Part shown: positions 1-64,000 of the stretch, piece after piece
How positions within the stretch are numbered: position 1 is the stretch's first letter
Layout: every line of letters begins with the position of its first letter
Translations under genes and position numbers: made by a program
Notes under the pieces: generated by a model
What the model was told of the DNA's origin: nothing
Database searches by the model: none
Seen by the model: only the letters and a program-made list of their open reading frames with translations
From: Pseudomonas viridiflava
GTDB lineage: Bacteria > Pseudomonadota > Gammaproteobacteria > Pseudomonadales > Pseudomonadaceae
Length of the DNA stretch: 64,000 nucleotides
Assembly (NCBI GenBank): GCA_900596015.1
Contig: UVIF01000001.1
Location: 390,513-454,512, forward strand
Direction of reading: 5' to 3'

Positions 1-1709
1 GGTGGCTGCTGGCCTGGCCAGCATTGGTCTGGCTGCTGTGGCAATTGTGGCACCGGCAGAAACGTGCGGGGCGCTGGCAATTGCTGCTGCCCCGACACTT
101 TCATGAGGTACTGCTGGGCGGTGGCAGCGGTCGTCAGAGCAAGGCATCCTGGATAGTGCTGGGCCTGGCGTGGCTGCTGACCGGGGTGGCCCTGCTCGGA
201 CCCAGTTGGCAGCGCATCGAACAGCCGGGCAGGACCGTCGTCGACCCGCTGGTGGTGGTGCTCGCCCTGAGCCCCGAGATGCTGGCCACCGATGTGGCAC
301 CCAATCGCCTGGAACAGGCGCGGCGCAAACTGCTGGACCTGCTCGACGCACGCCGTGATGCGCAGACGGCCATTATCGTCTACGCCGGCAGCGCGCACGT
401 GCTGGTGCCGCTGTCCGACGACCTGGGAACCAGTCGCAACCTGCTGGAGGCGATCAAGCCCTCCATCATGCCAATCGAAGGCCAGCGCGCCGACCTTGGC
501 GTACAGCGCGCGCTGGACTTGCTCGACCAGGCGGAACAGGGTCAGGGACGCATTCTGCTGCTGGCGTCGCAGTTGTCCGACGCCGAGCGGCGAGGTATCG
601 CCCAACGGCTGGACCAGCACTCGCCACAATTGTTGATTCTGGGTATCGGCACCCGTGACGGTGCGCCGGTGAAGCAGGAGAACGGTGATTTCCTCAAGGA
701 CGAGCAAGGCGCGATTCGCTTGCCGCGCCTGGACAGTGTCGGTCTGCGCAGCTTTGCTGCCGATGTCGGCGGCCTGTACCGACAAGCGCGTCTGGACGAT
801 CTGGACCTGCGCAACCTGGGCCTTCTCGACCGCCCCACGGTGTTGCGTGGCAACGGCAAGACACAGCAGCTGGACAGCTGGGCCGATCAAGGCCACTGGC
901 TGCTGCTGCCCCTGTTGTTGCTGGCGGCGCTCGCCGGCCGCCGCGGCTGGCTGTTCTGCCTGCCGCTGTGCCTGTTGATGGTGCCGCAGCCCAGCTATGC
1001 CTTCGATGTTCAGGACCTCTGGTTGCGCCGCGATCAGCAAGGCCAGGCCCTGCTCGAACAACAGCGTCCGGCCCAGGCCGCGCGGCGCTTCGCCGACGCT
1101 CAGTGGCAGGGCATGGCGCTCTACGAGGCGGGGGACTACGCGGCGGCGGCCGAGCGCTTCGCCCAGGGCGACAGTGCCCGCGACCACTACAACCGTGGCA
1201 ACGCCCTGGCTCGCAGCGGAGAACTGGAAGCTGCCCTGGACGCCTATGAGCAGGCCCTGGAGCGCCAGCCGGACCTGCAGCCGGCGCTGGACAACCGTAC
1301 GCTGGTGGAACAGCTCCTGCGCCAGGCCCAGGCCGAGCCTCCTGCAGTTTCCGCAGACCAGGCCGACCGCCCCCGCGCACCCGGTGCCACGGCGCCGGAC
1401 GCCGAGGATCCCGGCGCGCCCACGACCGCCGACGACCACCCGCCAGGCAGCGATGCAACGAGTGGCCGGGAAAGCCCTTCCGGTCAGGCTGGAGGAGAAC
1501 AGAACCAGGCACAATCCCCGGCGCCGGCGCAGCCGCCCAATGACGAGTCCACGACCCGGCCGCCGTCACGACCAACCCAGACCACTCTGGATGCCGAACA
1601 ACGCCAAGCTCTGGAACAATGGCTGCGACAGATTCCGGACGACCCGGCCGAGCTGTTGCGGCGCAAATTCTGGTATGAACAGCAACAACATCAGGACAAG
1701 AGTCGATGA
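1..1709 (+). CDS. BatB/BatC-like VWA and TPR membrane protein (5' end outside window)
   Basis: The reading frame is open to the left edge (WLLAWPA precedes the TTG at 24), so the true start lies upstream. In order the protein shows a membrane segment near residues 40-60, a von Willebrand A domain (about 70-270), a second hydrophobic stretch (about 290-325), two or three TPR-like repeats (about 365-440; YNRGNALARSGELEAALDAY) and a Pro/Gln/Glu-rich disordered tail. This is the fused BatB plus BatC arrangement of the Bacteroides-aerotolerance (MoxR-associated) operon, an inner-membrane assembly of poorly known chaperone-like role. The metal-site motif is degenerate: where DxSxS is expected there is A-L-S-P-E. 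The stop overlaps the next gene as ATGA, so the pair is probably translationally coupled. Confidence 0.85.
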   Translation, partial: WLLAWPALVWLLWQLWHRQKRAGRWQLLLPRHFHEVLLGGGSGRQSKASWIVLGLAWLLTGVALLGPSWQRIEQPGRTVVDPLVVVLALSPEMLATDVAPNRLEQARRKLLDLLDARRDAQTAIIVYAGSAHVLVPLSDDLGTSRNLLEAIKPSIMPIEGQRADLGVQRALDLLDQAEQGQGRILLLASQLSDAERRGIAQRLDQHSPQLLILGIGTRDGAPVKQENGDFLKDEQGAIRLPRLDSVGLRSFAADVGGLYRQARLDDLDLRNLGLLDRPTVLRGNGKTQQLDSWADQGHWLLLPLLLLAALAGRRGWLFCLPLCLLMVPQPSYAFDVQDLWLRRDQQGQALLEQQRPAQAARRFADAQWQGMALYEAGDYAAAAERFAQGDSARDHYNRGNALARSGELEAALDAYEQALERQPDLQPALDNRTLVEQLLRQAQAEPPAVSADQADRPRAPGATAPDAEDPGAPTTADDHPPGSDATSGRESPSGQAGGEQNQAQSPAPAQPPNDESTTRPPSRPTQTTLDAEQRQALEQWLRQIPDDPAELLRRKFWYEQQQHQDKSR

Positions 1710-3340
1710 GTCGCTTCAGCGCCCTCTGCATCAGTGCAACCCTGGCCGTGCTTGCCCAATGCGCGCATGCCGCCACGCTGGTGGCCAGCGTCGATCGCTC
1801 GCGGCTCAACTCGGGGGAAACGGTCGAACTCACCCTGGAAACCAACGACGTCACGCAGTTCGGCAAGCCCGACCTGACGCCACTCGAAGGCCCGTTCGAG
1901 GTGCGCGACACGCGCCAGGTCAATCGCCTGACCAGCCTGGATGGCGACCGCCAGGCCACGACCCGCTGGATCATCACCCTGCTCCCGCGACAGACCGGCA
2001 GCGTTACCATCGCTGCGCTGCAACTGGGTGAACTGCGCAGCCAGCCAATCGTGCTGCAAGTGCTGCACAGCGACCAGCCGCTGCGCGCCAACATGGCCCC
2101 GGTGTTCATCGACGCCAGCCTGGATGAAGACAGTGTCTATGTGCAGGCCCAGGCGGTGTTGACCTTGCGCATCTATCACTCGGTGCCCCTGTACGACGAC
2201 AGCAACCTGACGCCTCTGCAACTGGCCGACGCGCGCATCGAGCCGCTGGGCGGCTCGCGCACCTTCGAGAAGATCATCAACGGCGTTAGGCACGGGGTCA
2301 TCGAGATGCGCTATGCGATCTATCCGCAACGCAGTGGCGAATTGATTATTCCCGCCCTGGCATTCACCGCCACCACCGTCGAGCCGACCGCACCTGGCGA
2401 CAGCGCCAACAGCGCGCCGCGGCCCGGCAAGCTCATGAAGGTGACGTCCGCGCAGATGTCCTTGACGGTCAAGGGCGTGCCAGCGGCCTACCCCGCCGAC
2501 ACGCCATGGTTGCCGGCACGCAGCCTGAGCCTGAGTGAAAGCTGGAACCCCGACCCGCCGAGCAGCCAGGTTGGCGATTCTCTGACTCGCACACTGGAGG
2601 TAAAGGCCGAGGGGCTCTCCAGCGCGCAGCTGCCGGCCTTGCCCAGTACCGTAGTGGAAGGCCTGCGACGCTACCCGGATCAGCCCCAGTTGAACAACCA
2701 GAACGGTGAACGAGGTCTGATCGGCAGCCGCCAGGAACGCGAGGCACTGGTACCGGCGCGCAGTGGCACCCTGCAATTGCCAAGTGTCGAGGTGGTCTGG
2801 TGGAACACCCATGAAGACCATCTGGAGCGCACCGGTCTGCCCGCGCGCAGCCTGGAAGTTGCCGGCAACGCCAGCCTGATGGTCGATACCCCGGTTGGCG
2901 CCGCCGATGTCGACCCCGATCTTGCGTGGCCATGGAAACTCGCCAGCGTGACGCTGTTGTTCACCACCATGATCGGCTTCGCCCTGTGGTGGCGGGCTCG
3001 TGGACAACCCGCGGTATTGCGCGCAGCGCAGAGTGGGCCCAACCCGCGCACTCTGCTCGACGACCTGAAACGCGCCTGCCAGGCCAATGATCCTCAGGCA
3101 ACGCGCCAGGCCCTGGACGCCTGGGCTCGGCAGCAACCGGAGACGCTGGCCGACATGACGGCGCGCGTCGTGCCGCTGTCCGACGCACTGGATGGGCTCA
3201 ATGGCGCGCTCTACAGCGAAAGTGGCCAATACTGGCAGGGTGAGGAGCTGTGGCGCGCCATCGGCAGCCTCCTGCGCACCGAGCCGCCCCTGGAGCCTTC
3301 CGCAGAAAACGCCGGGTTGCCGCCGCTGTACCCCAAGTAA
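1706..3340 (+). CDS. batD: BatD-family protein
   Basis: 544 residues. It has a cleavable-looking signal peptide (about 1-22, ending AQCAHA), a long beta-rich periplasmic region (about 25-410) typical of BatD (oxygen-tolerance protein family), one membrane segment near 415-436 (LLFTTMIGFALWW) and a cytoplasmic helical tail. The ATG overlaps the stop of the VWA/TPR gene by four bases. Family members sit in the MoxR-Bat operon; the start of that operon would lie to the left of this window. The molecular function of BatD is not established; the assignment rests on architecture and neighbour. Confidence 0.85.
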   Translation: MSRFSALCISATLAVLAQCAHAATLVASVDRSRLNSGETVELTLETNDVTQFGKPDLTPLEGPFEVRDTRQVNRLTSLDGDRQATTRWIITLLPRQTGSVTIAALQLGELRSQPIVLQVLHSDQPLRANMAPVFIDASLDEDSVYVQAQAVLTLRIYHSVPLYDDSNLTPLQLADARIEPLGGSRTFEKIINGVRHGVIEMRYAIYPQRSGELIIPALAFTATTVEPTAPGDSANSAPRPGKLMKVTSAQMSLTVKGVPAAYPADTPWLPARSLSLSESWNPDPPSSQVGDSLTRTLEVKAEGLSSAQLPALPSTVVEGLRRYPDQPQLNNQNGERGLIGSRQEREALVPARSGTLQLPSVEVVWWNTHEDHLERTGLPARSLEVAGNASLMVDTPVGAADVDPDLAWPWKLASVTLLFTTMIGFALWWRARGQPAVLRAAQSGPNPRTLLDDLKRACQANDPQATRQALDAWARQQPETLADMTARVVPLSDALDGLNGALYSESGQYWQGEELWRAIGSLLRTEPPLEPSAENAGLPPLYPK

Positions 3341-3390
3341 TCCAGAGCCATGCGCTCGTCACCTGGTGGGAAGCCTGTGAACTGCACGCA

Positions 3391-3655
3391 CCTTGTGGGA
3401 GCGGGCTCTGCCCGCGAATGGAGCGGCATGGTCCGCCTGACACACCGCGCCGCTCTTTTCGCGGCCACGGGCCGCTCCTACAAGGGTTGCTAAATCCGTG
3501 TAGGAGCGGTCATCGGCCGCGAAGGATGTACCCAGACTGCCTGACACACCGCGTCGCTGTTTTCGCGGCCACTGACCGCTCCTACAAGGGTTGCGAAATC
3601 CGTGTAGGAGCGGTCATCGGCCGCGAAAGGTGCACCCAGACTGCCTGACCCACCG
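3391..3655. repeat. Tandem REP array, about 104-bp period, 2.5 copies
   Basis: The 342-base gap between batD and the AI-2E permease is filled by alternating REP elements: forward-type at 3393-3420, 3499-3525 and 3603-3630 (GTAGGAGCGG...CCGCGAAGG) and reverse-type at 3458-3485 and 3562-3589. Equivalent elements recur at a 104-base offset, with the intervening text (CCTGACACACCGCG and TTGCxAAATCCGTG) also duplicated, so this is a tandem duplication of a REP pair. It lies between convergent genes, where it could form stem-loops and act as an mRNA-end stabiliser or terminator. No gene is visible in the gap. Confidence 0.9.
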
Positions 3656-3682
3656 GGGGGCTCCCGACAGGGTGCAGCAGAT

Positions 3683-4726
3683 CTAAATTGGCTTGTGTTC
3701 GGTATGGGTCCAGTCGTGCAGCAGGCTGTAGGCCACCGCCAGCAAGGTCGGACCGATGAACAGGCCGATGAAGCCGAAGGCCAGCAGTCCGCCAAACACA
3801 CCCAGCAGCACGATCACCAATGGCAAGTTGCCGCCGCGGCTGATCAGATAAGGTTTGAGGACGTTGTCCACGCCACTGATGACGAAAGTCCCCCAGATGC
3901 CAAGGAAGATCGCGTAGCCGTAGTCGCCCTGCCAAACCAGCCAGGCGGTGGCCGGTATCCACGCAAGCGGCGGCCCCATGGGGATCAGGCTGAGCAGGAA
4001 GGTGACAATGCCAAGTACCAATGCCCCGGGCACACCGGCGATCAGGAAGCCGATCAAGGCCAGGATCGCCTGGGCGGCGGCCGTACCGATCACTCCGTTG
4101 ACCACCCGTTGCACCGTGCCTGCCACCAGATCGATGTAGTACCCGGCACGTTCTCCGATCAGACGTTCTAACAGCCGCAGCACGAAGGCTGCCATGCGTG
4201 GCCCGTCGCGATAGAAGAAGAACACGAAGACCAGGCTCAGCGTGAGTTCGAGGATCCCGCCGCCGATCTGCGCGCTGCGCGCCAGCAGGAAATTGCCGAC
4301 TTGCCCCAGGTAGGGCCTTACGCTGGCCAGGAACGCTGCGCCCTGCTCGTCGAGAGTGTCCCAGATACCGACCAGGCTCGCACCGACCAGAGGAATGCCG
4401 GCCAGCCATTGAGGCGCATCGGGCAGCCCATCGACCTGCACGTCACGAATGAACGCCGTCGCATCGCGCACATGGTCGGCCAGGTTGAAGCCCAGCCAGA
4501 CCAGCGGCAATACCACCAGCAGCATCCAGCAGCCGGTGAGAATGCCGGCCGCCAGCGACTCGCGGCCATTGAGCCAGCGGGTCAGCAGCCGCATCAGCGG
4601 CCAGCTGGCGTAGGCCAGGATCGCCCCCCACAGCAGGGCTGAACAAAACGGCGCCAGTACCCAGAGGCAGGCGCCGAGCAGGGCCAGCAAGACAATCTGT
4701 ACCAGCAGGCGATCGTTACTCGGCAT
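3683..4726 (-). CDS. AI-2E family transporter (PerM/YdiK-like)
   Basis: 347 residues, polytopic inner-membrane protein with about seven to eight hydrophobic segments and the conserved C-terminal block (IPMGPPLAWIPA, then GVDNVLKPYLISRGGNLP, then GFIGLFIGPTLLAVAY) that defines the PerM/AI-2E exporter family. Members are annotated as autoinducer-2 exporters or Na+/H+ antiporters; the substrate here is unknown. I chose the ATG at 4726 because GGAG lies 8 bases upstream, rather than the in-frame TTG just before it. It is the last gene of a leftward series and lies 24 bases after the DUF4892 gene. Confidence 0.88.
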   Translation of the reverse strand: MPSNDRLLVQIVLLALLGACLWVLAPFCSALLWGAILAYASWPLMRLLTRWLNGRESLAAGILTGCWMLLVVLPLVWLGFNLADHVRDATAFIRDVQVDGLPDAPQWLAGIPLVGASLVGIWDTLDEQGAAFLASVRPYLGQVGNFLLARSAQIGGGILELTLSLVFVFFFYRDGPRMAAFVLRLLERLIGERAGYYIDLVAGTVQRVVNGVIGTAAAQAILALIGFLIAGVPGALVLGIVTFLLSLIPMGPPLAWIPATAWLVWQGDYGYAIFLGIWGTFVISGVDNVLKPYLISRGGNLPLVIVLLGVFGGLLAFGFIGLFIGPTLLAVAYSLLHDWTHTEHKPI

Positions 4727-4750
4727 CAATGCTCCAAAGGCGACGCAGGC

Positions 4751-5578
4751 TCAACGAATGATTTCCAGATGCAGCCCCTTGACGCTTTCGTTACCGGTTT
4801 CCAAGCGAGCCGCGCGCACACCCTTGGCGACCAGGGCGTCGCGCCAGGCAGCCGCCGCAGCGCTCGATACAGCGGATACGCTTACCCGAATCGAGCTGTC
4901 GAGTTGCAGGCTGCGGGCGAGCAAGGCCACCCAGGTGTCATCAGGCGTTTCGCCCATGGCCGGGTAATCGAGATCACCGGTGCTGCGCAATTCGTGCAGC
5001 ACTGTGGCCGGGGTGGGCAACAACTCGCCCAGTGGCGCATCGGCGACGAAGTTTTCGACGTGCAGATAGGCGCGACGGTTGCCACGGGTAATGGCGTAGA
5101 TGGCGGTCAGAGTGTTGTCGTCCGGGGCCGCCTGGCGCAGCAGCACGAACGCCTGCTGCTCGTCGGCGCCCGACAGCCGCGCGCCATCGAAGACATCGTT
5201 GACCCACAGGCTGCTTTCACCGCAGTCGCGCGCCTGACACCAGTACAAGGTGTGCGCACCGCCCTGCTGCAGGGCCTCGCGGGCATCGTTGAAGGCTTGT
5301 CGCGCGGTCTGGGTTTCGGGAAGTTCATACGTGGTGGCGCTGACCTGGCCTTTGGCATTGACCTGGCCGTCCATGCGCAGCTTGCCGCTGATCTTGCGCA
5401 GCGACCCCAGTGGGTAGATGCGTTCCTTGTCGACCGCAGGACGTTGGTCGACGACCTTGGCGTCCGCCGGCGCGGGCAACTCGGCGCCCACGGCTGGGGT
5501 GCTCAGGACCGATGTGCTCAGGGCGGCGCTGCCCAGCAGCGCGGCGAGTACCGGCAGCAGCCGCTTCGAGGCACTCAT
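4751..5578 (-). CDS. DUF4892 domain exported protein
   Basis: 275 residues from the ATG at 5578. The N-terminus is a signal peptide (MSASKRLLPVLAALLGSA... with a cleavage-like STPAVGAE region). The mature part matches the Pseudomonas DUF4892 family (YPLGSLRKISGKLRM near residue 55; a Cys pair in YWCQARDCGESS). Function unknown; periplasmic or outer-membrane-associated location is inferred from the signal peptide. The open frame continues 37 codons upstream but without a signal-like start. No clean ribosome-binding site precedes the chosen ATG, so the start is moderately certain. Confidence 0.8.
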   Translation of the reverse strand: MSASKRLLPVLAALLGSAALSTSVLSTPAVGAELPAPADAKVVDQRPAVDKERIYPLGSLRKISGKLRMDGQVNAKGQVSATTYELPETQTARQAFNDAREALQQGGAHTLYWCQARDCGESSLWVNDVFDGARLSGADEQQAFVLLRQAAPDDNTLTAIYAITRGNRRAYLHVENFVADAPLGELLPTPATVLHELRSTGDLDYPAMGETPDDTWVALLARSLQLDSSIRVSVSAVSSAAAAAWRDALVAKGVRAARLETGNESVKGLHLEIIR

Positions 5579-5852
5579 GAGGGCAGCAAGGCGTGGTGAC
5601 CCGGAGGGCCGTAAACGAGCGTAGCAGCGAGTTCCATCGAGGTCTTCTCCTGTTTCAACCTGCCAAGCCTCGGCAGTTGACTGCTGCAAGTCAAGGCATC
5701 ACCTGGAAGCGATTGAAACAGTCTGCGACAAGCTTAGCTCCAGTTTCGTCATCGAAGTGCAAAGCGCGCCCACCCGGCACGGGCTGCGGGTGCACGGGCG
5801 GTGGGCCCGGCAACACGATAGCGTGCGCGCCGGGCGAGTGTTCGCGCGTCGC

Positions 5853-6296
5853 TCAGCGGGCCGGCGGATTCTGTCCCAGCGGCACCACGGCCACCGTCAG
5901 GCGCGAAATGCAGCTGGCTTTGCCGTCGTCGCCCTGCAGGCGAATGTCCCATACGTGAGTGCTGCGGCCAATGTGCACCGCACGGGCCACGCCCGTTACC
6001 CGGCCACTGCGCAACCCGCGCAGATGGTTGGCATTCACCTCCAGGCCCACACAGTAGAAACGCTCGGTGTCGATGCACAGGAAACTGGCCATGGAGCCCA
6101 GGCTTTCAGCAAGCACCACCGAGGCGCCACCGTGCAGCAGACCGAACGGCTGATGGGTCCGGGCATCAACGGCCATGCTGGCGGTCAGGGAGTGCGCATC
6201 GAAGCTTTCGAAGCGGATATCCAGCAACTCGCCAATGGTGTTTTTCTGCGCGGCATTCAATCGTTCGAGATCCGGTTCGGTACGCCACAGGCTCAT
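5853..6296 (-). CDS. PaaI/YdiI-type hotdog-fold thioesterase
   Basis: 147 residues. The hotdog signature QPFGLLHGGASVVLAESLGS (central helix with HGG and the acidic catalytic E) is typical of PaaI/MenI-like acyl-CoA thioesterases, which hydrolyse acyl- or aroyl-CoA in the cytoplasm. AGGA lies 8 bases before the ATG. It is 18 bases downstream of sixA and in the same direction, in a leftward operon headed by gpsA. The specific CoA substrate cannot be deduced. Confidence 0.88.
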   Translation of the reverse strand: MSLWRTEPDLERLNAAQKNTIGELLDIRFESFDAHSLTASMAVDARTHQPFGLLHGGASVVLAESLGSMASFLCIDTERFYCVGLEVNANHLRGLRSGRVTGVARAVHIGRSTHVWDIRLQGDDGKASCISRLTVAVVPLGQNPPAR

Positions 6297-6314
6297 GGGA
6301 GTATTCCTGACAAG

Positions 6315-6770
6315 TTAGGGATGATGAACGGCGTGCAGGGACATCAGCCCGGCCAGGGGCCAGTCGCCGTGCAGCTCGGCCAGGCTGGCGGTCTGCATGG
6401 GCTCGGGCTCGCGCAAGTTGCCATGAGCCAGCAGGCTCAGCAGGTTGCCCACCAGCGGTTGGTGGCTGACCAGCAGCACGTTCTCCATACCCAGCGCCTG
6501 CAAGTGCCCGGCCACCTCCAGCGGATCGCTTTCGGGCGTCAGCCACGGCACGGTCTGCACCGCTGGGGCGCCGTGCAGCACGCCATGGACCAGAGCGGCA
6601 GTCTGCTGCGCGCGTACATACGGGCTGGCGAGAATGGCATCCAGAGGTTGATCGTGCAGGCGCGCCGCGCTGGTCAGCACCTGTCGCTCGCCCACCGAGG
6701 TCAAGGCCCGCTCGGCATCGCTGCGGGCATGGCTGACGGCTTCGCCGTGGCGCAGTACCCAGAGCTTCAT
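6315..6770 (-). CDS. sixA: Phosphohistidine phosphatase SixA
   Basis: 151 residues, the usual SixA size. The histidine-phosphatase RHG motif is at the N-terminus (MKLWVLRHGEAVSHARSD), followed by the SPYVRAQQTA block and the second catalytic His in LLVSHQPLVG. SixA dephosphorylates phosphohistidine on HPt domains or on the nitrogen-PTS protein NPr. The ATG overlaps the stop of the upstream DUF4389 gene as ATGA, indicating coupled translation. Confidence 0.9.
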   Translation of the reverse strand: MKLWVLRHGEAVSHARSDAERALTSVGERQVLTSAARLHDQPLDAILASPYVRAQQTAALVHGVLHGAPAVQTVPWLTPESDPLEVAGHLQALGMENVLLVSHQPLVGNLLSLLAHGNLREPEPMQTASLAELHGDWPLAGLMSLHAVHHP

Positions 6771-7108
6771 GGCTTGGGCTCGTCGGCCACGGGACGCGCC
6801 GCGCCTGCGTCATAGATGGCTTCACCGTCGGCGGGACGCGCCTGCGGCCAATCGGAAAACGGCCAGGGCTTCTGCTCGGTATGGAAGCTGCCGAAGCGAC
6901 CGATCTGGGCCAGGTAGCGGCTCAGGCTGTCGCCGAAGGTCATCATTGCAGCGTTCGGCGCGCCCTGGACCAGGCGATGGATGAGTTGCACCAGCACCAA
7001 CGCGCCGAGCAGGAACTGGGCAACCTGCCAGACCAGCACGAACACCAGCATCCAGAGCACGCGCAAAAGGATGGCCTCGCGGCCCGGATCGTTGAAAGAA
7101 CGGTTCAT
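6767..7108 (-). CDS. DUF4389 domain membrane protein
   Basis: 113 residues from the ATG at 7108, which has a good site (GAGGAA 8 bases upstream). One or two hydrophobic helices (VLWMLVFVLVWQVAQFLLGALVLVQLI) are followed by the family block FGDSLSRYLAQIGRFGSFHTE and a polar tail. Function unknown. In Pseudomonas this family is commonly found just after gpsA, as here, with 10 bases between them. Confidence 0.85.
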   Translation of the reverse strand: MNRSFNDPGREAILLRVLWMLVFVLVWQVAQFLLGALVLVQLIHRLVQGAPNAAMMTFGDSLSRYLAQIGRFGSFHTEQKPWPFSDWPQARPADGEAIYDAGAARPVADEPKP

Positions 7109-7118
7109 CGCGTATTCC

Positions 7119-8144
7119 TCAGTTGAAGCCACTGGTGGAAATGAAATCGACATCGGTCTTGGGTTCGGCGCGCATCAGCAGCTCGATCACCTGGTTCAGC
7201 GTACGCCCTTCGAACAGGATTGCGTGCAACCCTGCCACCAACGGCATATAGACCTGCAGTTCCTGGGCCTTGGCCTTGAGCACCTTGAGCGTGTTGACCC
7301 CCTCGGCCACCTCGCCCAGACGCGATACGGCATCTTCCAGGCTCAGGCCTTCGCCCAGCGCGAAGCCTACTTGATAGTTGCGGCTCTTGGGCGACGAGCA
7401 GGTCACGATAAGGTCGCCGACTCCGGCCAGGCCGAGAAAGGTCATGGGGTTGGCGCCCTGGCTGACGGCAAAACGCGTCATCTCGGCCAGGGCACGGGTA
7501 ATCAGCATGCTTTTGGTGTTCTCGCCCATGCCCAACGCCACCGCCATGCCGGCAATGATCGCGTAGACGTTCTTCAGCGCGCCGCCCAGCTCGACGCCGA
7601 AGCGGTCGCTGCTGGCATAGACACGGAACGTGCGCCCGTGGAGGACGGCCTGGACCCGCTCGCAGAGGGCTTCGTCGGCGCTCGCCACCACCGTGGCAGT
7701 CAGGGCATGTTCGGCGATCTCGCGGGCCAGGTTGGGCCCGGACAACACGCCGATACGCGCGTCTGGCGCGACCTCTTCGAGGATCTCGCTCATCAGCTTG
7801 AAGGTCTGCGCTTCGATTCCCTTGGTCAGGCTGACGAGCATCTTGCCGCTCAGCTGGCTGGCGTGCACGGCAAGCACGCTGCGCAAGGCACTGGACGGCA
7901 GCGCGACGAAGATCAGCGCACTGCCGGCGATGGTCGCGGGCAGGTCGGTGACCGGCATCACCCCCGGCAGGATCTTGATCCCCTTGAGGTAGCGCGGATT
8001 CTCCCGGTTCAGGCGAATCGACTCGGCTTGCTCGGGGTCGCGCATCCACTGGCGAACCGAATGGCCGTTCTCGGCCAGCAAGTTGGCCACGGCGGTGCCG
8101 AAACTACCTCCTCCCAGCACGGCTATCGGCTGCTCTTGAGTCAT
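7119..8144 (-). CDS. gpsA: NAD(P)+-dependent glycerol-3-phosphate dehydrogenase
   Basis: 341 residues, normal GpsA length. It makes sn-glycerol-3-phosphate from dihydroxyacetone phosphate for phospholipid synthesis. Visible are the Rossmann motif [11 protein letters not shown] at the N-terminus, the NAD-domain blocks ([17 protein letters not shown]), the substrate-binding lysine in [10 protein letters not shown] and the C-terminal helical domain. It is the first gene of the leftward operon with DUF4389, sixA and the thioesterase. Confidence 0.97.
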
Positions 8145-8175
8145 ATCCCATCCATTTGGTCGAGTTGAGGGCGAT

Positions 8176-8215
8176 CGGGAGCATTATACGGAGCCGCCCC
8201 GACACGACCAGCCCC
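8176..8215 (-). promoter_or_regulatory. Candidate sigma-70 -10 element for gpsA
   Basis: On the minus strand a TATAAT hexamer (positions 8183-8188) lies about 40 bases before the gpsA ATG. No convincing -35 is seen at the right distance, so this is a weak promoter call. The 8145-8336 gap separates gpsA from the divergent hybrid-kinase gene. Confidence 0.35.
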
Positions 8216-8336
8216 GGCCTGCGCCGCGGTAACAATACGGCTGGAATTGTCGCTCTGACCGGTTAACATGCTTGACTGTTCAACTCGATTCAGGCCCAGT
8301 CGTGTCCGCCACTTTCCCATTGCATCGCGCCCTGAC

Positions 8337-10241
8337 ATGAAGTTTCGCCTGAACCGCGACATTCATACGCGTACCCAGATCATCAGCGTCGGGCCGGCCC
8401 TGCTGCTGACCCTGCTGCTGATCGGTTTCTTTACCTTCGTGCGTTTGCAGGACCTGCGCCAGGAGCTCAATCACACTGGCCAACTGATTGCCAACCAGCT
8501 CGCGCCCGCTTCGGAATACGGCGTGGTCACCGACAATGCCGCGGTACTGGAAGGGCTGCTCGGCGCAACCCTGGCCACTCCCCACGTTCGCTTTCTGGAG
8601 ATTCAGGACCAGACCGATCGGCGTCTGGCCTATGTCGAGCAGCGGGTCAGGAACGAGCACCGGTCGGCCCATGTCGTAGTGTTCCAGGCGCCGATCCAGA
8701 TCCGTGGGGCATTTCTGGAGGACCACCGAGCGCAGGTGCAACAGCATCTGGGCAGCGCCAGCAGTGGCGACTACCTGGGCCGGGTGATCGTGGGCATGTC
8801 CGACGACGCCTTCAGCGAACGCCAGCAGGAAATCGTCCTCAAGGCCGGCGTGCTGGCACTGTTCGCGCTGTTGTTCACCTATCTGCTGGCCCGGCGGCTG
8901 GCGCGCAGCCTGGCTCAACCCATCAGCGAGATGAGTCGGGTGGTCAAGGCCATCGGCCAGGGCGAGTTCGACAGGCCACTGCCCATCGTCGACGACAGCG
9001 AGCTGGGGCATCTGGCCGGGCATATCAATAACCTTGCCAAAGCCCTGGCCAAGGCCAGCCACGAACAGCATCAGGCCATGCAGCAACTGATCCAGACCCG
9101 CGAGGAGGCCGAGCGCGCCAACAGCGCCAAGTCGGATTTCCTGGCGATGATGAGCCACGAGCTGCGCACTCCCATGAATGGCGTGCTGGGCATGCTGCAG
9201 CTGCTCGAAACCACCGTGATGAGCCATGAACAGCGCGACTATGCCCAGGTGGCAACCGAGTCCACCGAGCACCTGCTCAAGGTCATCAACGACATTCTGG
9301 ATTTTTCCCGCATCGAGCGAGCGGCGATGGAACTGGAACACATCGGTTTCGGCCTGCACGAATTGATCACCAGTTGCGTGCAGGCCTTTCAGCACACCGC
9401 TCGGCAACGCAAGCTGGCCCTCGAACTGACGCTGGCCGAGGGCATCGAGGGGTTGCAGGTGGAGGGCGATCCGACGCGCATCCGGCAGATTCTGGTCAAT
9501 CTGATCGGCAATGCGCTGAAGTTCACCGATGAAGGCGCGGTACACATCAATGTGCATTGGCAGGTACTGGATCACCAACTGATCTGGCTGACCTGTACCG
9601 TGCGCGATACCGGGATAGGCATCGGCGAAGATCGACTGGAGAGCATGTTCGATGCCTTCGCCCAGGCCGACAGCTCGATCTCGCGGCGCTATGGTGGCAC
9701 CGGCCTGGGGCTGCCCATCGCGCGTACGCTGGCCGAACGCATGGGTGGCACGCTGCGTGCGCAAAGCAAGGAAAAGCACGGCTCGCTGTTCACCCTGGAA
9801 ATGCCGCTGGCGCTGAGCCAGCAAAGCCTGGCCCGGCCGACGGCGGTGCCCAACCTATCCGGCAGCGACGACGGCATCGGCCACAGCGTATTGCTGGTGG
9901 AAGACAATGCGGTCAACCAGACAGTGATCGAAGCCATGCTGCGCAGCCTGGGCTACGCCGTGGATGTCGTCAGCGACGGGGTCGCAGCGGTCAGCCAGGT
10001 ACGTGCACACCCCTATTCGGTCGTGCTGATGGACTGCCGTCTGCCGGTACTCGACGGTTACCAAGCCTCGCGGCAGATCCGCCAGATTCCCGGACGCGCA
10101 GAGCTGCCGATCATCGCCTTGACCGCCAACGCGCTGCTGGGCGACCGCGACACCTGCCTGGATGCCGGAATGAACGATTACCTGGCAAAACCGTTCAAAC
10201 GCGCAGATCTGCAACAGGTTCTGCTGCGCTGGACGAGCTGA
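8337..10241 (+). CDS. Hybrid sensor histidine kinase/response regulator, PA1611-like
   Basis: 634 residues from the ATG at 8337. Order: TM1 (about 18-38), a periplasmic BarA/GacS-like sensory region (about 40-160), TM2 (about 175-195), HAMP, dimerisation helix with phospho-acceptor H274 (MMSHELRTPMNG), HATPase (NLIGNALKF, DTGIGIGEDRLES, GGTGLGLPIARTLA) and a receiver domain from about 517 (LLVEDNAVNQ) with D566 (LMDCRLPVLDGYQ). There is no HPt domain, unlike GacS. Position directly before fabA-fabB matches PA1611 of P. aeruginosa, known from the literature to interact with RetS and feed HptB. Orthology is inferred from architecture plus neighbourhood. Confidence 0.87.
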   Translation: MKFRLNRDIHTRTQIISVGPALLLTLLLIGFFTFVRLQDLRQELNHTGQLIANQLAPASEYGVVTDNAAVLEGLLGATLATPHVRFLEIQDQTDRRLAYVEQRVRNEHRSAHVVVFQAPIQIRGAFLEDHRAQVQQHLGSASSGDYLGRVIVGMSDDAFSERQQEIVLKAGVLALFALLFTYLLARRLARSLAQPISEMSRVVKAIGQGEFDRPLPIVDDSELGHLAGHINNLAKALAKASHEQHQAMQQLIQTREEAERANSAKSDFLAMMSHELRTPMNGVLGMLQLLETTVMSHEQRDYAQVATESTEHLLKVINDILDFSRIERAAMELEHIGFGLHELITSCVQAFQHTARQRKLALELTLAEGIEGLQVEGDPTRIRQILVNLIGNALKFTDEGAVHINVHWQVLDHQLIWLTCTVRDTGIGIGEDRLESMFDAFAQADSSISRRYGGTGLGLPIARTLAERMGGTLRAQSKEKHGSLFTLEMPLALSQQSLARPTAVPNLSGSDDGIGHSVLLVEDNAVNQTVIEAMLRSLGYAVDVVSDGVAAVSQVRAHPYSVVLMDCRLPVLDGYQASRQIRQIPGRAELPIIALTANALLGDRDTCLDAGMNDYLAKPFKRADLQQVLLRWTS

Positions 10242-10332
10242 ACGCGCGCTGTGGAATGGAGGCCGGATGTCCTCGCGATAGCGCCCGTTGCTGGCAAGAA
10301 ATGCTAAAGTGCGGCAGTCTTGTACATCCATT

Positions 10333-10362
10333 CGGACAAAGCCTGCTGTCTGGCATTATAAT
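10333..10362 (+). promoter_or_regulatory. Candidate fabAB promoter (-35 CGGACA, -10 TATAAT)
   Basis: A perfect TATAAT (10357-10362) is preceded at 18 bases by CGGACA (10333-10338, 4 of 6 matches to TTGACA). It precedes fabA by about 150 bases and is the best promoter in the 271-base gap after the hybrid kinase. Confidence 0.6.
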
Positions 10363-10365
10363 TTC

Positions 10366-10381
10366 AGTGAACAAGTGTACT
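10366..10381 (+). promoter_or_regulatory. Candidate DesT-type operator
   Basis: AGTGAACAAGTGTACT is an imperfect palindrome (AGTnnACA and TGTnnACT half-sites) immediately downstream of the TATAAT box, where bound repressor would block initiation. From memory it resembles the operator of DesT, the TetR-type regulator that senses the unsaturated:saturated acyl-CoA ratio and controls desCB and fabAB in P. aeruginosa. Assignment is by similarity and location only; no desT gene is in this window. Confidence 0.5.
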
Positions 10382-10512
10382 TCCGTATCGCTTGCGCTGT
10401 GACTTTCACTACAACGCAATAGTCTATGTGTAGGCTGCCGACCCAGGCGTTGATTCTTCTGGTCGGTCGGGAAGATCTGCCCCCTGCCACCAGGGACTAT
10501 TGAGGAGCTCGC

Positions 10513-11028
10513 ATGACCAAACAAAACGCCTTTACTCGGGAAGATCTGCTGCGCTGCAGTCGTGGCGAGCTGTTCGGCCCAGGTAACGCGCAACTGCCCG
10601 CCCCGAACATGCTGATGGTGGACCGTATCACCCATATCAGCGCCGAAGGTGGCAAGTACGGCAAGGGTGAATTGGTCGCCGAGCTGGATATCAACCCGGA
10701 CCTTTGGTTCTTCGCCTGCCATTTCGAAGGCGATCCGGTGATGCCGGGCTGCCTGGGCCTCGACGCCATGTGGCAGCTGGTCGGCTTCTTCCTGGGCTGG
10801 CAGGACCTGCCGGGCCGTGGACGTGCGCTGGGCTCGGGCGAAGTGAAGTTCTTCGGCCAGGTGCTGCCGACGGCCAAGAAGGTCACGTACAACATTCATA
10901 TCAAGCGCGTGCTCAAGGGCAAGCTGAACATGGCCATCGCCGATGGCTCAGTCAGCGTCGACGGCCGCGAGATCTACACCGCCGACGGCCTTCGGGTTGG
11001 CGTCTTTACATCCACCGAAAATTTCTAA
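10513..11028 (+). CDS. fabA: 3-hydroxydecanoyl-ACP dehydratase/isomerase
   Basis: 171 residues, the usual FabA length. It dehydrates 3-hydroxyacyl-ACP and isomerises trans-2- to cis-3-decenoyl-ACP, the branch point of anaerobic unsaturated fatty acid synthesis. The active-site His and Asp lie in the block [21 protein letters not shown] strong GAGGAG site lies 6 bases before the ATG. The next gene, fabB, starts 11 bases after the stop, forming the classic fabAB operon. Confidence 0.98.
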
Positions 11029-11039
11029 GGGTTATCCGC

Positions 11040-12260
11040 ATGCGCCGCGTTGTTATCACTGGTCTGGGCATCGTTTCGTGCCTGGGCAATGACAAAGACA
11101 CCGTCTCCGCAAACCTGCGTGCAAGCCGCCCTGGCATCCGCTTCAACCCGGAATATGCCGAAATGGGTCTGCGTAGCCAGGTTTCCGGCTCCATCGACCT
11201 CAACCTGGAAGAGCTGATCGACCGCAAGGTATACCGCTTCGTCGGCCATGCGGCCGCATACGCCTACCTGGCCATGCAGGATGCCATCAAGGATTCCGGC
11301 CTCACCGACGAGCAGGTGTCCAACCCGCGCACCGGCCTGATCGCCGGCTCGGGCGGCGCCTCGACCTTGAACCAGATGGAAGCGTTGGACATCCTGCGCG
11401 AGAAAGGCGTCAAGCGCGTCGGTCCGTACCGGGTCACCCGCACCATGAGCAGCACCGTTTCGGCCTGCCTGGCCACCCCTTTCAAGATCAAGGGCCTGAA
11501 CTACTCCATCGCCTCGGCCTGCGCCACCAGTGCGCACTGCATTGGTACGGCCATGGAGCAGATCCAGATGGGCAAGCAGGACGTGGTGTTCGCCGGCGGT
11601 GGTGAAGAGGAGCACTGGAGCCAGTCGTTCCTGTTCGACGCCATGGGTGCCTTGTCCAGCAAGCGCAATGACACGCCCGAAAAAGCGTCGCGTGCCTACG
11701 ACAGCGACCGCGATGGCTTCGTCATCGCTGGCGGCGGTGGCATGGTGGTGGTCGAGGAGCTGGAGCACGCTCTGGCCCGCGGTGCGCACATCTATGCCGA
11801 GATCGTTGGCTACGGCGCCACTTCCGATGGCTACGACATGGTCGCGCCAAGCGGCGAAGGCGCCATCCGCTGCATGCAGCAGGCGCTGTCCACCGTCGAC
11901 ACCCCGATCGACTACCTGAACACCCATGGCACTTCCACGCCGGTGGGCGACGTGGCCGAAATGAAGGGTGTGCGTGAAGTCTTCGCTGGCAAGTATCCGG
12001 CCATCAGCTCGACCAAGAGCCTGTCCGGGCACTCGCTGGGCGCCGCTGGCGTGCACGAAGCCATCTATTGCATGCTGATGATGGAAGGCAACTTCATTGC
12101 CGGCTCAGCCAACATCGATGAGCTGGACCCTGCCGTAGCCGATCTGCCAGTGCAGACCGTTACCCAGGAAAACGTCGAAATCAATACCGTGATGAGCAAC
12201 AGCTTCGGCTTCGGCGGCACCAATGCCACGCTGGTACTCAAGCGTTGGCAGGGGCAGTAG
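11040..12260 (+). CDS. fabB: 3-oxoacyl-ACP synthase I
   Basis: 406 residues from the ATG at 11040 ([17 protein letters not shown]), the normal KAS I length. The catalytic triad is visible: nucleophile Cys in [13 protein letters not shown], His in [11 protein letters not shown] and His in [10 protein letters not shown]. It elongates cis-unsaturated acyl-ACPs and works directly with FabA. Operon with fabA; an intrinsic terminator follows 22 bases after the stop. Confidence 0.98.
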
Positions 12261-12281
12261 GGTTCGCAGCCTTGCTGAAAG

Positions 12282-12308
12282 ACGGCGCCTGCGGGCGCCG
12301 TTTTTTTT
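12282..12308 (+). terminator. Intrinsic terminator of fabAB
   Basis: A perfect CGGCGCC/GGCGCCG stem with a TGCG loop (12283-12300) is followed by eight T residues. It ends the fabAB operon. Confidence 0.9.
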
Positions 12309-12400
12309 GCCTGCAATCGGTTGATCGACTGCGGTTGAACCCCCTGGATGGCACAACCCTCTATACAGTGTGACTCGAGCACACCAACGAAGGGATTTCC

Positions 12401-12811
12401 ATGGCTATCACCGTGATTACCGAACCTGGCGACGGATTTCGCCACAGCATCGACATCGATGGCCGACACGCTTTTCACACCGACCTGCCCGAAGCCTTGG
12501 GCGGTGCAGGCTCGGCACCCTCCCCCCACGACTATTTCGACGCCGCACTGGGTGCCTGCAAGGCCCTGACCTTGAAGCTCTACGCCCAACGCAAGAACAT
12601 TCCGCTCACAGGAGTGAATGTGGAGGTCAAGCGCGATGCGAGCGAAGAACCCACCGGCAAGTACCGTCTACAGGTCAAACTCACCCTTTTGGGCAACCTG
12701 ACGGAAGCGCAGCGCCATGATCTGGACGTGGTGGCCGACCACTGCCCGGTGCACAAGCTGATGACCAGTGCAGCGATCGATATCGAGACGTACCTGGCCG
12801 AGGTCCAATAG
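12401..12811 (+). CDS. OsmC family peroxiredoxin-like protein
   Basis: 136 residues. Both conserved OsmC/Ohr cysteines are present: one in the helix GACKALTLKLYAQRK and one in DHCPVHKLM. These mediate thiol-dependent reduction of organic hydroperoxides. The fold-typical SPHDYFDAALGAC block suggests the YhfA/OsmC-like subfamily rather than true Ohr. It is monocistronic: a terminator precedes it and REP elements follow. AAGG sits about 8-11 bases before the ATG. Confidence 0.87.
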   Translation: MAITVITEPGDGFRHSIDIDGRHAFHTDLPEALGGAGSAPSPHDYFDAALGACKALTLKLYAQRKNIPLTGVNVEVKRDASEEPTGKYRLQVKLTLLGNLTEAQRHDLDVVADHCPVHKLMTSAAIDIETYLAEVQ

Positions 12812-12825
12812 CAGAGCACCCGGTT

Positions 12826-12955
12826 TCAGTCAGGCCCGCTCCTACAGTGGCTGTGCAATTAATGTAGGAGCGGTCATCGGCCGCGAAGGCTGGATGCGGT
12901 GTGCCTGAAACCGCGCGGCGTATTCTTCGCGGCCACTGGCCGCTCCCACAGGTAT
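12826..12955. repeat. REP element pair
   Basis: A forward element at 12863-12889 and a reverse element at 12925-12952, plus a degenerate piece at about 12829-12850, lie between the convergent OsmC and dienelactone hydrolase genes. They have the same core (GTAGGAGCGG, CCGCGAAGG) as the array near 3.5 kb. Confidence 0.85.
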
Positions 12956-12978
12956 CGCGGAATCAGTGCAGGGACGGT

Positions 12979-13707
12979 TCAGGCCTGAAACACTTCCTCG
13001 AGCAGGTTGTGCATTGCCTGAAAGGCGCGAGCCGAGACCTTGGCATCGTACATCTGCACACCTGGGTTGTTGGCCTCGGTGTCGGTGAACGAATGGTAGG
13101 CTCCGCCATAGCTGGTCAACTGCCAATCCACATCCGCCGAGTTCATCTCGGAACGGAAAGCGGGCAGCTGTTCGGCCGGCACCAGGGGGTCGGCGTCGCC
13201 GTGCAGCACCAGGACCGAACCCTTGATGTCATGGGCATCGGCCGGGTTGGGCGTGTCGAGTGTGCCATGGAACGAGACGGTAGCCTTGAGCGCCGCGCCG
13301 GTACGTGCCAGCTCCAGCGCACAGCAGCCGCCGAAACAGAAGCCGAAGGCCGCCGATTGCGCTGGATCGACAGCGGCATGGGTCTGCTCGTGCAACTGCT
13401 GCAACGCCACCTGCATGCGCTTGCGCAACAAGGCGCGATCGTTCTTGAGCGGCGTCATGGCAGCCGCCGCTTCATCGTTATTGCCTGGACGCACACCCTG
13501 ACCGTACAAGTCGACCAGCAGCACCACATAGCCCTTGGCAGCCACCGACTGGGCGATACGTTCGGCACCTTCGCTGACGCCCATCCAGTTCGGCGCCATC
13601 ACCAGCCCCGGACGTGGCGAGACGATATCGGTGTCGTAGACCAGGCGGCTTTCATAGGCCTGCCCGTCGATTTGGTAGACAACGGATTGAACGGTCAATG
13701 TGCTCAC
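12979..13707 (-). CDS. Dienelactone hydrolase family protein
   Basis: About 242 residues from a GTG at 13707, chosen because GGAG lies 8 bases upstream; an in-frame ATG at 13728 is possible. The alpha/beta-hydrolase fold shows the Cys nucleophile elbow GFCFGGCC, an acidic residue in HGDADPLVP and a His in YGGAYHSFTD. Family members hydrolyse dienelactones in chlorocatechol pathways, but many are general carboxymethylenebutenolidase-like esterases; no catechol genes are nearby, so the substrate is unknown. Confidence 0.87.
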   Translation of the reverse strand: MSTLTVQSVVYQIDGQAYESRLVYDTDIVSPRPGLVMAPNWMGVSEGAERIAQSVAAKGYVVLLVDLYGQGVRPGNNDEAAAAMTPLKNDRALLRKRMQVALQQLHEQTHAAVDPAQSAAFGFCFGGCCALELARTGAALKATVSFHGTLDTPNPADAHDIKGSVLVLHGDADPLVPAEQLPAFRSEMNSADVDWQLTSYGGAYHSFTDTEANNPGVQMYDAKVSARAFQAMHNLLEEVFQA

Positions 13708-13739
13708 GCTTGCATCTCCAAAAGTCATGACTGAAAACG

Positions 13740-13765
13740 AAAAAGCCCGCCGAAGCGGGCTTTTT
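13740..13765 (-). terminator. Intrinsic terminator of htpG
   Basis: An 11-base perfect stem AAAAAGCCCGC/GCGGGCTTTTT with loop CGAA lies 12 bases beyond the htpG stop in the direction of htpG transcription. It is symmetric in sequence, but no rightward gene ends here. Confidence 0.9.
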
Positions 13766-13776
13766 ACCTGGACTGT

Positions 13777-15681
13777 TTAAACGGACAACTCGACCAGCAG
13801 CTTGTTCAGACGGCGAACGTAAGCCGCAGGATCTTTCAGGCTGTCACCAGCGGCCAGGGCCGCCTGATCGAACAGGATATGGGAGAAGTCGGCGAAACGA
13901 TCTTCGCTCTGCTCCACATCCAGCTTGGCGATCAGCGGGTGGTTGGGGTTGAATTCGAAGATCGGCTTGGAGTCCGGCACCTTCTGCCCGCTGGCTTCCA
14001 GAATCTGGCGCATCTGCATGCCCAGGTCCTGTTCGCCGATGGCCAGGATCGCCGGCGAATCGGTGAGGCGATGGGAAACCCGCACTTCACTGACCGAATC
14101 ACCCAATGCCGCTTTCAGGCGCTCGACCAGGCCTTCCTTGTCCTTGGCGATTTCTTCCTGGGCTTTCTTGTCTTCCTCGGAATCCAGCTTGCCCAGATCG
14201 AGGTCGCCACGGGCAACGTCGACGAAGCCCTTGCCGTCGAATTCGGTCAGGTAGCTCATCAGCCACTCGTCGATGCGATCGGTCAGCAGCAGCACTTCGA
14301 TGCCCTTCTTGCGGAAGACTTCCAGGTGCGGGCTGTTCCTGACCTGGGCATAGGACTCGCCGGACAGGTAGTAGACCTTGTCCTGGCCTTCCTTGACCCG
14401 TGCCAGGTAGTCAGCCAGGCCAACGCTCTGTTCACCGCTGTCGTCGCTGGTGGACGCGAACCGCAGCAGGCCGGCGATCTTTTCCTTGTTGGCGAAATCT
14501 TCCGCAGGACCTTCCTTGAGGACCTGGCCGAAGTTCTTCCAGAAGCCCTTGTACTGCTCTGGCTCGTTCTTGGCCAGCTTCTCGAGCATGTCGAGGACGC
14601 GCTTGGTCAGCGCCGTCTTCATCGAGTCGATGATCGGGTCTTTCTGCAGGATCTCGCGCGATACGTTCAGCGACAGGTCGTTGGAGTCGACCACGCCCTT
14701 GATGAAGCGCAGGTACAGCGGCAGGAACGATTCGGCCTGGTCCATGACGAACACGCGCTGCACGTAGAGCTTGAGACCACGCGGTGCCTCGCGCTGGTAC
14801 AGATCGAACGGAGCACGGGCGGGCACGTACAGCAGCGAGGTGTATTCCAGCTTGCCTTCGACCTTGTTGTGGCTCCAGCTCAGCGGGTTCTCGTAGTCGT
14901 GGCCGACATGCTTGTAGAACTCCTGGTATTCCTCGTCCTTGATGTCGGTACGCGGACGGGTCCACAGGGCGCTGGCGCGGTTGACGGTTTCCCACTCCTG
15001 CGCCGGTGCCTCTTCGCCTTCGGCGGGCGAGCTTTCCTGGGGCAGCTCGATCGGCAGGGCGATGTGATCGGAGTACTTCTTGATGATGTTGCGCAGACGG
15101 TAACCGTCGGCAAATTCGTCTTCGGCGCTTTTCAGGTGCAGAACGATACGGGTGCCACGCTCGGCCTTTTCGACGTTGGCGACTTCGAAATCGCCCTCGC
15201 CTTTGGAGGACCAGTGCACGCCTTCGCTCGCAGGGCTGCCGGCGCGACGGCTGTACACATCAACCTGGTCGGCGACGATGAAGGCCGAATAGAAGCCCAC
15301 GCCGAACTGGCCGATCAGGTGCGAGTCCTTCTTCTGGTCGCCGGTGAGGTTCTTCATGAAATCGGCAGTGCCGGACTTGGCGATGGTACCCAGGTGGGTG
15401 ACCACATCGTCACGGTTCATGCCGATGCCGTTGTCTTCCAGGGTAACGGTCTTGGCGGCCTTGTCGAAGCTGATGCGAATTTTCAGCTCGCCGCCACCTT
15501 CGAGCAGCTCAGGCTTGGCCAGCGCTTCGAAACGCAGCTTGTCGACAGCGTCGGAGGCGTTCGAGATCAATTCGCGAAGGAAGATTTCCTTGTTGGAATA
15601 CAGCGAATGGATCATGAGGTGCAGCAGTTGCTTCACCTCGGTCTGGAAGCCCAGGGTTTCCTTTTGAGTTTCCACACTCAT
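13777..15681 (-). CDS. htpG: Chaperone HtpG (Hsp90)
   Basis: 634 residues from the ATG at 15681 ([12 protein letters not shown]), matching the family length. The GHKL ATPase motifs are seen: [39 protein letters not shown] and [11 protein letters not shown], followed by the middle and C-terminal dimerisation domains. A second in-frame ATG two codons upstream is equally reachable from the GGAG. Cytosolic ATP-dependent chaperone. A strong sigma-32 promoter lies about 60 bases upstream of the start and a terminator follows the gene, so it is a monocistronic heat-shock gene. Confidence 0.98.
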
Positions 15682-15738
15682 GGTCATCAAACTCCAATCA
15701 GATGGCAGGTGCCGCCTATGAGCGGCGGGATGACAAGG

Positions 15739-15766
15739 AGATGGGGCCGCCGATCGGGATTTCAAG
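15739..15766 (-). promoter_or_regulatory. Sigma-32 (RpoH) heat-shock promoter of htpG
   Basis: On the minus strand CTTGAA (15761-15766) is followed after 14 bases by CCCCATCT (15739-15746). Both match the RpoH consensus (CTTGAA, 13-15 bases, CCCCATnT). Transcription would start near 15732, giving an approximately 50-base leader. Confidence 0.88.
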
Positions 15767-15973
15767 GGGGCTCGGGCCTGCGAGTTGGCCAGCATCCGGG
15801 TACAGACCTTTTCAGCCAGGGCCGTCGTGAAAACCACGCGTGTGCTTGATCGGTACAGCAAGGTCATGGAAAAACCTGATTGCGATCCGATACTTATATA
15901 TAACCGCAGTGATGGAACTTATATCCGGCGCACACCCTCTTAGCCTCGTAGATACCCAATAAGGAGAAACATC

Positions 15974-16270
15974 ATGCGCAAGACACTCGCTTACTCCCTG
16001 ATGCTGGCTGCCACCCTTGGCCTGGCTGCCTGCGACAAGAAATCCGAAGACAAGGCTCAAGACGCTGCAGAGCACCGTCAGGAAGCGCAGGAAAAAATGG
16101 ATTCGGCTCAAGACAAGATGAACGATGCCGCCAAGGAAAACGCCAAGGCCAACGAAGCGGCCATGGAGTCGAACAAGGCTGCAGCTCAGGAAGCTACCAA
16201 GTCCGACTCGAGCATGCCGGTCGCACCAGGTACCACTCCGGCCACCCAAGTGCCGCCAGCCAAGAACTGA
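15974..16270 (+). CDS. Small Lys/Ala/Glu-rich lipoprotein
   Basis: 98 residues with a type II signal peptide and lipobox LGLAAC, so Cys20 is the likely lipidation site. The mature part is a heptad-like, highly charged helix (residues about 22-75) followed by a Pro/Thr-rich tail. AAGGAG lies about 7 bases upstream of the ATG. No known domain; widely found in Pseudomonas as a hypothetical lipoprotein. Its helix-only composition is reminiscent of Lpp-like envelope proteins, but that is only a resemblance. Confidence 0.82.
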   Translation: MRKTLAYSLMLAATLGLAACDKKSEDKAQDAAEHRQEAQEKMDSAQDKMNDAAKENAKANEAAMESNKAAAQEATKSDSSMPVAPGTTPATQVPPAKN

Positions 16271-16287
16271 TTGATCGGCGGCGTCCG

Positions 16288-16315
16288 CTTCGCGGGCAGA
16301 GCCCGCTCCCACAGG
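16288..16315 (-). repeat. Single reverse-type REP element
   Basis: CTTCGCGGGCAGAGCCCGC followed by TCCCACAGG lies 17 bases after the lipoprotein stop; it matches the reverse-type element near 52.2 kb. Confidence 0.75.
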
Positions 16316-16355
16316 AGCGAGCTCGAGCTGGCGATGAACGAGCCGCGATCAAGAC

Positions 16356-16388
16356 AAAAAAAATCCCCGAACCAGTCGGGGATTTTTT
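16356..16388. terminator. Bidirectional intrinsic terminator
   Basis: A ten-base stem AAATCCCCGA/TCGGGGATTT with loop ACCAG, flanked by A-run and T-run, lies between the convergent lipoprotein and deaD genes and can serve both. Confidence 0.9.
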
Positions 16389-16409
16389 ATGCCTGAAGAC
16401 TATAGGCGA

Positions 16410-18077
16410 TCAGTCTTCGCGATAGCGACGCAGCTTCAACTGCTTGCCAGCGACACGGGTGTCCTTGAGCTTGCTCAACAGACTCTCCAGACCATCTTCC
16501 GGCAGCTCGACCAGGCTGAAGCTGTCGCGCACCTGAATGCGACCGATGGCTTCACGGGCCAGCCCGCCTTCGTTGAGGATGGCGCCAAGCAGGTTCTTCG
16601 CGGCGATGCCGTCGCGAGCACCCAGAGCGGTACGGCAGCGTGCTCGACCTTCGCCCAGGGGCATTGGCGCGCGGCGCTCACGGTCACTGCGCTCAGGGCG
16701 ATCACCGCTGCTGGTGCGTTCGCGCAGAGCGCTGGTCGGCACCAGAGGCTGCTCCTTCTCGACCGCATCCAGGGTCAGCGCCTGGCCATTGGTGGCCTTG
16801 CGCAGCAGGGCCGCGGCCAAGGCGCGCGGGCTGCAACCGATGTCGGCGGTCAGGCGATCGAGCAACTCGCCATGAGTGCTTTCGGCGTCTGCGACCAGCG
16901 GAGCCAGGCTGTTGGTCAGCTTCTTGATGCGCGCATCGAGAACGGCCTGGCCGTTGGGCAGGCGAACCTCGGCAACCTTCTGCCCAGTCACACGCTCGAT
17001 CACCTGCAGCATGCGGCGTTCACGTGGCGTCACCAGCAGCAGCGCACGGCCTTCGCGACCGGCACGGCCAGTACGACCGATACGGTGCACATAGGACTCG
17101 GGGTCGTACGGCATGTCGACGTTGAACACGTGAGTGATGCGCGGTACGTCCAGACCACGGGCAGCGACGTCGGTAGCGACGACGATGTCCAGGCGACCAT
17201 CCTTGAGCGACTCGATGACGCGCTCGCGCTGGTTCTGGGCGATGTCACCGTTGAGTGCCGCGGCCTTGTAGCCTTTGGCTTCCAGGGCACTGGCCAGGTC
17301 GAGGGTGGCTTGCTTGGTGCGCACGAAGGCGATCAGCGCGTCGAACTCTTCGACTTCCAGCAGGCGCAGGACAGCCGAGGTCTTCTGGTCGGCGTGAACC
17401 AGCAGGTGAGCCTGCTCGATCGCGGTGACGGTCTGAGTCTTGGTCTGGATCTTGACGTGCTTGGGGTCACGCAGGTGACGTTCGGCGATCGCGCGGATCG
17501 ACTGCGGCAAGGTGGCCGAGAACAGTACGGTCTGGCGAGTCTCGGGCATGGCCTTGAAGATGACTTCCAGGTCATCCATGAAGCCCAGCTTGAGCATTTC
17601 GTCGGCTTCGTCGAGCACCAGGTGATTCACGGTGGCGAGGACTTTCTCGTCACGGCGCAGGTGGTCGCACAGACGGCCGGGGGTGGCGACGACGATTTGC
17701 GCGCCGTTGCGGATTGCTTTCAACTGCGGGCCCATCGGGGCACCGCCGTACACGGCCACTACGGTAACGCCAGGCATCTGCTTGGCGTAGGTTTCGAATG
17801 CAGTGGCTACTTGTAGCGCCAACTCACGGGTTGGCGCCAGGATCAGGGCTTGCGGCTCGCGCTTGCTCGGGTCGATACGATGCAGGATCGGCAGAGCGAA
17901 GGCCGCGGTCTTGCCGGTGCCTGTCTGCGCCTGGCCGATCATGTCATGACCGGCGAGAATGATCGGGATCGATTGTTGCTGAATAGCCGAAGGCTCTTCG
18001 TAGCCGGTAGCGACTACAGCGGCAACAATGTTCGGATGAAGTTCGAGAGCGGCGAAGCCGCCGATTTCCTGGGTCAT
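16410..18077 (-). CDS. deaD: DEAD-box ATP-dependent RNA helicase, DeaD/CsdA type
   Basis: 555 residues from the ATG at 18077. The helicase motifs occur in order: Q motif (SAIQQQSIPI), Walker A AQTGTGKT, PTRELALQ, TPGR, VLDEADEML, SAT, ARGLDVPRI and HRIGRTGRAGR, within about residues 1-370. A C-terminal RNA-binding DbpA-type (RRM-like) domain ends in SLLSKLKDTRVAGKQLKLRR. This architecture is that of cold-shock helicases acting on structured mRNA and the 50S subunit. A long leader (about 210 bases) precedes it. Confidence 0.92.
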   Translation of the reverse strand: MTQEIGGFAALELHPNIVAAVVATGYEEPSAIQQQSIPIILAGHDMIGQAQTGTGKTAAFALPILHRIDPSKREPQALILAPTRELALQVATAFETYAKQMPGVTVVAVYGGAPMGPQLKAIRNGAQIVVATPGRLCDHLRRDEKVLATVNHLVLDEADEMLKLGFMDDLEVIFKAMPETRQTVLFSATLPQSIRAIAERHLRDPKHVKIQTKTQTVTAIEQAHLLVHADQKTSAVLRLLEVEEFDALIAFVRTKQATLDLASALEAKGYKAAALNGDIAQNQRERVIESLKDGRLDIVVATDVAARGLDVPRITHVFNVDMPYDPESYVHRIGRTGRAGREGRALLLVTPRERRMLQVIERVTGQKVAEVRLPNGQAVLDARIKKLTNSLAPLVADAESTHGELLDRLTADIGCSPRALAAALLRKATNGQALTLDAVEKEQPLVPTSALRERTSSGDRPERSDRERRAPMPLGEGRARCRTALGARDGIAAKNLLGAILNEGGLAREAIGRIQVRDSFSLVELPEDGLESLLSKLKDTRVAGKQLKLRRYRED

Positions 18078-18464
18078 GGGTCTGCCTCTAAGTGCATCCG
18101 CAAAGACCCATGCTCCAAAGCTGCGCATGCCTTGTAAGACTCGAGAGTCACCCTGGCAGCTTTGTCGGCGGGGATTTGCGAAAACGATTGAATGAAAGAA
18201 TCGTTAGGGAGAGTCCGCGGAACGGACATGCAGCCGAAGCTGTCTTCGGGGGATTGCGCTACCTAAACGTGGCCTGGTTAAAGACCGGCGCGCACTATAC
18301 CTGAAAATGGCCGCGACGTGAGACTTTTTTGAACCATCGTGCCGCGTGGACAGCAGAGCCACGCGGGCTTTGCGCGAATTGACGGCGCAGTCTATTTTAG
18401 CAGAGACGCCTGCGCAGGTGCGGCAGCTGAAACCTTTCACTCAAAACACTCCGAGGATGCCGTC
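18078..18464. promoter_or_regulatory. Divergent control region with a candidate deaD promoter and long leader
   Basis: No gene is seen in this 387-base gap. On the minus strand a TATAGT box at 18294-18299 could start transcription near 18287, leaving an approximately 210-base 5' leader before deaD. Long structured leaders are known for cold-shock helicase genes. No good -35 is visible. For the rightward crotonase gene only a ribosome site (GAGGA, 8 bases before its ATG) is clear. Confidence 0.4.
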
Positions 18465-19256
<792 letters not shown>

Positions 19257-19282
19257 CGCCGCCAGTGGCGCGGCGCACTGCC

Positions 19283-20101
19283 TCAGCTGGCCGGGCGCAC
19301 CAGCTCGATCAGCCCCTGCAGCGAATAGCCCAGCCGGGGCGCCAGGGCCTCGGCACGCTGGCACAGGCCGGGCATGTCCAATACCTGCTCGAAATCGGCC
19401 GGCACCATGACGATGACATTGCCCTCCTTGACCGGCAGTTCCCAGTAGTGTCGCTGGTAGAGCCCACGCAACAAGGCCGCCCCAAGCGGCTTGCCATCGT
19501 CACCCGCCCATTGGTTGATGATCAGCCAGCCCTCGGGATTCAGGCGTTGCTGGCACTGCTCCAGGAACCGCCAGGCCAAGTGGGCGGGCGCCGGACCGTG
19601 GTCGGTATACAGGTCGACGAAGATCAGGTCGGCGGTTTCGGCGGTGGGCAGCAGTTCGAGCGCGTCGCCGACGCGGATGTACAGCCTTGGATCGTCTTCC
19701 AGGCCCATGTATTCGATCGCCAGGCGAGGCACGTCCGGGCGCAGCTCGATGCACTCGACGTCGTCGAGCGGGAGGAACTTCAGGCAGGCCTGGGTCAGGG
19801 TGCCTGCACCGAGGCCCAGGAACAGCGCGCTTTCGGGTTGCGCATGGCAGAGCGCGCCCACCAGCATGGCGCGGGTATAGTCGTATTCCAGCCAGCTGGG
19901 GTCGGCCGTGAACGTGCAGCTTTGTTCGATGGCGTCACCGAACTCGAGGAAACGGTAGTCGGCGACTTCCAGCACGCGGATCATGCCCCAGGCGTCGTGC
20001 ACCTCGGCCAATACGTGCTCGGTGCGTTCGCGGGGTTGCGGGGTGTCTTGGTCTTCCACCTGGAGGCTCGTCACGACGAATGAAAGCGCCGATTGTGGCA
20101 T
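19283..20101 (-). CDS. Spermidine synthase-like methyltransferase-fold protein
   Basis: 272 residues. The Rossmann SAM-type core is visible: LFLGLGAGTLTQACLKFLP, then CIELRPDVPRLA, then DLIFVDLYTDHGPAPAH. This is the spermine/spermidine-synthase superfamily, but the gatekeeping sequences of authentic SpeE are not obvious, so aminopropyltransferase activity is uncertain. A GTG nine codons in (MTSLQVEDQ) is an alternative start. It follows the TSUP permease gene in the same direction with about 40 bases between them. Confidence 0.78.
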   Translation of the reverse strand: MPQSALSFVVTSLQVEDQDTPQPRERTEHVLAEVHDAWGMIRVLEVADYRFLEFGDAIEQSCTFTADPSWLEYDYTRAMLVGALCHAQPESALFLGLGAGTLTQACLKFLPLDDVECIELRPDVPRLAIEYMGLEDDPRLYIRVGDALELLPTAETADLIFVDLYTDHGPAPAHLAWRFLEQCQQRLNPEGWLIINQWAGDDGKPLGAALLRGLYQRHYWELPVKEGNVIVMVPADFEQVLDMPGLCQRAEALAPRLGYSLQGLIELVRPAS

Positions 20102-20141
20102 TAATCCGCCGCGGCCGGCACCTTGTCTGGCGGCTTGTGCC

Positions 20142-20891
20142 TCAGACCCTGAACAGCAGCAGGATGGCGCACAGCAGGAGGAACACGCAGAAGCTGCCGC
20201 GCAGCACTTTTTCCGACAGGCTGTAGGCGATCTTTACCCCCCAACTGATACTCAACAAGCCGCCAATGGCCATCGGCACACCCATGGCCCAATCGACGTG
20301 ATGGTGCACGGCATAGGTCAAGAGCGTCACGCTGGTACTGGGCGCGGCCAGGGCCAGCGACAGGCCCTGGGCCATGATCTGGGTGGTGCCGAATACGCTG
20401 GTGAGCACGGGCGTGGCCAGTACGGCGCCGCCAACCCCGAAAAAGCCTCCGATCACCCCGGAAAAGCCACCCAGTACGGCAAGCCAGGGCCAGGCATGAC
20501 GCATCTCGCTCGTACCGTTCACGGGCCGCAGGAACATCTGCGCAATGTTGTAGACTACCAGCGCCAACAGGAAGGCAACGAAGCCCACTCGCATCGACGC
20601 CGGATCAAGCCCTGCGGCGAGCACCGAGGCAAGCCAGGCGAACACCAGGCCACCGCTGGCCAACGGTATTGCATGTCGCCAGGGAATGGGGCGACGCTGG
20701 TGGTAACGCCACAACGCCAGGAGTACGTTGGGCACGACCATCACCAGCGACGTGCCCTGGGCCAGTTGCTGGTCCACGCCGAACAGCACGCCGAGTGCCG
20801 GGATCGCGATCAAGCCTCCGCCGATGCCGAACACCCCGCCCAGCGTGCCCATCACCGCACCCAATGCAATGTAGAGCAATGTTTCGAACAT
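20142..20891 (-). CDS. Sulfite exporter TauE/SafE (TSUP) family permease
   Basis: 249 residues with about eight hydrophobic segments. The duplicated TSUP glycine motifs are present: GTLGGVFGIGGGLIAIPALG in the N-half and GVIGGFFGVGGAVLATPVL in the C-half. Family members export sulfite, sulfoacetate or other small organosulfur anions; the substrate here is unknown. GAGG lies 5 bases before the ATG. Confidence 0.9.
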   Translation of the reverse strand: MFETLLYIALGAVMGTLGGVFGIGGGLIAIPALGVLFGVDQQLAQGTSLVMVVPNVLLALWRYHQRRPIPWRHAIPLASGGLVFAWLASVLAAGLDPASMRVGFVAFLLALVVYNIAQMFLRPVNGTSEMRHAWPWLAVLGGFSGVIGGFFGVGGAVLATPVLTSVFGTTQIMAQGLSLALAAPSTSVTLLTYAVHHHVDWAMGVPMAIGGLLSISWGVKIAYSLSEKVLRGSFCVFLLLCAILLLFRV

Positions 20892-21105
20892 ACTGCCTCT
20901 CTATCCACCGTGCATCGTCCAGCCGTGCATCCTACCAGTGTGACCGCCGCCGAAGGATGTAGAAGTGCTGCACAACCTCGAACGAACTATGCGCGGTGTT
21001 TGTAGCTCGAAATCAACACCAGCTTCACGAAGGAACGAGCGAAGCGCCGAAACCTGCGAACGGCGTATCGCCTAATGCACTTGCACCAATGGAAAAAGGA
21101 TCAGC

Positions 21106-21576
21106 ATGAACACCGAATCCATTCACGACGAGGCAGTCAGCGCCGACGACAGCCTGCTGCTGGATAATCAGCTGTGTTTCTCGCTGTACTCGACATCGCT
21201 GCTGATGACCAAGGTGTACAAGCCCTTGCTGCAGGCTCTGGGGCTGACCTACCCGCAGTACCTGACCATGATGGTGCTGTGGGAAAAGAACGGCATGACC
21301 GTGGGCGAAATCAGCACCCGCTTGCTGACCGACCCAGGCTCGCTGACGCCCCTGCTCAAGCGCCTGGAGGCCGAAGGCTTGCTCAGCCGTACCCGCAGCA
21401 AGGACGACGAGCGCGTGGTGATCGTCGAGCTGACACCCCAAGGCCGCGCCCTGCGCGACAAAGCCGAGTCGGTACCGCTCAACATCGTCAAGGCCAGCTG
21501 CCACAGCAGTGCCGAGCTGCGCGCGCTGCAGAGCAGTCTGCTGGCGTTGCGCAAGAACCTGCAGCAAGGGCTCTGA
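21106..21576 (+). CDS. ohrR: OhrR-like MarR-family organic-peroxide sensor
   Basis: 156 residues. The N-terminal LDNQLCFSLYSTSLLMTKVY block carries the single redox-sensing Cys of OhrR, and a winged helix follows (TVGEISTRLLTDPGSLTPLL and the DDERVVIVELT wing). OhrR represses ohr until its Cys is oxidised by organic hydroperoxide. No ohr gene is adjacent; the next gene encodes a GntR regulator. AAGGA lies 6 bases before the ATG. The symbol is given on the strength of the sensing-Cys block. Confidence 0.82.
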   Translation: MNTESIHDEAVSADDSLLLDNQLCFSLYSTSLLMTKVYKPLLQALGLTYPQYLTMMVLWEKNGMTVGEISTRLLTDPGSLTPLLKRLEAEGLLSRTRSKDDERVVIVELTPQGRALRDKAESVPLNIVKASCHSSAELRALQSSLLALRKNLQQGL

Positions 21577-21639
21577 TACCCCGTCCGAAGACTTGGCGCG
21601 CAGGTGCTATCATCGCGCATTACCTGCCCCAAGGACCGA

Positions 21640-22371
21640 ATGCACCCCATGGATTATCGCAAGCCTTCAGATCGCAAAAGCATGCACTCGCGGATCGTCC
21701 AGGAGCTGGGAATGCAGATCGTCTCCGGCCGCTTCAAGCCTGACGATCGCTTGCCCGCCGAAGCCCTGCTGTGTGAAGAATACGCGGTCAGTCGTCCGGT
21801 GCTGCGCGAGGCCACGCGCGTGTTGGTGGCCAAGGGTCTGGTGTATTCCAGGCCGCGGGTGGGTTCGGTGGTCAAGCCGCGCCGTGAATGGCACATGCTC
21901 GACCCCGACGTCCTGCACTGGGTGATGCAGAGCACGCCGCAGAACGAGTTCTTCGCCTTGCTGACCAGCGTGCGCACCATCATCGAGCCGGCAGCGGCGG
22001 CGCTGGCCGCCCAGCACGCCACCGAGGCCGAAGTGGCTTCGATTGGCGAGGCCTACCAGCGCATGGAAGCGGCCGGGTCGGTCGATGATGTGCTGCAGCC
22101 GGACCTGGATTTCCACAGCCGCATCGCCGATGCGACTCACAATGACCTGCTCGCACACCTGTGCAACATGTTGTCGCTGGCCTTGCGTGAGGCCCTGCGT
22201 CATTCCAACCGGCGACCCAACCTGCACGAGTTGGCCCTGCCGCGGCACAAGGCAATCCTGACTGCCATCGAGAACGGTGACGCCCTGGGCGCCAGGCATG
22301 CCACGCTGGTCCAGCTCGACGACGCACGCAACGCGCTCAGCGTGGTGCTCGGACGCGCCGAATCGCTCTAG
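21640..22371 (+). CDS. GntR family transcriptional regulator, FCD/FadR type
   Basis: 243 residues from the ATG at 21640, chosen because AAGGA lies 4 bases upstream; another ATG three codons later is possible. N-terminal winged helix (GRFKPDDRLPAEALLCEEYAV then SRPVLREATRVLVAKGLV), followed by an FCD all-helical domain with metal-binding-type His/Asp residues (DLDFHSRIADATHN; LPRHKAILTAI). Related to LldR/DgoR-like repressors of sugar-acid or hydroxy-acid metabolism. Target genes are not evident locally. Confidence 0.86.
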   Translation: MHPMDYRKPSDRKSMHSRIVQELGMQIVSGRFKPDDRLPAEALLCEEYAVSRPVLREATRVLVAKGLVYSRPRVGSVVKPRREWHMLDPDVLHWVMQSTPQNEFFALLTSVRTIIEPAAAALAAQHATEAEVASIGEAYQRMEAAGSVDDVLQPDLDFHSRIADATHNDLLAHLCNMLSLALREALRHSNRRPNLHELALPRHKAILTAIENGDALGARHATLVQLDDARNALSVVLGRAESL

Positions 22372-22400
22372 GCCAGGTCAGCACTCCGGCGGCGCAGCGA

Positions 22401-23717
22401 TCAACGACCACGCAACCAGAGCAGGAAGCGCGAAGCGAACTCGGGCACCGCGCTGAAGATGTACCCGTTGACCGCCAGATTGGCCAGCGACACCACCAGG
22501 AACAGCTGGGGAATGCTCAGCTTCGCTACGCTGAGCAGGAGGATCGACACGATCGCCGAGACCACCATAAACAGCGAGTTGAGGATGTTGTTGGCCGCGA
22601 TGACCCGCGCGCGCTGCTCGGTGGCGGTGCGTGACTGGATCAGCGCGTACAGCGGAACGATGTAGAACCCGCCAAAGACGCCCAGGCCGAGGATGTCCAG
22701 CAATACCCACCAGGTCTGATCGTGACCCAGCACCGTCAGCCAGCCTTGTGGCTGCGCGGCCTGCACGACGCCGTTGGAATGCCACCACAGCAGCACCCCG
22801 AACAGCGTCAGGCCGAGCGCACCCAGCGGCACCAGGCCCATCTCGACCTTGTGCCGAGACAGGCGCTCGCACAGCATCGAACCCAGCGCGATGCCCACCG
22901 AGAACACAGTGAGGATCAGGGTGACCACGGTTTCGTCGCCGTCCAGCCACTGCTGGGCATAGGCGGGAATCTGGGTCAGGTAGACGGCGCCGACGAACCA
23001 GAACCAGGAGTTGCCGACCAGCGAGCGCGAGACCGCGCGGGTCTGGCCCAGGCCCAGGCGCAGGGTGAACCAGGTTTGCCGGGCGATGTTCCAGTCCAGC
23101 ACCAGCCCCGGATTGGCAGCGCTGACCGGTGGAATGCTGCGGCTGGCGACATAGCCGAGCACGGCGACCGACAACACGGCGGTGGCGACGACGCCGGCAT
23201 AGTTGGCGGACGACATCATCACGCCCGCACCGATGGTGCCAGCCAGGATCGCCAGAAACGTGCCCATCTCCACCAAGCCATTACCCCCCACCAGCTCTTC
23301 AGGCCGCAAGGCCTGAGGCATGATCGAGTACTTGACCGGGCCGAACAGCGCCGAATGGGTGCCCATGGCGAACAGTGCGACGAGCATCAACCACAAGTGA
23401 TCGAAAGCCAACCCGACCGCACCCACCGCCATGATGACGATCTCGGCCAGCTTGATGGCCCGGATCAGGCGGTCCTTGGCGAACTTTTCGCCGAACTGCC
23501 CGGCCAGCGCCGAGAACAGAAAGAACGGCAGGATGAACAGCAGCGCGCAGAGGTTGACCCAAACCCCGCGGTCGCCCTCGATGGCAAGCTTGTAGAGGAT
23601 CGTCAGGATCAGCGATTGCTTGAAGATGTTGTCGTTGAACGCACCCAAGGCCTGGGTCACGAAAAACGGCAGGAAACGGCGCTTGCCGAGCAAGGCGAAC
23701 TGCGACTGCTGACTCAT
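22401..23717 (-). CDS. MFS transporter, LplT-like (lysophospholipid type)
   Basis: 438 residues from the ATG at 23717, with AGGA just upstream. About twelve membrane segments. The N-terminus (FLPFFVTQALGAFNDNIFKQ) is the signature of the LplT/Aas-associated MFS group, which flips lysophospholipids across the inner membrane; the fused acyltransferase seen in some members is absent. The C-terminus ends in an Arg-rich tail. Divergent from the MxtR-like kinase gene. Confidence 0.85.
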   Translation of the reverse strand: MSQQSQFALLGKRRFLPFFVTQALGAFNDNIFKQSLILTILYKLAIEGDRGVWVNLCALLFILPFFLFSALAGQFGEKFAKDRLIRAIKLAEIVIMAVGAVGLAFDHLWLMLVALFAMGTHSALFGPVKYSIMPQALRPEELVGGNGLVEMGTFLAILAGTIGAGVMMSSANYAGVVATAVLSVAVLGYVASRSIPPVSAANPGLVLDWNIARQTWFTLRLGLGQTRAVSRSLVGNSWFWFVGAVYLTQIPAYAQQWLDGDETVVTLILTVFSVGIALGSMLCERLSRHKVEMGLVPLGALGLTLFGVLLWWHSNGVVQAAQPQGWLTVLGHDQTWWVLLDILGLGVFGGFYIVPLYALIQSRTATEQRARVIAANNILNSLFMVVSAIVSILLLSVAKLSIPQLFLVVSLANLAVNGYIFSAVPEFASRFLLWLRGR

Positions 23718-23945
23718 CGATCCTGTACCTGAATGATGTCGCGTGGACTGGGCTCTGGCGGGGGGAGACGAGGGCTCGGGCAGCAGCGGCATCGTCGGCG
23801 CACAGCATAACGCTATACCGCCTATCGCCCAACTCGATGACAGTGGCTGCGACCATGGTCGGCGCTGACGCCACCGCGTGCGCCGTGCGAGACTGGCGGG
23901 TGCCCGCTTCGACGGGCTTCCGCCTGCCCCGTTCCGGAGTCACCG

Positions 23946-26900
23946 ATGTCGTTGTCCAGCGGATTGATCGCCACCGTCGCCCTGGCCTACATGGCTGTGA
24001 TGTTCGCCATCGCCTTCTATGGCGACCGCCGCAGCACGCCGCTGCCGCCCCGTGTGCGGGCCTGGGTCTACAGCCTGTCGCTGGCAGTGTATTGCACCAG
24101 CTGGACGTTTTTCGGCGCGGTGGGCCAGGCGGCCGAGCAGTTGTGGGCGTTCCTGCCGATCTACCTGGGGCCGGTGCTGCTGATGCTGCTGGCGCCGTGG
24201 GTGCAGCAGAAAATGGTGATGATCAGCAAGCAGGAGAACATCACCTCAATTGCCGACTTCATCGCGGCGCGCTATGGCAAGTCGCAGAGCCTGGCGGTGG
24301 TGGTGGCGCTGATCTGCCTGGTCGGCGTGCTGCCCTACATCGCCCTGCAGCTCAAGGGCATCGTGCTGGGCGTGAACCTGCTGATCGGCGCCGGTGCCGA
24401 CGCCACCGGCACCCGCGTACAGGACACCGCCATGGTGGTGACGCTGGTGCTGGCGCTGTTCACCATCCTGTTCGGCACACGCACGCTGGACGTTACCGAG
24501 CACCACCGCGGCATGGTCCTGGCAATTGCCTTCGAGGCGCTGGTGAAGTTGTTCGCGTTTCTGGCCGTGGGCATTTTCGTCACCTACGGGCTGTACGACG
24601 GTTTCGAGGACCTGCTCGACCAGGCCATGCTGGCGCCACGCCTGGAAGCCTACTGGAAAGAGACCATCAATTGGCCTTCGATGGTGGTGCAGACCGGGGT
24701 GGCGATGATGGCGATTCTTTGCCTGCCACGGCAGTTCCACGTCACCGTGGTGGAGAACACCGACCCGCAGGACCTGCGCCTGGCGCGCTGGGTGTTTCCC
24801 GCCTATCTGATCCTGGCCGGGCTGTTCGTGGTGCCGATCGCCCTGGCCGGGCAGATGCTGCTGCCCAGCTCGGTGATTCCCGACTCGTTCGTCATCAGCC
24901 TGCCGCTGGCCGAAGCCCACCCGGCCCTGGCCTTGCTGGCCTTCATCGGCGGTGCTTCGGCAGCGACCGGCATGGTCATCGTCGCCAGCGTGGCGCTGTC
25001 GACCATGGTTTCCAACGACATGCTGCTGCCCTGGCTGCTGCGTCGGCAAAGTGCGGAACGGCCCTTCGAAGTGTTTCGCCAGTGGATGCTCAGCGTCCGC
25101 CGAGTGAGCATCGTGGTGATCCTGCTGCTGGCCTACGTCAGCTATCGCCTGCTCGGCTCCACCGCCAGCCTGGCCACCATCGGCCAGATCGCCTTTGCCG
25201 CCGTGACCCAACTGACGCCGGCAATGCTCGGTGCGCTGTACTGGAAACAGGCCAACCGGCGCGGGGTTTTCGCCGGGCTGGCGGTGGGCATCTTTCTCTG
25301 GTTCTACACCCTGGTGCTGCCGGTGGCCGCGCACAGCCTGAACCTGCCGCTCGATGTGTTCCCCGGCCTGGCCTGGATCCACGGCAACCCGTTCGGCCTG
25401 CCCATCAGCCCCATGACCCAAGGTGTGGTGCTGTCGCTGGCCGGCAACTTCATTCTGTTCGCCTGGGTGTCGGTACTGTCGCGCACCCGCGTCAGCGAAC
25501 ACTGGCAGGCCGGGCGCTTCATCGGCCAGGAAATCAATGCCGGGCCCCACGGCCGCTCGCTGCTGGCGGTGCAGATCAACGACCTGCTCAACCTGGCGGC
25601 ACGCTTCGTCGGCGAGGAGCGGGCACGGCAAAGCTTCCTGCGCTACGCCTATCGGCAAGGCAAGGGCTTCAACCCCAACCAGAATGCCGACGGCGAGTGG
25701 ATTGCCCACACTGAACGGCTGCTGGCCGGTGTGCTGGGCAGCTCGTCGACGCGTGCGGTAGTGAAGGCGGCCATCGAAGGCCGCGACATGCAGCTCGAAG
25801 ACGTCGTGCGTATCGCCGACGAAGCCAGCGAAGTGCTGCAGTTCAACCGTGCCCTGCTGCAGGGCGCGATCGAGAACATCACCCAGGGCATCAGCGTGAT
25901 CGACCAGTCGCTGCGCCTGGTGGCCTGGAACCACCGCTACCTGGAGCTGTTCAATTACCCGGAAGGCTTGATCAGCGTGGGGCGGCCGATTGCCGACATC
26001 ATCCGCTACAACGCCGAGCGCGGCCTGTGCGGGCCCGGCGAGGCGCAGGTACACGTCGCCCGGCGTCTGCACTGGATGCGCCAAGGTCGCGCGCACACCT
26101 CCGAGCGGCTGTTTCCCAACGGGCGGGTCATCGAGCTGATCGGCAACCCGATGCCGGGTGGTGGCTTCGTCATGAGTTTCACCGACATCACCGCCTACCG
26201 CGAGGCCGCCCAGGCCCTCAAGGACGCCAACGAGGGCCTGGAACAACGGGTGACCGCCCGCACCCACGAGCTGTCCCAGCTGAACCAGGCGCTGACCGAA
26301 GCCAAGGGCCATGCCGAGTCGGCGAACCAGTCCAAGACGCGCTTCCTGGCGGCGGTCAGCCACGACCTGATGCAGCCGCTCAACGCGGCACGGCTGTTCT
26401 CTGCGGCGCTGTCCCATCAGCCGGGCCTGTCGGCCGAAGCCAGCCAGCTGGTGCAGCACATGGACAACTCCTTGCGCTCGGCCGAAGACCTGATCAGCGA
26501 CCTGCTGGATATTTCCCGTCTGGAGAACGGCAAGATCAGCCCGGACCGCAAGGGGTTCGCGCTCAATGAACTGTTCGACGCGCTAGGGCCGGAGTTCAAG
26601 GCTCAGGCGCGGGAGCAGGGCCTGGATTTTCGCCTCAGGGGCAGCAACCTGCGCGTCGACAGCGACATCAAGCTGTTGCGGCGTGTGCTGCAGAACTTCC
26701 TCACCAATGCCTTTCGCTATGGGCGTGGCCCGATCCTGCTGGGTGTGCGGCGCAAGCCCGCTGCGCTGAGTCTGGAGGTGTGGGACCGAGGCCCGGGCAT
26801 TGCCCGCGACAAGCTGGAAATGATCTTCGAAGAATTCAAGCGCCTGGACAGTCACCAGACCCGTGCCGAGAAAGGCCTGGGGCTGGGCCTGGCGATTGCC

Positions 26901-27416
26901 GACGGCCTGTGCCGGGTGCTCGGCCACCCTCTGCAGGTGCGCTCATGGCCCAGCCATGGCAGCGTGTTCAGTGTGACCGTGCCACTGGCCGGCGCAGACA
27001 CTGCAAGCGCCCTGCCCGCGCCGCTGCCCATCAGCCAGCCGCTGGGTGGCGTCCGGGTGCTCTGCGTCGACAACGAAGACAGCATTCTGCTGGGCATGCA
27101 CAGCTTGCTCAGCCGCTGGGGGTGCGAGGTGTGGACCGCGCGCAATCGCCAGGACTGCGCAGCGCTGCTGGCCGCCGGCAAGCGGCCGCAATTGGCGTTG
27201 GTGGATTACCACCTGGACGCGGGCGAAACCGGTACGCAACTGATGGCCTGGCTGCGCACCGCGCTGGCCGAGCCGGTGCCGGGCGTGGTGATCAGCGCCG
27301 ACGCGCGCCCCGAAACCGTCGCCCTGGTGCACGCGGCCGGGCTGGACTACCTGGCCAAACCCGTGAAGCCTGCGGCCTTGCGGGCGCTACTCAACCGGCA
27401 CCTGGGCCGGCACTGA
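23946..27416 (+). CDS. mxtR: Solute-symporter/hybrid histidine kinase, MxtR-like
   Basis: 1156 residues. About 13 membrane segments of the sodium:solute symporter fold (residues about 1-520, with the ARYGKSQSLAVVVAL region), a linker, a PAS domain (about 640-750, ENITQGISVIDQSLRLVAWN), coiled coil, phospho-acceptor H806 (AAVSHDLMQPLNAARL), HATPase (NFLTNAFRYG, DRGPGI, KGLGLGLAIADGL) and a C-terminal receiver with D1087 (ALVDYHLDAGETG). Length and order match PA3271 (MxtR), reported to act with ErdR/CrbR on acetate metabolism. CbrA is excluded by the C-terminal receiver. GGAG lies 7 bases before the ATG. Confidence 0.85.
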   Translation: MSLSSGLIATVALAYMAVMFAIAFYGDRRSTPLPPRVRAWVYSLSLAVYCTSWTFFGAVGQAAEQLWAFLPIYLGPVLLMLLAPWVQQKMVMISKQENITSIADFIAARYGKSQSLAVVVALICLVGVLPYIALQLKGIVLGVNLLIGAGADATGTRVQDTAMVVTLVLALFTILFGTRTLDVTEHHRGMVLAIAFEALVKLFAFLAVGIFVTYGLYDGFEDLLDQAMLAPRLEAYWKETINWPSMVVQTGVAMMAILCLPRQFHVTVVENTDPQDLRLARWVFPAYLILAGLFVVPIALAGQMLLPSSVIPDSFVISLPLAEAHPALALLAFIGGASAATGMVIVASVALSTMVSNDMLLPWLLRRQSAERPFEVFRQWMLSVRRVSIVVILLLAYVSYRLLGSTASLATIGQIAFAAVTQLTPAMLGALYWKQANRRGVFAGLAVGIFLWFYTLVLPVAAHSLNLPLDVFPGLAWIHGNPFGLPISPMTQGVVLSLAGNFILFAWVSVLSRTRVSEHWQAGRFIGQEINAGPHGRSLLAVQINDLLNLAARFVGEERARQSFLRYAYRQGKGFNPNQNADGEWIAHTERLLAGVLGSSSTRAVVKAAIEGRDMQLEDVVRIADEASEVLQFNRALLQGAIENITQGISVIDQSLRLVAWNHRYLELFNYPEGLISVGRPIADIIRYNAERGLCGPGEAQVHVARRLHWMRQGRAHTSERLFPNGRVIELIGNPMPGGGFVMSFTDITAYREAAQALKDANEGLEQRVTARTHELSQLNQALTEAKGHAESANQSKTRFLAAVSHDLMQPLNAARLFSAALSHQPGLSAEASQLVQHMDNSLRSAEDLISDLLDISRLENGKISPDRKGFALNELFDALGPEFKAQAREQGLDFRLRGSNLRVDSDIKLLRRVLQNFLTNAFRYGRGPILLGVRRKPAALSLEVWDRGPGIARDKLEMIFEEFKRLDSHQTRAEKGLGLGLAIADGLCRVLGHPLQVRSWPSHGSVFSVTVPLAGADTASALPAPLPISQPLGGVRVLCVDNEDSILLGMHSLLSRWGCEVWTARNRQDCAALLAAGKRPQLALVDYHLDAGETGTQLMAWLRTALAEPVPGVVISADARPETVALVHAAGLDYLAKPVKPAALRALLNRHLGRH

Positions 27417-28907
27417 CACGCCGTCGGCATCGGCCTCGGCGCCGCTGTCCTGGTGGGCCTCGGTCATGGCGCGCTCGAGCAGGTCGGGCGGCAGGCTCTT
27501 GCTGGCACGGGCGCCCAGCAGCTTGAGCTGTTCGCTGCGGCTGACCAGGTTGCCACGTCCTTCGGTGAGCTTGTTGCGCGCCGCGCCGTAGGCCTTGTCC
27601 AACTGCTGCAGGCGGTTGCCGACTTCGTCGAGGTCCTGGATGAACAGCACGAACTTGTCATACAGCCACCCGGCGCGCTCGGCGATCTCGCGCGCGTTCT
27701 GGCTTTGCCGTTCCTGCTTCCACAGGCTGTCGATGACGCGCAGGGTGGCCAGCAGGGTGGTCGGGCTGACGATGACGATCTGCCGGTCGAAGGCCTCCTG
27801 GAACAGGTTGGGCTCGGCCTGCAACGCCGCCGAGAATGCCGCCTCGATGGGCACGAAGAGCAGGACGAAATCCAGGCTGTGCAAGCCATCAAGGCGACTG
27901 TAATCCTTGCCGGAAAGGCCCTTGACGTGATTGCGCAGCGACAGCACGTGCTGCTTCAGAGCCGCCTGGGCGATGGCGCCGTCTTCGGCGGCGATGTATT
28001 GCTGATAGGCAGTGAGGCTGACCTTGGAATCGACCACCACTTGCTTGTCGCCGGGTAGCATGATCAGCACGTCGGGCTGGAAGCGCTCGCCATCCGGCCC
28101 CTTGAGGCTGACCTGGGTCTGGTACTCGCGGCCCTTTTCCAGGCCGGCATGCTCCAGCACCCGCTCCAGAATCAGCTCGCCCCAGTTGCCCTGGGTTTTC
28201 TGGCCCTTGAGGGCCTGGGTCAGGTTGGTGGCTTCGGTGCTCAGGCGCTGGTTGAGCTGTTGCAGGCGCTCCAGTTCCTTGCCCAGGGAGAAGCGCTCGC
28301 GGGCCTCGTTCTGGTAGCTCTCTTCAACGCGCTTTTCGAACGACTGGATACGCTCCTTGAGCGGGTCAAGCAGTTGCCCCAGGCGTTGCTGGCTGTTTTC
28401 GGCGAACCGTTGCTCGCGCTCGTCGAAGATCTTGCCCGCCAGTTCGGCGAACTGCGCGCGCAGTTCGTCCCGCGAACCCTGCAGGTCGTTCAGGCGTTGC
28501 TGGTGGCTGTCCTGCTGTTCGCGCAATTCGGCTGATAGCCCGGCGCACTGGGCATCGAGGCGACGCAACTCGGTTTCCCGGGTGCTGCGCTCGATGCTCC
28601 AGGCGTGGGCGGCATCGCGGGCATTGTCGCGTTCGTTCTGCAGCAGTTCGACCTCGCGGCGCAGGCCGGCCAGTTCGGCTTGCTTGGCCGAGTTGGCCTG
28701 GCTGAGGTCGCTGACCTCGTCGCGGCAGGCATCGAGTTGCGCGCTCAGGCCGTCCTGAGCCAATTGGGCGTTACTCAGGCGCTCGTCGAGCAAAGCGACC
28801 TGGGCCAGGGCGGCGTTGCTTTTGCGCTGCAGCTGCCAGGCCAGCGCCAGGCAGGGCAAGGCGGCCGCCAGCAGGCCAATCAACAGGCTGGTCACGTCCA
28901 GGGCCAT
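27387..28907 (-). CDS. rmuC: DNA recombination protein RmuC
   Basis: 506 residues. An N-terminal membrane anchor (MALDVTSLLIGLLAAALPCL) is followed by a long coiled coil (about 30-210) and the RmuC nuclease-like core (GNWGELILERVLEHAGLEKG; DKQVVVDSKVSLTAYQQY; FVLLFVPIEAAFSAAL). RmuC limits inversions at short inverted repeats. Its 3' end overlaps that of the convergent MxtR-like kinase gene by 30 bases, with no room for a shared terminator. Confidence 0.95.
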   Translation of the reverse strand: MALDVTSLLIGLLAAALPCLALAWQLQRKSNAALAQVALLDERLSNAQLAQDGLSAQLDACRDEVSDLSQANSAKQAELAGLRREVELLQNERDNARDAAHAWSIERSTRETELRRLDAQCAGLSAELREQQDSHQQRLNDLQGSRDELRAQFAELAGKIFDEREQRFAENSQQRLGQLLDPLKERIQSFEKRVEESYQNEARERFSLGKELERLQQLNQRLSTEATNLTQALKGQKTQGNWGELILERVLEHAGLEKGREYQTQVSLKGPDGERFQPDVLIMLPGDKQVVVDSKVSLTAYQQYIAAEDGAIAQAALKQHVLSLRNHVKGLSGKDYSRLDGLHSLDFVLLFVPIEAAFSAALQAEPNLFQEAFDRQIVIVSPTTLLATLRVIDSLWKQERQSQNAREIAERAGWLYDKFVLFIQDLDEVGNRLQQLDKAYGAARNKLTEGRGNLVSRSEQLKLLGARASKSLPPDLLERAMTEAHQDSGAEADADGVSVPAQVPVE

Positions 28908-28975
28908 GGTGTGCTCTCATGCGGATTCGATGAGCGGCAGTCTGAGGCCATCGGCCGCCAGGGGCAAACCGCCTG

Positions 28976-29269
28976 TCAGCCGCGGCGCAGATCGCTCAAG
29001 GCGGTCTGGGCGCCTGCATCGCCGGCACGGGCAGCCTGACGCAGGAGTTCCTGACCGATGCGCTGGTCGCGGGCGTTGCCGCAATCGCGGCACATCAACT
29101 GGCCAAGTCGGCTCTGCGCGACCACTACGCCTTCGCGCGCGGGTTGCTTGAGCATGCGTCCGGCCAGGTGCTTGACGTTGACCTTGTGGCCCAGGCGAGG
29201 GCTGTCGAGCAGCCAGAGGGCAACCTTGAGGGTGAAACGCTTGGGTGCGGCGGGTGCGGAACTTTTCAT
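28976..29269 (-). CDS. Small Sel1-like repeat protein
   Basis: 97 residues. The sequence LGQLMCRDCGNARDQRIGQELLRQAARAGDAGAQTALSDLRR is Sel1/TPR-like, preceded by a basic N-terminus and a CRDC cysteine pair. Function unknown; probably cytoplasmic. It lies upstream of and in the same direction as rmuC, 68 bases apart. Confidence 0.72.
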   Translation of the reverse strand: MKSSAPAAPKRFTLKVALWLLDSPRLGHKVNVKHLAGRMLKQPAREGVVVAQSRLGQLMCRDCGNARDQRIGQELLRQAARAGDAGAQTALSDLRRG

Positions 29270-29361
29270 GACAAAACTTTGGGCAGATCGGAAAAGCGCG
29301 CCACTCTACTCTTTTTTCCCGGCGAATGCGCGGGGCCAGTGACCAGCGCCACACCCACCCC

Positions 29362-29519
29362 TCCAGTGGGAGGGTCCGTAGCCGCGAAGGGCGCAACGCG
29401 TTGGGTCAAGGGCACTGCGGTGGTCCCTTCGCGGCCACGGACCGCTCCTACGGGAGATGGCGCCCGATCCTCATGGCAGCGCATGACCACTGTAGGAGCG
29501 GTCCGTGGCCGCGAAGGGG
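29362..29519. repeat. Three REP elements at the left border of the catabolic region
   Basis: Forward-type at 29366-29391 and 29491-29519, reverse-type at 29425-29454. They fill most of the 263-base gap between the Sel1-like gene and the hydratase gene. No promoter for the leftward small protein is obvious among them. Confidence 0.85.
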
Positions 29520-29532
29520 CCGGCGCAGGCGG

Positions 29533-30279
29533 TCAGGTGGCGAGGGTTACGCTGCCGATGCCGGGGAAGTCGACTTCGATGCTGGCGCCTGGGGGCGCCC
29601 AGTGGATGCCGGTCCAGCTTCCGGTGGCGATCAGATCGCCCGCGCGCAGGGGGTTGCCCAGTGCGACAGCGTGTCGCGCCAGCCATGGCAGGGAGTTCAA
29701 CGGTTCGCGGAACGGGTGGCTACCCAGGCCACGCACCACTTGTTCGCCGTCGATGCGCAGCGTTGCGGCCTGGCCCGACCAGTCGGGGATGGACGCCAAA
29801 GCCACCGGCATGCCCACAATCAGCCCCCGGTTCAGTTGCTGGTCCGCCAGTCGCAGCAAGGCATCGGCCTGGGCGCCGTTCTCCCAGCGCGTGTCGCACA
29901 ACTCGATGCCAGGCATCCACGCGTCGATGGCTGCATACGCCCCAGCCAGGTCGGTGTGTTCATCCAGATCCCTGGACAGCCGCACGAACAGTTCGCCCTC
30001 GATACCGAACCCGTGGCAGTGGCCCGGTGGCACCTGCCAACCGGACGCCTGCACCGCGCTGGCCGGCACGCCGGCGGCGCTGATGAAACCTGCGGGCGCA
30101 CCGCCCAGCTTCCACGCCCGTGCGGGCGCATGGGCGAACCAGCCCATTGCCTCGGCCACCCGCTGCTGCACCTCATACGCCTGCGCTTGGGTGTCCAGGT
30201 GCACACCGTCGACCGGCTGCCGCCGCTGCTCGCGCCAGGCGCGGATCAGCCGCTCGGCCACCTGCTCGACCGCGCTCAT
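29533..30279 (-). CDS. 2-keto-4-pentenoate hydratase/FAH superfamily protein
   Basis: 248 residues, close to MhpD/XylJ-like hydratases (about 260). The metal site is suggested by the acidic pair in GIEGELFVRL and a Glu/Asp in GIELCDTRWEN; the C-terminal block LRAGDLIATGSWTGIHW is conserved in the family. Such enzymes hydrate 2-oxo-4-enoates or act on related 2-oxo acids. Last gene of the nine-gene leftward operon; its ATG overlaps the dihydropyrimidinase stop. It would act late, on a ring-opened acid, by inference. Confidence 0.85.
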   Translation of the reverse strand: MSAVEQVAERLIRAWREQRRQPVDGVHLDTQAQAYEVQQRVAEAMGWFAHAPARAWKLGGAPAGFISAAGVPASAVQASGWQVPPGHCHGFGIEGELFVRLSRDLDEHTDLAGAYAAIDAWMPGIELCDTRWENGAQADALLRLADQQLNRGLIVGMPVALASIPDWSGQAATLRIDGEQVVRGLGSHPFREPLNSLPWLARHAVALGNPLRAGDLIATGSWTGIHWAPPGASIEVDFPGIGSVTLAT

Positions 30280-31712
30280 ACCGGCAACTCGGTCTTGCGC
30301 CGACGCACCTGCGCCGGTGCCGGACGCTCGCAGGGCAAGAACTGGCCCCGCCCCGCTTCGCCCCGAGGCTCACCGTCCCATACCACCTCGCCGCGCGACA
30401 GCGTGATGGCCGGCCAGGCGCTCAATTGCATGCCGGCGTAAGGGGTGTAGTCAACGTTGTGGTGCAGCATTTCGTTGCTGATCGACACCGGCTGCCCTTC
30501 GTCCCAGATCACCAGATCGGCATCGGCGCCGATGGCGATACTGCCCTTGCGCGGGTACAGCCCGTACATCTTTGCAGCGTTGGTCGACGTCAGTGCGACG
30601 AAGCTTTGCGCCGTGATGCGCCCGGTGCGCACGCCTTCGGACCACAACAGCGCCATGCGGGTTTCGACACCGGGAATGCCGTTGGCGATCTGGTCGAACG
30701 ACACGTCTTCGCCGTGGGCCTTCTTGCCATCGGGGCCGTCGTAACGAAACGGCGCGTGGTCGGACGAGAAGATCTCGAACGAACCGTTTTCCAGCCCGTC
30801 CCAGATCACCTGCTGGTTTGCGGCGTCCCGAGGTGGTGGGCTGCAGATGCATTTGGCGCCTTCGAAGCTGTCGTCGCAGCCCAGCGAGTCGGCGGTCAGA
30901 AACAGGTATTGCGGGCAGGTTTCGGCATACACCTTCAAGCCGTGGTTCTGCGCCCAGCGAATCTGCTCGACGGCCTCGCGACCCGATACGTGGACGATGA
31001 GGATGGGCACATCCACCAGTTCGGCCAAGGCAATGGCGCGGTGCGTGGCCTCGCGTTCCACCAGCATCGGTCGCGAGCTGGCGTGGTAGCGCGGCGCGCT
31101 GAGCCCGGCCGCCAGCAGCCGCTCGGTGAGCCAGGCGATGCAATCGCTGTTCTCGGCATGCAGCATGACCATGGCCCCTTCGCGGCGGGCCACGGACAGG
31201 GTTTCGAGAATCTCTCGATCGCCCAGTTTCAGCGCGTCGTAGGTCATGTAGATCTTGAACGAGGTATAGCCCTCGGCAATCAGTGCCGGCAATTCTTCAC
31301 GCAAGACCTGCGGGGTCGGGTCGGTGACGATCAGGTGGAACGCGTAGTCGATGACCGGCTTGTTGCCTGCCCGGCGATGGTAGTCATCCACTGCTGCACG
31401 CAGGGTTTCACCCTTCTGCTGACAGGCGAAAGGAATCACTGTGGTGGTCCCGCCGCAGGCCGCCGACACCGTGCCACTGAAAAAATCATCGGCCATCACC
31501 GAGCCGTCGCCGGTGGGCTGGTCCAGGTGCACATGGCTGTCGATGCCGCCAGGGGTCACGTGCCGGCCGGCCGCGTCGATTTCCGCAAGGCCTGGGGGCA
31601 GCTCCAGGGCCAGGGCGACGATGCGCCCGTCGCGAATGCCGATGTCACTGGTGAAGGTGTCTGCGGCAGTGACTACGCGAGCGTTGCGAATAACCGTATC
31701 GAAAGGTTGCAT
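30276..31712 (-). CDS. Dihydropyrimidinase/D-hydantoinase family cyclic amidohydrolase
   Basis: 478 residues from the ATG at 31712 (AGAGG upstream). Binuclear zinc ligands are all present: H60 and H62 (DSHVHLDQ), the carboxylated lysine K153 (FKIYMTYDAL), H185 (MLHAENSD), H241 (IVHVSGRE) and D318 (SSDHAPF). The family opens dihydropyrimidines, hydantoins and other cyclic imides to N-carbamoyl acids. It starts 2 bases after the previous stop in the operon. No beta-ureidopropionase or Pyd gene is nearby, so this is probably not the housekeeping pyrimidine pathway. Confidence 0.92.
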   Translation of the reverse strand: MQPFDTVIRNARVVTAADTFTSDIGIRDGRIVALALELPPGLAEIDAAGRHVTPGGIDSHVHLDQPTGDGSVMADDFFSGTVSAACGGTTTVIPFACQQKGETLRAAVDDYHRRAGNKPVIDYAFHLIVTDPTPQVLREELPALIAEGYTSFKIYMTYDALKLGDREILETLSVARREGAMVMLHAENSDCIAWLTERLLAAGLSAPRYHASSRPMLVEREATHRAIALAELVDVPILIVHVSGREAVEQIRWAQNHGLKVYAETCPQYLFLTADSLGCDDSFEGAKCICSPPPRDAANQQVIWDGLENGSFEIFSSDHAPFRYDGPDGKKAHGEDVSFDQIANGIPGVETRMALLWSEGVRTGRITAQSFVALTSTNAAKMYGLYPRKGSIAIGADADLVIWDEGQPVSISNEMLHHNVDYTPYAGMQLSAWPAITLSRGEVVWDGEPRGEAGRGQFLPCERPAPAQVRRRKTELPV

Positions 31713-31713
31713 A

Positions 31714-32442
31714 TCAAGCCTCTTCAAGCAGTAGCCGGCCCCAGCCGGTCAAGCGACGTGTGTCCACGCCGGTCATGTTCAACATGTCCCAGAGCACCGT
31801 CGTCACCGTGTCGAACACCGGTACCCCGTGCTGGCGCTCCCAGGGTTCGGCACGGTGGGCGGCGTGCAGGTTGGTGCAGAAGGTGGTGATGGCCTCGGCA
31901 CCGGCCGCGACCACCTCGGCCACCTGACGATCCAGGGTGGCTTCGTCCACTTCGGCAAAGGAGAAATTGTCCTGCAGCGACAGGTGGCTTTCGGCGCTGG
32001 CATCGATGCCCAGCGCGGCATAGTTGGCAACGATCTTCGCCTGTACCTCCGCCAGATACGGCGAGACCAGGCCCAGGCGGCGAATGCCGAAGCGCTGCAG
32101 CGCCTTGTTCAGTGCCAGCACCGAGGTCGTCGCCGGTATCGCCGTGGCCTCGGTAATGGCCTGGCATAGCGCAACGTCGGTCTCGAAACCCAGCCATCCG
32201 GCAGAGGTGCCGCTCCAGCCGATTACATCGACATGGGCATCGGCCAGCAAGCGCGCCGCGTCCAGAATCCGCTCGCGCTGGAACTGGCCCAGCGCGTCGG
32301 CGCTGAGGGCGATCTGAGTGACACTGAAGCGTGAGAAATGCACGCTGACTTCCGGCAGGCCGGCTATCAACGCCTGGGTCAGTGGCTCCAGTGCGGTGTT
32401 CGAGGAAGGCGTAAGCACGCCCAGGCGAATACGGCGGGTCAT
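31714..32442 (-). CDS. Asp/Glu racemase superfamily protein, arylmalonate decarboxylase/maleate isomerase-like
   Basis: 242 residues from the ATG at 32442 (GGAGG 6 bases upstream). The N-terminal LGVLTPSSNTALEP is the hallmark of the AMDase/maleate isomerase branch. At the first catalytic position Gly replaces Cys (VIGWSGTSAGW, G78), while the second Cys is kept (ITTFCTNLH, C189); this Gly/Cys pattern is that of arylmalonate decarboxylase, not of a two-Cys racemase. A cofactor-free decarboxylation or isomerisation is inferred. Its stop and the next start are separated by one base. Confidence 0.82.
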   Translation of the reverse strand: MTRRIRLGVLTPSSNTALEPLTQALIAGLPEVSVHFSRFSVTQIALSADALGQFQRERILDAARLLADAHVDVIGWSGTSAGWLGFETDVALCQAITEATAIPATTSVLALNKALQRFGIRRLGLVSPYLAEVQAKIVANYAALGIDASAESHLSLQDNFSFAEVDEATLDRQVAEVVAAGAEAITTFCTNLHAAHRAEPWERQHGVPVFDTVTTVLWDMLNMTGVDTRRLTGWGRLLLEEA

Positions 32443-33821
32443 GCTGGACCTCCAGTGATCGCGTGCGAGGAAGGATAGGCGCGCAAAGGCTTTTCGCAAC
32501 GTTGCCACAGGTCGCGGCACACGGTGTCGGCTGCGGCACGTACACAGGCTTCGTCGACCTGGGTCGAGCGGCCTTGGTCGATCACCACCCGACCGTCGAC
32601 GATCACCGTTTCGACGTCGGCCCCGGTGGCGTTGTGCACCAAACTGCCCAGCGCATCGATGCAGGGAGTGAGGTGGAGTTGTCGATAGTCGAGGATGGCC
32701 AGGTCAGCCAACTGGCCGACCGCCAATCGACCCAGGTGTTCGCCCCAACCCAGCGCCGCGGCGCCGTTGACGGTGGCCATGCGCAGCACGTCGCGTGGTT
32801 GCCAATCGTCGGCCACCCGCCCGGCACTCAATCGCCCTACCGCCAGCGCCCAGCGCATGACCTCGATCATGTCGCCGTGCATGGTGTCGGTAGCCAGGCA
32901 CAGGCGCGCGCCGGCCTGCAGCAGGCGACGCGTCGGCGCCACCCGTCCGGACATGGCGTTGCCGACCGGGATGTGCACGACATGAGCACCCGAGGCGCCG
33001 ATGCGGGCGATGTCCTCGTCATCCACGTGAATGCAGTGACCGGCCAGCAGGCGCGAATCGAGCATGCCCAGCTCATCGAGCAGTTGCACCGGCGAGCGGC
33101 CGTGGGTAGCGCGCACCCAATCCAGTTCGTCCTGGCTCTGCGCCAGGTGCGTGCTGATCTGCAGACCATGCCGGCGGGCCAAGGCATCGATCTGGCGCAG
33201 GAAGTCCAGCGAGCAGGTATCGGGCGCGTGAGCGGTCAGGTGGGCCTGGATACGTCCGTCGGCTTGCCCTGCCCAGCGTTCGACGAAGGCCTCGGCGTGG
33301 TCCAGCTGGGCCAGGCCACGCTTCAGGTCGAAGCGCCGCGTGCCTTGCAGCACCGAGGCGAAATCGACATCGGCCAGACGTTGGCTGGCGAACAGGCGCA
33401 CACCTGTTTCGGCCATGCCTGCCACTGTGTGCTCGGCATGCACGAAGCTGTCCACAAGCGTCGTGCAACCCGCCCGCAGCGCTTCCAGTGCACCGAGGCG
33501 GGACAACGCCAGTGCTTCTTCCGGGCTGAGCCATGAAGCCTGTGGCAGGCCGGGGGTGTAGGACGGCGCGAAGCCGCAGTCCGGCGCCACTCCACGGACG
33601 AAATTCAGGCCGGCATGGTAATGGGTATTGACGAAGCCGGGCACCACCACCCGGCCCGGCAGGTGCAGATGCCGCACGGCTTTGGGCGCAGCCTGGTCGG
33701 CTGGCCCGACGTGGGCGATGCGTTGGCCACGGATGCCCAGGCTCGCGGACTGCGCACGGCCGTCGACCGGGTCCAGCAGCACCGCGCCGGTAATCAGTAG
33801 ATCCAGTGGATTGTCGATCAT
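32439..33821 (-). CDS. Amidohydrolase, ATZ/TRZ (chlorohydrolase-deaminase) type
   Basis: 460 residues from the ATG at 33821, which overlaps the SDR stop. Mononuclear metal motifs: HYHAGLNFVRG (H67, H69), a His in ISTHLAQSQDE, a His in GHCIHVDDEDI and an Asp in CLATDTMHGDMIEV. The family includes S-adenosylhomocysteine, guanine and triazine deaminases and N-isopropylammelide-type enzymes. It would hydrolyse C-N bonds of a cyclic amidine or aminated ring. Central gene of the operon; its stop overlaps the decarboxylase-like gene start. Confidence 0.87.
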   Translation of the reverse strand: MIDNPLDLLITGAVLLDPVDGRAQSASLGIRGQRIAHVGPADQAAPKAVRHLHLPGRVVVPGFVNTHYHAGLNFVRGVAPDCGFAPSYTPGLPQASWLSPEEALALSRLGALEALRAGCTTLVDSFVHAEHTVAGMAETGVRLFASQRLADVDFASVLQGTRRFDLKRGLAQLDHAEAFVERWAGQADGRIQAHLTAHAPDTCSLDFLRQIDALARRHGLQISTHLAQSQDELDWVRATHGRSPVQLLDELGMLDSRLLAGHCIHVDDEDIARIGASGAHVVHIPVGNAMSGRVAPTRRLLQAGARLCLATDTMHGDMIEVMRWALAVGRLSAGRVADDWQPRDVLRMATVNGAAALGWGEHLGRLAVGQLADLAILDYRQLHLTPCIDALGSLVHNATGADVETVIVDGRVVIDQGRSTQVDEACVRAAADTVCRDLWQRCEKPLRAYPSSHAITGGPA

Positions 33822-34615
33822 GCGGCCATCCACCCGCCGTCCACCATCAACGTGGTGCCAGTGATGAAGCTGGCCTCGGCGCTGGCCAGAAACAGCACGG
33901 CCTTGGCGACATCGTCGGGATGGCCCAACCGCGGCCAGGGGGTACGCTGCGTGGCCCGCGCCATCACCGCCGGGTCTACCGCCCGGCCACCGGCGCCGGT
34001 CTGGATCTTGCCGGGCGCCACCGCGTTGCAGACGATGCGCTGCTCGGCATAGTCGCCCGCAACCTGCCGGGTGAGGTAATCCACAGCCGCTTTGCTCACG
34101 CCATAGGCCAAGTCGTGGGGCGCGGCAATCATGCCGTGTTGCGAGGACAGGTTGACGATGCGTCCGCGGGTTTCACCGACTATCGCCTGGCCGACCATTT
34201 GCCGCACGGCAGCCCGGCAACAGCGGTAGACACCCCCGAGATTGACGTCCAGGACACGCTGCCAGTCGGCCTCGTCAAGCTCGAGCAAGGGCCGCGCGTG
34301 ACGGATGCAGGCGTTATTGACCAGCACATCGAGGCGCCCGAAGCGCGCTACCGTGGTCTCGACCAAGGCCTCGACCTGAGCGCTGTCGGCAACGTCGGTC
34401 TGCACGAACAGGGCCTGATGGCCAGCGGCGCGAATCAGGTCGGCGGTTGGCTCGCCGCCCTCGATGACAGCCGTGGTGACATCGGCGATGACCACGCAGG
34501 CACCGTGGCTTGCCAGGTGCCAGGCAATGGCGCGGCCGATGCCGGATGCCGCACCGGTGACGATGCATACCTGGCCCGCCATGCTCGACGAGTTCGCCAA
34601 AGGGGTGGAAGTCAT
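33818..34615 (-). CDS. Short-chain dehydrogenase/reductase
   Basis: 265 residues, classical SDR. Cofactor motif TGAASGIG near residue 20, NNAC in place of NNAG, catalytic Ser in VNLSSQHG and YxxxK in YGVSK. The basic residue after the second strand is absent (IADVT), favouring NAD+ over NADP+. C-terminal ASFITGTTLMVDGGW is typical of FabG-like SDRs. It overlaps both neighbouring genes by four bases, so it is embedded in the operon. Substrate unknown, presumably a hydroxy or oxo intermediate. Confidence 0.9.
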   Translation of the reverse strand: MTSTPLANSSSMAGQVCIVTGAASGIGRAIAWHLASHGACVVIADVTTAVIEGGEPTADLIRAAGHQALFVQTDVADSAQVEALVETTVARFGRLDVLVNNACIRHARPLLELDEADWQRVLDVNLGGVYRCCRAAVRQMVGQAIVGETRGRIVNLSSQHGMIAAPHDLAYGVSKAAVDYLTRQVAGDYAEQRIVCNAVAPGKIQTGAGGRAVDPAVMARATQRTPWPRLGHPDDVAKAVLFLASAEASFITGTTLMVDGGWMAA

Positions 34616-35619
34616 GGGTTCACTCTTGTCTGGGGGCCTGCCACCTGGGCAAGCCAGTGATGAAAATCGTGATCGGCAGCGTCGATGTCGAATCGCGGAG
34701 CGAAGCCGCAGTCTTCGCGCAGACGGTCGACCGCCATGCTCGCCCGGTCATAGTCGGCGTACAGCTCGATGTTCGGTGTTTCCCCCGGCGCCGCCAGACG
34801 CCAGCGGAAGTCCGGGAAACGGGTGGCCAGACGAGCGCACCATTGGCTGAGCGGCCATTGGAAACCAGCCGCCAGGTTATAGAGGGGATATCGCCACTGC
34901 GGCTGGTCCAGCAGGCAGCCGATGGCCTGCGCGGCGTCGCGGACATACAGCCAGTCGCGCAGGCTGTCGCGCGCCAGGATCGCCATGCCGCCACGGCGGG
35001 CCACTTGCAACAGTTGCAGGGGCGCGCTGAGGGTGTCGCGCACGCCGCTGTCGGCTTCCCAGGGCCCGAAGCAAGTGCCCAGGCGGCCGATGACCAAGGG
35101 CAACCCATGCAGTTGGGCAAGGCGCCGCGCCGCATCCTCGGCGCTGCGCTTGGATTGGCCGTAGAGGCCCTCGGGAGCCAAGGCGGAACGGGCTTCGTCG
35201 AGCAACGGCGCGTGACGCCCGGTGCTGCCGTAGACCGAGCCCGAGCTGATGTGCACCAGCCGCGACACACCGCACTCGGCGCTCGCGCCAATGGCCGCGA
35301 GTACCCCGCCCACGTTCACTTCGAAGATCGCCTGTGGCGCCAGAAGCTCGCGCTCGGCGTCGGCGGTGATGGCCGCCAGGGTCACCACCCGCTGGGGACG
35401 ATGGCGACCCATGAGCGTGCGCAGGTCGCTCGCATCCCGCACATCGCCCTGATGCTCGATGAAACGTCCCGGCAATTTGGCGAAAACCGCTCGCGCGGCG
35501 TCCGGAATCGGCCCCAGGTCGAAACCGATCACTTCTTCACCCGCCGTCAGCAGGTGCTCGCTCAAGGCCAGGCCGACGAAGCCACTGCTGCCGGTGATCA
35601 GCGTCTTCATCTCAGGCAT
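34612..35619 (-). CDS. NAD-dependent epimerase/dehydratase family protein
   Basis: 335 residues; extended SDR with TGSSGFVGLALSEHLL at the N-terminus and the active-site Ser-Tyr-Lys set (HISSGSVYGS; LYGQSKRSAED). Fold relatives are sugar-nucleotide epimerases and 3-beta-hydroxysteroid dehydrogenases; the substrate is unknown. The ATG at 35619 overlaps the ABC ATPase gene by eight bases; a second ATG at 35610 (MKTLITG) is an alternative. An unusual partner for an importer and hydrolases, so it may act on the imported compound. Confidence 0.84.
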   Translation of the reverse strand: MPEMKTLITGSSGFVGLALSEHLLTAGEEVIGFDLGPIPDAARAVFAKLPGRFIEHQGDVRDASDLRTLMGRHRPQRVVTLAAITADAERELLAPQAIFEVNVGGVLAAIGASAECGVSRLVHISSGSVYGSTGRHAPLLDEARSALAPEGLYGQSKRSAEDAARRLAQLHGLPLVIGRLGTCFGPWEADSGVRDTLSAPLQLLQVARRGGMAILARDSLRDWLYVRDAAQAIGCLLDQPQWRYPLYNLAAGFQWPLSQWCARLATRFPDFRWRLAAPGETPNIELYADYDRASMAVDRLREDCGFAPRFDIDAADHDFHHWLAQVAGPQTRVNP

Positions 35620-36382
35620 TTTCCCGCAGCGGTTCCGGGCGCAGCAGCGCCAGGATATGCCGCTTGTAGTCGTTGAAGGCCTTGCTGGTCGGGTCGCGCG
35701 GACGTTCCAGCTCGATCGGCAGCAACTCGCGGATGCGCCCTGGGCGGGCCGACATCACCGCCACATGGGTACCCAGTGCCAAGGACTCATCGATGCCGTG
35801 GGTGACGAATACGATCGTGCTCTGGCTCTCGCGCCAGATCCGGATCAGCTCGGCGTGCATGTCCATCTTGGTCTGTTCGTCCAACGCACCGAACGGCTCA
35901 TCCATGAGGATCACTTCAGGGTTCATGAGCAATGCGCGGGCGATGCCCACGCGCTGATTCATGCCACCGGAAAGTTCGCTGGGAAAGTGGTTCTCGAAGC
36001 CGGTCAGGCCCACCATTTCGATGAATTTCTGCGCTTTCTCACGACGTATGTCCTTGCCCACGCCGCGCATCTTCAGGTGAAAGGCGACGTTCTCCCAGAC
36101 CGGCAACCACGGCATCAGGTTGGCTTGCTGAAACACCACGCCACGATCGGCCCCCGGCGCGGTAATCGATTGCCCGCCCACGCTGACCGTGCCCTGGGTA
36201 GGGTGATCGAAGCCGGCGATCATGTTCAGCAGGGTCGACTTGCCGCAGCCGCTGGGGCCCAGCAGGCAGAGAAATTCGTTGCGCGCCACCGTCAGGCTGA
36301 CGTCGTCCAGGGCAACGATGCCGGTGGGTCGCTTGGGGTCGTCGAACACGCGCGAGACGCGGTCGATGGTGATCAGTGCCAT
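35612..36382 (-). CDS. ABC transporter ATP-binding protein, SsuB/TauB type
   Basis: 256 residues. Walker A GPSGCGKST, Q-loop FQQANLMPW, signature LSGGMNQRV, Walker B VILMDEPFGALDEQ and the switch His in VTHGIDE are all intact. The family energises uptake of nitrate, sulfonates, taurine or thiamine precursors. It lies 3 bases after the permease gene and with the two genes upstream forms a complete importer. Confidence 0.93.
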   Translation of the reverse strand: MALITIDRVSRVFDDPKRPTGIVALDDVSLTVARNEFLCLLGPSGCGKSTLLNMIAGFDHPTQGTVSVGGQSITAPGADRGVVFQQANLMPWLPVWENVAFHLKMRGVGKDIRREKAQKFIEMVGLTGFENHFPSELSGGMNQRVGIARALLMNPEVILMDEPFGALDEQTKMDMHAELIRIWRESQSTIVFVTHGIDESLALGTHVAVMSARPGRIRELLPIELERPRDPTSKAFNDYKRHILALLRPEPLRENA

Positions 36383-36385
36383 GCC

Positions 36386-37246
36386 TCAGCCCTCCTTCTG
36401 CAACGTGGAACCGCGCTGCCAGCGCAACAGGTATGCGCCCACCCGCTTGATCGCATAGTCACTGAGAAAACCCAGCAGGCCGATGCTGACCATGGAGGCG
36501 ATGACGATGTCGTAACGCAGGAAATAATAGGAATCCCACAGCACATAGCCGACGCCGCTTTTCACCGCGACCATTTCCGCTGTGACCGTGAGCATCCACG
36601 CCGAGCCGATGGCGATGCGCAGGCCCGAGAAGATGCTCGGCAGTGCCGCCGGGAAGACGATGTAAAGCAATAGTTTGCTTGGCGTACCACCGGTCATGGC
36701 GCCTGCGCGCAACAGGTTGCGGTCGCAGTTCTTGACACCGTGAATGGTGCTCAACAGCACTGGAAAGAACGACCCCATGAACACCAGGAAGATCGCCGGT
36801 TTGTCGGCGATGCCGAACCAGATGATCGCCAGGGGAATCCAGGACACCGGCGGGATCGGGCGCAGAATCTGCAGCACCGGCTCGAACAGGTTTTCTGCGG
36901 TGCGCGACCAGCCGATGGCCATGCCTGCGCCGACGCCGAGCAAGGCCGCGATAGCGAAGCCTGCGAACACCCGGAACGAGCTGGCGGCCACATCGAGGAT
37001 CCAGTGGCCGCTGTAGCTCTGCGTGTTGCCATCGGTGGCGAAGACCCAGTCGGCCCAGGCGATCATGACCTGGGACGGGGCCGGCAGCAGCGCGCGCGGC
37101 AAGATGCCGGAGCGGGAAAAGATCTCCCAGCCCACCAGCAGCAGCACCGGCACGATGCCGCGCTCGATGCGTTTGTACAGGCGCCGGCCCAGGGATGGGC
37201 CATGCCCTCGCCCGACCCCGTGCGCCTTGATGGCGGTACTTTTCAT
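36386..37246 (-). CDS. ABC transporter permease, SsuC/TauC type
   Basis: 286 residues with about six membrane segments. The EAA-type loop facing the ATPase is seen in RAGAMTGGTPSKLLLYIVFPAAL (listed here in part: GGTPSKLLLYIVFPAAL). A cytoplasmic, basic N-terminus precedes the first helix. It begins one base after the substrate-binding protein stop, so the two are surely cotranscribed. Confidence 0.92.
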   Translation of the reverse strand: MKSTAIKAHGVGRGHGPSLGRRLYKRIERGIVPVLLLVGWEIFSRSGILPRALLPAPSQVMIAWADWVFATDGNTQSYSGHWILDVAASSFRVFAGFAIAALLGVGAGMAIGWSRTAENLFEPVLQILRPIPPVSWIPLAIIWFGIADKPAIFLVFMGSFFPVLLSTIHGVKNCDRNLLRAGAMTGGTPSKLLLYIVFPAALPSIFSGLRIAIGSAWMLTVTAEMVAVKSGVGYVLWDSYYFLRYDIVIASMVSIGLLGFLSDYAIKRVGAYLLRWQRGSTLQKEG

Positions 37247-37247
37247 C

Positions 37248-38273
37248 TCAGTACCCCAGCTCGGTTTTCGGCTTGCCGGTCACCGCTTCCAGAAAGCTGT
37301 AGTCCAGGTTCTTCTCTACCTGCTCGCTGACATCGGTGCTGATGTACTTGAGGTCACGCATCATTTGCGCAATGGCTACGGCCGATGCGCGGTGCATGGC
37401 GTAGTCGGGGTAGAGGTTGTCGACCGCGCCGGTGGCGATGGCCTTGTCCAGCCCGGTGACTTTCTGGATGGTATCGATGAACAGCGGCTTGTCGTTGGCC
37501 ATCAGGTCATTGACCTTGACGATGGAACGCACTGTTTCCTCGACGCCCTTGCGGTTGTCCTCGATCACATCGGAGCGGGTAACGATCAGGTTGGTCAACT
37601 TGCCAGCCGCCTGGTCGTAGGGAAAGTCGAAGAACTTGGCCGCCTTGACCTCGCGGATCTGCGTGGCGAACGGGTCCACCGAAGTGATCAGCTCCACTTC
37701 GCCGCGGCGCAGTGCCTGCACGTGGTCAGACGGGTTGGGGATGTTGATGAATTGCACATCCTTGTTGATATCGATGCCGTGCTTGAGGAACGCCCCACGC
37801 ATATGGATATCCTGGGCGTTGCCGCGCGAAGCGGCGACACGGAAAGGCTTGTCTTCGGCCTTGTACTTGTCGATGAGCGCCTTCAAGCCGACCCAGTCGC
37901 CAGGCTGCAGCGGCAGGTCGTTGCCCACCAGAATCTGTGAGCCGCCGTTGATCTGCCCGGACACGGCCACCACGTCGAACCCCTTGTCCAGCGCGGTGGC
38001 GTAATGCAGGTAGGTGACCTGCGCCACGTCGATGCTCTTGGAAAGCAGCGCCGTGAGCACGTCGTTGCCGGTGTTGAAGGCAATGGCGTCGAGTTTCACC
38101 CCGGTGGCGTTTTGCGGCGTCAGCGACAACGGCGTGCAGTGGGCGCACTTGGCGTAACCGAGTTTGACCGGTTTGGCTTCGTCGGCATGGGACATGGCCA
38201 TCATGCCGAGGCTCAACACCAAGGCCGAAAAGGCACGCTTGAGCAAGGTAGTGGACGAACGAATAGCTGGCAT
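37248..38273 (-). CDS. ABC transporter substrate-binding protein, SsuA/NMT1 type, with CxxC
   Basis: 341 residues from the ATG at 38273 (GGAG 8 bases upstream). Signal peptide about 1-30 ending MMAMSHADE. The mature start VKLGYAKCAHCTPL is the usual first beta-strand/helix of SsuA-like binding proteins, but carries a CAHC pair where most relatives have a GY/F-x-G loop beside the ligand; a disulfide or metal contact is possible. First gene of the nine-gene leftward operon. Ligand class (nitrogenous or sulfonated organic) is inferred from the downstream enzymes only. Confidence 0.88.
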   Translation of the reverse strand: MPAIRSSTTLLKRAFSALVLSLGMMAMSHADEAKPVKLGYAKCAHCTPLSLTPQNATGVKLDAIAFNTGNDVLTALLSKSIDVAQVTYLHYATALDKGFDVVAVSGQINGGSQILVGNDLPLQPGDWVGLKALIDKYKAEDKPFRVAASRGNAQDIHMRGAFLKHGIDINKDVQFINIPNPSDHVQALRRGEVELITSVDPFATQIREVKAAKFFDFPYDQAAGKLTNLIVTRSDVIEDNRKGVEETVRSIVKVNDLMANDKPLFIDTIQKVTGLDKAIATGAVDNLYPDYAMHRASAVAIAQMMRDLKYISTDVSEQVEKNLDYSFLEAVTGKPKTELGY

Positions 38274-38594
38274 CGGGCTTCTCCAATTGTCACTAAAGGC
38301 TGAGGCTTTGTGGCAAAGAGTTTGCAACCGTTATGCCATGTTTGTGGCAGTGGCTGGAAACCGCGCTGGTTTCAAAGCGTGCCCATGGAGCTCAGGGGCT
38401 GCACAGCGGGGCCTCGCTGACCGCACGCAGCGGTTTTCGCGGTCGCAGACTGCGCCCGTGAGTACGGGCTGATCATGGCCAGGAAAGCGATCGCTGCGCG
38501 CCTATGGGTCGCCGTGGTGCATGTTTGGACAACCACACACCATTTTGTGACAATCCGCCATCTGACAGTAACGAAGCTTACGAGGAGCCTTTAC
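38274..38594. promoter_or_regulatory. Divergent control region with repeated TTGTGxCAA motifs
   Basis: No gene is visible in this 321-base gap between the importer operon and the GntR gene. It holds CTTTG-TGG-CAAAG (38306-38318, perfect inverted repeat, near the importer start), TGCCA-N6-TGGCA (38334-38349) and TTGT-G-ACAA (38545-38553, near the regulator start). The TTGTG(G/A)CAA core recurs, and GTGACAAT also occurs inverted at about 38285-38293. These are candidate operators for the FCD-type GntR protein encoded next door. Confidence 0.5.
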
Positions 38595-39326
38595 GTGCTC
38601 GATCAACAAACATTCTCCCCCCGCCCGCGTCGTGTTCGCAGTACCGGGCAGATCCTGGGCACCGGCAGCACCCGCGATGGCATCTACGAACGCATCCTCA
38701 ACGCCGTGATGGAACACCGCCTGATCCCCGGTACCAAGCTGGTGGAGGAGAAGCTGGCCGGGGTGTTCCAGGTCAATCGCACCCGCATCCGCGAGGTGCT
38801 GGCGCGCCTGGCCCATGAGGGAGTCGTCACCACCATTCCCAATCGGGGTGCGTTCATCGCCAGCCCGTCGGTGGAGGAAGCCCGGCATGTCTTCCAGGCC
38901 CGGCGCATTCTGGAGCCGGCGCTGATCCGTAGCCTGGTGGCCAAGGCCGACAGCCAGCAGTTCAGTCGCCTGCACGCCCACGTGGCTGAAGAACGCGCCG
39001 CTCGCGAGACAGGCGACAAGCGCGCGGTCATTCGTCTGTCCGGCGAGTTTCATCTGCTGATCGCGCAGATGGTCGACAGCCCGCCCCTGGTCAAACTGAT
39101 GCGCGAGCTGTCCTCGCTGACTTGCCTGATCATTCTGCTGTACGACTCGCCGAACGTGCCTGCCTGCCCCAACCATGAGCACACCGAAATCGTCGAAGCC
39201 ATGGAGCAAGGCCAGGTCGAGGCAGCCATCGCCCTGATGCTGGGGCACCTGGACCACATCGAGGCGACGCTGGACCTATCGGTGGAAGAAGAAGCCGAAG
39301 TCGACCTGCAGGCAATTTTCGGCTGA
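38595..39326 (+). CDS. GntR family regulator, FCD type (paralogue 1)
   Basis: 243 residues from a GTG at 38595, chosen because GAGGAG lies 8 bases upstream; the open frame continues further left without a good site. Winged helix at about 25-95 (LVEEKLAGVFQVNRTRIREV; PNRGAFIASPS) and an FCD ligand domain with His and acidic residues (SGEFHLLIAQM; HEHTEIVEAM). Divergent from the importer operon and followed 32 bases on by the racemase homologue, it probably governs both. It is clearly similar to the regulator at 45850-46527. Confidence 0.87.
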   Translation: MLDQQTFSPRPRRVRSTGQILGTGSTRDGIYERILNAVMEHRLIPGTKLVEEKLAGVFQVNRTRIREVLARLAHEGVVTTIPNRGAFIASPSVEEARHVFQARRILEPALIRSLVAKADSQQFSRLHAHVAEERAARETGDKRAVIRLSGEFHLLIAQMVDSPPLVKLMRELSSLTCLIILLYDSPNVPACPNHEHTEIVEAMEQGQVEAAIALMLGHLDHIEATLDLSVEEEAEVDLQAIFG

Positions 39327-39358
39327 CGCCCCACGCAACCTGACCGCCAGGAACCGCC

Positions 39359-40093
39359 ATGAGACTGCTGATCATCAATCCCAATATCTCCCACAGTGTC
39401 ACCGACCTGATCGAGGCAGAAGCGCACCGCACTGCGGCTGCGGATACGCAGATCCAGATGGCGACCGCGGCGAGCGGTGTGGCTTACATCGAGACCCGCT
39501 TCGAAGCCCTGCTCGGCGCCCACGCAGCGACGGTGATCGCCGGGGAGCGCCTGGGCAGCTACGACGCAGTGCTGGTGGCGGCATTCGGTGATCCCGGGCT
39601 GCTTGCGCTCAAGGAGGTACTGGACGTGCCGGTGGTGGGCATGACCGAAGCGGCATTGATGACGGCCGCCCAACTGGGCCAGAGGATCTCGATCATCGCC
39701 ATCTCCCGGCGTATCACCAGTTGGTACCGTGAGTGCGTGGCACAGAACGGCATGCTCGACCGCCTGGCCAGTATTCGCCATCTGGACCGCCCGTTGCGCG
39801 ACGCCGGCAGCGTTCAGGAAGATCATGCCGAGCGCCTACTGGAGCTCAGCCACCTGGCGGTGAACGAAGATGGCGCCGACGTGCTGATCCTCGCCGGCGC
39901 CCCACTGGCTGGGCTGGCACGGGGGTTGGCCGGTCGGTTGCCGGTTCCGGTGGTGGACGGCGTGTCGTGCGGCGTGGCCCAGGCGCAGTTGTTGCACCGC
40001 CTGCAGGCCGGTAGGGCCACCCACGGCAGCTTCGCCCGCCCACCGGCCAAACCCAACCAAGGCTTGCCAGCGGGGCTACAGGCCCTCCTGTAG
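39359..40093 (+). CDS. Hydantoin racemase-family protein lacking both catalytic cysteines
   Basis: 244 residues; the N-terminus MRLLIINPNISHSVTD and overall pattern are those of HyuE/Asp-Glu racemases. In active hydantoin racemases two Cys act as acid/base (ACFxDPGL and LGCAGM). Here they are VAAFGDPGL (A75) and LILAGAPLAGL (G180), so neither Cys exists and racemisation by the known mechanism is not expected. It may be a lyase, isomerase or binding protein. AGGAA precedes the ATG. The stop TAG lies inside a repeat arm shared with the convergent amidase gene. Confidence 0.8.
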   Translation: MRLLIINPNISHSVTDLIEAEAHRTAAADTQIQMATAASGVAYIETRFEALLGAHAATVIAGERLGSYDAVLVAAFGDPGLLALKEVLDVPVVGMTEAALMTAAQLGQRISIIAISRRITSWYRECVAQNGMLDRLASIRHLDRPLRDAGSVQEDHAERLLELSHLAVNEDGADVLILAGAPLAGLARGLAGRLPVPVVDGVSCGVAQAQLLHRLQAGRATHGSFARPPAKPNQGLPAGLQALL

Positions 40094-40179
40094 CAGCGGC
40101 GCAAGCCGCGTCCGGGTTCACCGCGGTGTGCCTGCCAAACTGCATGTACCGCCGACGCGGCTTGCGCCGCTGCTACAGG
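40087..40179. repeat. Inverted repeat (26-base arms) spanning two gene ends
   Basis: CCTGTAGCAGCGGCGCAAGC... (40087-40112) and its exact inverse (40154-40179) flank a 41-base centre. They enclose the end of the racemase homologue and of the amidase gene; in each gene the final CTG-TAG (Leu-stop) is the repeat itself. The arms differ in sequence from the GTAGGAGCGG REP family and are probably a second REP class. The hairpin should also terminate or protect both transcripts. Confidence 0.9.
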
Positions 40180-41609
40180 GGTTGGGGGATGCCTTGGTTG
40201 CGCAGCATGGGCGCCTCGAACGACAGGCCCAGCACCCGCTCCATTTCCGCGGCGGCCTGAAGCACGCGCCCGTCCATGTAGCGCGCGGCAACCACCTGCA
40301 GCCCCACCGGCAGCCCGTGCTTGCCGAAGCCACAAGGCAACGACAGTGCGGGCACCCCGCAGTAGTTGAACACCGGGGTATAACCGGCATGTCCGCGCGG
40401 CCCGGCGGGCTGACCGCCAATGGTCGCGGGGCCCAATTGCCCCACGGCCCAGGCTTCCACCGGCGCGGTCGGACACAGCAGCAGATCATAGTCGTCGAAG
40501 AATGTGGCCAGGCTCAGCGACAGTCCGTTGCGCAATTCCAGCAAGCGGGCCGTGTGTACGCCGGAAAGCGCCCGACCTGTTTCAATCTGCGCCAGGATGT
40601 CTGGGTCCAGGCGCTGCAACTGATCATCTGCAAGCCCCCCGAACTGTGCGGCCAAAGCCGTATGCTGCAAGCCCAGCAACGCATAACCTTCCAGGGCGCC
40701 TGGCCAGCGCGGACTGGCGAGCTCGATGGACCAGCCATCGCGTTCCAGTGTCGCCAATGCGGCCGCCATGGCCATGGCCACATCGCTGTCCAGCGCCATG
40801 CCCAGGCCCAGGTCCGGCGACCAGGCGACCCGCAGCGACCGCTGGTCCCGCGACTGTCGAGCCAGCGACTGGGCACTGAAATGCGGCTGCGACAAGGGGT
40901 CGGCGGCGTACCAGGCGAACAGACTGCGAGCCATGAGGGTAACGTCCTCGACATCGCGCCCCAGCTGGCCGATCACCGAGAGCAGATGGTTGGGGTCGGC
41001 GAACCCCCAGGGATTGGGTACGGCGCCCAGGCTCGGTTTGAAGCCGACCAGCCCGGTGTGCGCGGCGGGACGCCGCGTGGAGCCACCCGCGTCGGTCGCC
41101 AGGGCCAACGGCCCCAACCCGGCCGCCACCGCAGCCACCGCGCCCCCTGACGATCCACCCGGAGTCAGTGACAGATTCCACGGGTTGCGGGTGGTGCCGT
41201 GCAACGGGTTGGTGGTGATGCCCTTGCAGGCAAACTCGGAACAGTTGGTCATCCCCAGCGCCACCCCGCCCAGCTCGTTCAGGCGTTGCACGCACCAGGA
41301 GTCGCGCGGCGCCACGAAGTCGGCAAACACGCTGGAACCGAAAGTCGCCGGTCGACCGCCCAACCAGAGGTTGTCTTTGACGCTGAACGGTACGCCGGCC
41401 AAAGGCAGATATTCCTTGGCGGCGACCCGCTGGTCGCTGCTACGCGCTCGAGCCAGCACGTCGGCCCGCTGATAATCGATGAACGCATTGAGCGACGGAT
41501 TCAACCGCTCGAGACGATCGCACACCGCTGTCGCCACCTCGACCGCGCTTAGCTCGCGCGTATTGACCAAATGCGCGATCTGTTGCGCCTTCAAACGATG
41601 AATATCCAT
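40173..41609 (-). CDS. Amidase (amidase-signature family)
   Basis: 478 residues, a normal amidase-signature length. The Ser-cisSer-Lys triad is visible: Lys in VPFSVKDNLWLGG, cis-Ser in TPGGSSGGAVAAVA and nucleophile Ser in ATDAGGSTRRPAAHTG. It hydrolyses a carboxamide to acid plus ammonia. AAGGAGA lies 8 bases before the ATG. It faces the PotABCD-type importer across a 321-base control region and could release ammonia from a ring-opened amide, which fits the cluster but is inference. Confidence 0.9.
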   Translation of the reverse strand: MDIHRLKAQQIAHLVNTRELSAVEVATAVCDRLERLNPSLNAFIDYQRADVLARARSSDQRVAAKEYLPLAGVPFSVKDNLWLGGRPATFGSSVFADFVAPRDSWCVQRLNELGGVALGMTNCSEFACKGITTNPLHGTTRNPWNLSLTPGGSSGGAVAAVAAGLGPLALATDAGGSTRRPAAHTGLVGFKPSLGAVPNPWGFADPNHLLSVIGQLGRDVEDVTLMARSLFAWYAADPLSQPHFSAQSLARQSRDQRSLRVAWSPDLGLGMALDSDVAMAMAAALATLERDGWSIELASPRWPGALEGYALLGLQHTALAAQFGGLADDQLQRLDPDILAQIETGRALSGVHTARLLELRNGLSLSLATFFDDYDLLLCPTAPVEAWAVGQLGPATIGGQPAGPRGHAGYTPVFNYCGVPALSLPCGFGKHGLPVGLQVVAARYMDGRVLQAAAEMERVLGLSFEAPMLRNQGIPQPL

Positions 41610-41930
41610 TCAGTGTCTCCTTGAACACTATCGATGACGCTGCCCCAGCAAGAAGCGCGCCGCTGCACGCGGGTTCCGGGATGACTGACCTTCGCTGTGG
41701 TGCTGCGCCGGAAAATGGCAACATTGTGGTGAAGACGAGAATAATGAGCACCGATTAAGTGCACTACTTAGTTAACCATATTGTGCACAATCTGAATTTA
41801 CCTAGAGTCGAATCCAACCTTGGAGTGATTGCAAAACAAGGGGTTAGGTTGCATTGACACTGGGACGCGCTCGCTTGGCACATGCATTGCTTCGAGCCAG
41901 ATAACCTAGTTCAGCACTGCGAGCCCCCGC
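41610..41930. promoter_or_regulatory. Divergent control region with palindrome ATTGTGCACAAT
   Basis: No gene is seen in this 321-base, relatively AT-rich gap. A perfect 12-base palindrome lies at 41780-41791; its TTGTGCACAA core resembles the TTGTGxCAA motifs of the other divergent region, and a partial TTGTGGT lies at 41724-41730. It is a good candidate operator for the GntR paralogue encoded at 45850-46527, controlling amidase and importer together. Confidence 0.5.
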
Positions 41931-43025
<1,095 letters not shown>

Positions 43026-43055
43026 CCCTGAACTGACCCGCACGAGGAATCGACG

Positions 43056-44102
43056 ATGGATATTTCCCGCAGACGCATCATGCAATCCGCCCTGGCCTTG
43101 GGCGCACTGCAGCTGTTCCCGCAGCTGACCATGGCTCAAGCGCGCAATCTGGTGTTCGCGACGTTTACCGGCAGCTGGGAAGAAGCCCACAAGGCTGTGC
43201 TGGTGCCTGCCGCGCTGGAACACATGAAAGACGCGAACATCATTCTCGACCCGATGATCTCAGTCGACCAGATCTCCAAGGTCATGGCCTCCCGTGAACA
43301 TCCGCCCATCGACGTCATGCTGCACGATCCGGGCCCTGCCCTGACCGCCATCGAACAGGGCTTGATCGAGCCCTACCCGGTGGCGGACAGCGCCTACTAC
43401 CAGCAGTTGATGCCCGAAGCCCAAGACCCGATGGGGCCGAGCATCTTCTATCAGATCGTTGGCCTGACCTATAACCCGGACACCATCCAGACCCCTCCCG
43501 ACTCCTGGATGGACTTGTGGAAGCCCGAGTACAAGGGCCGGGTAGGCATCACCAACATGAACTCCTCCCTGGGCACCGGCTTCATGGTCGAGCTGGCCAA
43601 ACTGCATGGCGGCTCGGACAACAACATCGAGCCGGCCTTTGAACTGCTGACCAAACTCAAGCCCAACCTGGCCGCGGTTGCCGCCAACCCCGGTCAACTG
43701 GCTTCGCTGTTCCAGCAAGGCCAGATCGACATCAGCCCGGGCAACTTCAACGCCATCCAGATCCTCAAGGCCCGTGGCGTACCGGTGGAATGGGTGGCGC
43801 CCAAGGAAGGCGCGATCGCGTTCAAGACCAGTATCCATATCGTCAAGAACTCACCGAATCGCGATCTGGCTTTCGCCTTGATCGAAGCGTCGATGTCGCC
43901 CCAGGTGCAATCGCAGCTGATGGAAGCGCCTTACCTGGTAGTGCCGACCAACATGCAGGTAAAGATGTCTGGCGAGATAGCCGAATCACTGGCCAAGGAC
44001 CAGGCAGAAATGAAATCCCGGTTTCGCTTTCAGGACTGGAAGGTGATCAATCCGAACCGGGCGGCCTGGATCGAGCGCTTCAACAAGGACATCCAGGTCT
44101 GA
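43056..44102 (+). CDS. ABC transporter substrate-binding protein, PotD type
   Basis: 348 residues with N-terminal MDISRRRIMQSALALGALQL, an Arg-rich, hydrophobic leader resembling a Tat signal, with cleavage near TMAQA. The mature part (LVFATFTGSWEEAHKAVL) fits type-2 extracellular solute-binding proteins (PotD/AfuA/opine-type). GAGGAA lies 7 bases before the ATG. It lies 30 bases after the ATPase gene. Ligand unknown. Confidence 0.88.
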   Translation: MDISRRRIMQSALALGALQLFPQLTMAQARNLVFATFTGSWEEAHKAVLVPAALEHMKDANIILDPMISVDQISKVMASREHPPIDVMLHDPGPALTAIEQGLIEPYPVADSAYYQQLMPEAQDPMGPSIFYQIVGLTYNPDTIQTPPDSWMDLWKPEYKGRVGITNMNSSLGTGFMVELAKLHGGSDNNIEPAFELLTKLKPNLAAVAANPGQLASLFQQGQIDISPGNFNAIQILKARGVPVEWVAPKEGAIAFKTSIHIVKNSPNRDLAFALIEASMSPQVQSQLMEAPYLVVPTNMQVKMSGEIAESLAKDQAEMKSRFRFQDWKVINPNRAAWIERFNKDIQV

Positions 44103-44146
44103 GCCATGCCTGGAGCCATCCCTTCCCGCTGTGAGGAGTCCGGCAC

Positions 44147-45004
44147 GTGAGCGCCCGAAACCATGACGTCACCGTGTACAGCCTGCGCTACGGCCTGCCG
44201 TTGGCAGCATTCTTCGTGCTGTTCTTCATCACGCCGCTGTTGTTGCTGGTACTGGTCAGCCTGCACGACGACACCGCCGTCAGCGTCTGGGGCGTAGCGC
44301 AATACGCGAAGATCTTCGGCGAAGGCCTGGCGCTGCGCGTGCTTGGCGATACCTTGTGGCTCGGCGTGCAGGTTACCGTGCTGTGCCTGGGCCTGGGCTA
44401 CGCTCTGGCCTGGGCTTACGTGCGCAGCTCGCCGACCACCCAGAAGGTGCTGATGATGATCATCGTCATGCCTCTGCTGACCAGCGTGGTGGTGCGCACC
44501 TTCGCCTGGGTGGTGATCCTCGGGCGCCAGGGCATCGTCAACGAACTGCTGCTGGGCTGGGCATGGATCGACAAGCCGCTGCGCCTGCTCTACTCCCGAG
44601 AAGGGTTGATCTGGGCGCTGGCCAATGTGCAGTTGCCGCTGATGACCCTGCCGCTGATCACTACCTTGCAACGCCTGGAAAGCAATCTTGAGGATGCCTC
44701 CGCCGCCTTGGGCGCCAATGCCTGGCGCACCTTCCGGCGGATCACCGTGCCGCTGTCGCTGCCGGGCATCATCGCCGGCAGCCTGCTGACCTTCTCGGCG
44801 ACCATCACCGCCTTCATCACCCAGTCTCTGGTGGGCGGCGGGCAGATGCTGTTCATGCCGATGTACATCTACCAGCAGGCGTCGGCCCTGCAGAACTGGC
44901 CATACGCGGCGGCCATCTCACTGGTGTTTCTGGTGGCCGTGATCGGCTGCGTGACGCTGTTGAGCTACCTGGGCCGCCTCAGCAAGGGGTACGCAACCAC
45001 ATGA
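44147..45004 (+). CDS. ABC transporter permease, PotB type
   Basis: 285 residues from a GTG start with GAGGAG upstream. About six membrane segments and an EAA loop (DASAALGANAWRTFRRITVP) contacting the ATPase. Its stop overlaps the next permease start as ATGA. With the other three genes it forms a full heterodimeric-permease importer. Confidence 0.92.
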   Translation: MSARNHDVTVYSLRYGLPLAAFFVLFFITPLLLLVLVSLHDDTAVSVWGVAQYAKIFGEGLALRVLGDTLWLGVQVTVLCLGLGYALAWAYVRSSPTTQKVLMMIIVMPLLTSVVVRTFAWVVILGRQGIVNELLLGWAWIDKPLRLLYSREGLIWALANVQLPLMTLPLITTLQRLESNLEDASAALGANAWRTFRRITVPLSLPGIIAGSLLTFSATITAFITQSLVGGGQMLFMPMYIYQQASALQNWPYAAAISLVFLVAVIGCVTLLSYLGRLSKGYATT

Positions 45005-45819
45005 GCATGGGACGTCGCAACGACCTGTCTGATATCGTCCTCAAGGCCACACTCTATCTGGTGGCCTGGGCCGCCGTGATTCTGCTGTTGGCGCCTACGC
45101 TTATCGTGCTGATCGTCTCGTTCACCGACAGCTATTCACTGCGCTTTCCGCCCCAGGGCTTCTCGACACGCTGGTATGTCGCCCTGTTCAAGGCGTTCAC
45201 CCTGCATTTCGCGGCGTGGAACAGTTTTCTGGTGGCGTCGATGACCACGCTCTTGTGTGTGGTCATGGGCACTGCCGCCTCGCTGGCAATCGCCCGCTCC
45301 ACAAGCAAGACAGCGCGCTGCCTCGACGCGCTGTTCATGTCGCCGTTGATTCTGCCGGGGCTGGCGTTCGGCTTGTCGGCGCTGATCTTTTTCAGCGAGC
45401 TGGGCGTGCCGGTGTCGATGACCACGCTGGTGATCGGTCACACCGTGGTCTGCGTACCCTACGTCATCCGGACCACCTCTTCGGCGCTGATGCAATTGCC
45501 GCCGGCGCTGCTGGAAAGCGCGGCCAGCCTGGGATCCTCGAGAGCTCACGCATTGCGGCGCATTACCTTGCCGTTGATTGCGCCGGGCATCGCGGCCGGG
45601 GCATTCATTGCGTTCATGTCGTCGTTCGATAACACTGCCGTCTCGCTGTTTCTGCGCGACGCGCGCACCGACATGCTGCCGATCCGCATGTGGCAGGACC
45701 TGGAGAGCAAGCTGGACGTCACCATCGCCGCTCTGTCCAGCGTGCTGGTCATCGTCACCCTGGTGATGATGATCGTGATGGAAAAATTGACCGGCATCAG
45801 CCGACGCATCCGCGGGTGA
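45001..45819 (+). CDS. ABC transporter permease, PotC type
   Basis: 272 residues, about six membrane segments, EAA loop ESAASLGSSRAHALRRITLP. Coupled to the PotB-type gene by a four-base overlap. The highly hydrophobic N-terminus and AFIAFMSSFDNTAVSLFL region are typical of PotC-type subunits. The regulator gene follows 30 bases on. Confidence 0.92.
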   Translation: MSMGRRNDLSDIVLKATLYLVAWAAVILLLAPTLIVLIVSFTDSYSLRFPPQGFSTRWYVALFKAFTLHFAAWNSFLVASMTTLLCVVMGTAASLAIARSTSKTARCLDALFMSPLILPGLAFGLSALIFFSELGVPVSMTTLVIGHTVVCVPYVIRTTSSALMQLPPALLESAASLGSSRAHALRRITLPLIAPGIAAGAFIAFMSSFDNTAVSLFLRDARTDMLPIRMWQDLESKLDVTIAALSSVLVIVTLVMMIVMEKLTGISRRIRG

Positions 45820-45849
45820 CCGCGGGCAAGGGTACGTCAGGAAACGGAT

Positions 45850-46527
45850 ATGGATCTGAGCACACCACAGGATGCCGACGGCATCGCCGAACACATCACC
45901 ATCGCCATCATGGAGCACCGCCTGCCGCCGGGTATCAAGCTGGCCGAGGAGAAGCTGGCGATCGCTTTCGGCGTGGGTCGCAACAAGATCCGCCAGGCCT
46001 TGATGGCGCTCGCCAAGGAAGGTCTGGTCAAGCTCCACCCCAACCGCGGCGCGTTCGTCACCAGCCCCACCGTGCAGGAAACCCGCGACCTGTTCGCCAC
46101 CCGCCGGCTGCTGGAACCGGAGATCATTCGCAACGTCATCCATCGCTCGACCAAGGCCCAACGCAAGCCACTGCATGCACACCTGAAAAAGGAGGCCATG
46201 GCGCGCAAGAACCAGGACCGCCGCGCGCTGATCAAGCTGTCCGGCGACTTCCACAGCCTGCTGGCCGAGATCGCCGGCAACAGCTTCATTACCCGCATCA
46301 TGCGCCAGTTGTGTCCGGTCACCTCACTGATGCATGCACTCTACGATGGTCCGCAGATGCACGCCTGCCCGGAGGACGAGCACGGTGCAATCGTTGCCGC
46401 CATCGAAGCGCAGGACGAGAAACGCGCCATTGCCCTGATGCTGCATCACCTTGCCCACGTGGAAAGCGTGCTGGACCTGAGCCAGGAACAGCACAGCGCG
46501 ATCAGGTGGGAGAGTGTCTTCGGGTAA
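45850..46527 (+). CDS. GntR family regulator, FCD type (paralogue 2)
   Basis: 225 residues; AGGAAA precedes the ATG. The winged helix (KLAEEKLAIAFGVGRNKIRQ; PNRGAFVTSPTV) and FCD domain (SGDFHSLLAEIA; EDEHGAIVAAIE) align along their length with the regulator at 38595-39326 (shared MEHRL, PG-KL-EEKLA, PNRGAF, LSG-FH, IALML-HL), so the two are duplicates. As last gene of the PotABCD-type operon it probably controls that operon and the divergent amidase. Confidence 0.88.
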   Translation: MDLSTPQDADGIAEHITIAIMEHRLPPGIKLAEEKLAIAFGVGRNKIRQALMALAKEGLVKLHPNRGAFVTSPTVQETRDLFATRRLLEPEIIRNVIHRSTKAQRKPLHAHLKKEAMARKNQDRRALIKLSGDFHSLLAEIAGNSFITRIMRQLCPVTSLMHALYDGPQMHACPEDEHGAIVAAIEAQDEKRAIALMLHHLAHVESVLDLSQEQHSAIRWESVFG

Positions 46528-46539
46528 AGAGAGCCGCTT

Positions 46540-47448
46540 TCACACTGCGGCGGCGTCACGCTCCAGCCACGCCTGGGCAATCTGCTCGCGGGTGGCGAAC
46601 CACACACCTTCATGGCCCTGCGCGTACTCGATGAACTTCTGCAGGGCACGCACCCGGCCCGGGCGTCCGACCATGCGCGGGTGCAGGCCGACGGACATCA
46701 TGCGCAGGCCGTCTGCAGATTCTTCGTGCAGCACCTCGAAGCTTTCCTTCATGTATTCAAGAAAGTCGGAAGCCTGGGACAGGCCCGGCGAATTCCAGTA
46801 GCGGAAATCATTCACATCACTGGTGTACGGCACCACCAGGTGGCGTTTGCCTTCCACGTCGACGAAGTACGGCACGTCATCGTTGTAGGCATCGGAGTCA
46901 TAGAGGAACCCGCCCTCCTCAGCCACCAGGCGACGGGTGCGCACGCTGGCGCCATAGCGGCAGTACCAGCCTACCGGGCGCTTGCCGCAGGTGCGCTGGA
47001 AGGACTCGATGGCCAGGCGGATGTGCTCGCGCTCCTGCTCCTCGGTCAGGCGGAACACTTCCTCCCAGCGGTAGCCATGGCTGCACACTTCGTGGCCCAG
47101 CTCGACCGCCGCCCGCGCCACGTCGGGGTTCTGCTCGAAGGCCACCGCGCAGGCATGGAACGTGGCCGGCACGCTGGCCTTCTGCAGAATCTGCAGGATG
47201 CGCCAGATGCCGACCCGCGAGCCATATTCGTACATCGACTCCATGGCCAGGTTGCGTACGCCATCGGGAAACTGATAGCTGCCCCACTCGGTCATGCTTT
47301 CCTGATCGGGATCGCCCATGGCCAGGGACCGTTCGGAGCCTTCCTCGTAGTTGATGACCAGGCTGATCGCCAGCCGGGCGCCATTGGGCCAGGTACCCTG
47401 GGGACGTTGCTGGCCATAGCCGACCAGATCTCTTAGGGGTGATGTCAC
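46540..47448 (-). CDS. Polysaccharide deacetylase-family protein, allantoinase PuuE-like
   Basis: 302 residues from a GTG at 47448 (MTSPLRDLVGYG); GGAGAG lies about 9 bases upstream. PuuE features: the N-terminal DLVGYGQQRPQGTWPNGARLA and NYEEGSE, then SHGYRWEE and the RYGASVRTRRL block. PuuE is a metal-sparse NodB-fold enzyme that hydrolyses allantoin to allantoate. Other members act on cyclic imides or cytosine-like rings, and no allantoin-pathway gene (allantoicase, PuuD, urate oxidase) is nearby. It is encoded just after the RpiR regulator. Confidence 0.84.
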   Translation of the reverse strand: MTSPLRDLVGYGQQRPQGTWPNGARLAISLVINYEEGSERSLAMGDPDQESMTEWGSYQFPDGVRNLAMESMYEYGSRVGIWRILQILQKASVPATFHACAVAFEQNPDVARAAVELGHEVCSHGYRWEEVFRLTEEQEREHIRLAIESFQRTCGKRPVGWYCRYGASVRTRRLVAEEGGFLYDSDAYNDDVPYFVDVEGKRHLVVPYTSDVNDFRYWNSPGLSQASDFLEYMKESFEVLHEESADGLRMMSVGLHPRMVGRPGRVRALQKFIEYAQGHEGVWFATREQIAQAWLERDAAAV

Positions 47449-47493
47449 GGTACGGCTCTCCAGCAGGTTGGGCAAAGTGCCGGGCCTGGGGCC

Positions 47494-48366
47494 TCAGCAG
47501 TCGATATCTTTCAAAGCGTCGTGGTCGATGCCGCCAAAGGTTTCACCTGCGGCGAAGGCCAGGCCCATGGCCAGTGTCTGGGCCACGCAGAACGCGGCGG
47601 TCAATGAGCGAAAGCCAAGCAGTTCGGCGTCGTCGACTTCGATCATCACCGAGGCGCATTGGCCGATCGGGCTGAGCAGGCTGTCGGTGATGGCAACGAT
47701 CGGCGTCCCGGCCGCCACCGCCTGGTTGCAAGCGTCGATGGTTTCCTGGGCATACGGGGGGAAGCTCACTGCCACCAGCACGTCGTCACCGTGCAGCGCG
47801 CCGACCTGCTCGCGCAGGCTGCCGCCCAGGCCGCTGATGTGCACGGCACGGCGGCCGACCCGGCTCAAGGCATAGCTGAGGTAGGCGGCCATCGGAAACG
47901 AACGACGCATGCCCACCACGAACGTGGTGCGCGCCTGTTGCAGCAGAGCAATGGCCTGTTCCAGCGCTTGCACCTGCTGCCCTTCGGCGAGATGTTCGAG
48001 GGAGACGATGTTGGCCCGGCTGAAGGCGCCGAGCATGGCGCCCACATCGCTCGGGTCGTCCAGCAATTGTTCGCCCCGATAGTGGCGAATACGCTCCTTG
48101 AAGCTGCCCTGCCCGGCCTTTTCCAACGGCGCCTTGCACACCCGCTGCAGATCGCTGAAGCCGCCATAGCCCAGGGCCTGGGCCAGGCGAATGAACGCCG
48201 AAGCGGGAATCTGCGAACGCGCGGCCAGGGCGGCGACCGTATTGAGCGCCACATCATGGGGGTGCTCGATCACGTACTGGGCGGCATCGCGCATGCGCGC
48301 AGTAAGTTTGTCCTGCCCCACCGCAATGGCGCTGCGCAGTTCTTCAAGGGTGTGCGGTAATGGCAT
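47494..48366 (-). CDS. MurR/RpiR family transcriptional regulator
   Basis: 290 residues. N-terminal RpiR helix-turn-helix (AALAARSQIPASAFIRLAQAL) followed by a SIS domain (about 125-260; TTFVVGMRRSFPMAAYLSYAL, then VAITDSLLSPIGQCASVMIEV) that would bind a phosphosugar or related ligand. It sits between the deacetylase and aminotransferase genes in the same direction (gaps 45 and 21 bases) and is the likely local regulator. Confidence 0.88.
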   Translation of the reverse strand: MPLPHTLEELRSAIAVGQDKLTARMRDAAQYVIEHPHDVALNTVAALAARSQIPASAFIRLAQALGYGGFSDLQRVCKAPLEKAGQGSFKERIRHYRGEQLLDDPSDVGAMLGAFSRANIVSLEHLAEGQQVQALEQAIALLQQARTTFVVGMRRSFPMAAYLSYALSRVGRRAVHISGLGGSLREQVGALHGDDVLVAVSFPPYAQETIDACNQAVAAGTPIVAITDSLLSPIGQCASVMIEVDDAELLGFRSLTAAFCVAQTLAMGLAFAAGETFGGIDHDALKDIDC

Positions 48367-48387
48367 GGTTCAGTGGCTCGATGGCGG

Positions 48388-49635
48388 TCAGCTGGGACGC
48401 AGGTCTGCGATGGCTCGGGCCAGGCATTCCACCAGTCGCGTCATTTCATCGACGGTGTTGTAGTGCGCGATGGAAACGCGCACCACCCCTCCCTGAGGTG
48501 CCAGGCCCAGTTCTTCGATCAAGTGACGGGCATAGAAGTCACCAAAACGAATGCCGATGCGCGCCGCGTCCACCTGTCGCACGATGGCCTCGGACTGCAC
48601 GCCCTCGACGACGAAGCTGATGGTCGGTACCCGATCGCCCGCCGTCACTCGTGTTTTGCCGATGATGCGCACGCCGTCGGCCTCGCGCAGATAGCCCAGC
48701 AGAATCTCGGCCAGGAGGTTTTCCTGTACCTCGAACGCATCGAAGGCCGCCTGCATGATCTGTCGTTCGCTGCCTTCGGTACCCAGGCGCCGGCCGATGT
48801 CCAGCAGGTAGTCACTGATGCCTACGCAGCCGTAGGACAGTTCGTAGTTGACGTTGCCCGGCTGCAGCTTGTACGGCAGGACGTCCTGGCCGATGAAGAA
48901 ATGGTTGAGGCTGGGCAGTTCCAGCAGCAGTTCGCGCTTGCCCCACAGCACCGCGAAATGCGGCCCGAACACTTTGTAGAAGCTGAACACGTAATAGTCG
49001 GCGCCGCTGGCCTGCACATCGACCAGACGGTGCGGCGCGTACGCCACCGCGTCCACCACCAGCTTGGCACCGCAGGCGTGCACGCGCTCGGCGACCTGCG
49101 CGACCGGGTTGACGCTGCCCAGAATGTTCGACGCGTGGGTCATCGCCACGTAACGCGTGCGCGGTCCGAGAAGTTGCTCCAGGTCGCGCAGCTCCAGCTC
49201 CAGGCTGGACCGATCCACCGACCATACGCGCAGGGTGGCCCCGCGCTCTTCGCACAGCCGCTGCCAGGGGCCGATGTTGGCTTCGTGGTCGCTGTGCGTG
49301 ACGATGATCTCGTCGCCCGCGCCAATCGACGACGCAATCGCCCGCGCCAGCAACTGCAGCAACAAAGTGGTCGAACCGCCCATCACACACTCTTCAGAGT
49401 GGCGAGCGTTGATCAACTGGGCCACCGAGGCCCGTGCTTCCAGCACCTTGGCACCGGCTTGCACCGACGGCTCGTACGAAGCGCCCAACTGCACGGCGTG
49501 GTTGAGCAGGTACTGGCTGATGCGCTCGGCCACCGGCTTGAGTACCGCCGAGCCGCCAGCGTTGTCCAGGTAGCCGTAGCCGTCGGCGAGTGCGGGAAAT
49601 TGGCGACGGACGTAGTCGATATCGAGGGCAGTCAA
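48388..49635 (-). CDS. Class V aminotransferase, cysteine desulfurase-like
   Basis: 415 residues; fold type I PLP enzyme. The Schiff-base Lys is in VFSFYKVFGPHFAVLW, with Asp and His partners (KLVVDAVAYAPH; THSDHEAN). It matches the VC1184-type cysteine-desulfurase-like family (MTALDIDYVRRQFPAL). These have lyase or transaminase activities that are mostly unknown; no Fe-S cluster gene is adjacent. It is flanked by an amino-acid importer on one side and the RpiR gene on the other. Confidence 0.86.
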   Translation of the reverse strand: MTALDIDYVRRQFPALADGYGYLDNAGGSAVLKPVAERISQYLLNHAVQLGASYEPSVQAGAKVLEARASVAQLINARHSEECVMGGSTTLLLQLLARAIASSIGAGDEIIVTHSDHEANIGPWQRLCEERGATLRVWSVDRSSLELELRDLEQLLGPRTRYVAMTHASNILGSVNPVAQVAERVHACGAKLVVDAVAYAPHRLVDVQASGADYYVFSFYKVFGPHFAVLWGKRELLLELPSLNHFFIGQDVLPYKLQPGNVNYELSYGCVGISDYLLDIGRRLGTEGSERQIMQAAFDAFEVQENLLAEILLGYLREADGVRIIGKTRVTAGDRVPTISFVVEGVQSEAIVRQVDAARIGIRFGDFYARHLIEELGLAPQGGVVRVSIAHYNTVDEMTRLVECLARAIADLRPS

Positions 49636-49672
49636 AGTGAGTCTCCCGTTTGCTTGTTAGGGGTAGAGCCTG

Positions 49673-50407
49673 TCAGTGGTGCAGGATGGCCTGCAGGAAT
49701 GCCTGGGTACGGGGTTCCTGGGGCGCGGTGAAGAAGGCCTGGGGATGGTTCTGTTCGATGATGCGACCGGTTTCCATGAAGATCACCCGGTCGGCGACCT
49801 TGCGGGCGAAGCCCATCTCATGGGTCACCACGATCATGGTCACGCCGGAGCGGGCGAGGTTCTGCATCACGTCGAGCACTTCGCCGACCATTTCCGGGTC
49901 CAGCGCCGAGGTCGGCTCGTCGAACAGGATCACCCGCGGTTCCATGGCCATGGTCCGGGCGATCGCGACCCGTTGCTGCTGGCCTCCGGACAACTGGCTG
50001 GGGTACTTGTCGGCATGCGCAGACATGCCGACCTTTTCCAGCAACAGCCGCGCGCGCTCCTGGGCATCGCGTCGGTTCATACCGCGCACGCGCACCGGCG
50101 CCAGGGCCACATTGGCCAGCACGGTCAGGTGGGGATAGAGATTGAAGTTCTGAAACACCATGCCCACTTCGCAGCGGATGCCGGCGAGCTTGGGGCCGGT
50201 TTCCACGCGCTGCCCGGACACCCGGATGTCGCCACCCTGGTAGGGCTCGAGCAGGTTGATGCAGCGAATCAGCGTGGATTTCCCCGACCCGGAAGGCCCC
50301 AGGATCACCACCACTTCGCCCTGGGCGACGGTCAGGTTGATGTCGCTGAGGGCCTGGAATGGCCCGTAGAATTTGTCCAGCCGTTCGATTTCGATGACGT
50401 TGCTCAT
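49673..50407 (-). CDS. Polar amino-acid ABC transporter ATP-binding protein
   Basis: 244 residues from the ATG at 50407, overlapping the permease stop by four bases. Walker [12 protein letters not shown], signature [15 protein letters not shown], Walker [17 protein letters not shown], switch His in [11 protein letters not shown]. The ending ([17 protein letters not shown]) is the GlnQ/HisP/ArtP type. The open frame appears much longer to the right, but the extension runs through the permease gene in another frame and is not coding. Confidence 0.95.
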
Positions 50408-51081
50408 GCGCGCTTGCCTCCGCTGCCGTTGCGACGCTCTACCCAGCTGACCAACTGCACCAGTGGCAGCAGCAACAACAGGTACATGATCGCCGCCCCT
50501 ACAAGCGGCGTTGGATTGGCCGACAGCGCCTGGGCCTGGGTGGCTTGCTTGAGCAGGTCGGGCATGGCCACCACCGAGGCCAGGGCGGTGTCCTTCATGA
50601 CGTTGATGCAGTTGCTGGTCATGGGCGGCAGAACGATGCGCATGGCCTGGGGCAGGATCACATCGCGCATGGTGTTGAAGAAGCTCATGCCCTGCGAAGC
50701 CGCCGCTTCGAACTGCCCCTTGGGAATGGCCTCGATGCCGGAGCGGAAGATCTCCGCCGAATAGGCGCACGACACCAGCGACAGCGCGGCCGTGGCGGCA
50801 GCGAAGGACGACAGGCGAATGCCGACGAAGGGCAAGGCGTAGTAGATCAACACCAGCAGGACCAGCAGCGGGATGGACCGCAGCACATCGATGTACACCC
50901 GTGCCAGCCAGCGCACGGGGGTGTAGCCATACAATCTGAGCATGGCCAGCAGCAGACCGCCGGCCAGGCCCAGTACGATACTCACCACGCCGAGCAATAT
51001 GGTCACGCCAAGGCCGCGCAGCATCAAAGGCAGCGCGTCGACGAACACGTCCCAGTTGAAGAAAGTCTGTAGCAACTCCAT
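50404..51081 (-). CDS. Polar amino-acid ABC transporter permease
   Basis: 225 residues, HisM/GltK family. About five membrane segments with the EAA motif [21 protein letters not shown] and the [20 protein letters not shown] family block. GGTAACC precedes the ATG weakly. Lies 51 bases after the binding-protein stop. Confidence 0.93.
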
Positions 51082-51132
51082 GAACGGTTACCTTGGTCGT
51101 GGGCCGGTAGCGGGCGGGTCGAAGCGCGGTGC

Positions 51133-51909
51133 TTATTGCGGAACGTCGACGACTTTCACGGTGCTGGAGTCGTCTGCGGCGGCCGCACCGAACCACTTCT
51201 TGTGCAGGTCGGCGATCACGCCGTCTTTTTTCATCTCGCTGATGATCGTGTTCACTCGTGCGCCTTCGGCCCAGCCTTTGGCGTGCATCAGCGAGTACTT
51301 CTCGCCGGTGGGGATGCGCGCGACCACGGCATACTGCGGCTTGTCCTTGATGTAATAGAGCACGGCGGGAATGTCGCTGATGTAGCCATCCATGCGCCCG
51401 GACGCCAGGTCGAGCATGGCCGGCGACAGCCCTTCGTAGCGCGAGATGTCCTTGAACTTGTATTCGCCCTGATGCTTGGCGGCCCACATGTCACCGGTCG
51501 AACCGGTGTCGACGCCGACCACCTTGCCGCTCATGTCATCCAGGCCCTTGATGCCGGACTTGGTCAGCACCGACAGCGACTGGTCGCTGTCGTAGTACGG
51601 CTGGGCGAACCCGACCGATTCCAGGCGTTTGGGGGTGATGGTGATCGAAGAAATGGCGATGTCGGCGCGCTTGGACTGCACGGCGCTGAACAGGCCATTG
51701 AACGGGATGTTGACGAACTCCACGGTCTTGCCGGCGCGCTTGGCGACTTCCTTCACTACATCGACTTCAAAGCCGACGATGTCGCCCTTGGCATCCTGGA
51801 ACTCCCAGGGCACGTTGCCGACATTGGCACCCACGGTCCAATCGGCAGCCAGTGCCGAGGCCGAAAACGCAGTGGCTACAGCCATGCTCAAAAGTACTTT
51901 CACGCTCAT
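51133..51909 (-). CDS. Polar amino-acid ABC transporter substrate-binding protein
   Basis: 258 residues, PBP family 3. Signal peptide about 1-21 ([21 protein letters not shown]). The mature start [20 protein letters not shown] is typical of glutamine/arginine-binding proteins; the ligand loops ([31 protein letters not shown]) are present. Ligand not identifiable. First gene of the leftward importer operon; its promoter should lie in the 51910-52262 gap. Confidence 0.92.
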
Positions 51910-52262
51910 GTCCAGTTCCCCGATTCACGTCAGTGCCAATGGCGGCCTGGGTGCTAGCGCAGGCCTGTCGAGAACGAGACTAGAGCCAAGAATCAAATAC
52001 TTCAAGAACTAAATTTAATGAATTAAATGCTCCATTGGAGGGCGGTACTTGCCCGCATTGGTGCATCTGGCAAACGCAGGAAGCGTACGCTATGGCGGCT
52101 GCCGGATGCGGCACACAGGCCAAGGGCGCACCTTGGAGGGGCATGTTCACTCCCTCCCCCGTAGGAGCAGTCAGTGGCTGCGAAAGCCTCACCGCGGTCC
52201 ACCTGACCCACCGCGCCACCCTCTTCGCGGGCAGAGCCCGCTCCCACAGGTCTACCTTGCAA
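51910..52262. repeat. Right-border gap with two REP elements
   Basis: This 353-base gap holds no convincing gene. An AT-rich stretch at about 51980-52030 (TTCAAGAACTAAATTTAATG) lies just upstream of the importer and may contain its promoter. A forward-type REP at 52161-52187 and a reverse-type REP at 52223-52250 lie close to the end of scpB. They mark the right edge of the accessory region. Confidence 0.8.
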
Positions 52263-53018
52263 TCAGCGGTCTTCGTCGCTCGGCGCAGGATCTTCGAGCA
52301 GATCGTCGAAGTCGATCTTGAGCCCCTGCTCCATCGAGTCGAGTTCCACTAGCAACGAGCGGAAGCTGGTCTCGTCTTTAGGGGGTGCCTCGCCCTCACC
52401 CTCGGCACTGGCATCGGCCAACGCCTGCAGATGGGCGGGCACCGGCGCGTCTTCATCGTGGTCGTCGAGGACCGACTCAGGTTCCATCTCGCGCAGAACC
52501 GCCAGCGGCGGCAATTCGTCGAGACTCTTGAGGTTGAAGTGATCGAGAAACGCCTTGGTGGTGGCGAACATCGCCGGCCGACCCGGCACGTCGCGGTAAC
52601 CCACCACGCGGATCCACTCACGCTCCACCAGCGTCTTGACGATATTGCTGTTCACCGCCACGCCGCGCACGTCTTCGATCTCGCCGCGGGTGATGGGCTG
52701 GCGATAGGCAATCAGGGCCATGGTTTCCAGCAGCGCACGGGAATAGCGCTGCGGCCTTTCTTCCCAGAGCCGGCCCACCCAAGGCGCGTACTTCTCGCGG
52801 ATCTGCAGGCGGTAGCCGGATGCGACCTCGACCAGTTCGAACGCGCGCTTTTCGCAGGATTTGCTCAGGACTTCAAGCGCCTTCTTGAACACCGCCGGCT
52901 CCGGCCGCTCGGCCTCCTCGAACAGCTCATGGAGGCGTTCCAGAGACTGGGGTTTTCCGGAGGCCAGCAGGAAGGCTTCGAGCAGCGGCGCCAGATCGCG
53001 CGGGTCAGTCAAATTCAT
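52263..53018 (-). CDS. scpB: Segregation and condensation protein B
   Basis: 251 residues with two winged-helix domains: LAPLLEAFLLASGKPQSLER and ETMALIAYRQPITRGEIEDV with the GYRDVPGRPAMFATTKAFLDHF block, which define ScpB. The acidic C-terminal tail extends beyond the E. coli/Bacillus core. ScpB binds ScpA and SMC to form condensin. The ATG overlaps the scpA stop by four bases. Confidence 0.95.
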   Translation of the reverse strand: MNLTDPRDLAPLLEAFLLASGKPQSLERLHELFEEAERPEPAVFKKALEVLSKSCEKRAFELVEVASGYRLQIREKYAPWVGRLWEERPQRYSRALLETMALIAYRQPITRGEIEDVRGVAVNSNIVKTLVEREWIRVVGYRDVPGRPAMFATTKAFLDHFNLKSLDELPPLAVLREMEPESVLDDHDEDAPVPAHLQALADASAEGEGEAPPKDETSFRSLLVELDSMEQGLKIDFDDLLEDPAPSDEDR

Positions 53019-53851
53019 TGTTCGGCTCGGGCACGCACATGGATAGCGGCAAAGGCGTCATTCTGCACCAGTTCGATCAACTGCTCCTTGACCAGCTCGA
53101 GGATGGCCATGAAAGTCACCACCACACCGAGCTTGCCTTCCTCGGCACCGAACAGCTCGACGAAGGGTACGAAGCCGCCGCCGCGCAGGCGTTCGAGCAC
53201 CTGGCTCATGCGTTCGCGAGTCGACAGCGTCTCGCGGCTGACCTGATGGCTTTCGAACATGTCGCTGCGGCGCAACACATCGGCCATCGACATCAGCAGC
53301 TCTTCCAGGCTGACCTCGGGCAGCAGCTTGCGCACCTTGGCCTGAGGTGCATCGAGCCTGGGCACGTAAAGGTCGCGCCCTACCCGCTTGAGGGTGTCGA
53401 TGCCTTCGGCGGCAGCCTTGAAGCGCTCATACTCCTGCAGGCGGCGAATCAGCTCGGCTCGGGGGTCGTGCTCGTCATCTTCGACCACGGCGCTGCGCGG
53501 CAGCAGCATGCGCGATTTGATCTCCGCAAGCATGGCGGCCATCACCAGATATTCGGCGGCCAACTCCAGGCGCACGGTTTTCATCAGCTCGACGTAGCCC
53601 ATGTACTGACGGGTGATTTCCGCGACGGGAATGTCGAGAATGTCGATGTTCTGCTTGCGGATCAGATACAGCAGCAGGTCGAGCGGGCCTTCGAACGCTT
53701 CAAGGAACACCTCCAGCGCATCCGGCGGGATGTACAGGTCCTGGGGCATCTGGGTGAACGCCTGACCGTAGACCAGCGCCAGTTGCAGCTGCTCGGGCGA
53801 GCCTTGGGCAAGATTCATCGGCGGATCTTCGACCGCGCCCAGATCACTCAC
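53015..53851 (-). CDS. scpA: Segregation and condensation protein A
   Basis: 278 residues; GTG start overlapping the YciO-family stop (GTGA). The kleisin N-terminal block FEGPLDLLLYLIRKQNIDI and the C-terminal winged helix are visible. ScpA bridges SMC heads and recruits ScpB. The N-terminus is longer than in Bacillus by about 40 residues, as in other Pseudomonas ScpA proteins. Confidence 0.94.
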   Translation of the reverse strand: MSDLGAVEDPPMNLAQGSPEQLQLALVYGQAFTQMPQDLYIPPDALEVFLEAFEGPLDLLLYLIRKQNIDILDIPVAEITRQYMGYVELMKTVRLELAAEYLVMAAMLAEIKSRMLLPRSAVVEDDEHDPRAELIRRLQEYERFKAAAEGIDTLKRVGRDLYVPRLDAPQAKVRKLLPEVSLEELLMSMADVLRRSDMFESHQVSRETLSTRERMSQVLERLRGGGFVPFVELFGAEEGKLGVVVTFMAILELVKEQLIELVQNDAFAAIHVRARAEQ

Positions 53852-54477
53852 GCCATGGCCGCAAACGGTGCCGGATCACCACAGCCCACGCGCACCACCT
53901 GCGGATCGCCATCGGCCAGATTGATCACGGTCGACGCCTCGGTGCCGCCGAAACCACCGTCGATGATCAGGTCGACCTGCTTTTCCAGCAACTGGCGCAT
54001 TTCGTAAGGATCGCTGAGCGGCTCCTTGGCGCCGGGCATGATCAGGCTCACGCTCATCAGCGGTTCACCCAGCTCTTCCAGCAAGGCCAGGGCGATCGGA
54101 TGGCTGGGCACGCGCAGGCCGATGGTGCGGCGCTTGGGATGCAGCAGCAGGCGCGGCACTTCACGCGTGGCACTGAGGATGAACGTATAGGGCCCAGGTG
54201 TGTGCGCCTTGAGCAGGCGGAACGCCGCCGTATCGACCTTGGCGAACAGCCCCAGCTGCGACAGGTCACAGCAGATGATCGCGAAGTTGTGCTTGTCGTC
54301 CAGTTGCCGCAGACGGCGCACCCGTTCCACGGCGTTCTTGTCGCCGATCTGGCAACCGATGGCGTAGGAGGAATCGGTGGGGTAGATCACGATGCCACCG
54401 CCGCGAATGATCTCGACCGCTTGCTTGATCAGCCGCGGCTGCGGGTTCTGCGGATGGATCTGAAAGAATTGACTCAC
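53848..54477 (-). CDS. yciO: YciO-family L-threonylcarbamoyladenylate synthase-like protein
   Basis: 209 residues from a GTG at 54477 (VSQFFQIHPQNPQPRL), supported by AGGA 7 bases upstream; the frame is open further right without start evidence. SUA5/YciO signatures: GGGIVIYPTDSSYAIGC, RRLRQLDDKHNFAI and PGPYTFILSATREVP. YciO resembles TsaC but is usually much less active in t6A synthesis. Member of the PHP-YciO-ScpA-ScpB string. Confidence 0.9.
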   Translation of the reverse strand: MSQFFQIHPQNPQPRLIKQAVEIIRGGGIVIYPTDSSYAIGCQIGDKNAVERVRRLRQLDDKHNFAIICCDLSQLGLFAKVDTAAFRLLKAHTPGPYTFILSATREVPRLLLHPKRRTIGLRVPSHPIALALLEELGEPLMSVSLIMPGAKEPLSDPYEMRQLLEKQVDLIIDGGFGGTEASTVINLADGDPQVVRVGCGDPAPFAAMA

Positions 54478-54490
54478 GTTGGCATCCTGT

Positions 54491-55351
54491 TCAGGCGGAA
54501 GTTGACGGGTCGTGCTTGAACCGCGCGGACAACGGCGGCAGGTCGACGGGCAATGGGCGATAGACACCGATTTCACCCCACGTGCCCGGACCGTGGAAGT
54601 CGCTGCCGGCACTGACCATCAGGCCGAACTCGCGAGCCAGGATGGACAGCGTGCCGACCTGCTCGGCGGCCTGCATGCCGTTGACCACCTCGATCGCATG
54701 GCCACCGGCCTGGATATAGTCGCCGATCAGCTTGCGCCGCTTACTGCGCGTGAAGTCGTAGTGCAGCGGGTGAGCCAGGCTGATCCACGCCTTCGCCTCG
54801 CGCAATGTGCGCACGGTGTCCTCAAGCGTGGGCCAGTGCTGCTTGACGTCACCCAGTTTGCCCGCCCCCAGCCACTTGCGGAACGCTTCCTGGCGATCCT
54901 TGACGTGGCCCTGCTGTACGAGGAAATCGGCGAAGTGCGGGCGCGCCGGTGCATTGCCGCTGTCGCCCAGACCCTTCTGGATGGCCCGAGCCCCCTCCAG
55001 TGCACCGGGCATGCCCTTGAGCGCCAGACGTCGATCGATTTCTTCGGCGCGCAGCCAGCGACCATGGTGCAGGCTGTCGAGTGCGGCCACCAGCGGCGGT
55101 GCATCCAGAGCAAAATTGTAACCGAGCACGTGGATGGTCGCACCGCCCCAGGTGCACGACATTTCGACACCACTGACCCACTGCATGTTCAGTGCTGTGG
55201 CCGCCGCGCGGGCCTCTGGCAGGCCTTCCAGGGTGTCATGGTCGGTCAGGGCCAGGGTCTGCACGCCGTGATCGAAGGCTCGCTGCACCAGAACGGCAGG
55301 CGCGAGGGCACCGTCGGAGGCGGTGCTGTGGCAGTGCAGGTCAACATTCAT
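54491..55351 (-). CDS. PHP-domain 5'-3' exonuclease (RNase AM/YciV-type)
   Basis: 286 residues. PHP metal ligands are seen in the N-terminus VDLHCHSTASDGALAP and in TDHDTLEGLPEA, then HPLHYDFTRSKRRKLI and SAGSDFHGPGTWGE. E. coli YciV (RNase AM) trims RNA 5' ends and phosphoadenosine phosphates. It is divergent from yciB and upstream of yciO with a 13-base gap. Confidence 0.92.
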   Translation of the reverse strand: MNVDLHCHSTASDGALAPAVLVQRAFDHGVQTLALTDHDTLEGLPEARAAATALNMQWVSGVEMSCTWGGATIHVLGYNFALDAPPLVAALDSLHHGRWLRAEEIDRRLALKGMPGALEGARAIQKGLGDSGNAPARPHFADFLVQQGHVKDRQEAFRKWLGAGKLGDVKQHWPTLEDTVRTLREAKAWISLAHPLHYDFTRSKRRKLIGDYIQAGGHAIEVVNGMQAAEQVGTLSILAREFGLMVSAGSDFHGPGTWGEIGVYRPLPVDLPPLSARFKHDPSTSA

Positions 55352-55416
55352 AGTGGCGCTTTCGCAGTCATTGATGTTTGTTATTATGCCGCCACATCCT
55401 GCTTCTGGCTGCCACT

Positions 55417-56013
55417 GTGAAACAATTGATCGATTTCATCCCGCTGCTCCTGTTCCTCATCGTCTACAAGACCGACCCGCACATGGTCGACCTGGCGGGC
55501 CACAGCTTCGAACTGGGCGGCATTTTCAGCGCTACCAAGGTGCTCATCGCCAGTTCGGTGATCGTCTATGGCCTGCTGTTCCTCAAGCAGCGCAAACTGG
55601 AAAAGGGCCAGTGGCTGACCCTGATCGCCTGCCTGGTGTTTGGCAGCCTGACCCTGGCCTTCCATAGCGAGACCTTCCTCAAGTGGAAGGCGCCGGTGGT
55701 CAACTGGCTGTTCGCGCTGGCGTTCGCCGGCAGCCATTTCATCGGCAAGCAACTGCTGATCAAGCGCATGATGGGCCACGCGCTGACCCTGCCCGACCCG
55801 ATCTGGGCGAAACTCAACGTTGCGTGGGTGGTCTTCTTCTTGTTCTGCGGTGCCGCCAACTTGTTCGTGGCCTTTACGTTCGAGCAGTTCTGGGTCGACT
55901 TCAAAGTGTTCGGCAGCCTGGCCATGACCTTGCTGTTCCTGGTGGGCCAGGGTATCTACCTGTCCCGTCACCTGCATGATTCCGATCGTACAACACCTAA
56001 AACCGAGGATTGA
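55417..56013 (+). CDS. yciB: Inner-membrane septation protein A
   Basis: 198 residues from a GTG at 55417 ([18 protein letters not shown]). Five membrane segments with the YciB blocks [31 protein letters not shown] and [11 protein letters not shown]. Involved in cell-envelope integrity with DcrB/ZipA in E. coli. An upstream in-frame ATG exists but precedes any membrane segment. The stop overlaps the yciI region closely. Confidence 0.93.
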
Positions 56014-56014
56014 C

Positions 56015-56323
56015 ATGCTCTACGCCATCATTGCCACCGACACGCCCAACTCCCTGGAAAAGCGCATGGCCGCACGGCCTGAGCACCTGGAGCGCTTGAA
56101 ACAGCTGGAAGCCGCCGGGCAACTGGTACTGGCCGGGCCTCACCCCGCCATCGACAGCAATGACCCCGGCGAAAGCGGTTTCAGCGGCAGCCTCATCGTG
56201 GCCCGCTTCGAGTCCCTGGACGAAGCCCAGGCCTGGGCCGGCGCCGACCCGTTCGTTGCCGCCGGGGTCTACAAGGACGTGCTGGTCAAACCTTTCCGGC
56301 AGACCTTGCCTGCGCCTGAATGA
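56015..56323 (+). CDS. yciI: YciI-family protein
   Basis: 102 residues from the ATG at 56015 (GAGGA upstream). Ferredoxin-like fold with the YciI signature His-Asp motif: [32 protein letters not shown] and GPHPAI, and a C-terminal [17 protein letters not shown]. Small-molecule enzyme of unknown substrate. Overlaps the yciB end region and precedes the cpxR-like gene by 8 bases. Confidence 0.93.
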
Positions 56324-56331
56324 ACATTTAA

Positions 56332-57009
56332 ATGAGCGATCTGCTACTGATCGACGATGACGTCGAGCTGTGTGAACTGCTGAACAGCTGGTTGAGCCAG
56401 GAAGGTTTTCAGGTTCGCGCCTGCCACGACGGCAGCAGCGCGCGCAAGGCCCTGGCCGAGCTGGCACCGGCGGCCGTGGTGCTCGACGTCATGCTGCCCG
56501 ACGGCAGCGGCCTGGAACTGCTCAAGCAGCTGCGCAGCGAACACGCCGAGTTGCCAGTGCTGATGCTCTCGGCGCGGGGCGAGCCGCTGGATCGCATCCT
56601 GGGCCTGGAACTGGGCGCAGACGACTACCTGGCCAAACCCTGCGATCCGCGCGAGCTGACGGCGCGTCTGCGCGCGGTACTGCGTCGCAGTCATCCGGTT
56701 GCGGTGGCGGGGCAGATGGAGCTGGGCGACCTGTGCTTCAGTCCGGCCCGCGGCGTGGTCAGCATCGATCAGCACGACATCAACCTGACCGTGTCCGAAA
56801 GCCGCCTGCTCGAGGCACTGATGCGCCAGCCGGGCGAGCCACTGGAGAAACAGGAGCTGGCGCAGATCGCGCTGGGCCGCAAGCTCACCCTCTACGACCG
56901 CAGCCTGGACATGCACGTCAGCAATCTGCGCAAGAAGATCGGCCCGCATGCCGACGGCCGCCCGCGGATCATGGCCCTGCGCAGCCGTGGCTATTTCTAC
57001 GCGCAGTAG
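56332..57009 (+). CDS. cpxR: CpxR-like OmpR-family response regulator
   Basis: 225 residues. Receiver domain with acidic pocket LLLIDDDVEL, phospho-Asp in AVVLDVMLPDGSGLE and Lys in YLAKPCDPRE; C-terminal winged helix (SESRLLEALMRQPGEP; DMHVSNLRKKIG). The order CpxR / small LTxxQ protein / CpxA matches PA3204-PA3206. It controls envelope stress and efflux in P. aeruginosa. The symbol is by orthology of arrangement. Confidence 0.87.
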   Translation: MSDLLLIDDDVELCELLNSWLSQEGFQVRACHDGSSARKALAELAPAAVVLDVMLPDGSGLELLKQLRSEHAELPVLMLSARGEPLDRILGLELGADDYLAKPCDPRELTARLRAVLRRSHPVAVAGQMELGDLCFSPARGVVSIDQHDINLTVSESRLLEALMRQPGEPLEKQELAQIALGRKLTLYDRSLDMHVSNLRKKIGPHADGRPRIMALRSRGYFYAQ

Positions 57010-57162
57010 CTGCCGCTGCGTGCGGCGCAAACGGTGGGGTTTGTAAATGCCACCCGCGTCATGTCTTTACACAAGCCTTACGCGGCATTGACCGCGCCTG
57101 ACCTTGATCTCCATAAACTGGGCACATCCGGTAAACACCGGGAACCAGACAGGAGATTCACC

Positions 57163-57606
57163 ATGCGCAAGACCACACTCGCAATGCTGTTCGCCGCTAC
57201 CCTGCCGACCCTGGCGATGGCCATGCCGCAGGGCGGCCCTGACGGTTTCGGCCCAGGCCCAGGCCCTGGCAAGGGCGGCCCAGGCCCTCGTGGCGGCGAG
57301 CCGTTCGCCCAGCTCGACCTGACCCACGAGCAACGCACCCAGGTGGGCAAACTGATGGGCGAAGAACGCCATCAGCAGCGCGACATCACCAAGAAGTACC
57401 TGGACAAGCTGCCGGCGGCCGATCGCAAGGCCATGGAAGATGAAATCAAGGCCAACCACGACAAGGCCCAGGCCGACGTACGTGCGGTGCTCAAGCCCGA
57501 ACAGCAGAAGCAGTTCGACGAAATGAAAAAGAAGCAGGACGAGCGCCGCGCCGAATGGGCCGAATTCCAGGCCTGGAAAGCCCAGCAAGGCAAGAAAACC
57601 CAGTAA
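57163..57606 (+). CDS. Spy/CpxP-like periplasmic protein
   Basis: 147 residues from the ATG at 57163 (AGGAG 7 bases upstream). Signal peptide about 1-22 (MRKTTLAMLFAATLPTLAMA), a Gly/Pro-rich linker (GPGPGPGKGGPGPRGG), then a helical LTxxQ-type domain (LDLTHEQRTQVGKLM; then LKPEQQKQFDEM repeats). CpxP inhibits CpxA until misfolded proteins titrate it; Spy is a chaperone. Location between regulator and kinase supports that role. Confidence 0.86.
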   Translation: MRKTTLAMLFAATLPTLAMAMPQGGPDGFGPGPGPGKGGPGPRGGEPFAQLDLTHEQRTQVGKLMGEERHQQRDITKKYLDKLPAADRKAMEDEIKANHDKAQADVRAVLKPEQQKQFDEMKKKQDERRAEWAEFQAWKAQQGKKTQ

Positions 57607-57623
57607 TATCGGCGCAAGCCCCC

Positions 57624-57658
57624 AGCCCGGTCCGCGCATGCGTACCGGGCTTCTTTCA
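57624..57658 (+). terminator. Hairpin between spy-like gene and cpxA
   Basis: Eight-base perfect stem AGCCCGGT/ACCGGGCT (57624-57631 and 57644-57651) with a small inner palindrome, then TTCTTTCATT. The T tract is interrupted, so it may be a weak terminator or an attenuator setting the ratio of Spy-like protein to kinase. Confidence 0.5.
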
Positions 57659-57672
57659 TTGAGGAATTTGCC

Positions 57673-59007
57673 TTGCGTTCACTGTTCTGGCGCATCCTGG
57701 CCAGCTTCTGGCTGGCCATCGCCCTGGTAGCCGGCCTCTCGGTGCTGCTAGGCCACATGTTGAACCAGGACACCTGGATCCTCAGTCGGCACCCGGCGGT
57801 GAAGCATTTCGCCCAGGACTGGGTGGAGCGGTACGAAAGCAAAGGCGCCGAGGCGGCCCAGGAACTGCTCGAACAGCGCAAGCGTCGCTATCGCATCGAC
57901 ACCCAGGTCCTCAACGAAGCCGGCGAGGCGGTGGTGCCGGGGACCTTCCCGCGCCGCGCCGAAGCCTTCGAGGCGCGCCACAACGAAGCCGATCGCGACC
58001 TGCCGTGGCGTCGGCTGACGGCGGACTACACCAGCCCCACCACGGGCGACACCTACCTGCTGATCTACCGCATTCCCCACCCCGAACTCGACTCGTGGCA
58101 CCGCGACTCCCTGCTCATGCCGATCAGCGCGCTGGTGATCGCCCTGGTCGTGCTGACGCTGTTCAGCCTGATGGTGACGTTGTCCATCACGCGCCCCCTG
58201 AGCCGGCTGCGCGGTGCCGTGCACGAGTTGGGGCAGACCACCTATCAGCAGAACAGCCTGGCGCAACTGGCCAGCCGTCGCGATGAATTCGGCGTGCTGG
58301 CCCGCGATTTCAACCGCATGGGCGCACGCCTGCAGAGCTTGATCGGTAGCCAGCGACAGCTGTTGCGCGACGTATCCCATGAGTTGCGCTCGCCGCTGGC
58401 GCGGCTACGCATCGCCTTGGCCCTCGCGGAACGGGCCGAGCCCGCCCAGCGCGACCTGTTGTGGCCGCGCCTGACCCGTGAATGCGATCGGCTTGAAGCC
58501 TTGATCAGCGAGATCCTGGTGCTGGCGCGGGTCGACGCGGAACAGGCCACGGCCGAGGATGTGGACCTGCCAGCACTCCTGCAGGCCGTACGCAAGGATG
58601 CCTTGATCGCGGTCCCGGAGCAGGCCATCGAACTGGACATTGCCGCGCACCTTGCGCTGCAGGGCTGGCCAACCATGATCGAACGGGCCGTGGACAACCT
58701 GTTGCGCAACGCCCTGCGCTTCAACCCCGGGCCCGCACCGGTCGTGCTGTCGGCGCAACAGGTGGAAGGGCGCGTGCGCATCAGCGTTCGCGATTACGGT
58801 CCGGGCGTGGCGGAGGAACACCTGGCGCGCCTGAGCGAGCCGTTCTTTCGCGCGCCAGGGCAGAGCGCCGCTGGTCATGGCCTGGGACTGGCCATCGCGC
58901 GCCGCGCCGCCGAGCGACATGGCGGCAGCCTGCACCTGGAAAACCACCCCCAAGGCGGCTTGATCGCGACCCTGGACCTGCCGCCGGTGCCGGTGGTAGT
59001 GGCCTAG
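57673..59007 (+). CDS. cpxA: CpxA-like sensor histidine kinase
   Basis: 444 residues from a TTG at 57673, supported by GAGGAA 8 bases upstream. TM1 (about 10-30), periplasmic sensor (about 35-150), TM2 (about 155-175), HAMP, phospho-acceptor His in RDVSHELRSPLARLR, ATPase motifs NLLRNALRF, DYGPGV and HGLGLAIARRAAERHGG. The TTG start may lower kinase yield relative to the regulator. A hairpin lies 15 bases upstream of its ribosome site. Confidence 0.87.
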   Translation: MRSLFWRILASFWLAIALVAGLSVLLGHMLNQDTWILSRHPAVKHFAQDWVERYESKGAEAAQELLEQRKRRYRIDTQVLNEAGEAVVPGTFPRRAEAFEARHNEADRDLPWRRLTADYTSPTTGDTYLLIYRIPHPELDSWHRDSLLMPISALVIALVVLTLFSLMVTLSITRPLSRLRGAVHELGQTTYQQNSLAQLASRRDEFGVLARDFNRMGARLQSLIGSQRQLLRDVSHELRSPLARLRIALALAERAEPAQRDLLWPRLTRECDRLEALISEILVLARVDAEQATAEDVDLPALLQAVRKDALIAVPEQAIELDIAAHLALQGWPTMIERAVDNLLRNALRFNPGPAPVVLSAQQVEGRVRISVRDYGPGVAEEHLARLSEPFFRAPGQSAAGHGLGLAIARRAAERHGGSLHLENHPQGGLIATLDLPPVPVVVA

Positions 59008-59041
59008 ACCGCCGCGCTCATTGGTTTCGGGCCTGAACGCT

Positions 59042-59605
59042 TCAGGCCTCGACGCCCCAGGCTTGAACGAAGTCGGCGGTAGCCAGCGCTGGTGCTTCGC
59101 GCAACTCTCGCGCCGGCGTGCCCAGGTACAGGAAGCCGATGATCTGTTCGCCTTCGATCAGGCCCAGTTTGCCGGCCACATAAGGCGCATAGGACAGCTC
59201 ACCGGTGCGCCACACTCCACCCAGCCCTTGCGCGTTGGCCGCCAGCAGAATGCCATGGGCGGCGCAGCCCGCCGCCAGCAGTTGCTCGCTCTGCGGCACC
59301 TTGCGGTGCTCCTGCAAGCGGGCAATCACTACCACCACCAGGGGCGCGCGCAACGGCATGTTGCGGGCTTTTTCCAACGCCGCTTCGCCCGCCTCGGGGT
59401 TGAGCGCAGTGGCCTCGGCCAGTACTTCGCCAAGCTGCTGCAAGCCTTCTCCTTCGACGGTGAGAAAACGCCACGGCCGCAGCTGGCCGTGGTCGGGTGC
59501 GCGCAGCGCGGCCTGGAACAGCACTTCACGTTGCGCGGCCGTCGGCGCGGGCGCCATGAGCCGGGGAGCTGAAACACGATTGAGCAAAACCTCGAGCGCC
59601 TCCAT
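59042..59605 (-). CDS. Nitroreductase family protein (YdjA-like)
   Basis: 187 residues from the ATG at 59605, which has AGGAGG 6 bases upstream (a TTG two codons earlier is less likely). FMN-binding blocks: PDHGQLRPWRFLTVEGEG, AAGCAAHGILLAANAQGLGG and the C-terminal LYLGTPAREL. Short subfamily with one FMN per monomer. Physiological substrate unknown. Confidence 0.9.
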   Translation of the reverse strand: MEALEVLLNRVSAPRLMAPAPTAAQREVLFQAALRAPDHGQLRPWRFLTVEGEGLQQLGEVLAEATALNPEAGEAALEKARNMPLRAPLVVVVIARLQEHRKVPQSEQLLAAGCAAHGILLAANAQGLGGVWRTGELSYAPYVAGKLGLIEGEQIIGFLYLGTPARELREAPALATADFVQAWGVEA

Positions 59606-59729
59606 GGGCAACCTCCTGTCGAACGATAAGCCGCTATTCTAGACCCAAGCGGCCTTCGCCTGCCGGGTTTACATGCTGCGGCCCGCAGGTAGAATGGCGG
59701 CCCTTTCCTTCATGGCCAGAGCTGACCCC

Positions 59730-61184
59730 ATGGCGTTGCCGACCCTGCGCATCATCGGTTTCATTATCGGCATCTTCCTGATCACCCTGGCCGTGAGCAT
59801 GGTCGTGCCCATGGGCACGCTGGTGGTGTTCGAGCGCACCGAAGACATCCAGTCGTTCCTGTGGGCCAGCCTGATCACCTTCGTCGCCGGCCTGATGCTG
59901 GTGCTGCCGGGCCGCCCCGACAACGTCAACCTGCGGCCGCGCGACATGTACCTGCTCACGGTCAGCAGCTGGGTAGTAGTGTGCGTGTTCGCCGCCCTGC
60001 CCTTTCTGCTGACTCAGCACATCAGCTACACCGACGCTTTTTTCGAAAGCATGTCGGGCATTACTGCCACCGGCTCGACGGTGCTCAGTCATCTGGACGA
60101 GATGTCACCGGGCATCCTCATGTGGCGCTCGATGCTGCACTGGCTGGGCGGCATCGGCTTCATCGGCATGGCCGTGGCCATTCTGCCGCTGTTGCGCATT
60201 GGTGGCATGCGTCTGTTCCAGACCGAATCCAGCGACCGCTCTGAAAAAGTCATGCCGCGCTCGCACATGGTCGCCAAATTCATCGTGCTGGTGTATGTCG
60301 GCTTCACCGCCTTGGGCACCCTGGGCTTCTGGTTGGCAGGGATGAGCCCATTCGATGCGGTCAACCACGCCATGTCAGCCATTTCCACCGGTGGTTTCTC
60401 GACGTCCGACCTGTCCCTGGGCAAGTGGCAGCAACCGGCTGTGCACTGGGTGGCCATCGTGGTGATGATTCTGGGCAGCCTGCCGTTCGCGCTCTACGTC
60501 TCGACCTTGCGCGGCAACCGCCAGGCGCTGCTGCGCGACCAGCAGGTGCAGGGCATGCTGATTTTGTTGATTGCCACCTGGCTGGTGCTGGGTACCTGGT
60601 ACTGGGCCACCACCGAGCTGCCATGGTGGACGGCATTCCGCCACGTGGCCCTGAACGTCACCTCGGTGGTGACCACCACGGGCTTCGCCTTGGGCGACTA
60701 CAGCCTGTGGGGCAATTTCTCGCTGATGCTGTTTTTCTACCTGGGCTTCATCGGCGGCTGCTCGGGCTCGACCGCCGGCGGAATCAAGATATTCCGCTTC
60801 CAGGTGGCCTATATCCTGCTCAAGTCCAACCTCAACCAACTGATTCATCCGCGCGCAGTGATCAAACAGAAATACAACGGCCATCGCCTCGATGAGGAAA
60901 TCGTCAGGTCGATCCTGACGTTCTCGTTCTTCTTCGGCTTTACCGTCGGCATCATCGCCCTGGCATTGTCACTGCTGGGGCTGGATTGGATGACTGCGCT
61001 GACCGGCGCCGCCAGCACGGTTTCCGGTGTGGGGCCCGGGCTGGGCGAGGTGATAGGGCCGGCCGGCAACTTCGCCACGCTGCCCGATGCGGCGAAGTGG
61101 ATTCTGGCGCTGGGCATGCTGCTGGGCCGACTGGAAATCATCACCGTGCTGATCCTGTGCATGCCGGCGTTCTGGCGACACTGA
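59730..61184 (+). CDS. trkH: Trk-type potassium transporter subunit TrkH
   Basis: 484 residues from the ATG at 59730, the standard TrkH length; a possible start six codons upstream lacks a ribosome site. Four selectivity-filter loops with the expected Gly are visible: ITATGST, ISTGGFS, VTTTGFA and VSGVGPG. Works with the TrkA NAD-binding subunit (not in this window). GAGC precedes the ATG only weakly. Confidence 0.94.
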   Translation: MALPTLRIIGFIIGIFLITLAVSMVVPMGTLVVFERTEDIQSFLWASLITFVAGLMLVLPGRPDNVNLRPRDMYLLTVSSWVVVCVFAALPFLLTQHISYTDAFFESMSGITATGSTVLSHLDEMSPGILMWRSMLHWLGGIGFIGMAVAILPLLRIGGMRLFQTESSDRSEKVMPRSHMVAKFIVLVYVGFTALGTLGFWLAGMSPFDAVNHAMSAISTGGFSTSDLSLGKWQQPAVHWVAIVVMILGSLPFALYVSTLRGNRQALLRDQQVQGMLILLIATWLVLGTWYWATTELPWWTAFRHVALNVTSVVTTTGFALGDYSLWGNFSLMLFFYLGFIGGCSGSTAGGIKIFRFQVAYILLKSNLNQLIHPRAVIKQKYNGHRLDEEIVRSILTFSFFFGFTVGIIALALSLLGLDWMTALTGAASTVSGVGPGLGEVIGPAGNFATLPDAAKWILALGMLLGRLEIITVLILCMPAFWRH

Positions 61185-61201
61185 TCCAGACCGGCTGAAG
61201 T

Positions 61202-61510
61202 CTACTCCGGTGTTGCGCGCCGGGTTTCGTTGTGACCCAGGTCGCGTGCGGGGTCGATCAGGTCACGGATGCGCTGCTTGAGCACCTTGGCCTCGGGAAA
61301 GCCGCCATCGGCCTTGCGCTCCCAGACCTGCACACCGTCACAGGTGATGTGAAAACTGCCGCCGCTGGCGGGCGCCAACGCCACCTGCCCCAGGTCCTCG
61401 CCAAAGGTGCTGAGCAGCTCCTGGGCCAGCCACGCGGCGCGCAGCAACCATTGGCATTGCGTGCAGTAGGTGATCACCACCTGAGGCTTGTGTGCGGTCG
61501 CATCGTTCAC
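61202..61510 (-). CDS. SelT/SelW/SelH (Rdx) family protein, Cys form
   Basis: 102 residues. The Rdx CxxC site is YCTQCQWLLRAAWLAQEL, with Cys where eukaryotic relatives have selenocysteine. Thioredoxin-like fold; probable redox partner. Its ATG overlaps the stop of the FimV-like gene (ATGA), so expression is coupled to that gene. Confidence 0.9.
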   Translation of the reverse strand: MNDATAHKPQVVITYCTQCQWLLRAAWLAQELLSTFGEDLGQVALAPASGGSFHITCDGVQVWERKADGGFPEAKVLKQRIRDLIDPARDLGHNETRRATPE

Positions 61511-63630
61511 GCTTCATCCATCCGATTCAGCAACTGCCGTGCCGCCTGCTTGCAGGAGTCATCGCCCTCGCGCAGCAGTTCGTGCAGGAGTGCGCTGGCT
61601 TCGCTGGTGTCGCCCTCGTCGAGCAACTGCTGGGCTTGATCGAGCTTCTGCGCCGAAGCGTGCTGCAGCTCCAGATCGTCGAAATCCACGGTCAGGGCAT
61701 CGAGCTCCGGCAGGTCGCTGTCGGCGATGAAGCTGTCGAGGAAATCGTTGTCGATATCATCCTGGGTCTTTCCAGCCGGTGCGTCATCCTGCTGAAGGAA
61801 CGGCTCGTCCTCGACATCGGCGAAGTCGCTGAGAAACTGCTCTTCGGGCATCTCGAAGACTTCCGGCAGTTCCTTCAGATTGCTGGTGAACGCCAGGTCC
61901 ATTTCGGCCTCGGGCGGCGTCTCGATGACCGCAGGCTTGCCCTTGGGAGCCGGCGCATCACCGAACGGGCTGACCAACGCCCAATCGGCGTCCATCGACA
62001 AGTCATCGAGATTGAGCTGGAATTCGTCGTCCTGTTCGCGCAGCTGAGCTGCCCGAGCTGATGTTTCAGGCGGGGCCAGATCGAGATCGGGCAGCTCGAA
62101 TTCCAGCTCGGGTTCCGGCTCGGGCTCATGCTCAGCTTTCGGAGCGGGCGGCACCAATGCCGCAACCGCCGCAGGGGTTGCCAGTGCAGTTGCTGCCGCT
62201 GCCGCTGCCGGTGGCAGACCATTGGTTGCCGTTGACGGTGCCTGCGCAGGCGCAGGTTCGAGGCTGGGAAAGCGGCTGCGTATCTCGGCCAGCGTCGCTG
62301 CGCTGAATCCTGCAGCCAGCAACAGGCTTTCCTGCTCGGCGAAGCCCTTGGCATTGCCTTGCTGGCCCAGCACTTCAAGCATGCGCACGCGCAGGTCGGT
62401 ACGTTCCGGCTGCTTGGCCAGCCCGTCACGCAGAATGCCCAGCGCTTCGTTGAAGCGGCCGTAGGCAATGTAAATGCTCGCACCGTCGAGGGCGTCGGTG
62501 GCCGTCGGTGTTTCACGGCGTACCACCGGCGCAGGCTCGGCGCGCGTCGGCGCCGTGGCGGCCACCTGCGCAGTTGCCGGCACGCCGACGGGCGACGCCG
62601 CCCGGGCCGGCTGGGTGACGACCGGCTCGAACGCGTCCTGCAGCGCGCTCGACTTGCGCTGTCGTTGGCGGCGCAACAGCAGCAACAGGGCAATGATCAG
62701 CAGCAGTGCCGCAACCAGGGCCAGGATGTTCAACCAGCCACTGCCATCCTCCACCAGTGCCGGTGCCGGTGCCGGCATGGCAACCGCTGCGGGTGGGGCA
62801 GATGCAGGCGCAGGCGTCGGCGTTGCCGCAGGCGCAGCGGGTGCCGTTGCGGGAGTCGTTGCGGGAGCAGCGGACGAGTCGGCCTCGGCCGCAGGGGTTT
62901 CGGCCATGCGTGCCTGCAGTTGGGCGACCTGCTTGTCCTTGTCGGCTACCTGCGCCTCCAGGCTCTGCAGGCGCGCCTGCACTTCGTCGAAGCTCTTCTG
63001 CAGTTGCTGGTTTTCCAGGGCGGCGGCGGCCAGTTGCGCAGCGTCCTGCGCAGCGGCCCTGGCAGGCCCCTGTTTGGCAGGTTCGCTGGCGGCCGGCGCA
63101 GCGGCACTCGTGGCCCTGGGTTTGGTCGGCGCTGCTGCCGGCGGCTGGGCACTTGCCTGCACTGGCTGCATGCGCTGGGGCGCACGGTCCGCGAGGCCCG
63201 GCCCCATCCCCGGTGGGTCGAGCAACACGGTGAAGGCGCGGAGCAACTGCCCATTCGGCCGACCGACCTGAATCACGAAACTCATGAAGGGTTCGGTAAC
63301 CACTTTGCTGGAGCTGACATGAATGACCTTGCGCCCGCCGCTGAAATCGGGCGAGAACTTCAGGTCGTTGAGGAAGAAACTGCGTTCCACCCCCGCCCTG
63401 GCGAACTCTTCGGCCGTCGCCAGGCTGGCACTGATGTCGTCCTGCTCCAGCCCTGCGGTGTCGAGCAAGGCGATATCGGCACGAAACGGCTGGTTGAGCG
63501 ACGAGCGCAGGGTAAGCTCGCCAAGGCCCAGCGCGGACGCGGCCGTGGAGTAGCACAGCGCAATGGCCCATACCGATGCCAGCAGACGACGTGAAGCAAA
63601 CCTTGAACGCGACGGTATACGCACTTGCAT
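61507..63630 (-). CDS. FimV/HubP-family protein without a visible LysM domain
   Basis: 707 residues from the ATG at 63630. Signal peptide about 10-35 (ASVWAIALCYSTAASALG), FimV N-terminal domain (about 40-145; LGELTLRSSLNQPFRADIAL), Ala/Pro-rich linker, coiled coil (QQLQKSFDEVQARLQSLEAQ), a membrane segment near 305-325, a TPR-like part (SIYIAYGRFNEALGILRDGL) and an acidic C-terminus with a FimV C-terminal-like motif (FLDSFIADSDLPELDAL). The peptidoglycan-binding LysM motif of FimV is not apparent. The canonical fimV lies elsewhere in Pseudomonas (beside asd), so this is probably a paralogue. Confidence 0.8.
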   Translation of the reverse strand: MQVRIPSRSRFASRRLLASVWAIALCYSTAASALGLGELTLRSSLNQPFRADIALLDTAGLEQDDISASLATAEEFARAGVERSFFLNDLKFSPDFSGGRKVIHVSSSKVVTEPFMSFVIQVGRPNGQLLRAFTVLLDPPGMGPGLADRAPQRMQPVQASAQPPAAAPTKPRATSAAAPAASEPAKQGPARAAAQDAAQLAAAALENQQLQKSFDEVQARLQSLEAQVADKDKQVAQLQARMAETPAAEADSSAAPATTPATAPAAPAATPTPAPASAPPAAVAMPAPAPALVEDGSGWLNILALVAALLLIIALLLLLRRQRQRKSSALQDAFEPVVTQPARAASPVGVPATAQVAATAPTRAEPAPVVRRETPTATDALDGASIYIAYGRFNEALGILRDGLAKQPERTDLRVRMLEVLGQQGNAKGFAEQESLLLAAGFSAATLAEIRSRFPSLEPAPAQAPSTATNGLPPAAAAAATALATPAAVAALVPPAPKAEHEPEPEPELEFELPDLDLAPPETSARAAQLREQDDEFQLNLDDLSMDADWALVSPFGDAPAPKGKPAVIETPPEAEMDLAFTSNLKELPEVFEMPEEQFLSDFADVEDEPFLQQDDAPAGKTQDDIDNDFLDSFIADSDLPELDALTVDFDDLELQHASAQKLDQAQQLLDEGDTSEASALLHELLREGDDSCKQAARQLLNRMDEA

Positions 63631-63712
63631 GGGAATCCCTTGAAGACCGACATCCAATAACTTTATAGCCCGTACGGCCCACTTGCTCCAAGCGGGTGAC
63701 GGCCCGTTGACT

Positions 63713-64000
63713 TCAGGATTTCTTTTCCAGATTCGCCAGGATGCGGCTGTGTACCCGCATGGCGGTGCTCAGTTCGTCTTCGTCGACACCCATGAACAGC
63801 TCGGCACGCAGGGCGTTGGCGATGGTTTCGATCTGCTCGATCAGCGGCCGTGCGGGCGGGCACAGCGTGATCTTCTTGGCCCGACGGTCTTCAACCACGG
63901 CCTGACGCTCGACCAGGCCCTGGGCTTCGAGGCTGTCCAGCAAGCGTGCCAGGGTCGGGCCTTCGACACCCACGCTCTGCGCCAGCTCGCGCTGGGTCGG
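63713..64000 (-). CDS. MarR/SlyA family regulator (5' part beyond window edge)
   Basis: The open frame runs from the stop at 63713 to the right edge. Visible is the recognition helix and wing (PTLARLLDSLEAQGLVERQ; VVEDRRAKKITLCPPA) and a C-terminal dimerisation helix (LSTAMRVHSRILANLEKK). Residues upstream read PTQRELAQSVGVEG, so the gene extends right past 64000. Ligand and targets unknown. Confidence 0.82.
   Translation of the reverse strand, partial: PTQRELAQSVGVEGPTLARLLDSLEAQGLVERQAVVEDRRAKKITLCPPARPLIEQIETIANALRAELFMGVDEDELSTAMRVHSRILANLEKKS

Follow-up and report, generated by a model that had tools for sequence, protein, structure and literature searches.

How does a protein that keeps the whole fold of the allantoin and hydantoin racemases manage without either of the two catalytic cysteines? 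Is it still a racemase, an enzyme of another kind, or no enzyme at all? We addressed these questions for w35, a gene within a 64,000-nucleotide stretch of the Pseudomonas viridiflava genome that we refer to as the window. A preliminary description of this DNA had proposed that Ala75 and Gly180 occupy the two cysteine positions of an otherwise conserved hydantoin racemase homolog. The features in question are:

39359..40093, + strand: w35, a Cys-less protein of the allantoin/hydantoin racemase fold, 244 amino acids (open reading frame, Pfam, alignment, model)
39581..39583, + strand: codon of Ala75, the first catalytic Cys position (Ala in 80/80 nearest orthologs)
39896..39898, + strand: codon of Gly180, the second catalytic Cys position (Gly in 80/80 nearest orthologs)

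The reading frame starts with an ATG at 39359, and its stop codon ends at 40093, giving 244 amino acids. Membership in the PF01177 superfamily is evident from a Pfam match at 133.9 bits (cut-off 31) that covers the entire profile (1–211 of 211) and from the two-domain fold. In a phmmer alignment with the allantoin racemase of K. pneumoniae (3qvj), VAAFGDPGL of w35 pairs with VIACFGDPGL and LILAGAPLAGL with IVLGCGGMATL, so that the catalytic Cys positions fall on A75 and G180. An AlphaFold2 model (pLDDT 94, pTM 0.91), built on an alignment of 60 sequences from the ortholog loci and the window, superposes with residues 1–243 on 4–247 of the 3qvj chain (Z 33.5, rmsd 1.8, 242 residues aligned, 32% identity) and with residues 1–235 on 1–235 of P. 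fluorescens AllR, 5lfd (Z 31.9, rmsd 1.8, 235 residues). At the level of residue ranges, these superpositions agree with A75 and G180 as the counterparts of Cys79 and Cys184, the catalytic pair of the K. pneumoniae enzyme as numbered in the accessible part of PMC12661438. The cysteine pair of the HyuE/HpxA-type hydantoin and allantoin racemases is therefore replaced by A75 and G180 in w35. The proposed placement is confirmed by phmmer and by 80/80 orthologs and agrees with the structure superposition, the conservation of the remaining fold holds, and alignment to characterized structures found no other Cys at the catalytic positions.

Could the missing cysteines be an accident of one genome? 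The best 80 of 253 confirmed relatives in GTDB genomes served as the ortholog set. All 80 keep both AAFGDPG and AGAPLAGLA, at 62–96% identity, which rules out a sequencing error or a lone mutation. A compensating Cys elsewhere in w35 is ruled out as well: a check of all columns in 101 distinct A/G-type sequences (105 rows before removal of identical sequences) found no conserved substitute, the best column (104) holding 62 cysteines, with 60 at C126 and 6 at C204. Between w35 and its ortholog in P. baltica, a close relative of the window's strain (96% protein identity), dN/dS is 0.033. Few of the nine genes compared have a value as low; it marks purifying selection and rules out a pseudogene. 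Against P. typographi the value is 0.051. Among the matches listed, the w35 type occurs in 2/199 Pseudomonas genomes, the window's own included. The other matches listed in the genus reach at most 36% identity, and w35 is not an ordinary Pseudomonas allantoin racemase. A further PF01177 protein is encoded in the same genome (G000:C10:302841-303416, 78.3 bits).

At positions 75/180, the 197 homologous rows read A/G (105), C/C (46), G/C (31), C/G (7), V/G (7) and I/G (1), counts that mirror the sampling rather than natural frequency. The G/C rows stem from genomes of the same genus and resemble P. fluorescens AllR. In a quick maximum-likelihood tree, unrooted, with SH-aLRT support only and 82 of the 197 rows retained after thinning, C/C and G/C group together (95), apart from C/G (88) and from V/G plus I/G (95). 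The main A/G clade, likewise apart from C/C and G/C, comprises 31 rows of this tree (support 98), and five divergent A/G rows are placed elsewhere (97). Two changes are needed to explain the A/G state, of which well-supported branches force only one. One reading of the tree is that the second Cys may have been lost first and the first Cys later. For residue comparisons within the main clade we used 96 distinct sequences, 84 at 60% identity or more and 12 ranging down to 39%, leaving aside the five divergent A/G sequences (L165, L176, L179, L181 and one of two in L099). The absence of both cysteines thus stands as first described, whereas the isolation of w35 does not: its clade counts at least 96 distinct sequences, and one-Cys relatives exist, namely the G/C allantoin racemases, the C/G proteins and AMDase. 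One-Cys members were known before; in the open-access literature, as far as its text was available, we found neither a conserved clade lacking both cysteines nor a gene module of the kind described below.

Which residues, then, could stand in for the cysteines? Three sites deserve mention:

39590..39592, + strand: codon of Asp78, candidate general base/acid, aligned with Glu78 of P. fluorescens AllR (alignments)
39485..39499, + strand: Tyr43 to Arg47, the loop before helix 2 (Y43 and R47 in 96/96 main-clade sequences)
39722..39733, + strand: Trp122-Tyr123-x-Glu125, helix 5 (W122, Y123 and Glu/Asp at 125, each 96/96)

Invariant throughout the 96 main-clade sequences are Y43, R47, E49, D78, W122, Y123, the acid at 125, P182, D200 and K231. 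The 46 C/C sequences carry Ser, Gly or Cys at position 43 and Gly at 182 (46/46), and W122, Y123 and R47 fall outside the four commonest residues of their columns. At column 78, the C/C (46), C/G (7) and V/G (7) sequences have Asp and the G/C sequences (31) have Glu; because Asp78 shows the same invariance in Cys-bearing relatives, a new role does not follow from its conservation alone. Nor do R47 and Y43 track the double loss of Cys, because R47 is usual in the C/G and V/G rows and Y43 in the C/G rows. Y123 is usual in V/G rows; W122 and P182 are usual in neither C/G nor V/G rows. The preliminary description had passed over Asp78.

A precedent for an acid at this place is AllR. Like AllR (5lfd/5lg5), w35 has the racemase fold, no first Cys and an acid at 78 (Glu in AllR, Asp in w35); the two residues align with no gap nearby, and the ranges of model and 5lfd match residue on residue. 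Cendron et al. (2016) reportedly showed that Glu78 of AllR takes the place of the absent first Cys. Unlike AllR, which retains Cys180, w35 reads Gly180-Ala-Pro182, with Gly at 180 in 80/80 nearest orthologs. Could w35 nonetheless be a racemase or epimerase, Asp78 replacing the first Cys and Tyr43, Tyr123 or the acid at 125 the second? Its fold, the allantoin racemases that are its closest solved relatives, and the invariance of the Tyr and acidic residues speak for this. On the second face, the 179–185 loop contains no acidic residue. Other residues differ too: w35 shares with KpAllR (HpxA, 3qvj) the whole fold and the residues at N9, D78, E97 and D200, whereas Cys79, Cys184 and Thr118/Thr119 of KpAllR correspond to Ala75, Gly180 and Ala114/Ile115, and Tyr43, Arg47, Trp122, Tyr123 and Pro182 are unlike their KpAllR counterparts. 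Thr118/Thr119 are substrate contacts of KpAllR according to the portion of PMC12661438 at hand; Ala114/Ile115 is found in 84/84 close orthologs and mostly Thr114-Phe115 in the 12 distant clade members. Experiments on cysteine-bearing relatives bear on the same issue. In the available text of PMC10156859, conversion was undetectable for NozR C75A, C179A and the double mutant, and the accessible part of PMC12661438 gives OpaE C90S 4.8% of activity and C199S at most 0.3%. With most or all activity lost in such mutants, a chemistry other than Cys-dyad racemization, as the preliminary description had suggested, is the best reading, and we consider a w35 racemase unlikely.

What does the neighborhood of w35 suggest about its function? 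Three genes of the window are of immediate concern:

30276..31727, − strand: w26, dihydropyrimidinase of the PRK13404 subfamily (profile)
31717..32442, − strand: w27, maleate-isomerase/AMDase-like protein with Gly at the first site and Cys at the second (profile, alignment, model; the coordinates start at an internal Met and exclude the stop codon)
38475..39326, + strand: w34, GntR/FCD regulator, 32 bp upstream of w35 (profile)

The w26 protein scores 807 bits against PRK13404 dihydropyrimidinase (cut-off 647). His65, His67, Lys158, His190, His246 and Asp323, which we take to be its metal ligands, are at least 97% conserved in 82 homologs. A dihydropyrimidinase or hydantoinase is the usual partner of a hydantoin racemase, which adds to the case for w35 as a racemase. 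Maleate isomerase has a two-Cys site, and w27 has Gly where the first of these cysteines stands. The w27 fold lies about level between maleate isomerase (Z 31.1, rmsd 2.0, 237 aligned) and AMDase (Z 29.4, rmsd 2.0, 230 residues). All 73 homologs of w27 have Gly at the first site and Cys at the second. The AMDase signature consists of G74, T75-S76 and C188-G189 (PMC4996985, Table 4, in the accessible text); in w27 homologs the equivalents of G74, T75 and C188 are G, T and C in 73/73 and that of S76 is S in 68/73, and G189 is replaced by Thr in 73/73. The w27 score against NCBIfam arylmal_decarb, 69.8 bits, is under the 225-bit cut-off, and its match to the EutA profile is weak (73.9 bits, cut-off 318).

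Genes of the w26 and w27 types accompany w35 across much of its clade. Within 6 kb, w26 (at least 50% identity) is present in 63/80 A/G loci versus 1/37 control rows, and w27 (at least 40% identity) in 62/80 versus 0/37. The control comprised 34 C/C and 3 C/G rows, G/C loci having too little flank to be included; V/G paralogs were left out of the 80-locus counts, and Cupriavidus, Paraburkholderia and Pandoraea provide 39 of the 80 loci. Each of the two genes is seen in 14/20 named genera. Over the whole flank (at most 8 kb, and shorter in some loci), w26 is matched at 50% or more in 72/80 A/G loci, or 68/80 when more than half of w26 must be covered, and w27 at 45% in 67/80. Among the 66 loci in which w35 and w26 co-occur at high coverage, the two lie on one strand in 60 and within 150 bp of each other in 57, and 44 show the order MFS-w27-w26-w35 in one direction. 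Across 299 genomes of the phylum, w27 was found in 9 of the 10 with a main-clade protein (E of 5.1e-51 or less) versus 5/289 without; of the nine, G274 and G091 have their w27 match at a great distance from w35, and of the five, G050 and G235 encode other relatives that lack the second Cys. Much the same larger gene set recurs in L191–L193, from another class of the phylum, and on a Methylobacterium plasmid.

The linkage is incomplete. Within 6 kb, w26 and w27 are missing from 17 and 18 of the 80 A/G loci, and all 3 Pseudomonas and 3 Stutzerimonas rows are among the loci lacking them; in the window, both genes lie 7–9 kb from w35 on the opposite strand, with an importer in between. None of the neighbors looked for is present around L196 or around three of the divergent A/G loci, and no w35-type homolog occurs in six w27-containing regions (about 18 kb each) from genomes in which w35 is absent or distant. 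In L220, MFS-w27-w26 is followed, where w35 would stand, by a beta-lactamase-fold hydrolase (PF00144, L220:6027-7256). We set aside the idea that this hydrolase is a non-homologous replacement of w35, as 18 loci with an A/G member hold both. A PF00144 hydrolase also lies between MFS and w27 at L018:4573-5769, and DUF3830 proteins stand beside the module in Paraburkholderia loci (L086:8862-9281, L026:3067-3525). A second Cys-poor paralog was seen near w35 in L021, L029, L032, L034 and L059 (at about 4.1–4.9 kb), and further ones in L037 (3.1–3.9 kb) and L064 (15.7–16.6 kb). Six of these seven read VSIDTGL / LCGAVLAG, with their Cys at 179 and thus one residue earlier than usual; the L064 paralog reads VSLDSSA / LAGAAMSA.

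Might w35 have no catalytic role and instead serve in binding or regulation, perhaps as a ligand sensor that works with the GntR regulator encoded upstream? In favor of this, w35 lacks both catalytic cysteines, and the GntR gene adjoins w35 in the window, probably in one operon with it. Elsewhere, however, w35 follows MFS-w27-w26 in the 44 of 66 loci noted above, with w26 and not a regulator as its neighbor, and Asp78 is invariant in the clade together with many polar residues unlike those of two-Cys relatives. A mere binding protein, which the preliminary description had allowed for, is thereby made less likely, and we regard it as very unlikely. Alternatively, w35 and w27 might be subunits of a mixed enzyme in which w27 supplies the second-site Cys. 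The Gly/Cys of w27 in 73/73 homologs, the Ala/Gly of w35 in 80/80 and the co-occurrence of the genes across genomes agree with such an arrangement. To our knowledge, however, every chain of the known family members has its own complete site. The immediate neighbor of w35 is w26 in 57/66 loci, and four genomes (G270, G277, G235, G111) have w27 with no main-clade w35 in the genome search and no w35-type homolog in the region around w27. A mixed enzyme therefore appears highly improbable.

A one-sided reaction has precedents in the superfamily. AMDase shares with w35 the superfamily and a naturally absent first Cys (PMC4996985, accessible text), and its chemistry is one-sided, as proposed for w35; the fold of w35 matches it less well than the allantoin racemases (Z 19.2, rmsd 2.8, 203 aligned). 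Is w35 a hydrolase or an AMDase-like decarboxylase, the substrate bringing its own leaving group and Asp78 not needed as a base? Decarboxylases do exist in the superfamily, and the Gly/Cys site of the linked w27 resembles that of AMDase. Yet AMDase, as described in the available part of PMC4996985, protonates through Cys188 and keeps both this residue and a dioxyanion hole, and w35 has neither: it reads A75-F-G-D and G180-A-P, with no Cys there, and VAAFGDPG in place of LMGTSLSF leaves the Thr-Ser of the hole absent. We judge this reading quite unlikely. The DMSP lyase Alma1, of the same superfamily, has a fold that supports elimination, but requires both Cys (C108, C265) according to the accessible portion of PMC10349084; w35 has neither. 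The superfamily thus already includes a decarboxylase and a lyase, but both still depend on Cys, and this counts against a Cys-free reaction in w35.

Does the wider region point to a pathway? Around these genes the window encodes:

29533..30279, − strand: w25, FAA-hydrolase/2-keto-4-pentenoate-hydratase-like protein (profile)
32439..33833, − strand: w28, TRZ/ATZ-type amidohydrolase (profile)
33818..35619, − strand: w29–w30, SDR oxidoreductase and NAD-dependent epimerase/dehydratase (profile)
35612..38327, − strand: w31–w33, ABC importer with SsuA/NMT1-type binding protein (w33 by profile; w31 and w32 named by position relative to an annotated Klebsiella plasmid)
40173..41609, − strand: w36, amidase-signature hydrolase (profile)
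41931..45819, + strand: w37–w40, ABC importer of the PotABCD/PhnS kind (w37 and w38 by profile; w39 and w40 named by position relative to annotated relatives)
46540..47475, − strand: w42, PuuE-type (allantoinase-like) protein of the polysaccharide deacetylase family (354.7 bits, below the PuuE cut-off of 424.6)

With these neighbors (w25–w42) and the linkage to w26 and w27, the catabolic setting claimed for w35 is borne out. A perfect 26-nt inverted repeat at 40087–40179 spans the w35 stop codon and the spacer between w35 and w36. The genome contains 224 copies of a 22-base segment of this repeat, 112 per strand, with at most 2 mismatches, which identifies the repeat as a REP-like element. Between about 38000 and 42000, w34–w36 show dS values of 0.45–0.58 against P. 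baltica versus 0.07–0.13 for six other genes of the region, and nucleotide identity is 78–93% versus 90–98% outside; this raised divergence likely marks a recombination tract.

On the Polaromonas plasmid pE10SP1, a C/G-type relative is found in one region with a ring-opening amidohydrolase, an annotated ureidoglycolate lyase and a dihydropyrimidinase (PMC6015842, available text). Also encoded there are a remote homolog of w42 (27%) and, at 49–71% identity, relatives of w43–w46. Of these window genes, w44–w46 (48388–51909), a cysteine-desulfurase-like protein and an amino-acid-type importer, are 65–71% identical to genes of the Polaromonas cluster, and by this likeness the catabolic region may reach as far as about 52 kb. 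In L221, a w27 homolog lies about 3 kb from a gene of the AllG family (oxamate carbamoyltransferase subunit). Taken as gene content, the pE10SP1 cluster, the AllG gene and w42 point to ureide or cyclic-imide catabolism with no one substrate; barbiturate, maleimide, isoorotate, alloxanate and methylallantoin were each considered, and specific support was found for none.

How might w35 work? The loss of both Cys, the strong conservation and the linkage to genes for the opening of ureide-like rings indicate that it probably performs a different reaction from its racemase relatives. Racemization with two bases calls for an acid/base on both faces; w35 has an evident candidate on one only, which favors a one-base reaction at Asp78. 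Tentatively, and with somewhat less than even confidence, we therefore read w35 as an active enzyme of the allantoin/hydantoin racemase fold that works with a single base. With both proton-transfer cysteines lost, Asp78 on the first loop would act as the sole acid/base. The opposite face lacks a proton donor at 180, and a stereocenter would therefore not be inverted. Arg47 and Tyr43 would hold an anionic substrate, and the one-sided step would act on an intermediate, a ureide or cyclic imide, that w26 and the AMDase-like w27 produce or consume. Candidate reactions are elimination (for example of urea or an amine), tautomerization, and decarboxylation with protonation. The role of Asp78 as base, the place of R47/Y43 in the active site, the reaction type and the ureide substrate are what we infer from the comparisons above. 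Possible, and rather doubtful, is the extension of this reading to the clade as a new enzyme class, an Asp78-dependent, cofactor-free lyase/tautomerase in an undescribed ureide or cyclic-imide route with partners of the w26 and w27 types, in alpha-, beta- and gammaproteobacteria and Arthrobacter.

Two-Cys proton shuttles are usually illustrated with the Asp/Glu racemase fold. The existence of a clade that lacks both cysteines and has its own fixed set of polar residues suggests that this fold supports a Cys-independent active site, and the genes linked to this clade define a catabolic module. Annotated records name the protein 'aspartate/glutamate racemase family protein' or 'Asp/Glu/hydantoin racemase', and a database name as a racemase may give the wrong reaction for this clade. 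The clade is a natural test of whether an acid three positions on can take over from Cys.
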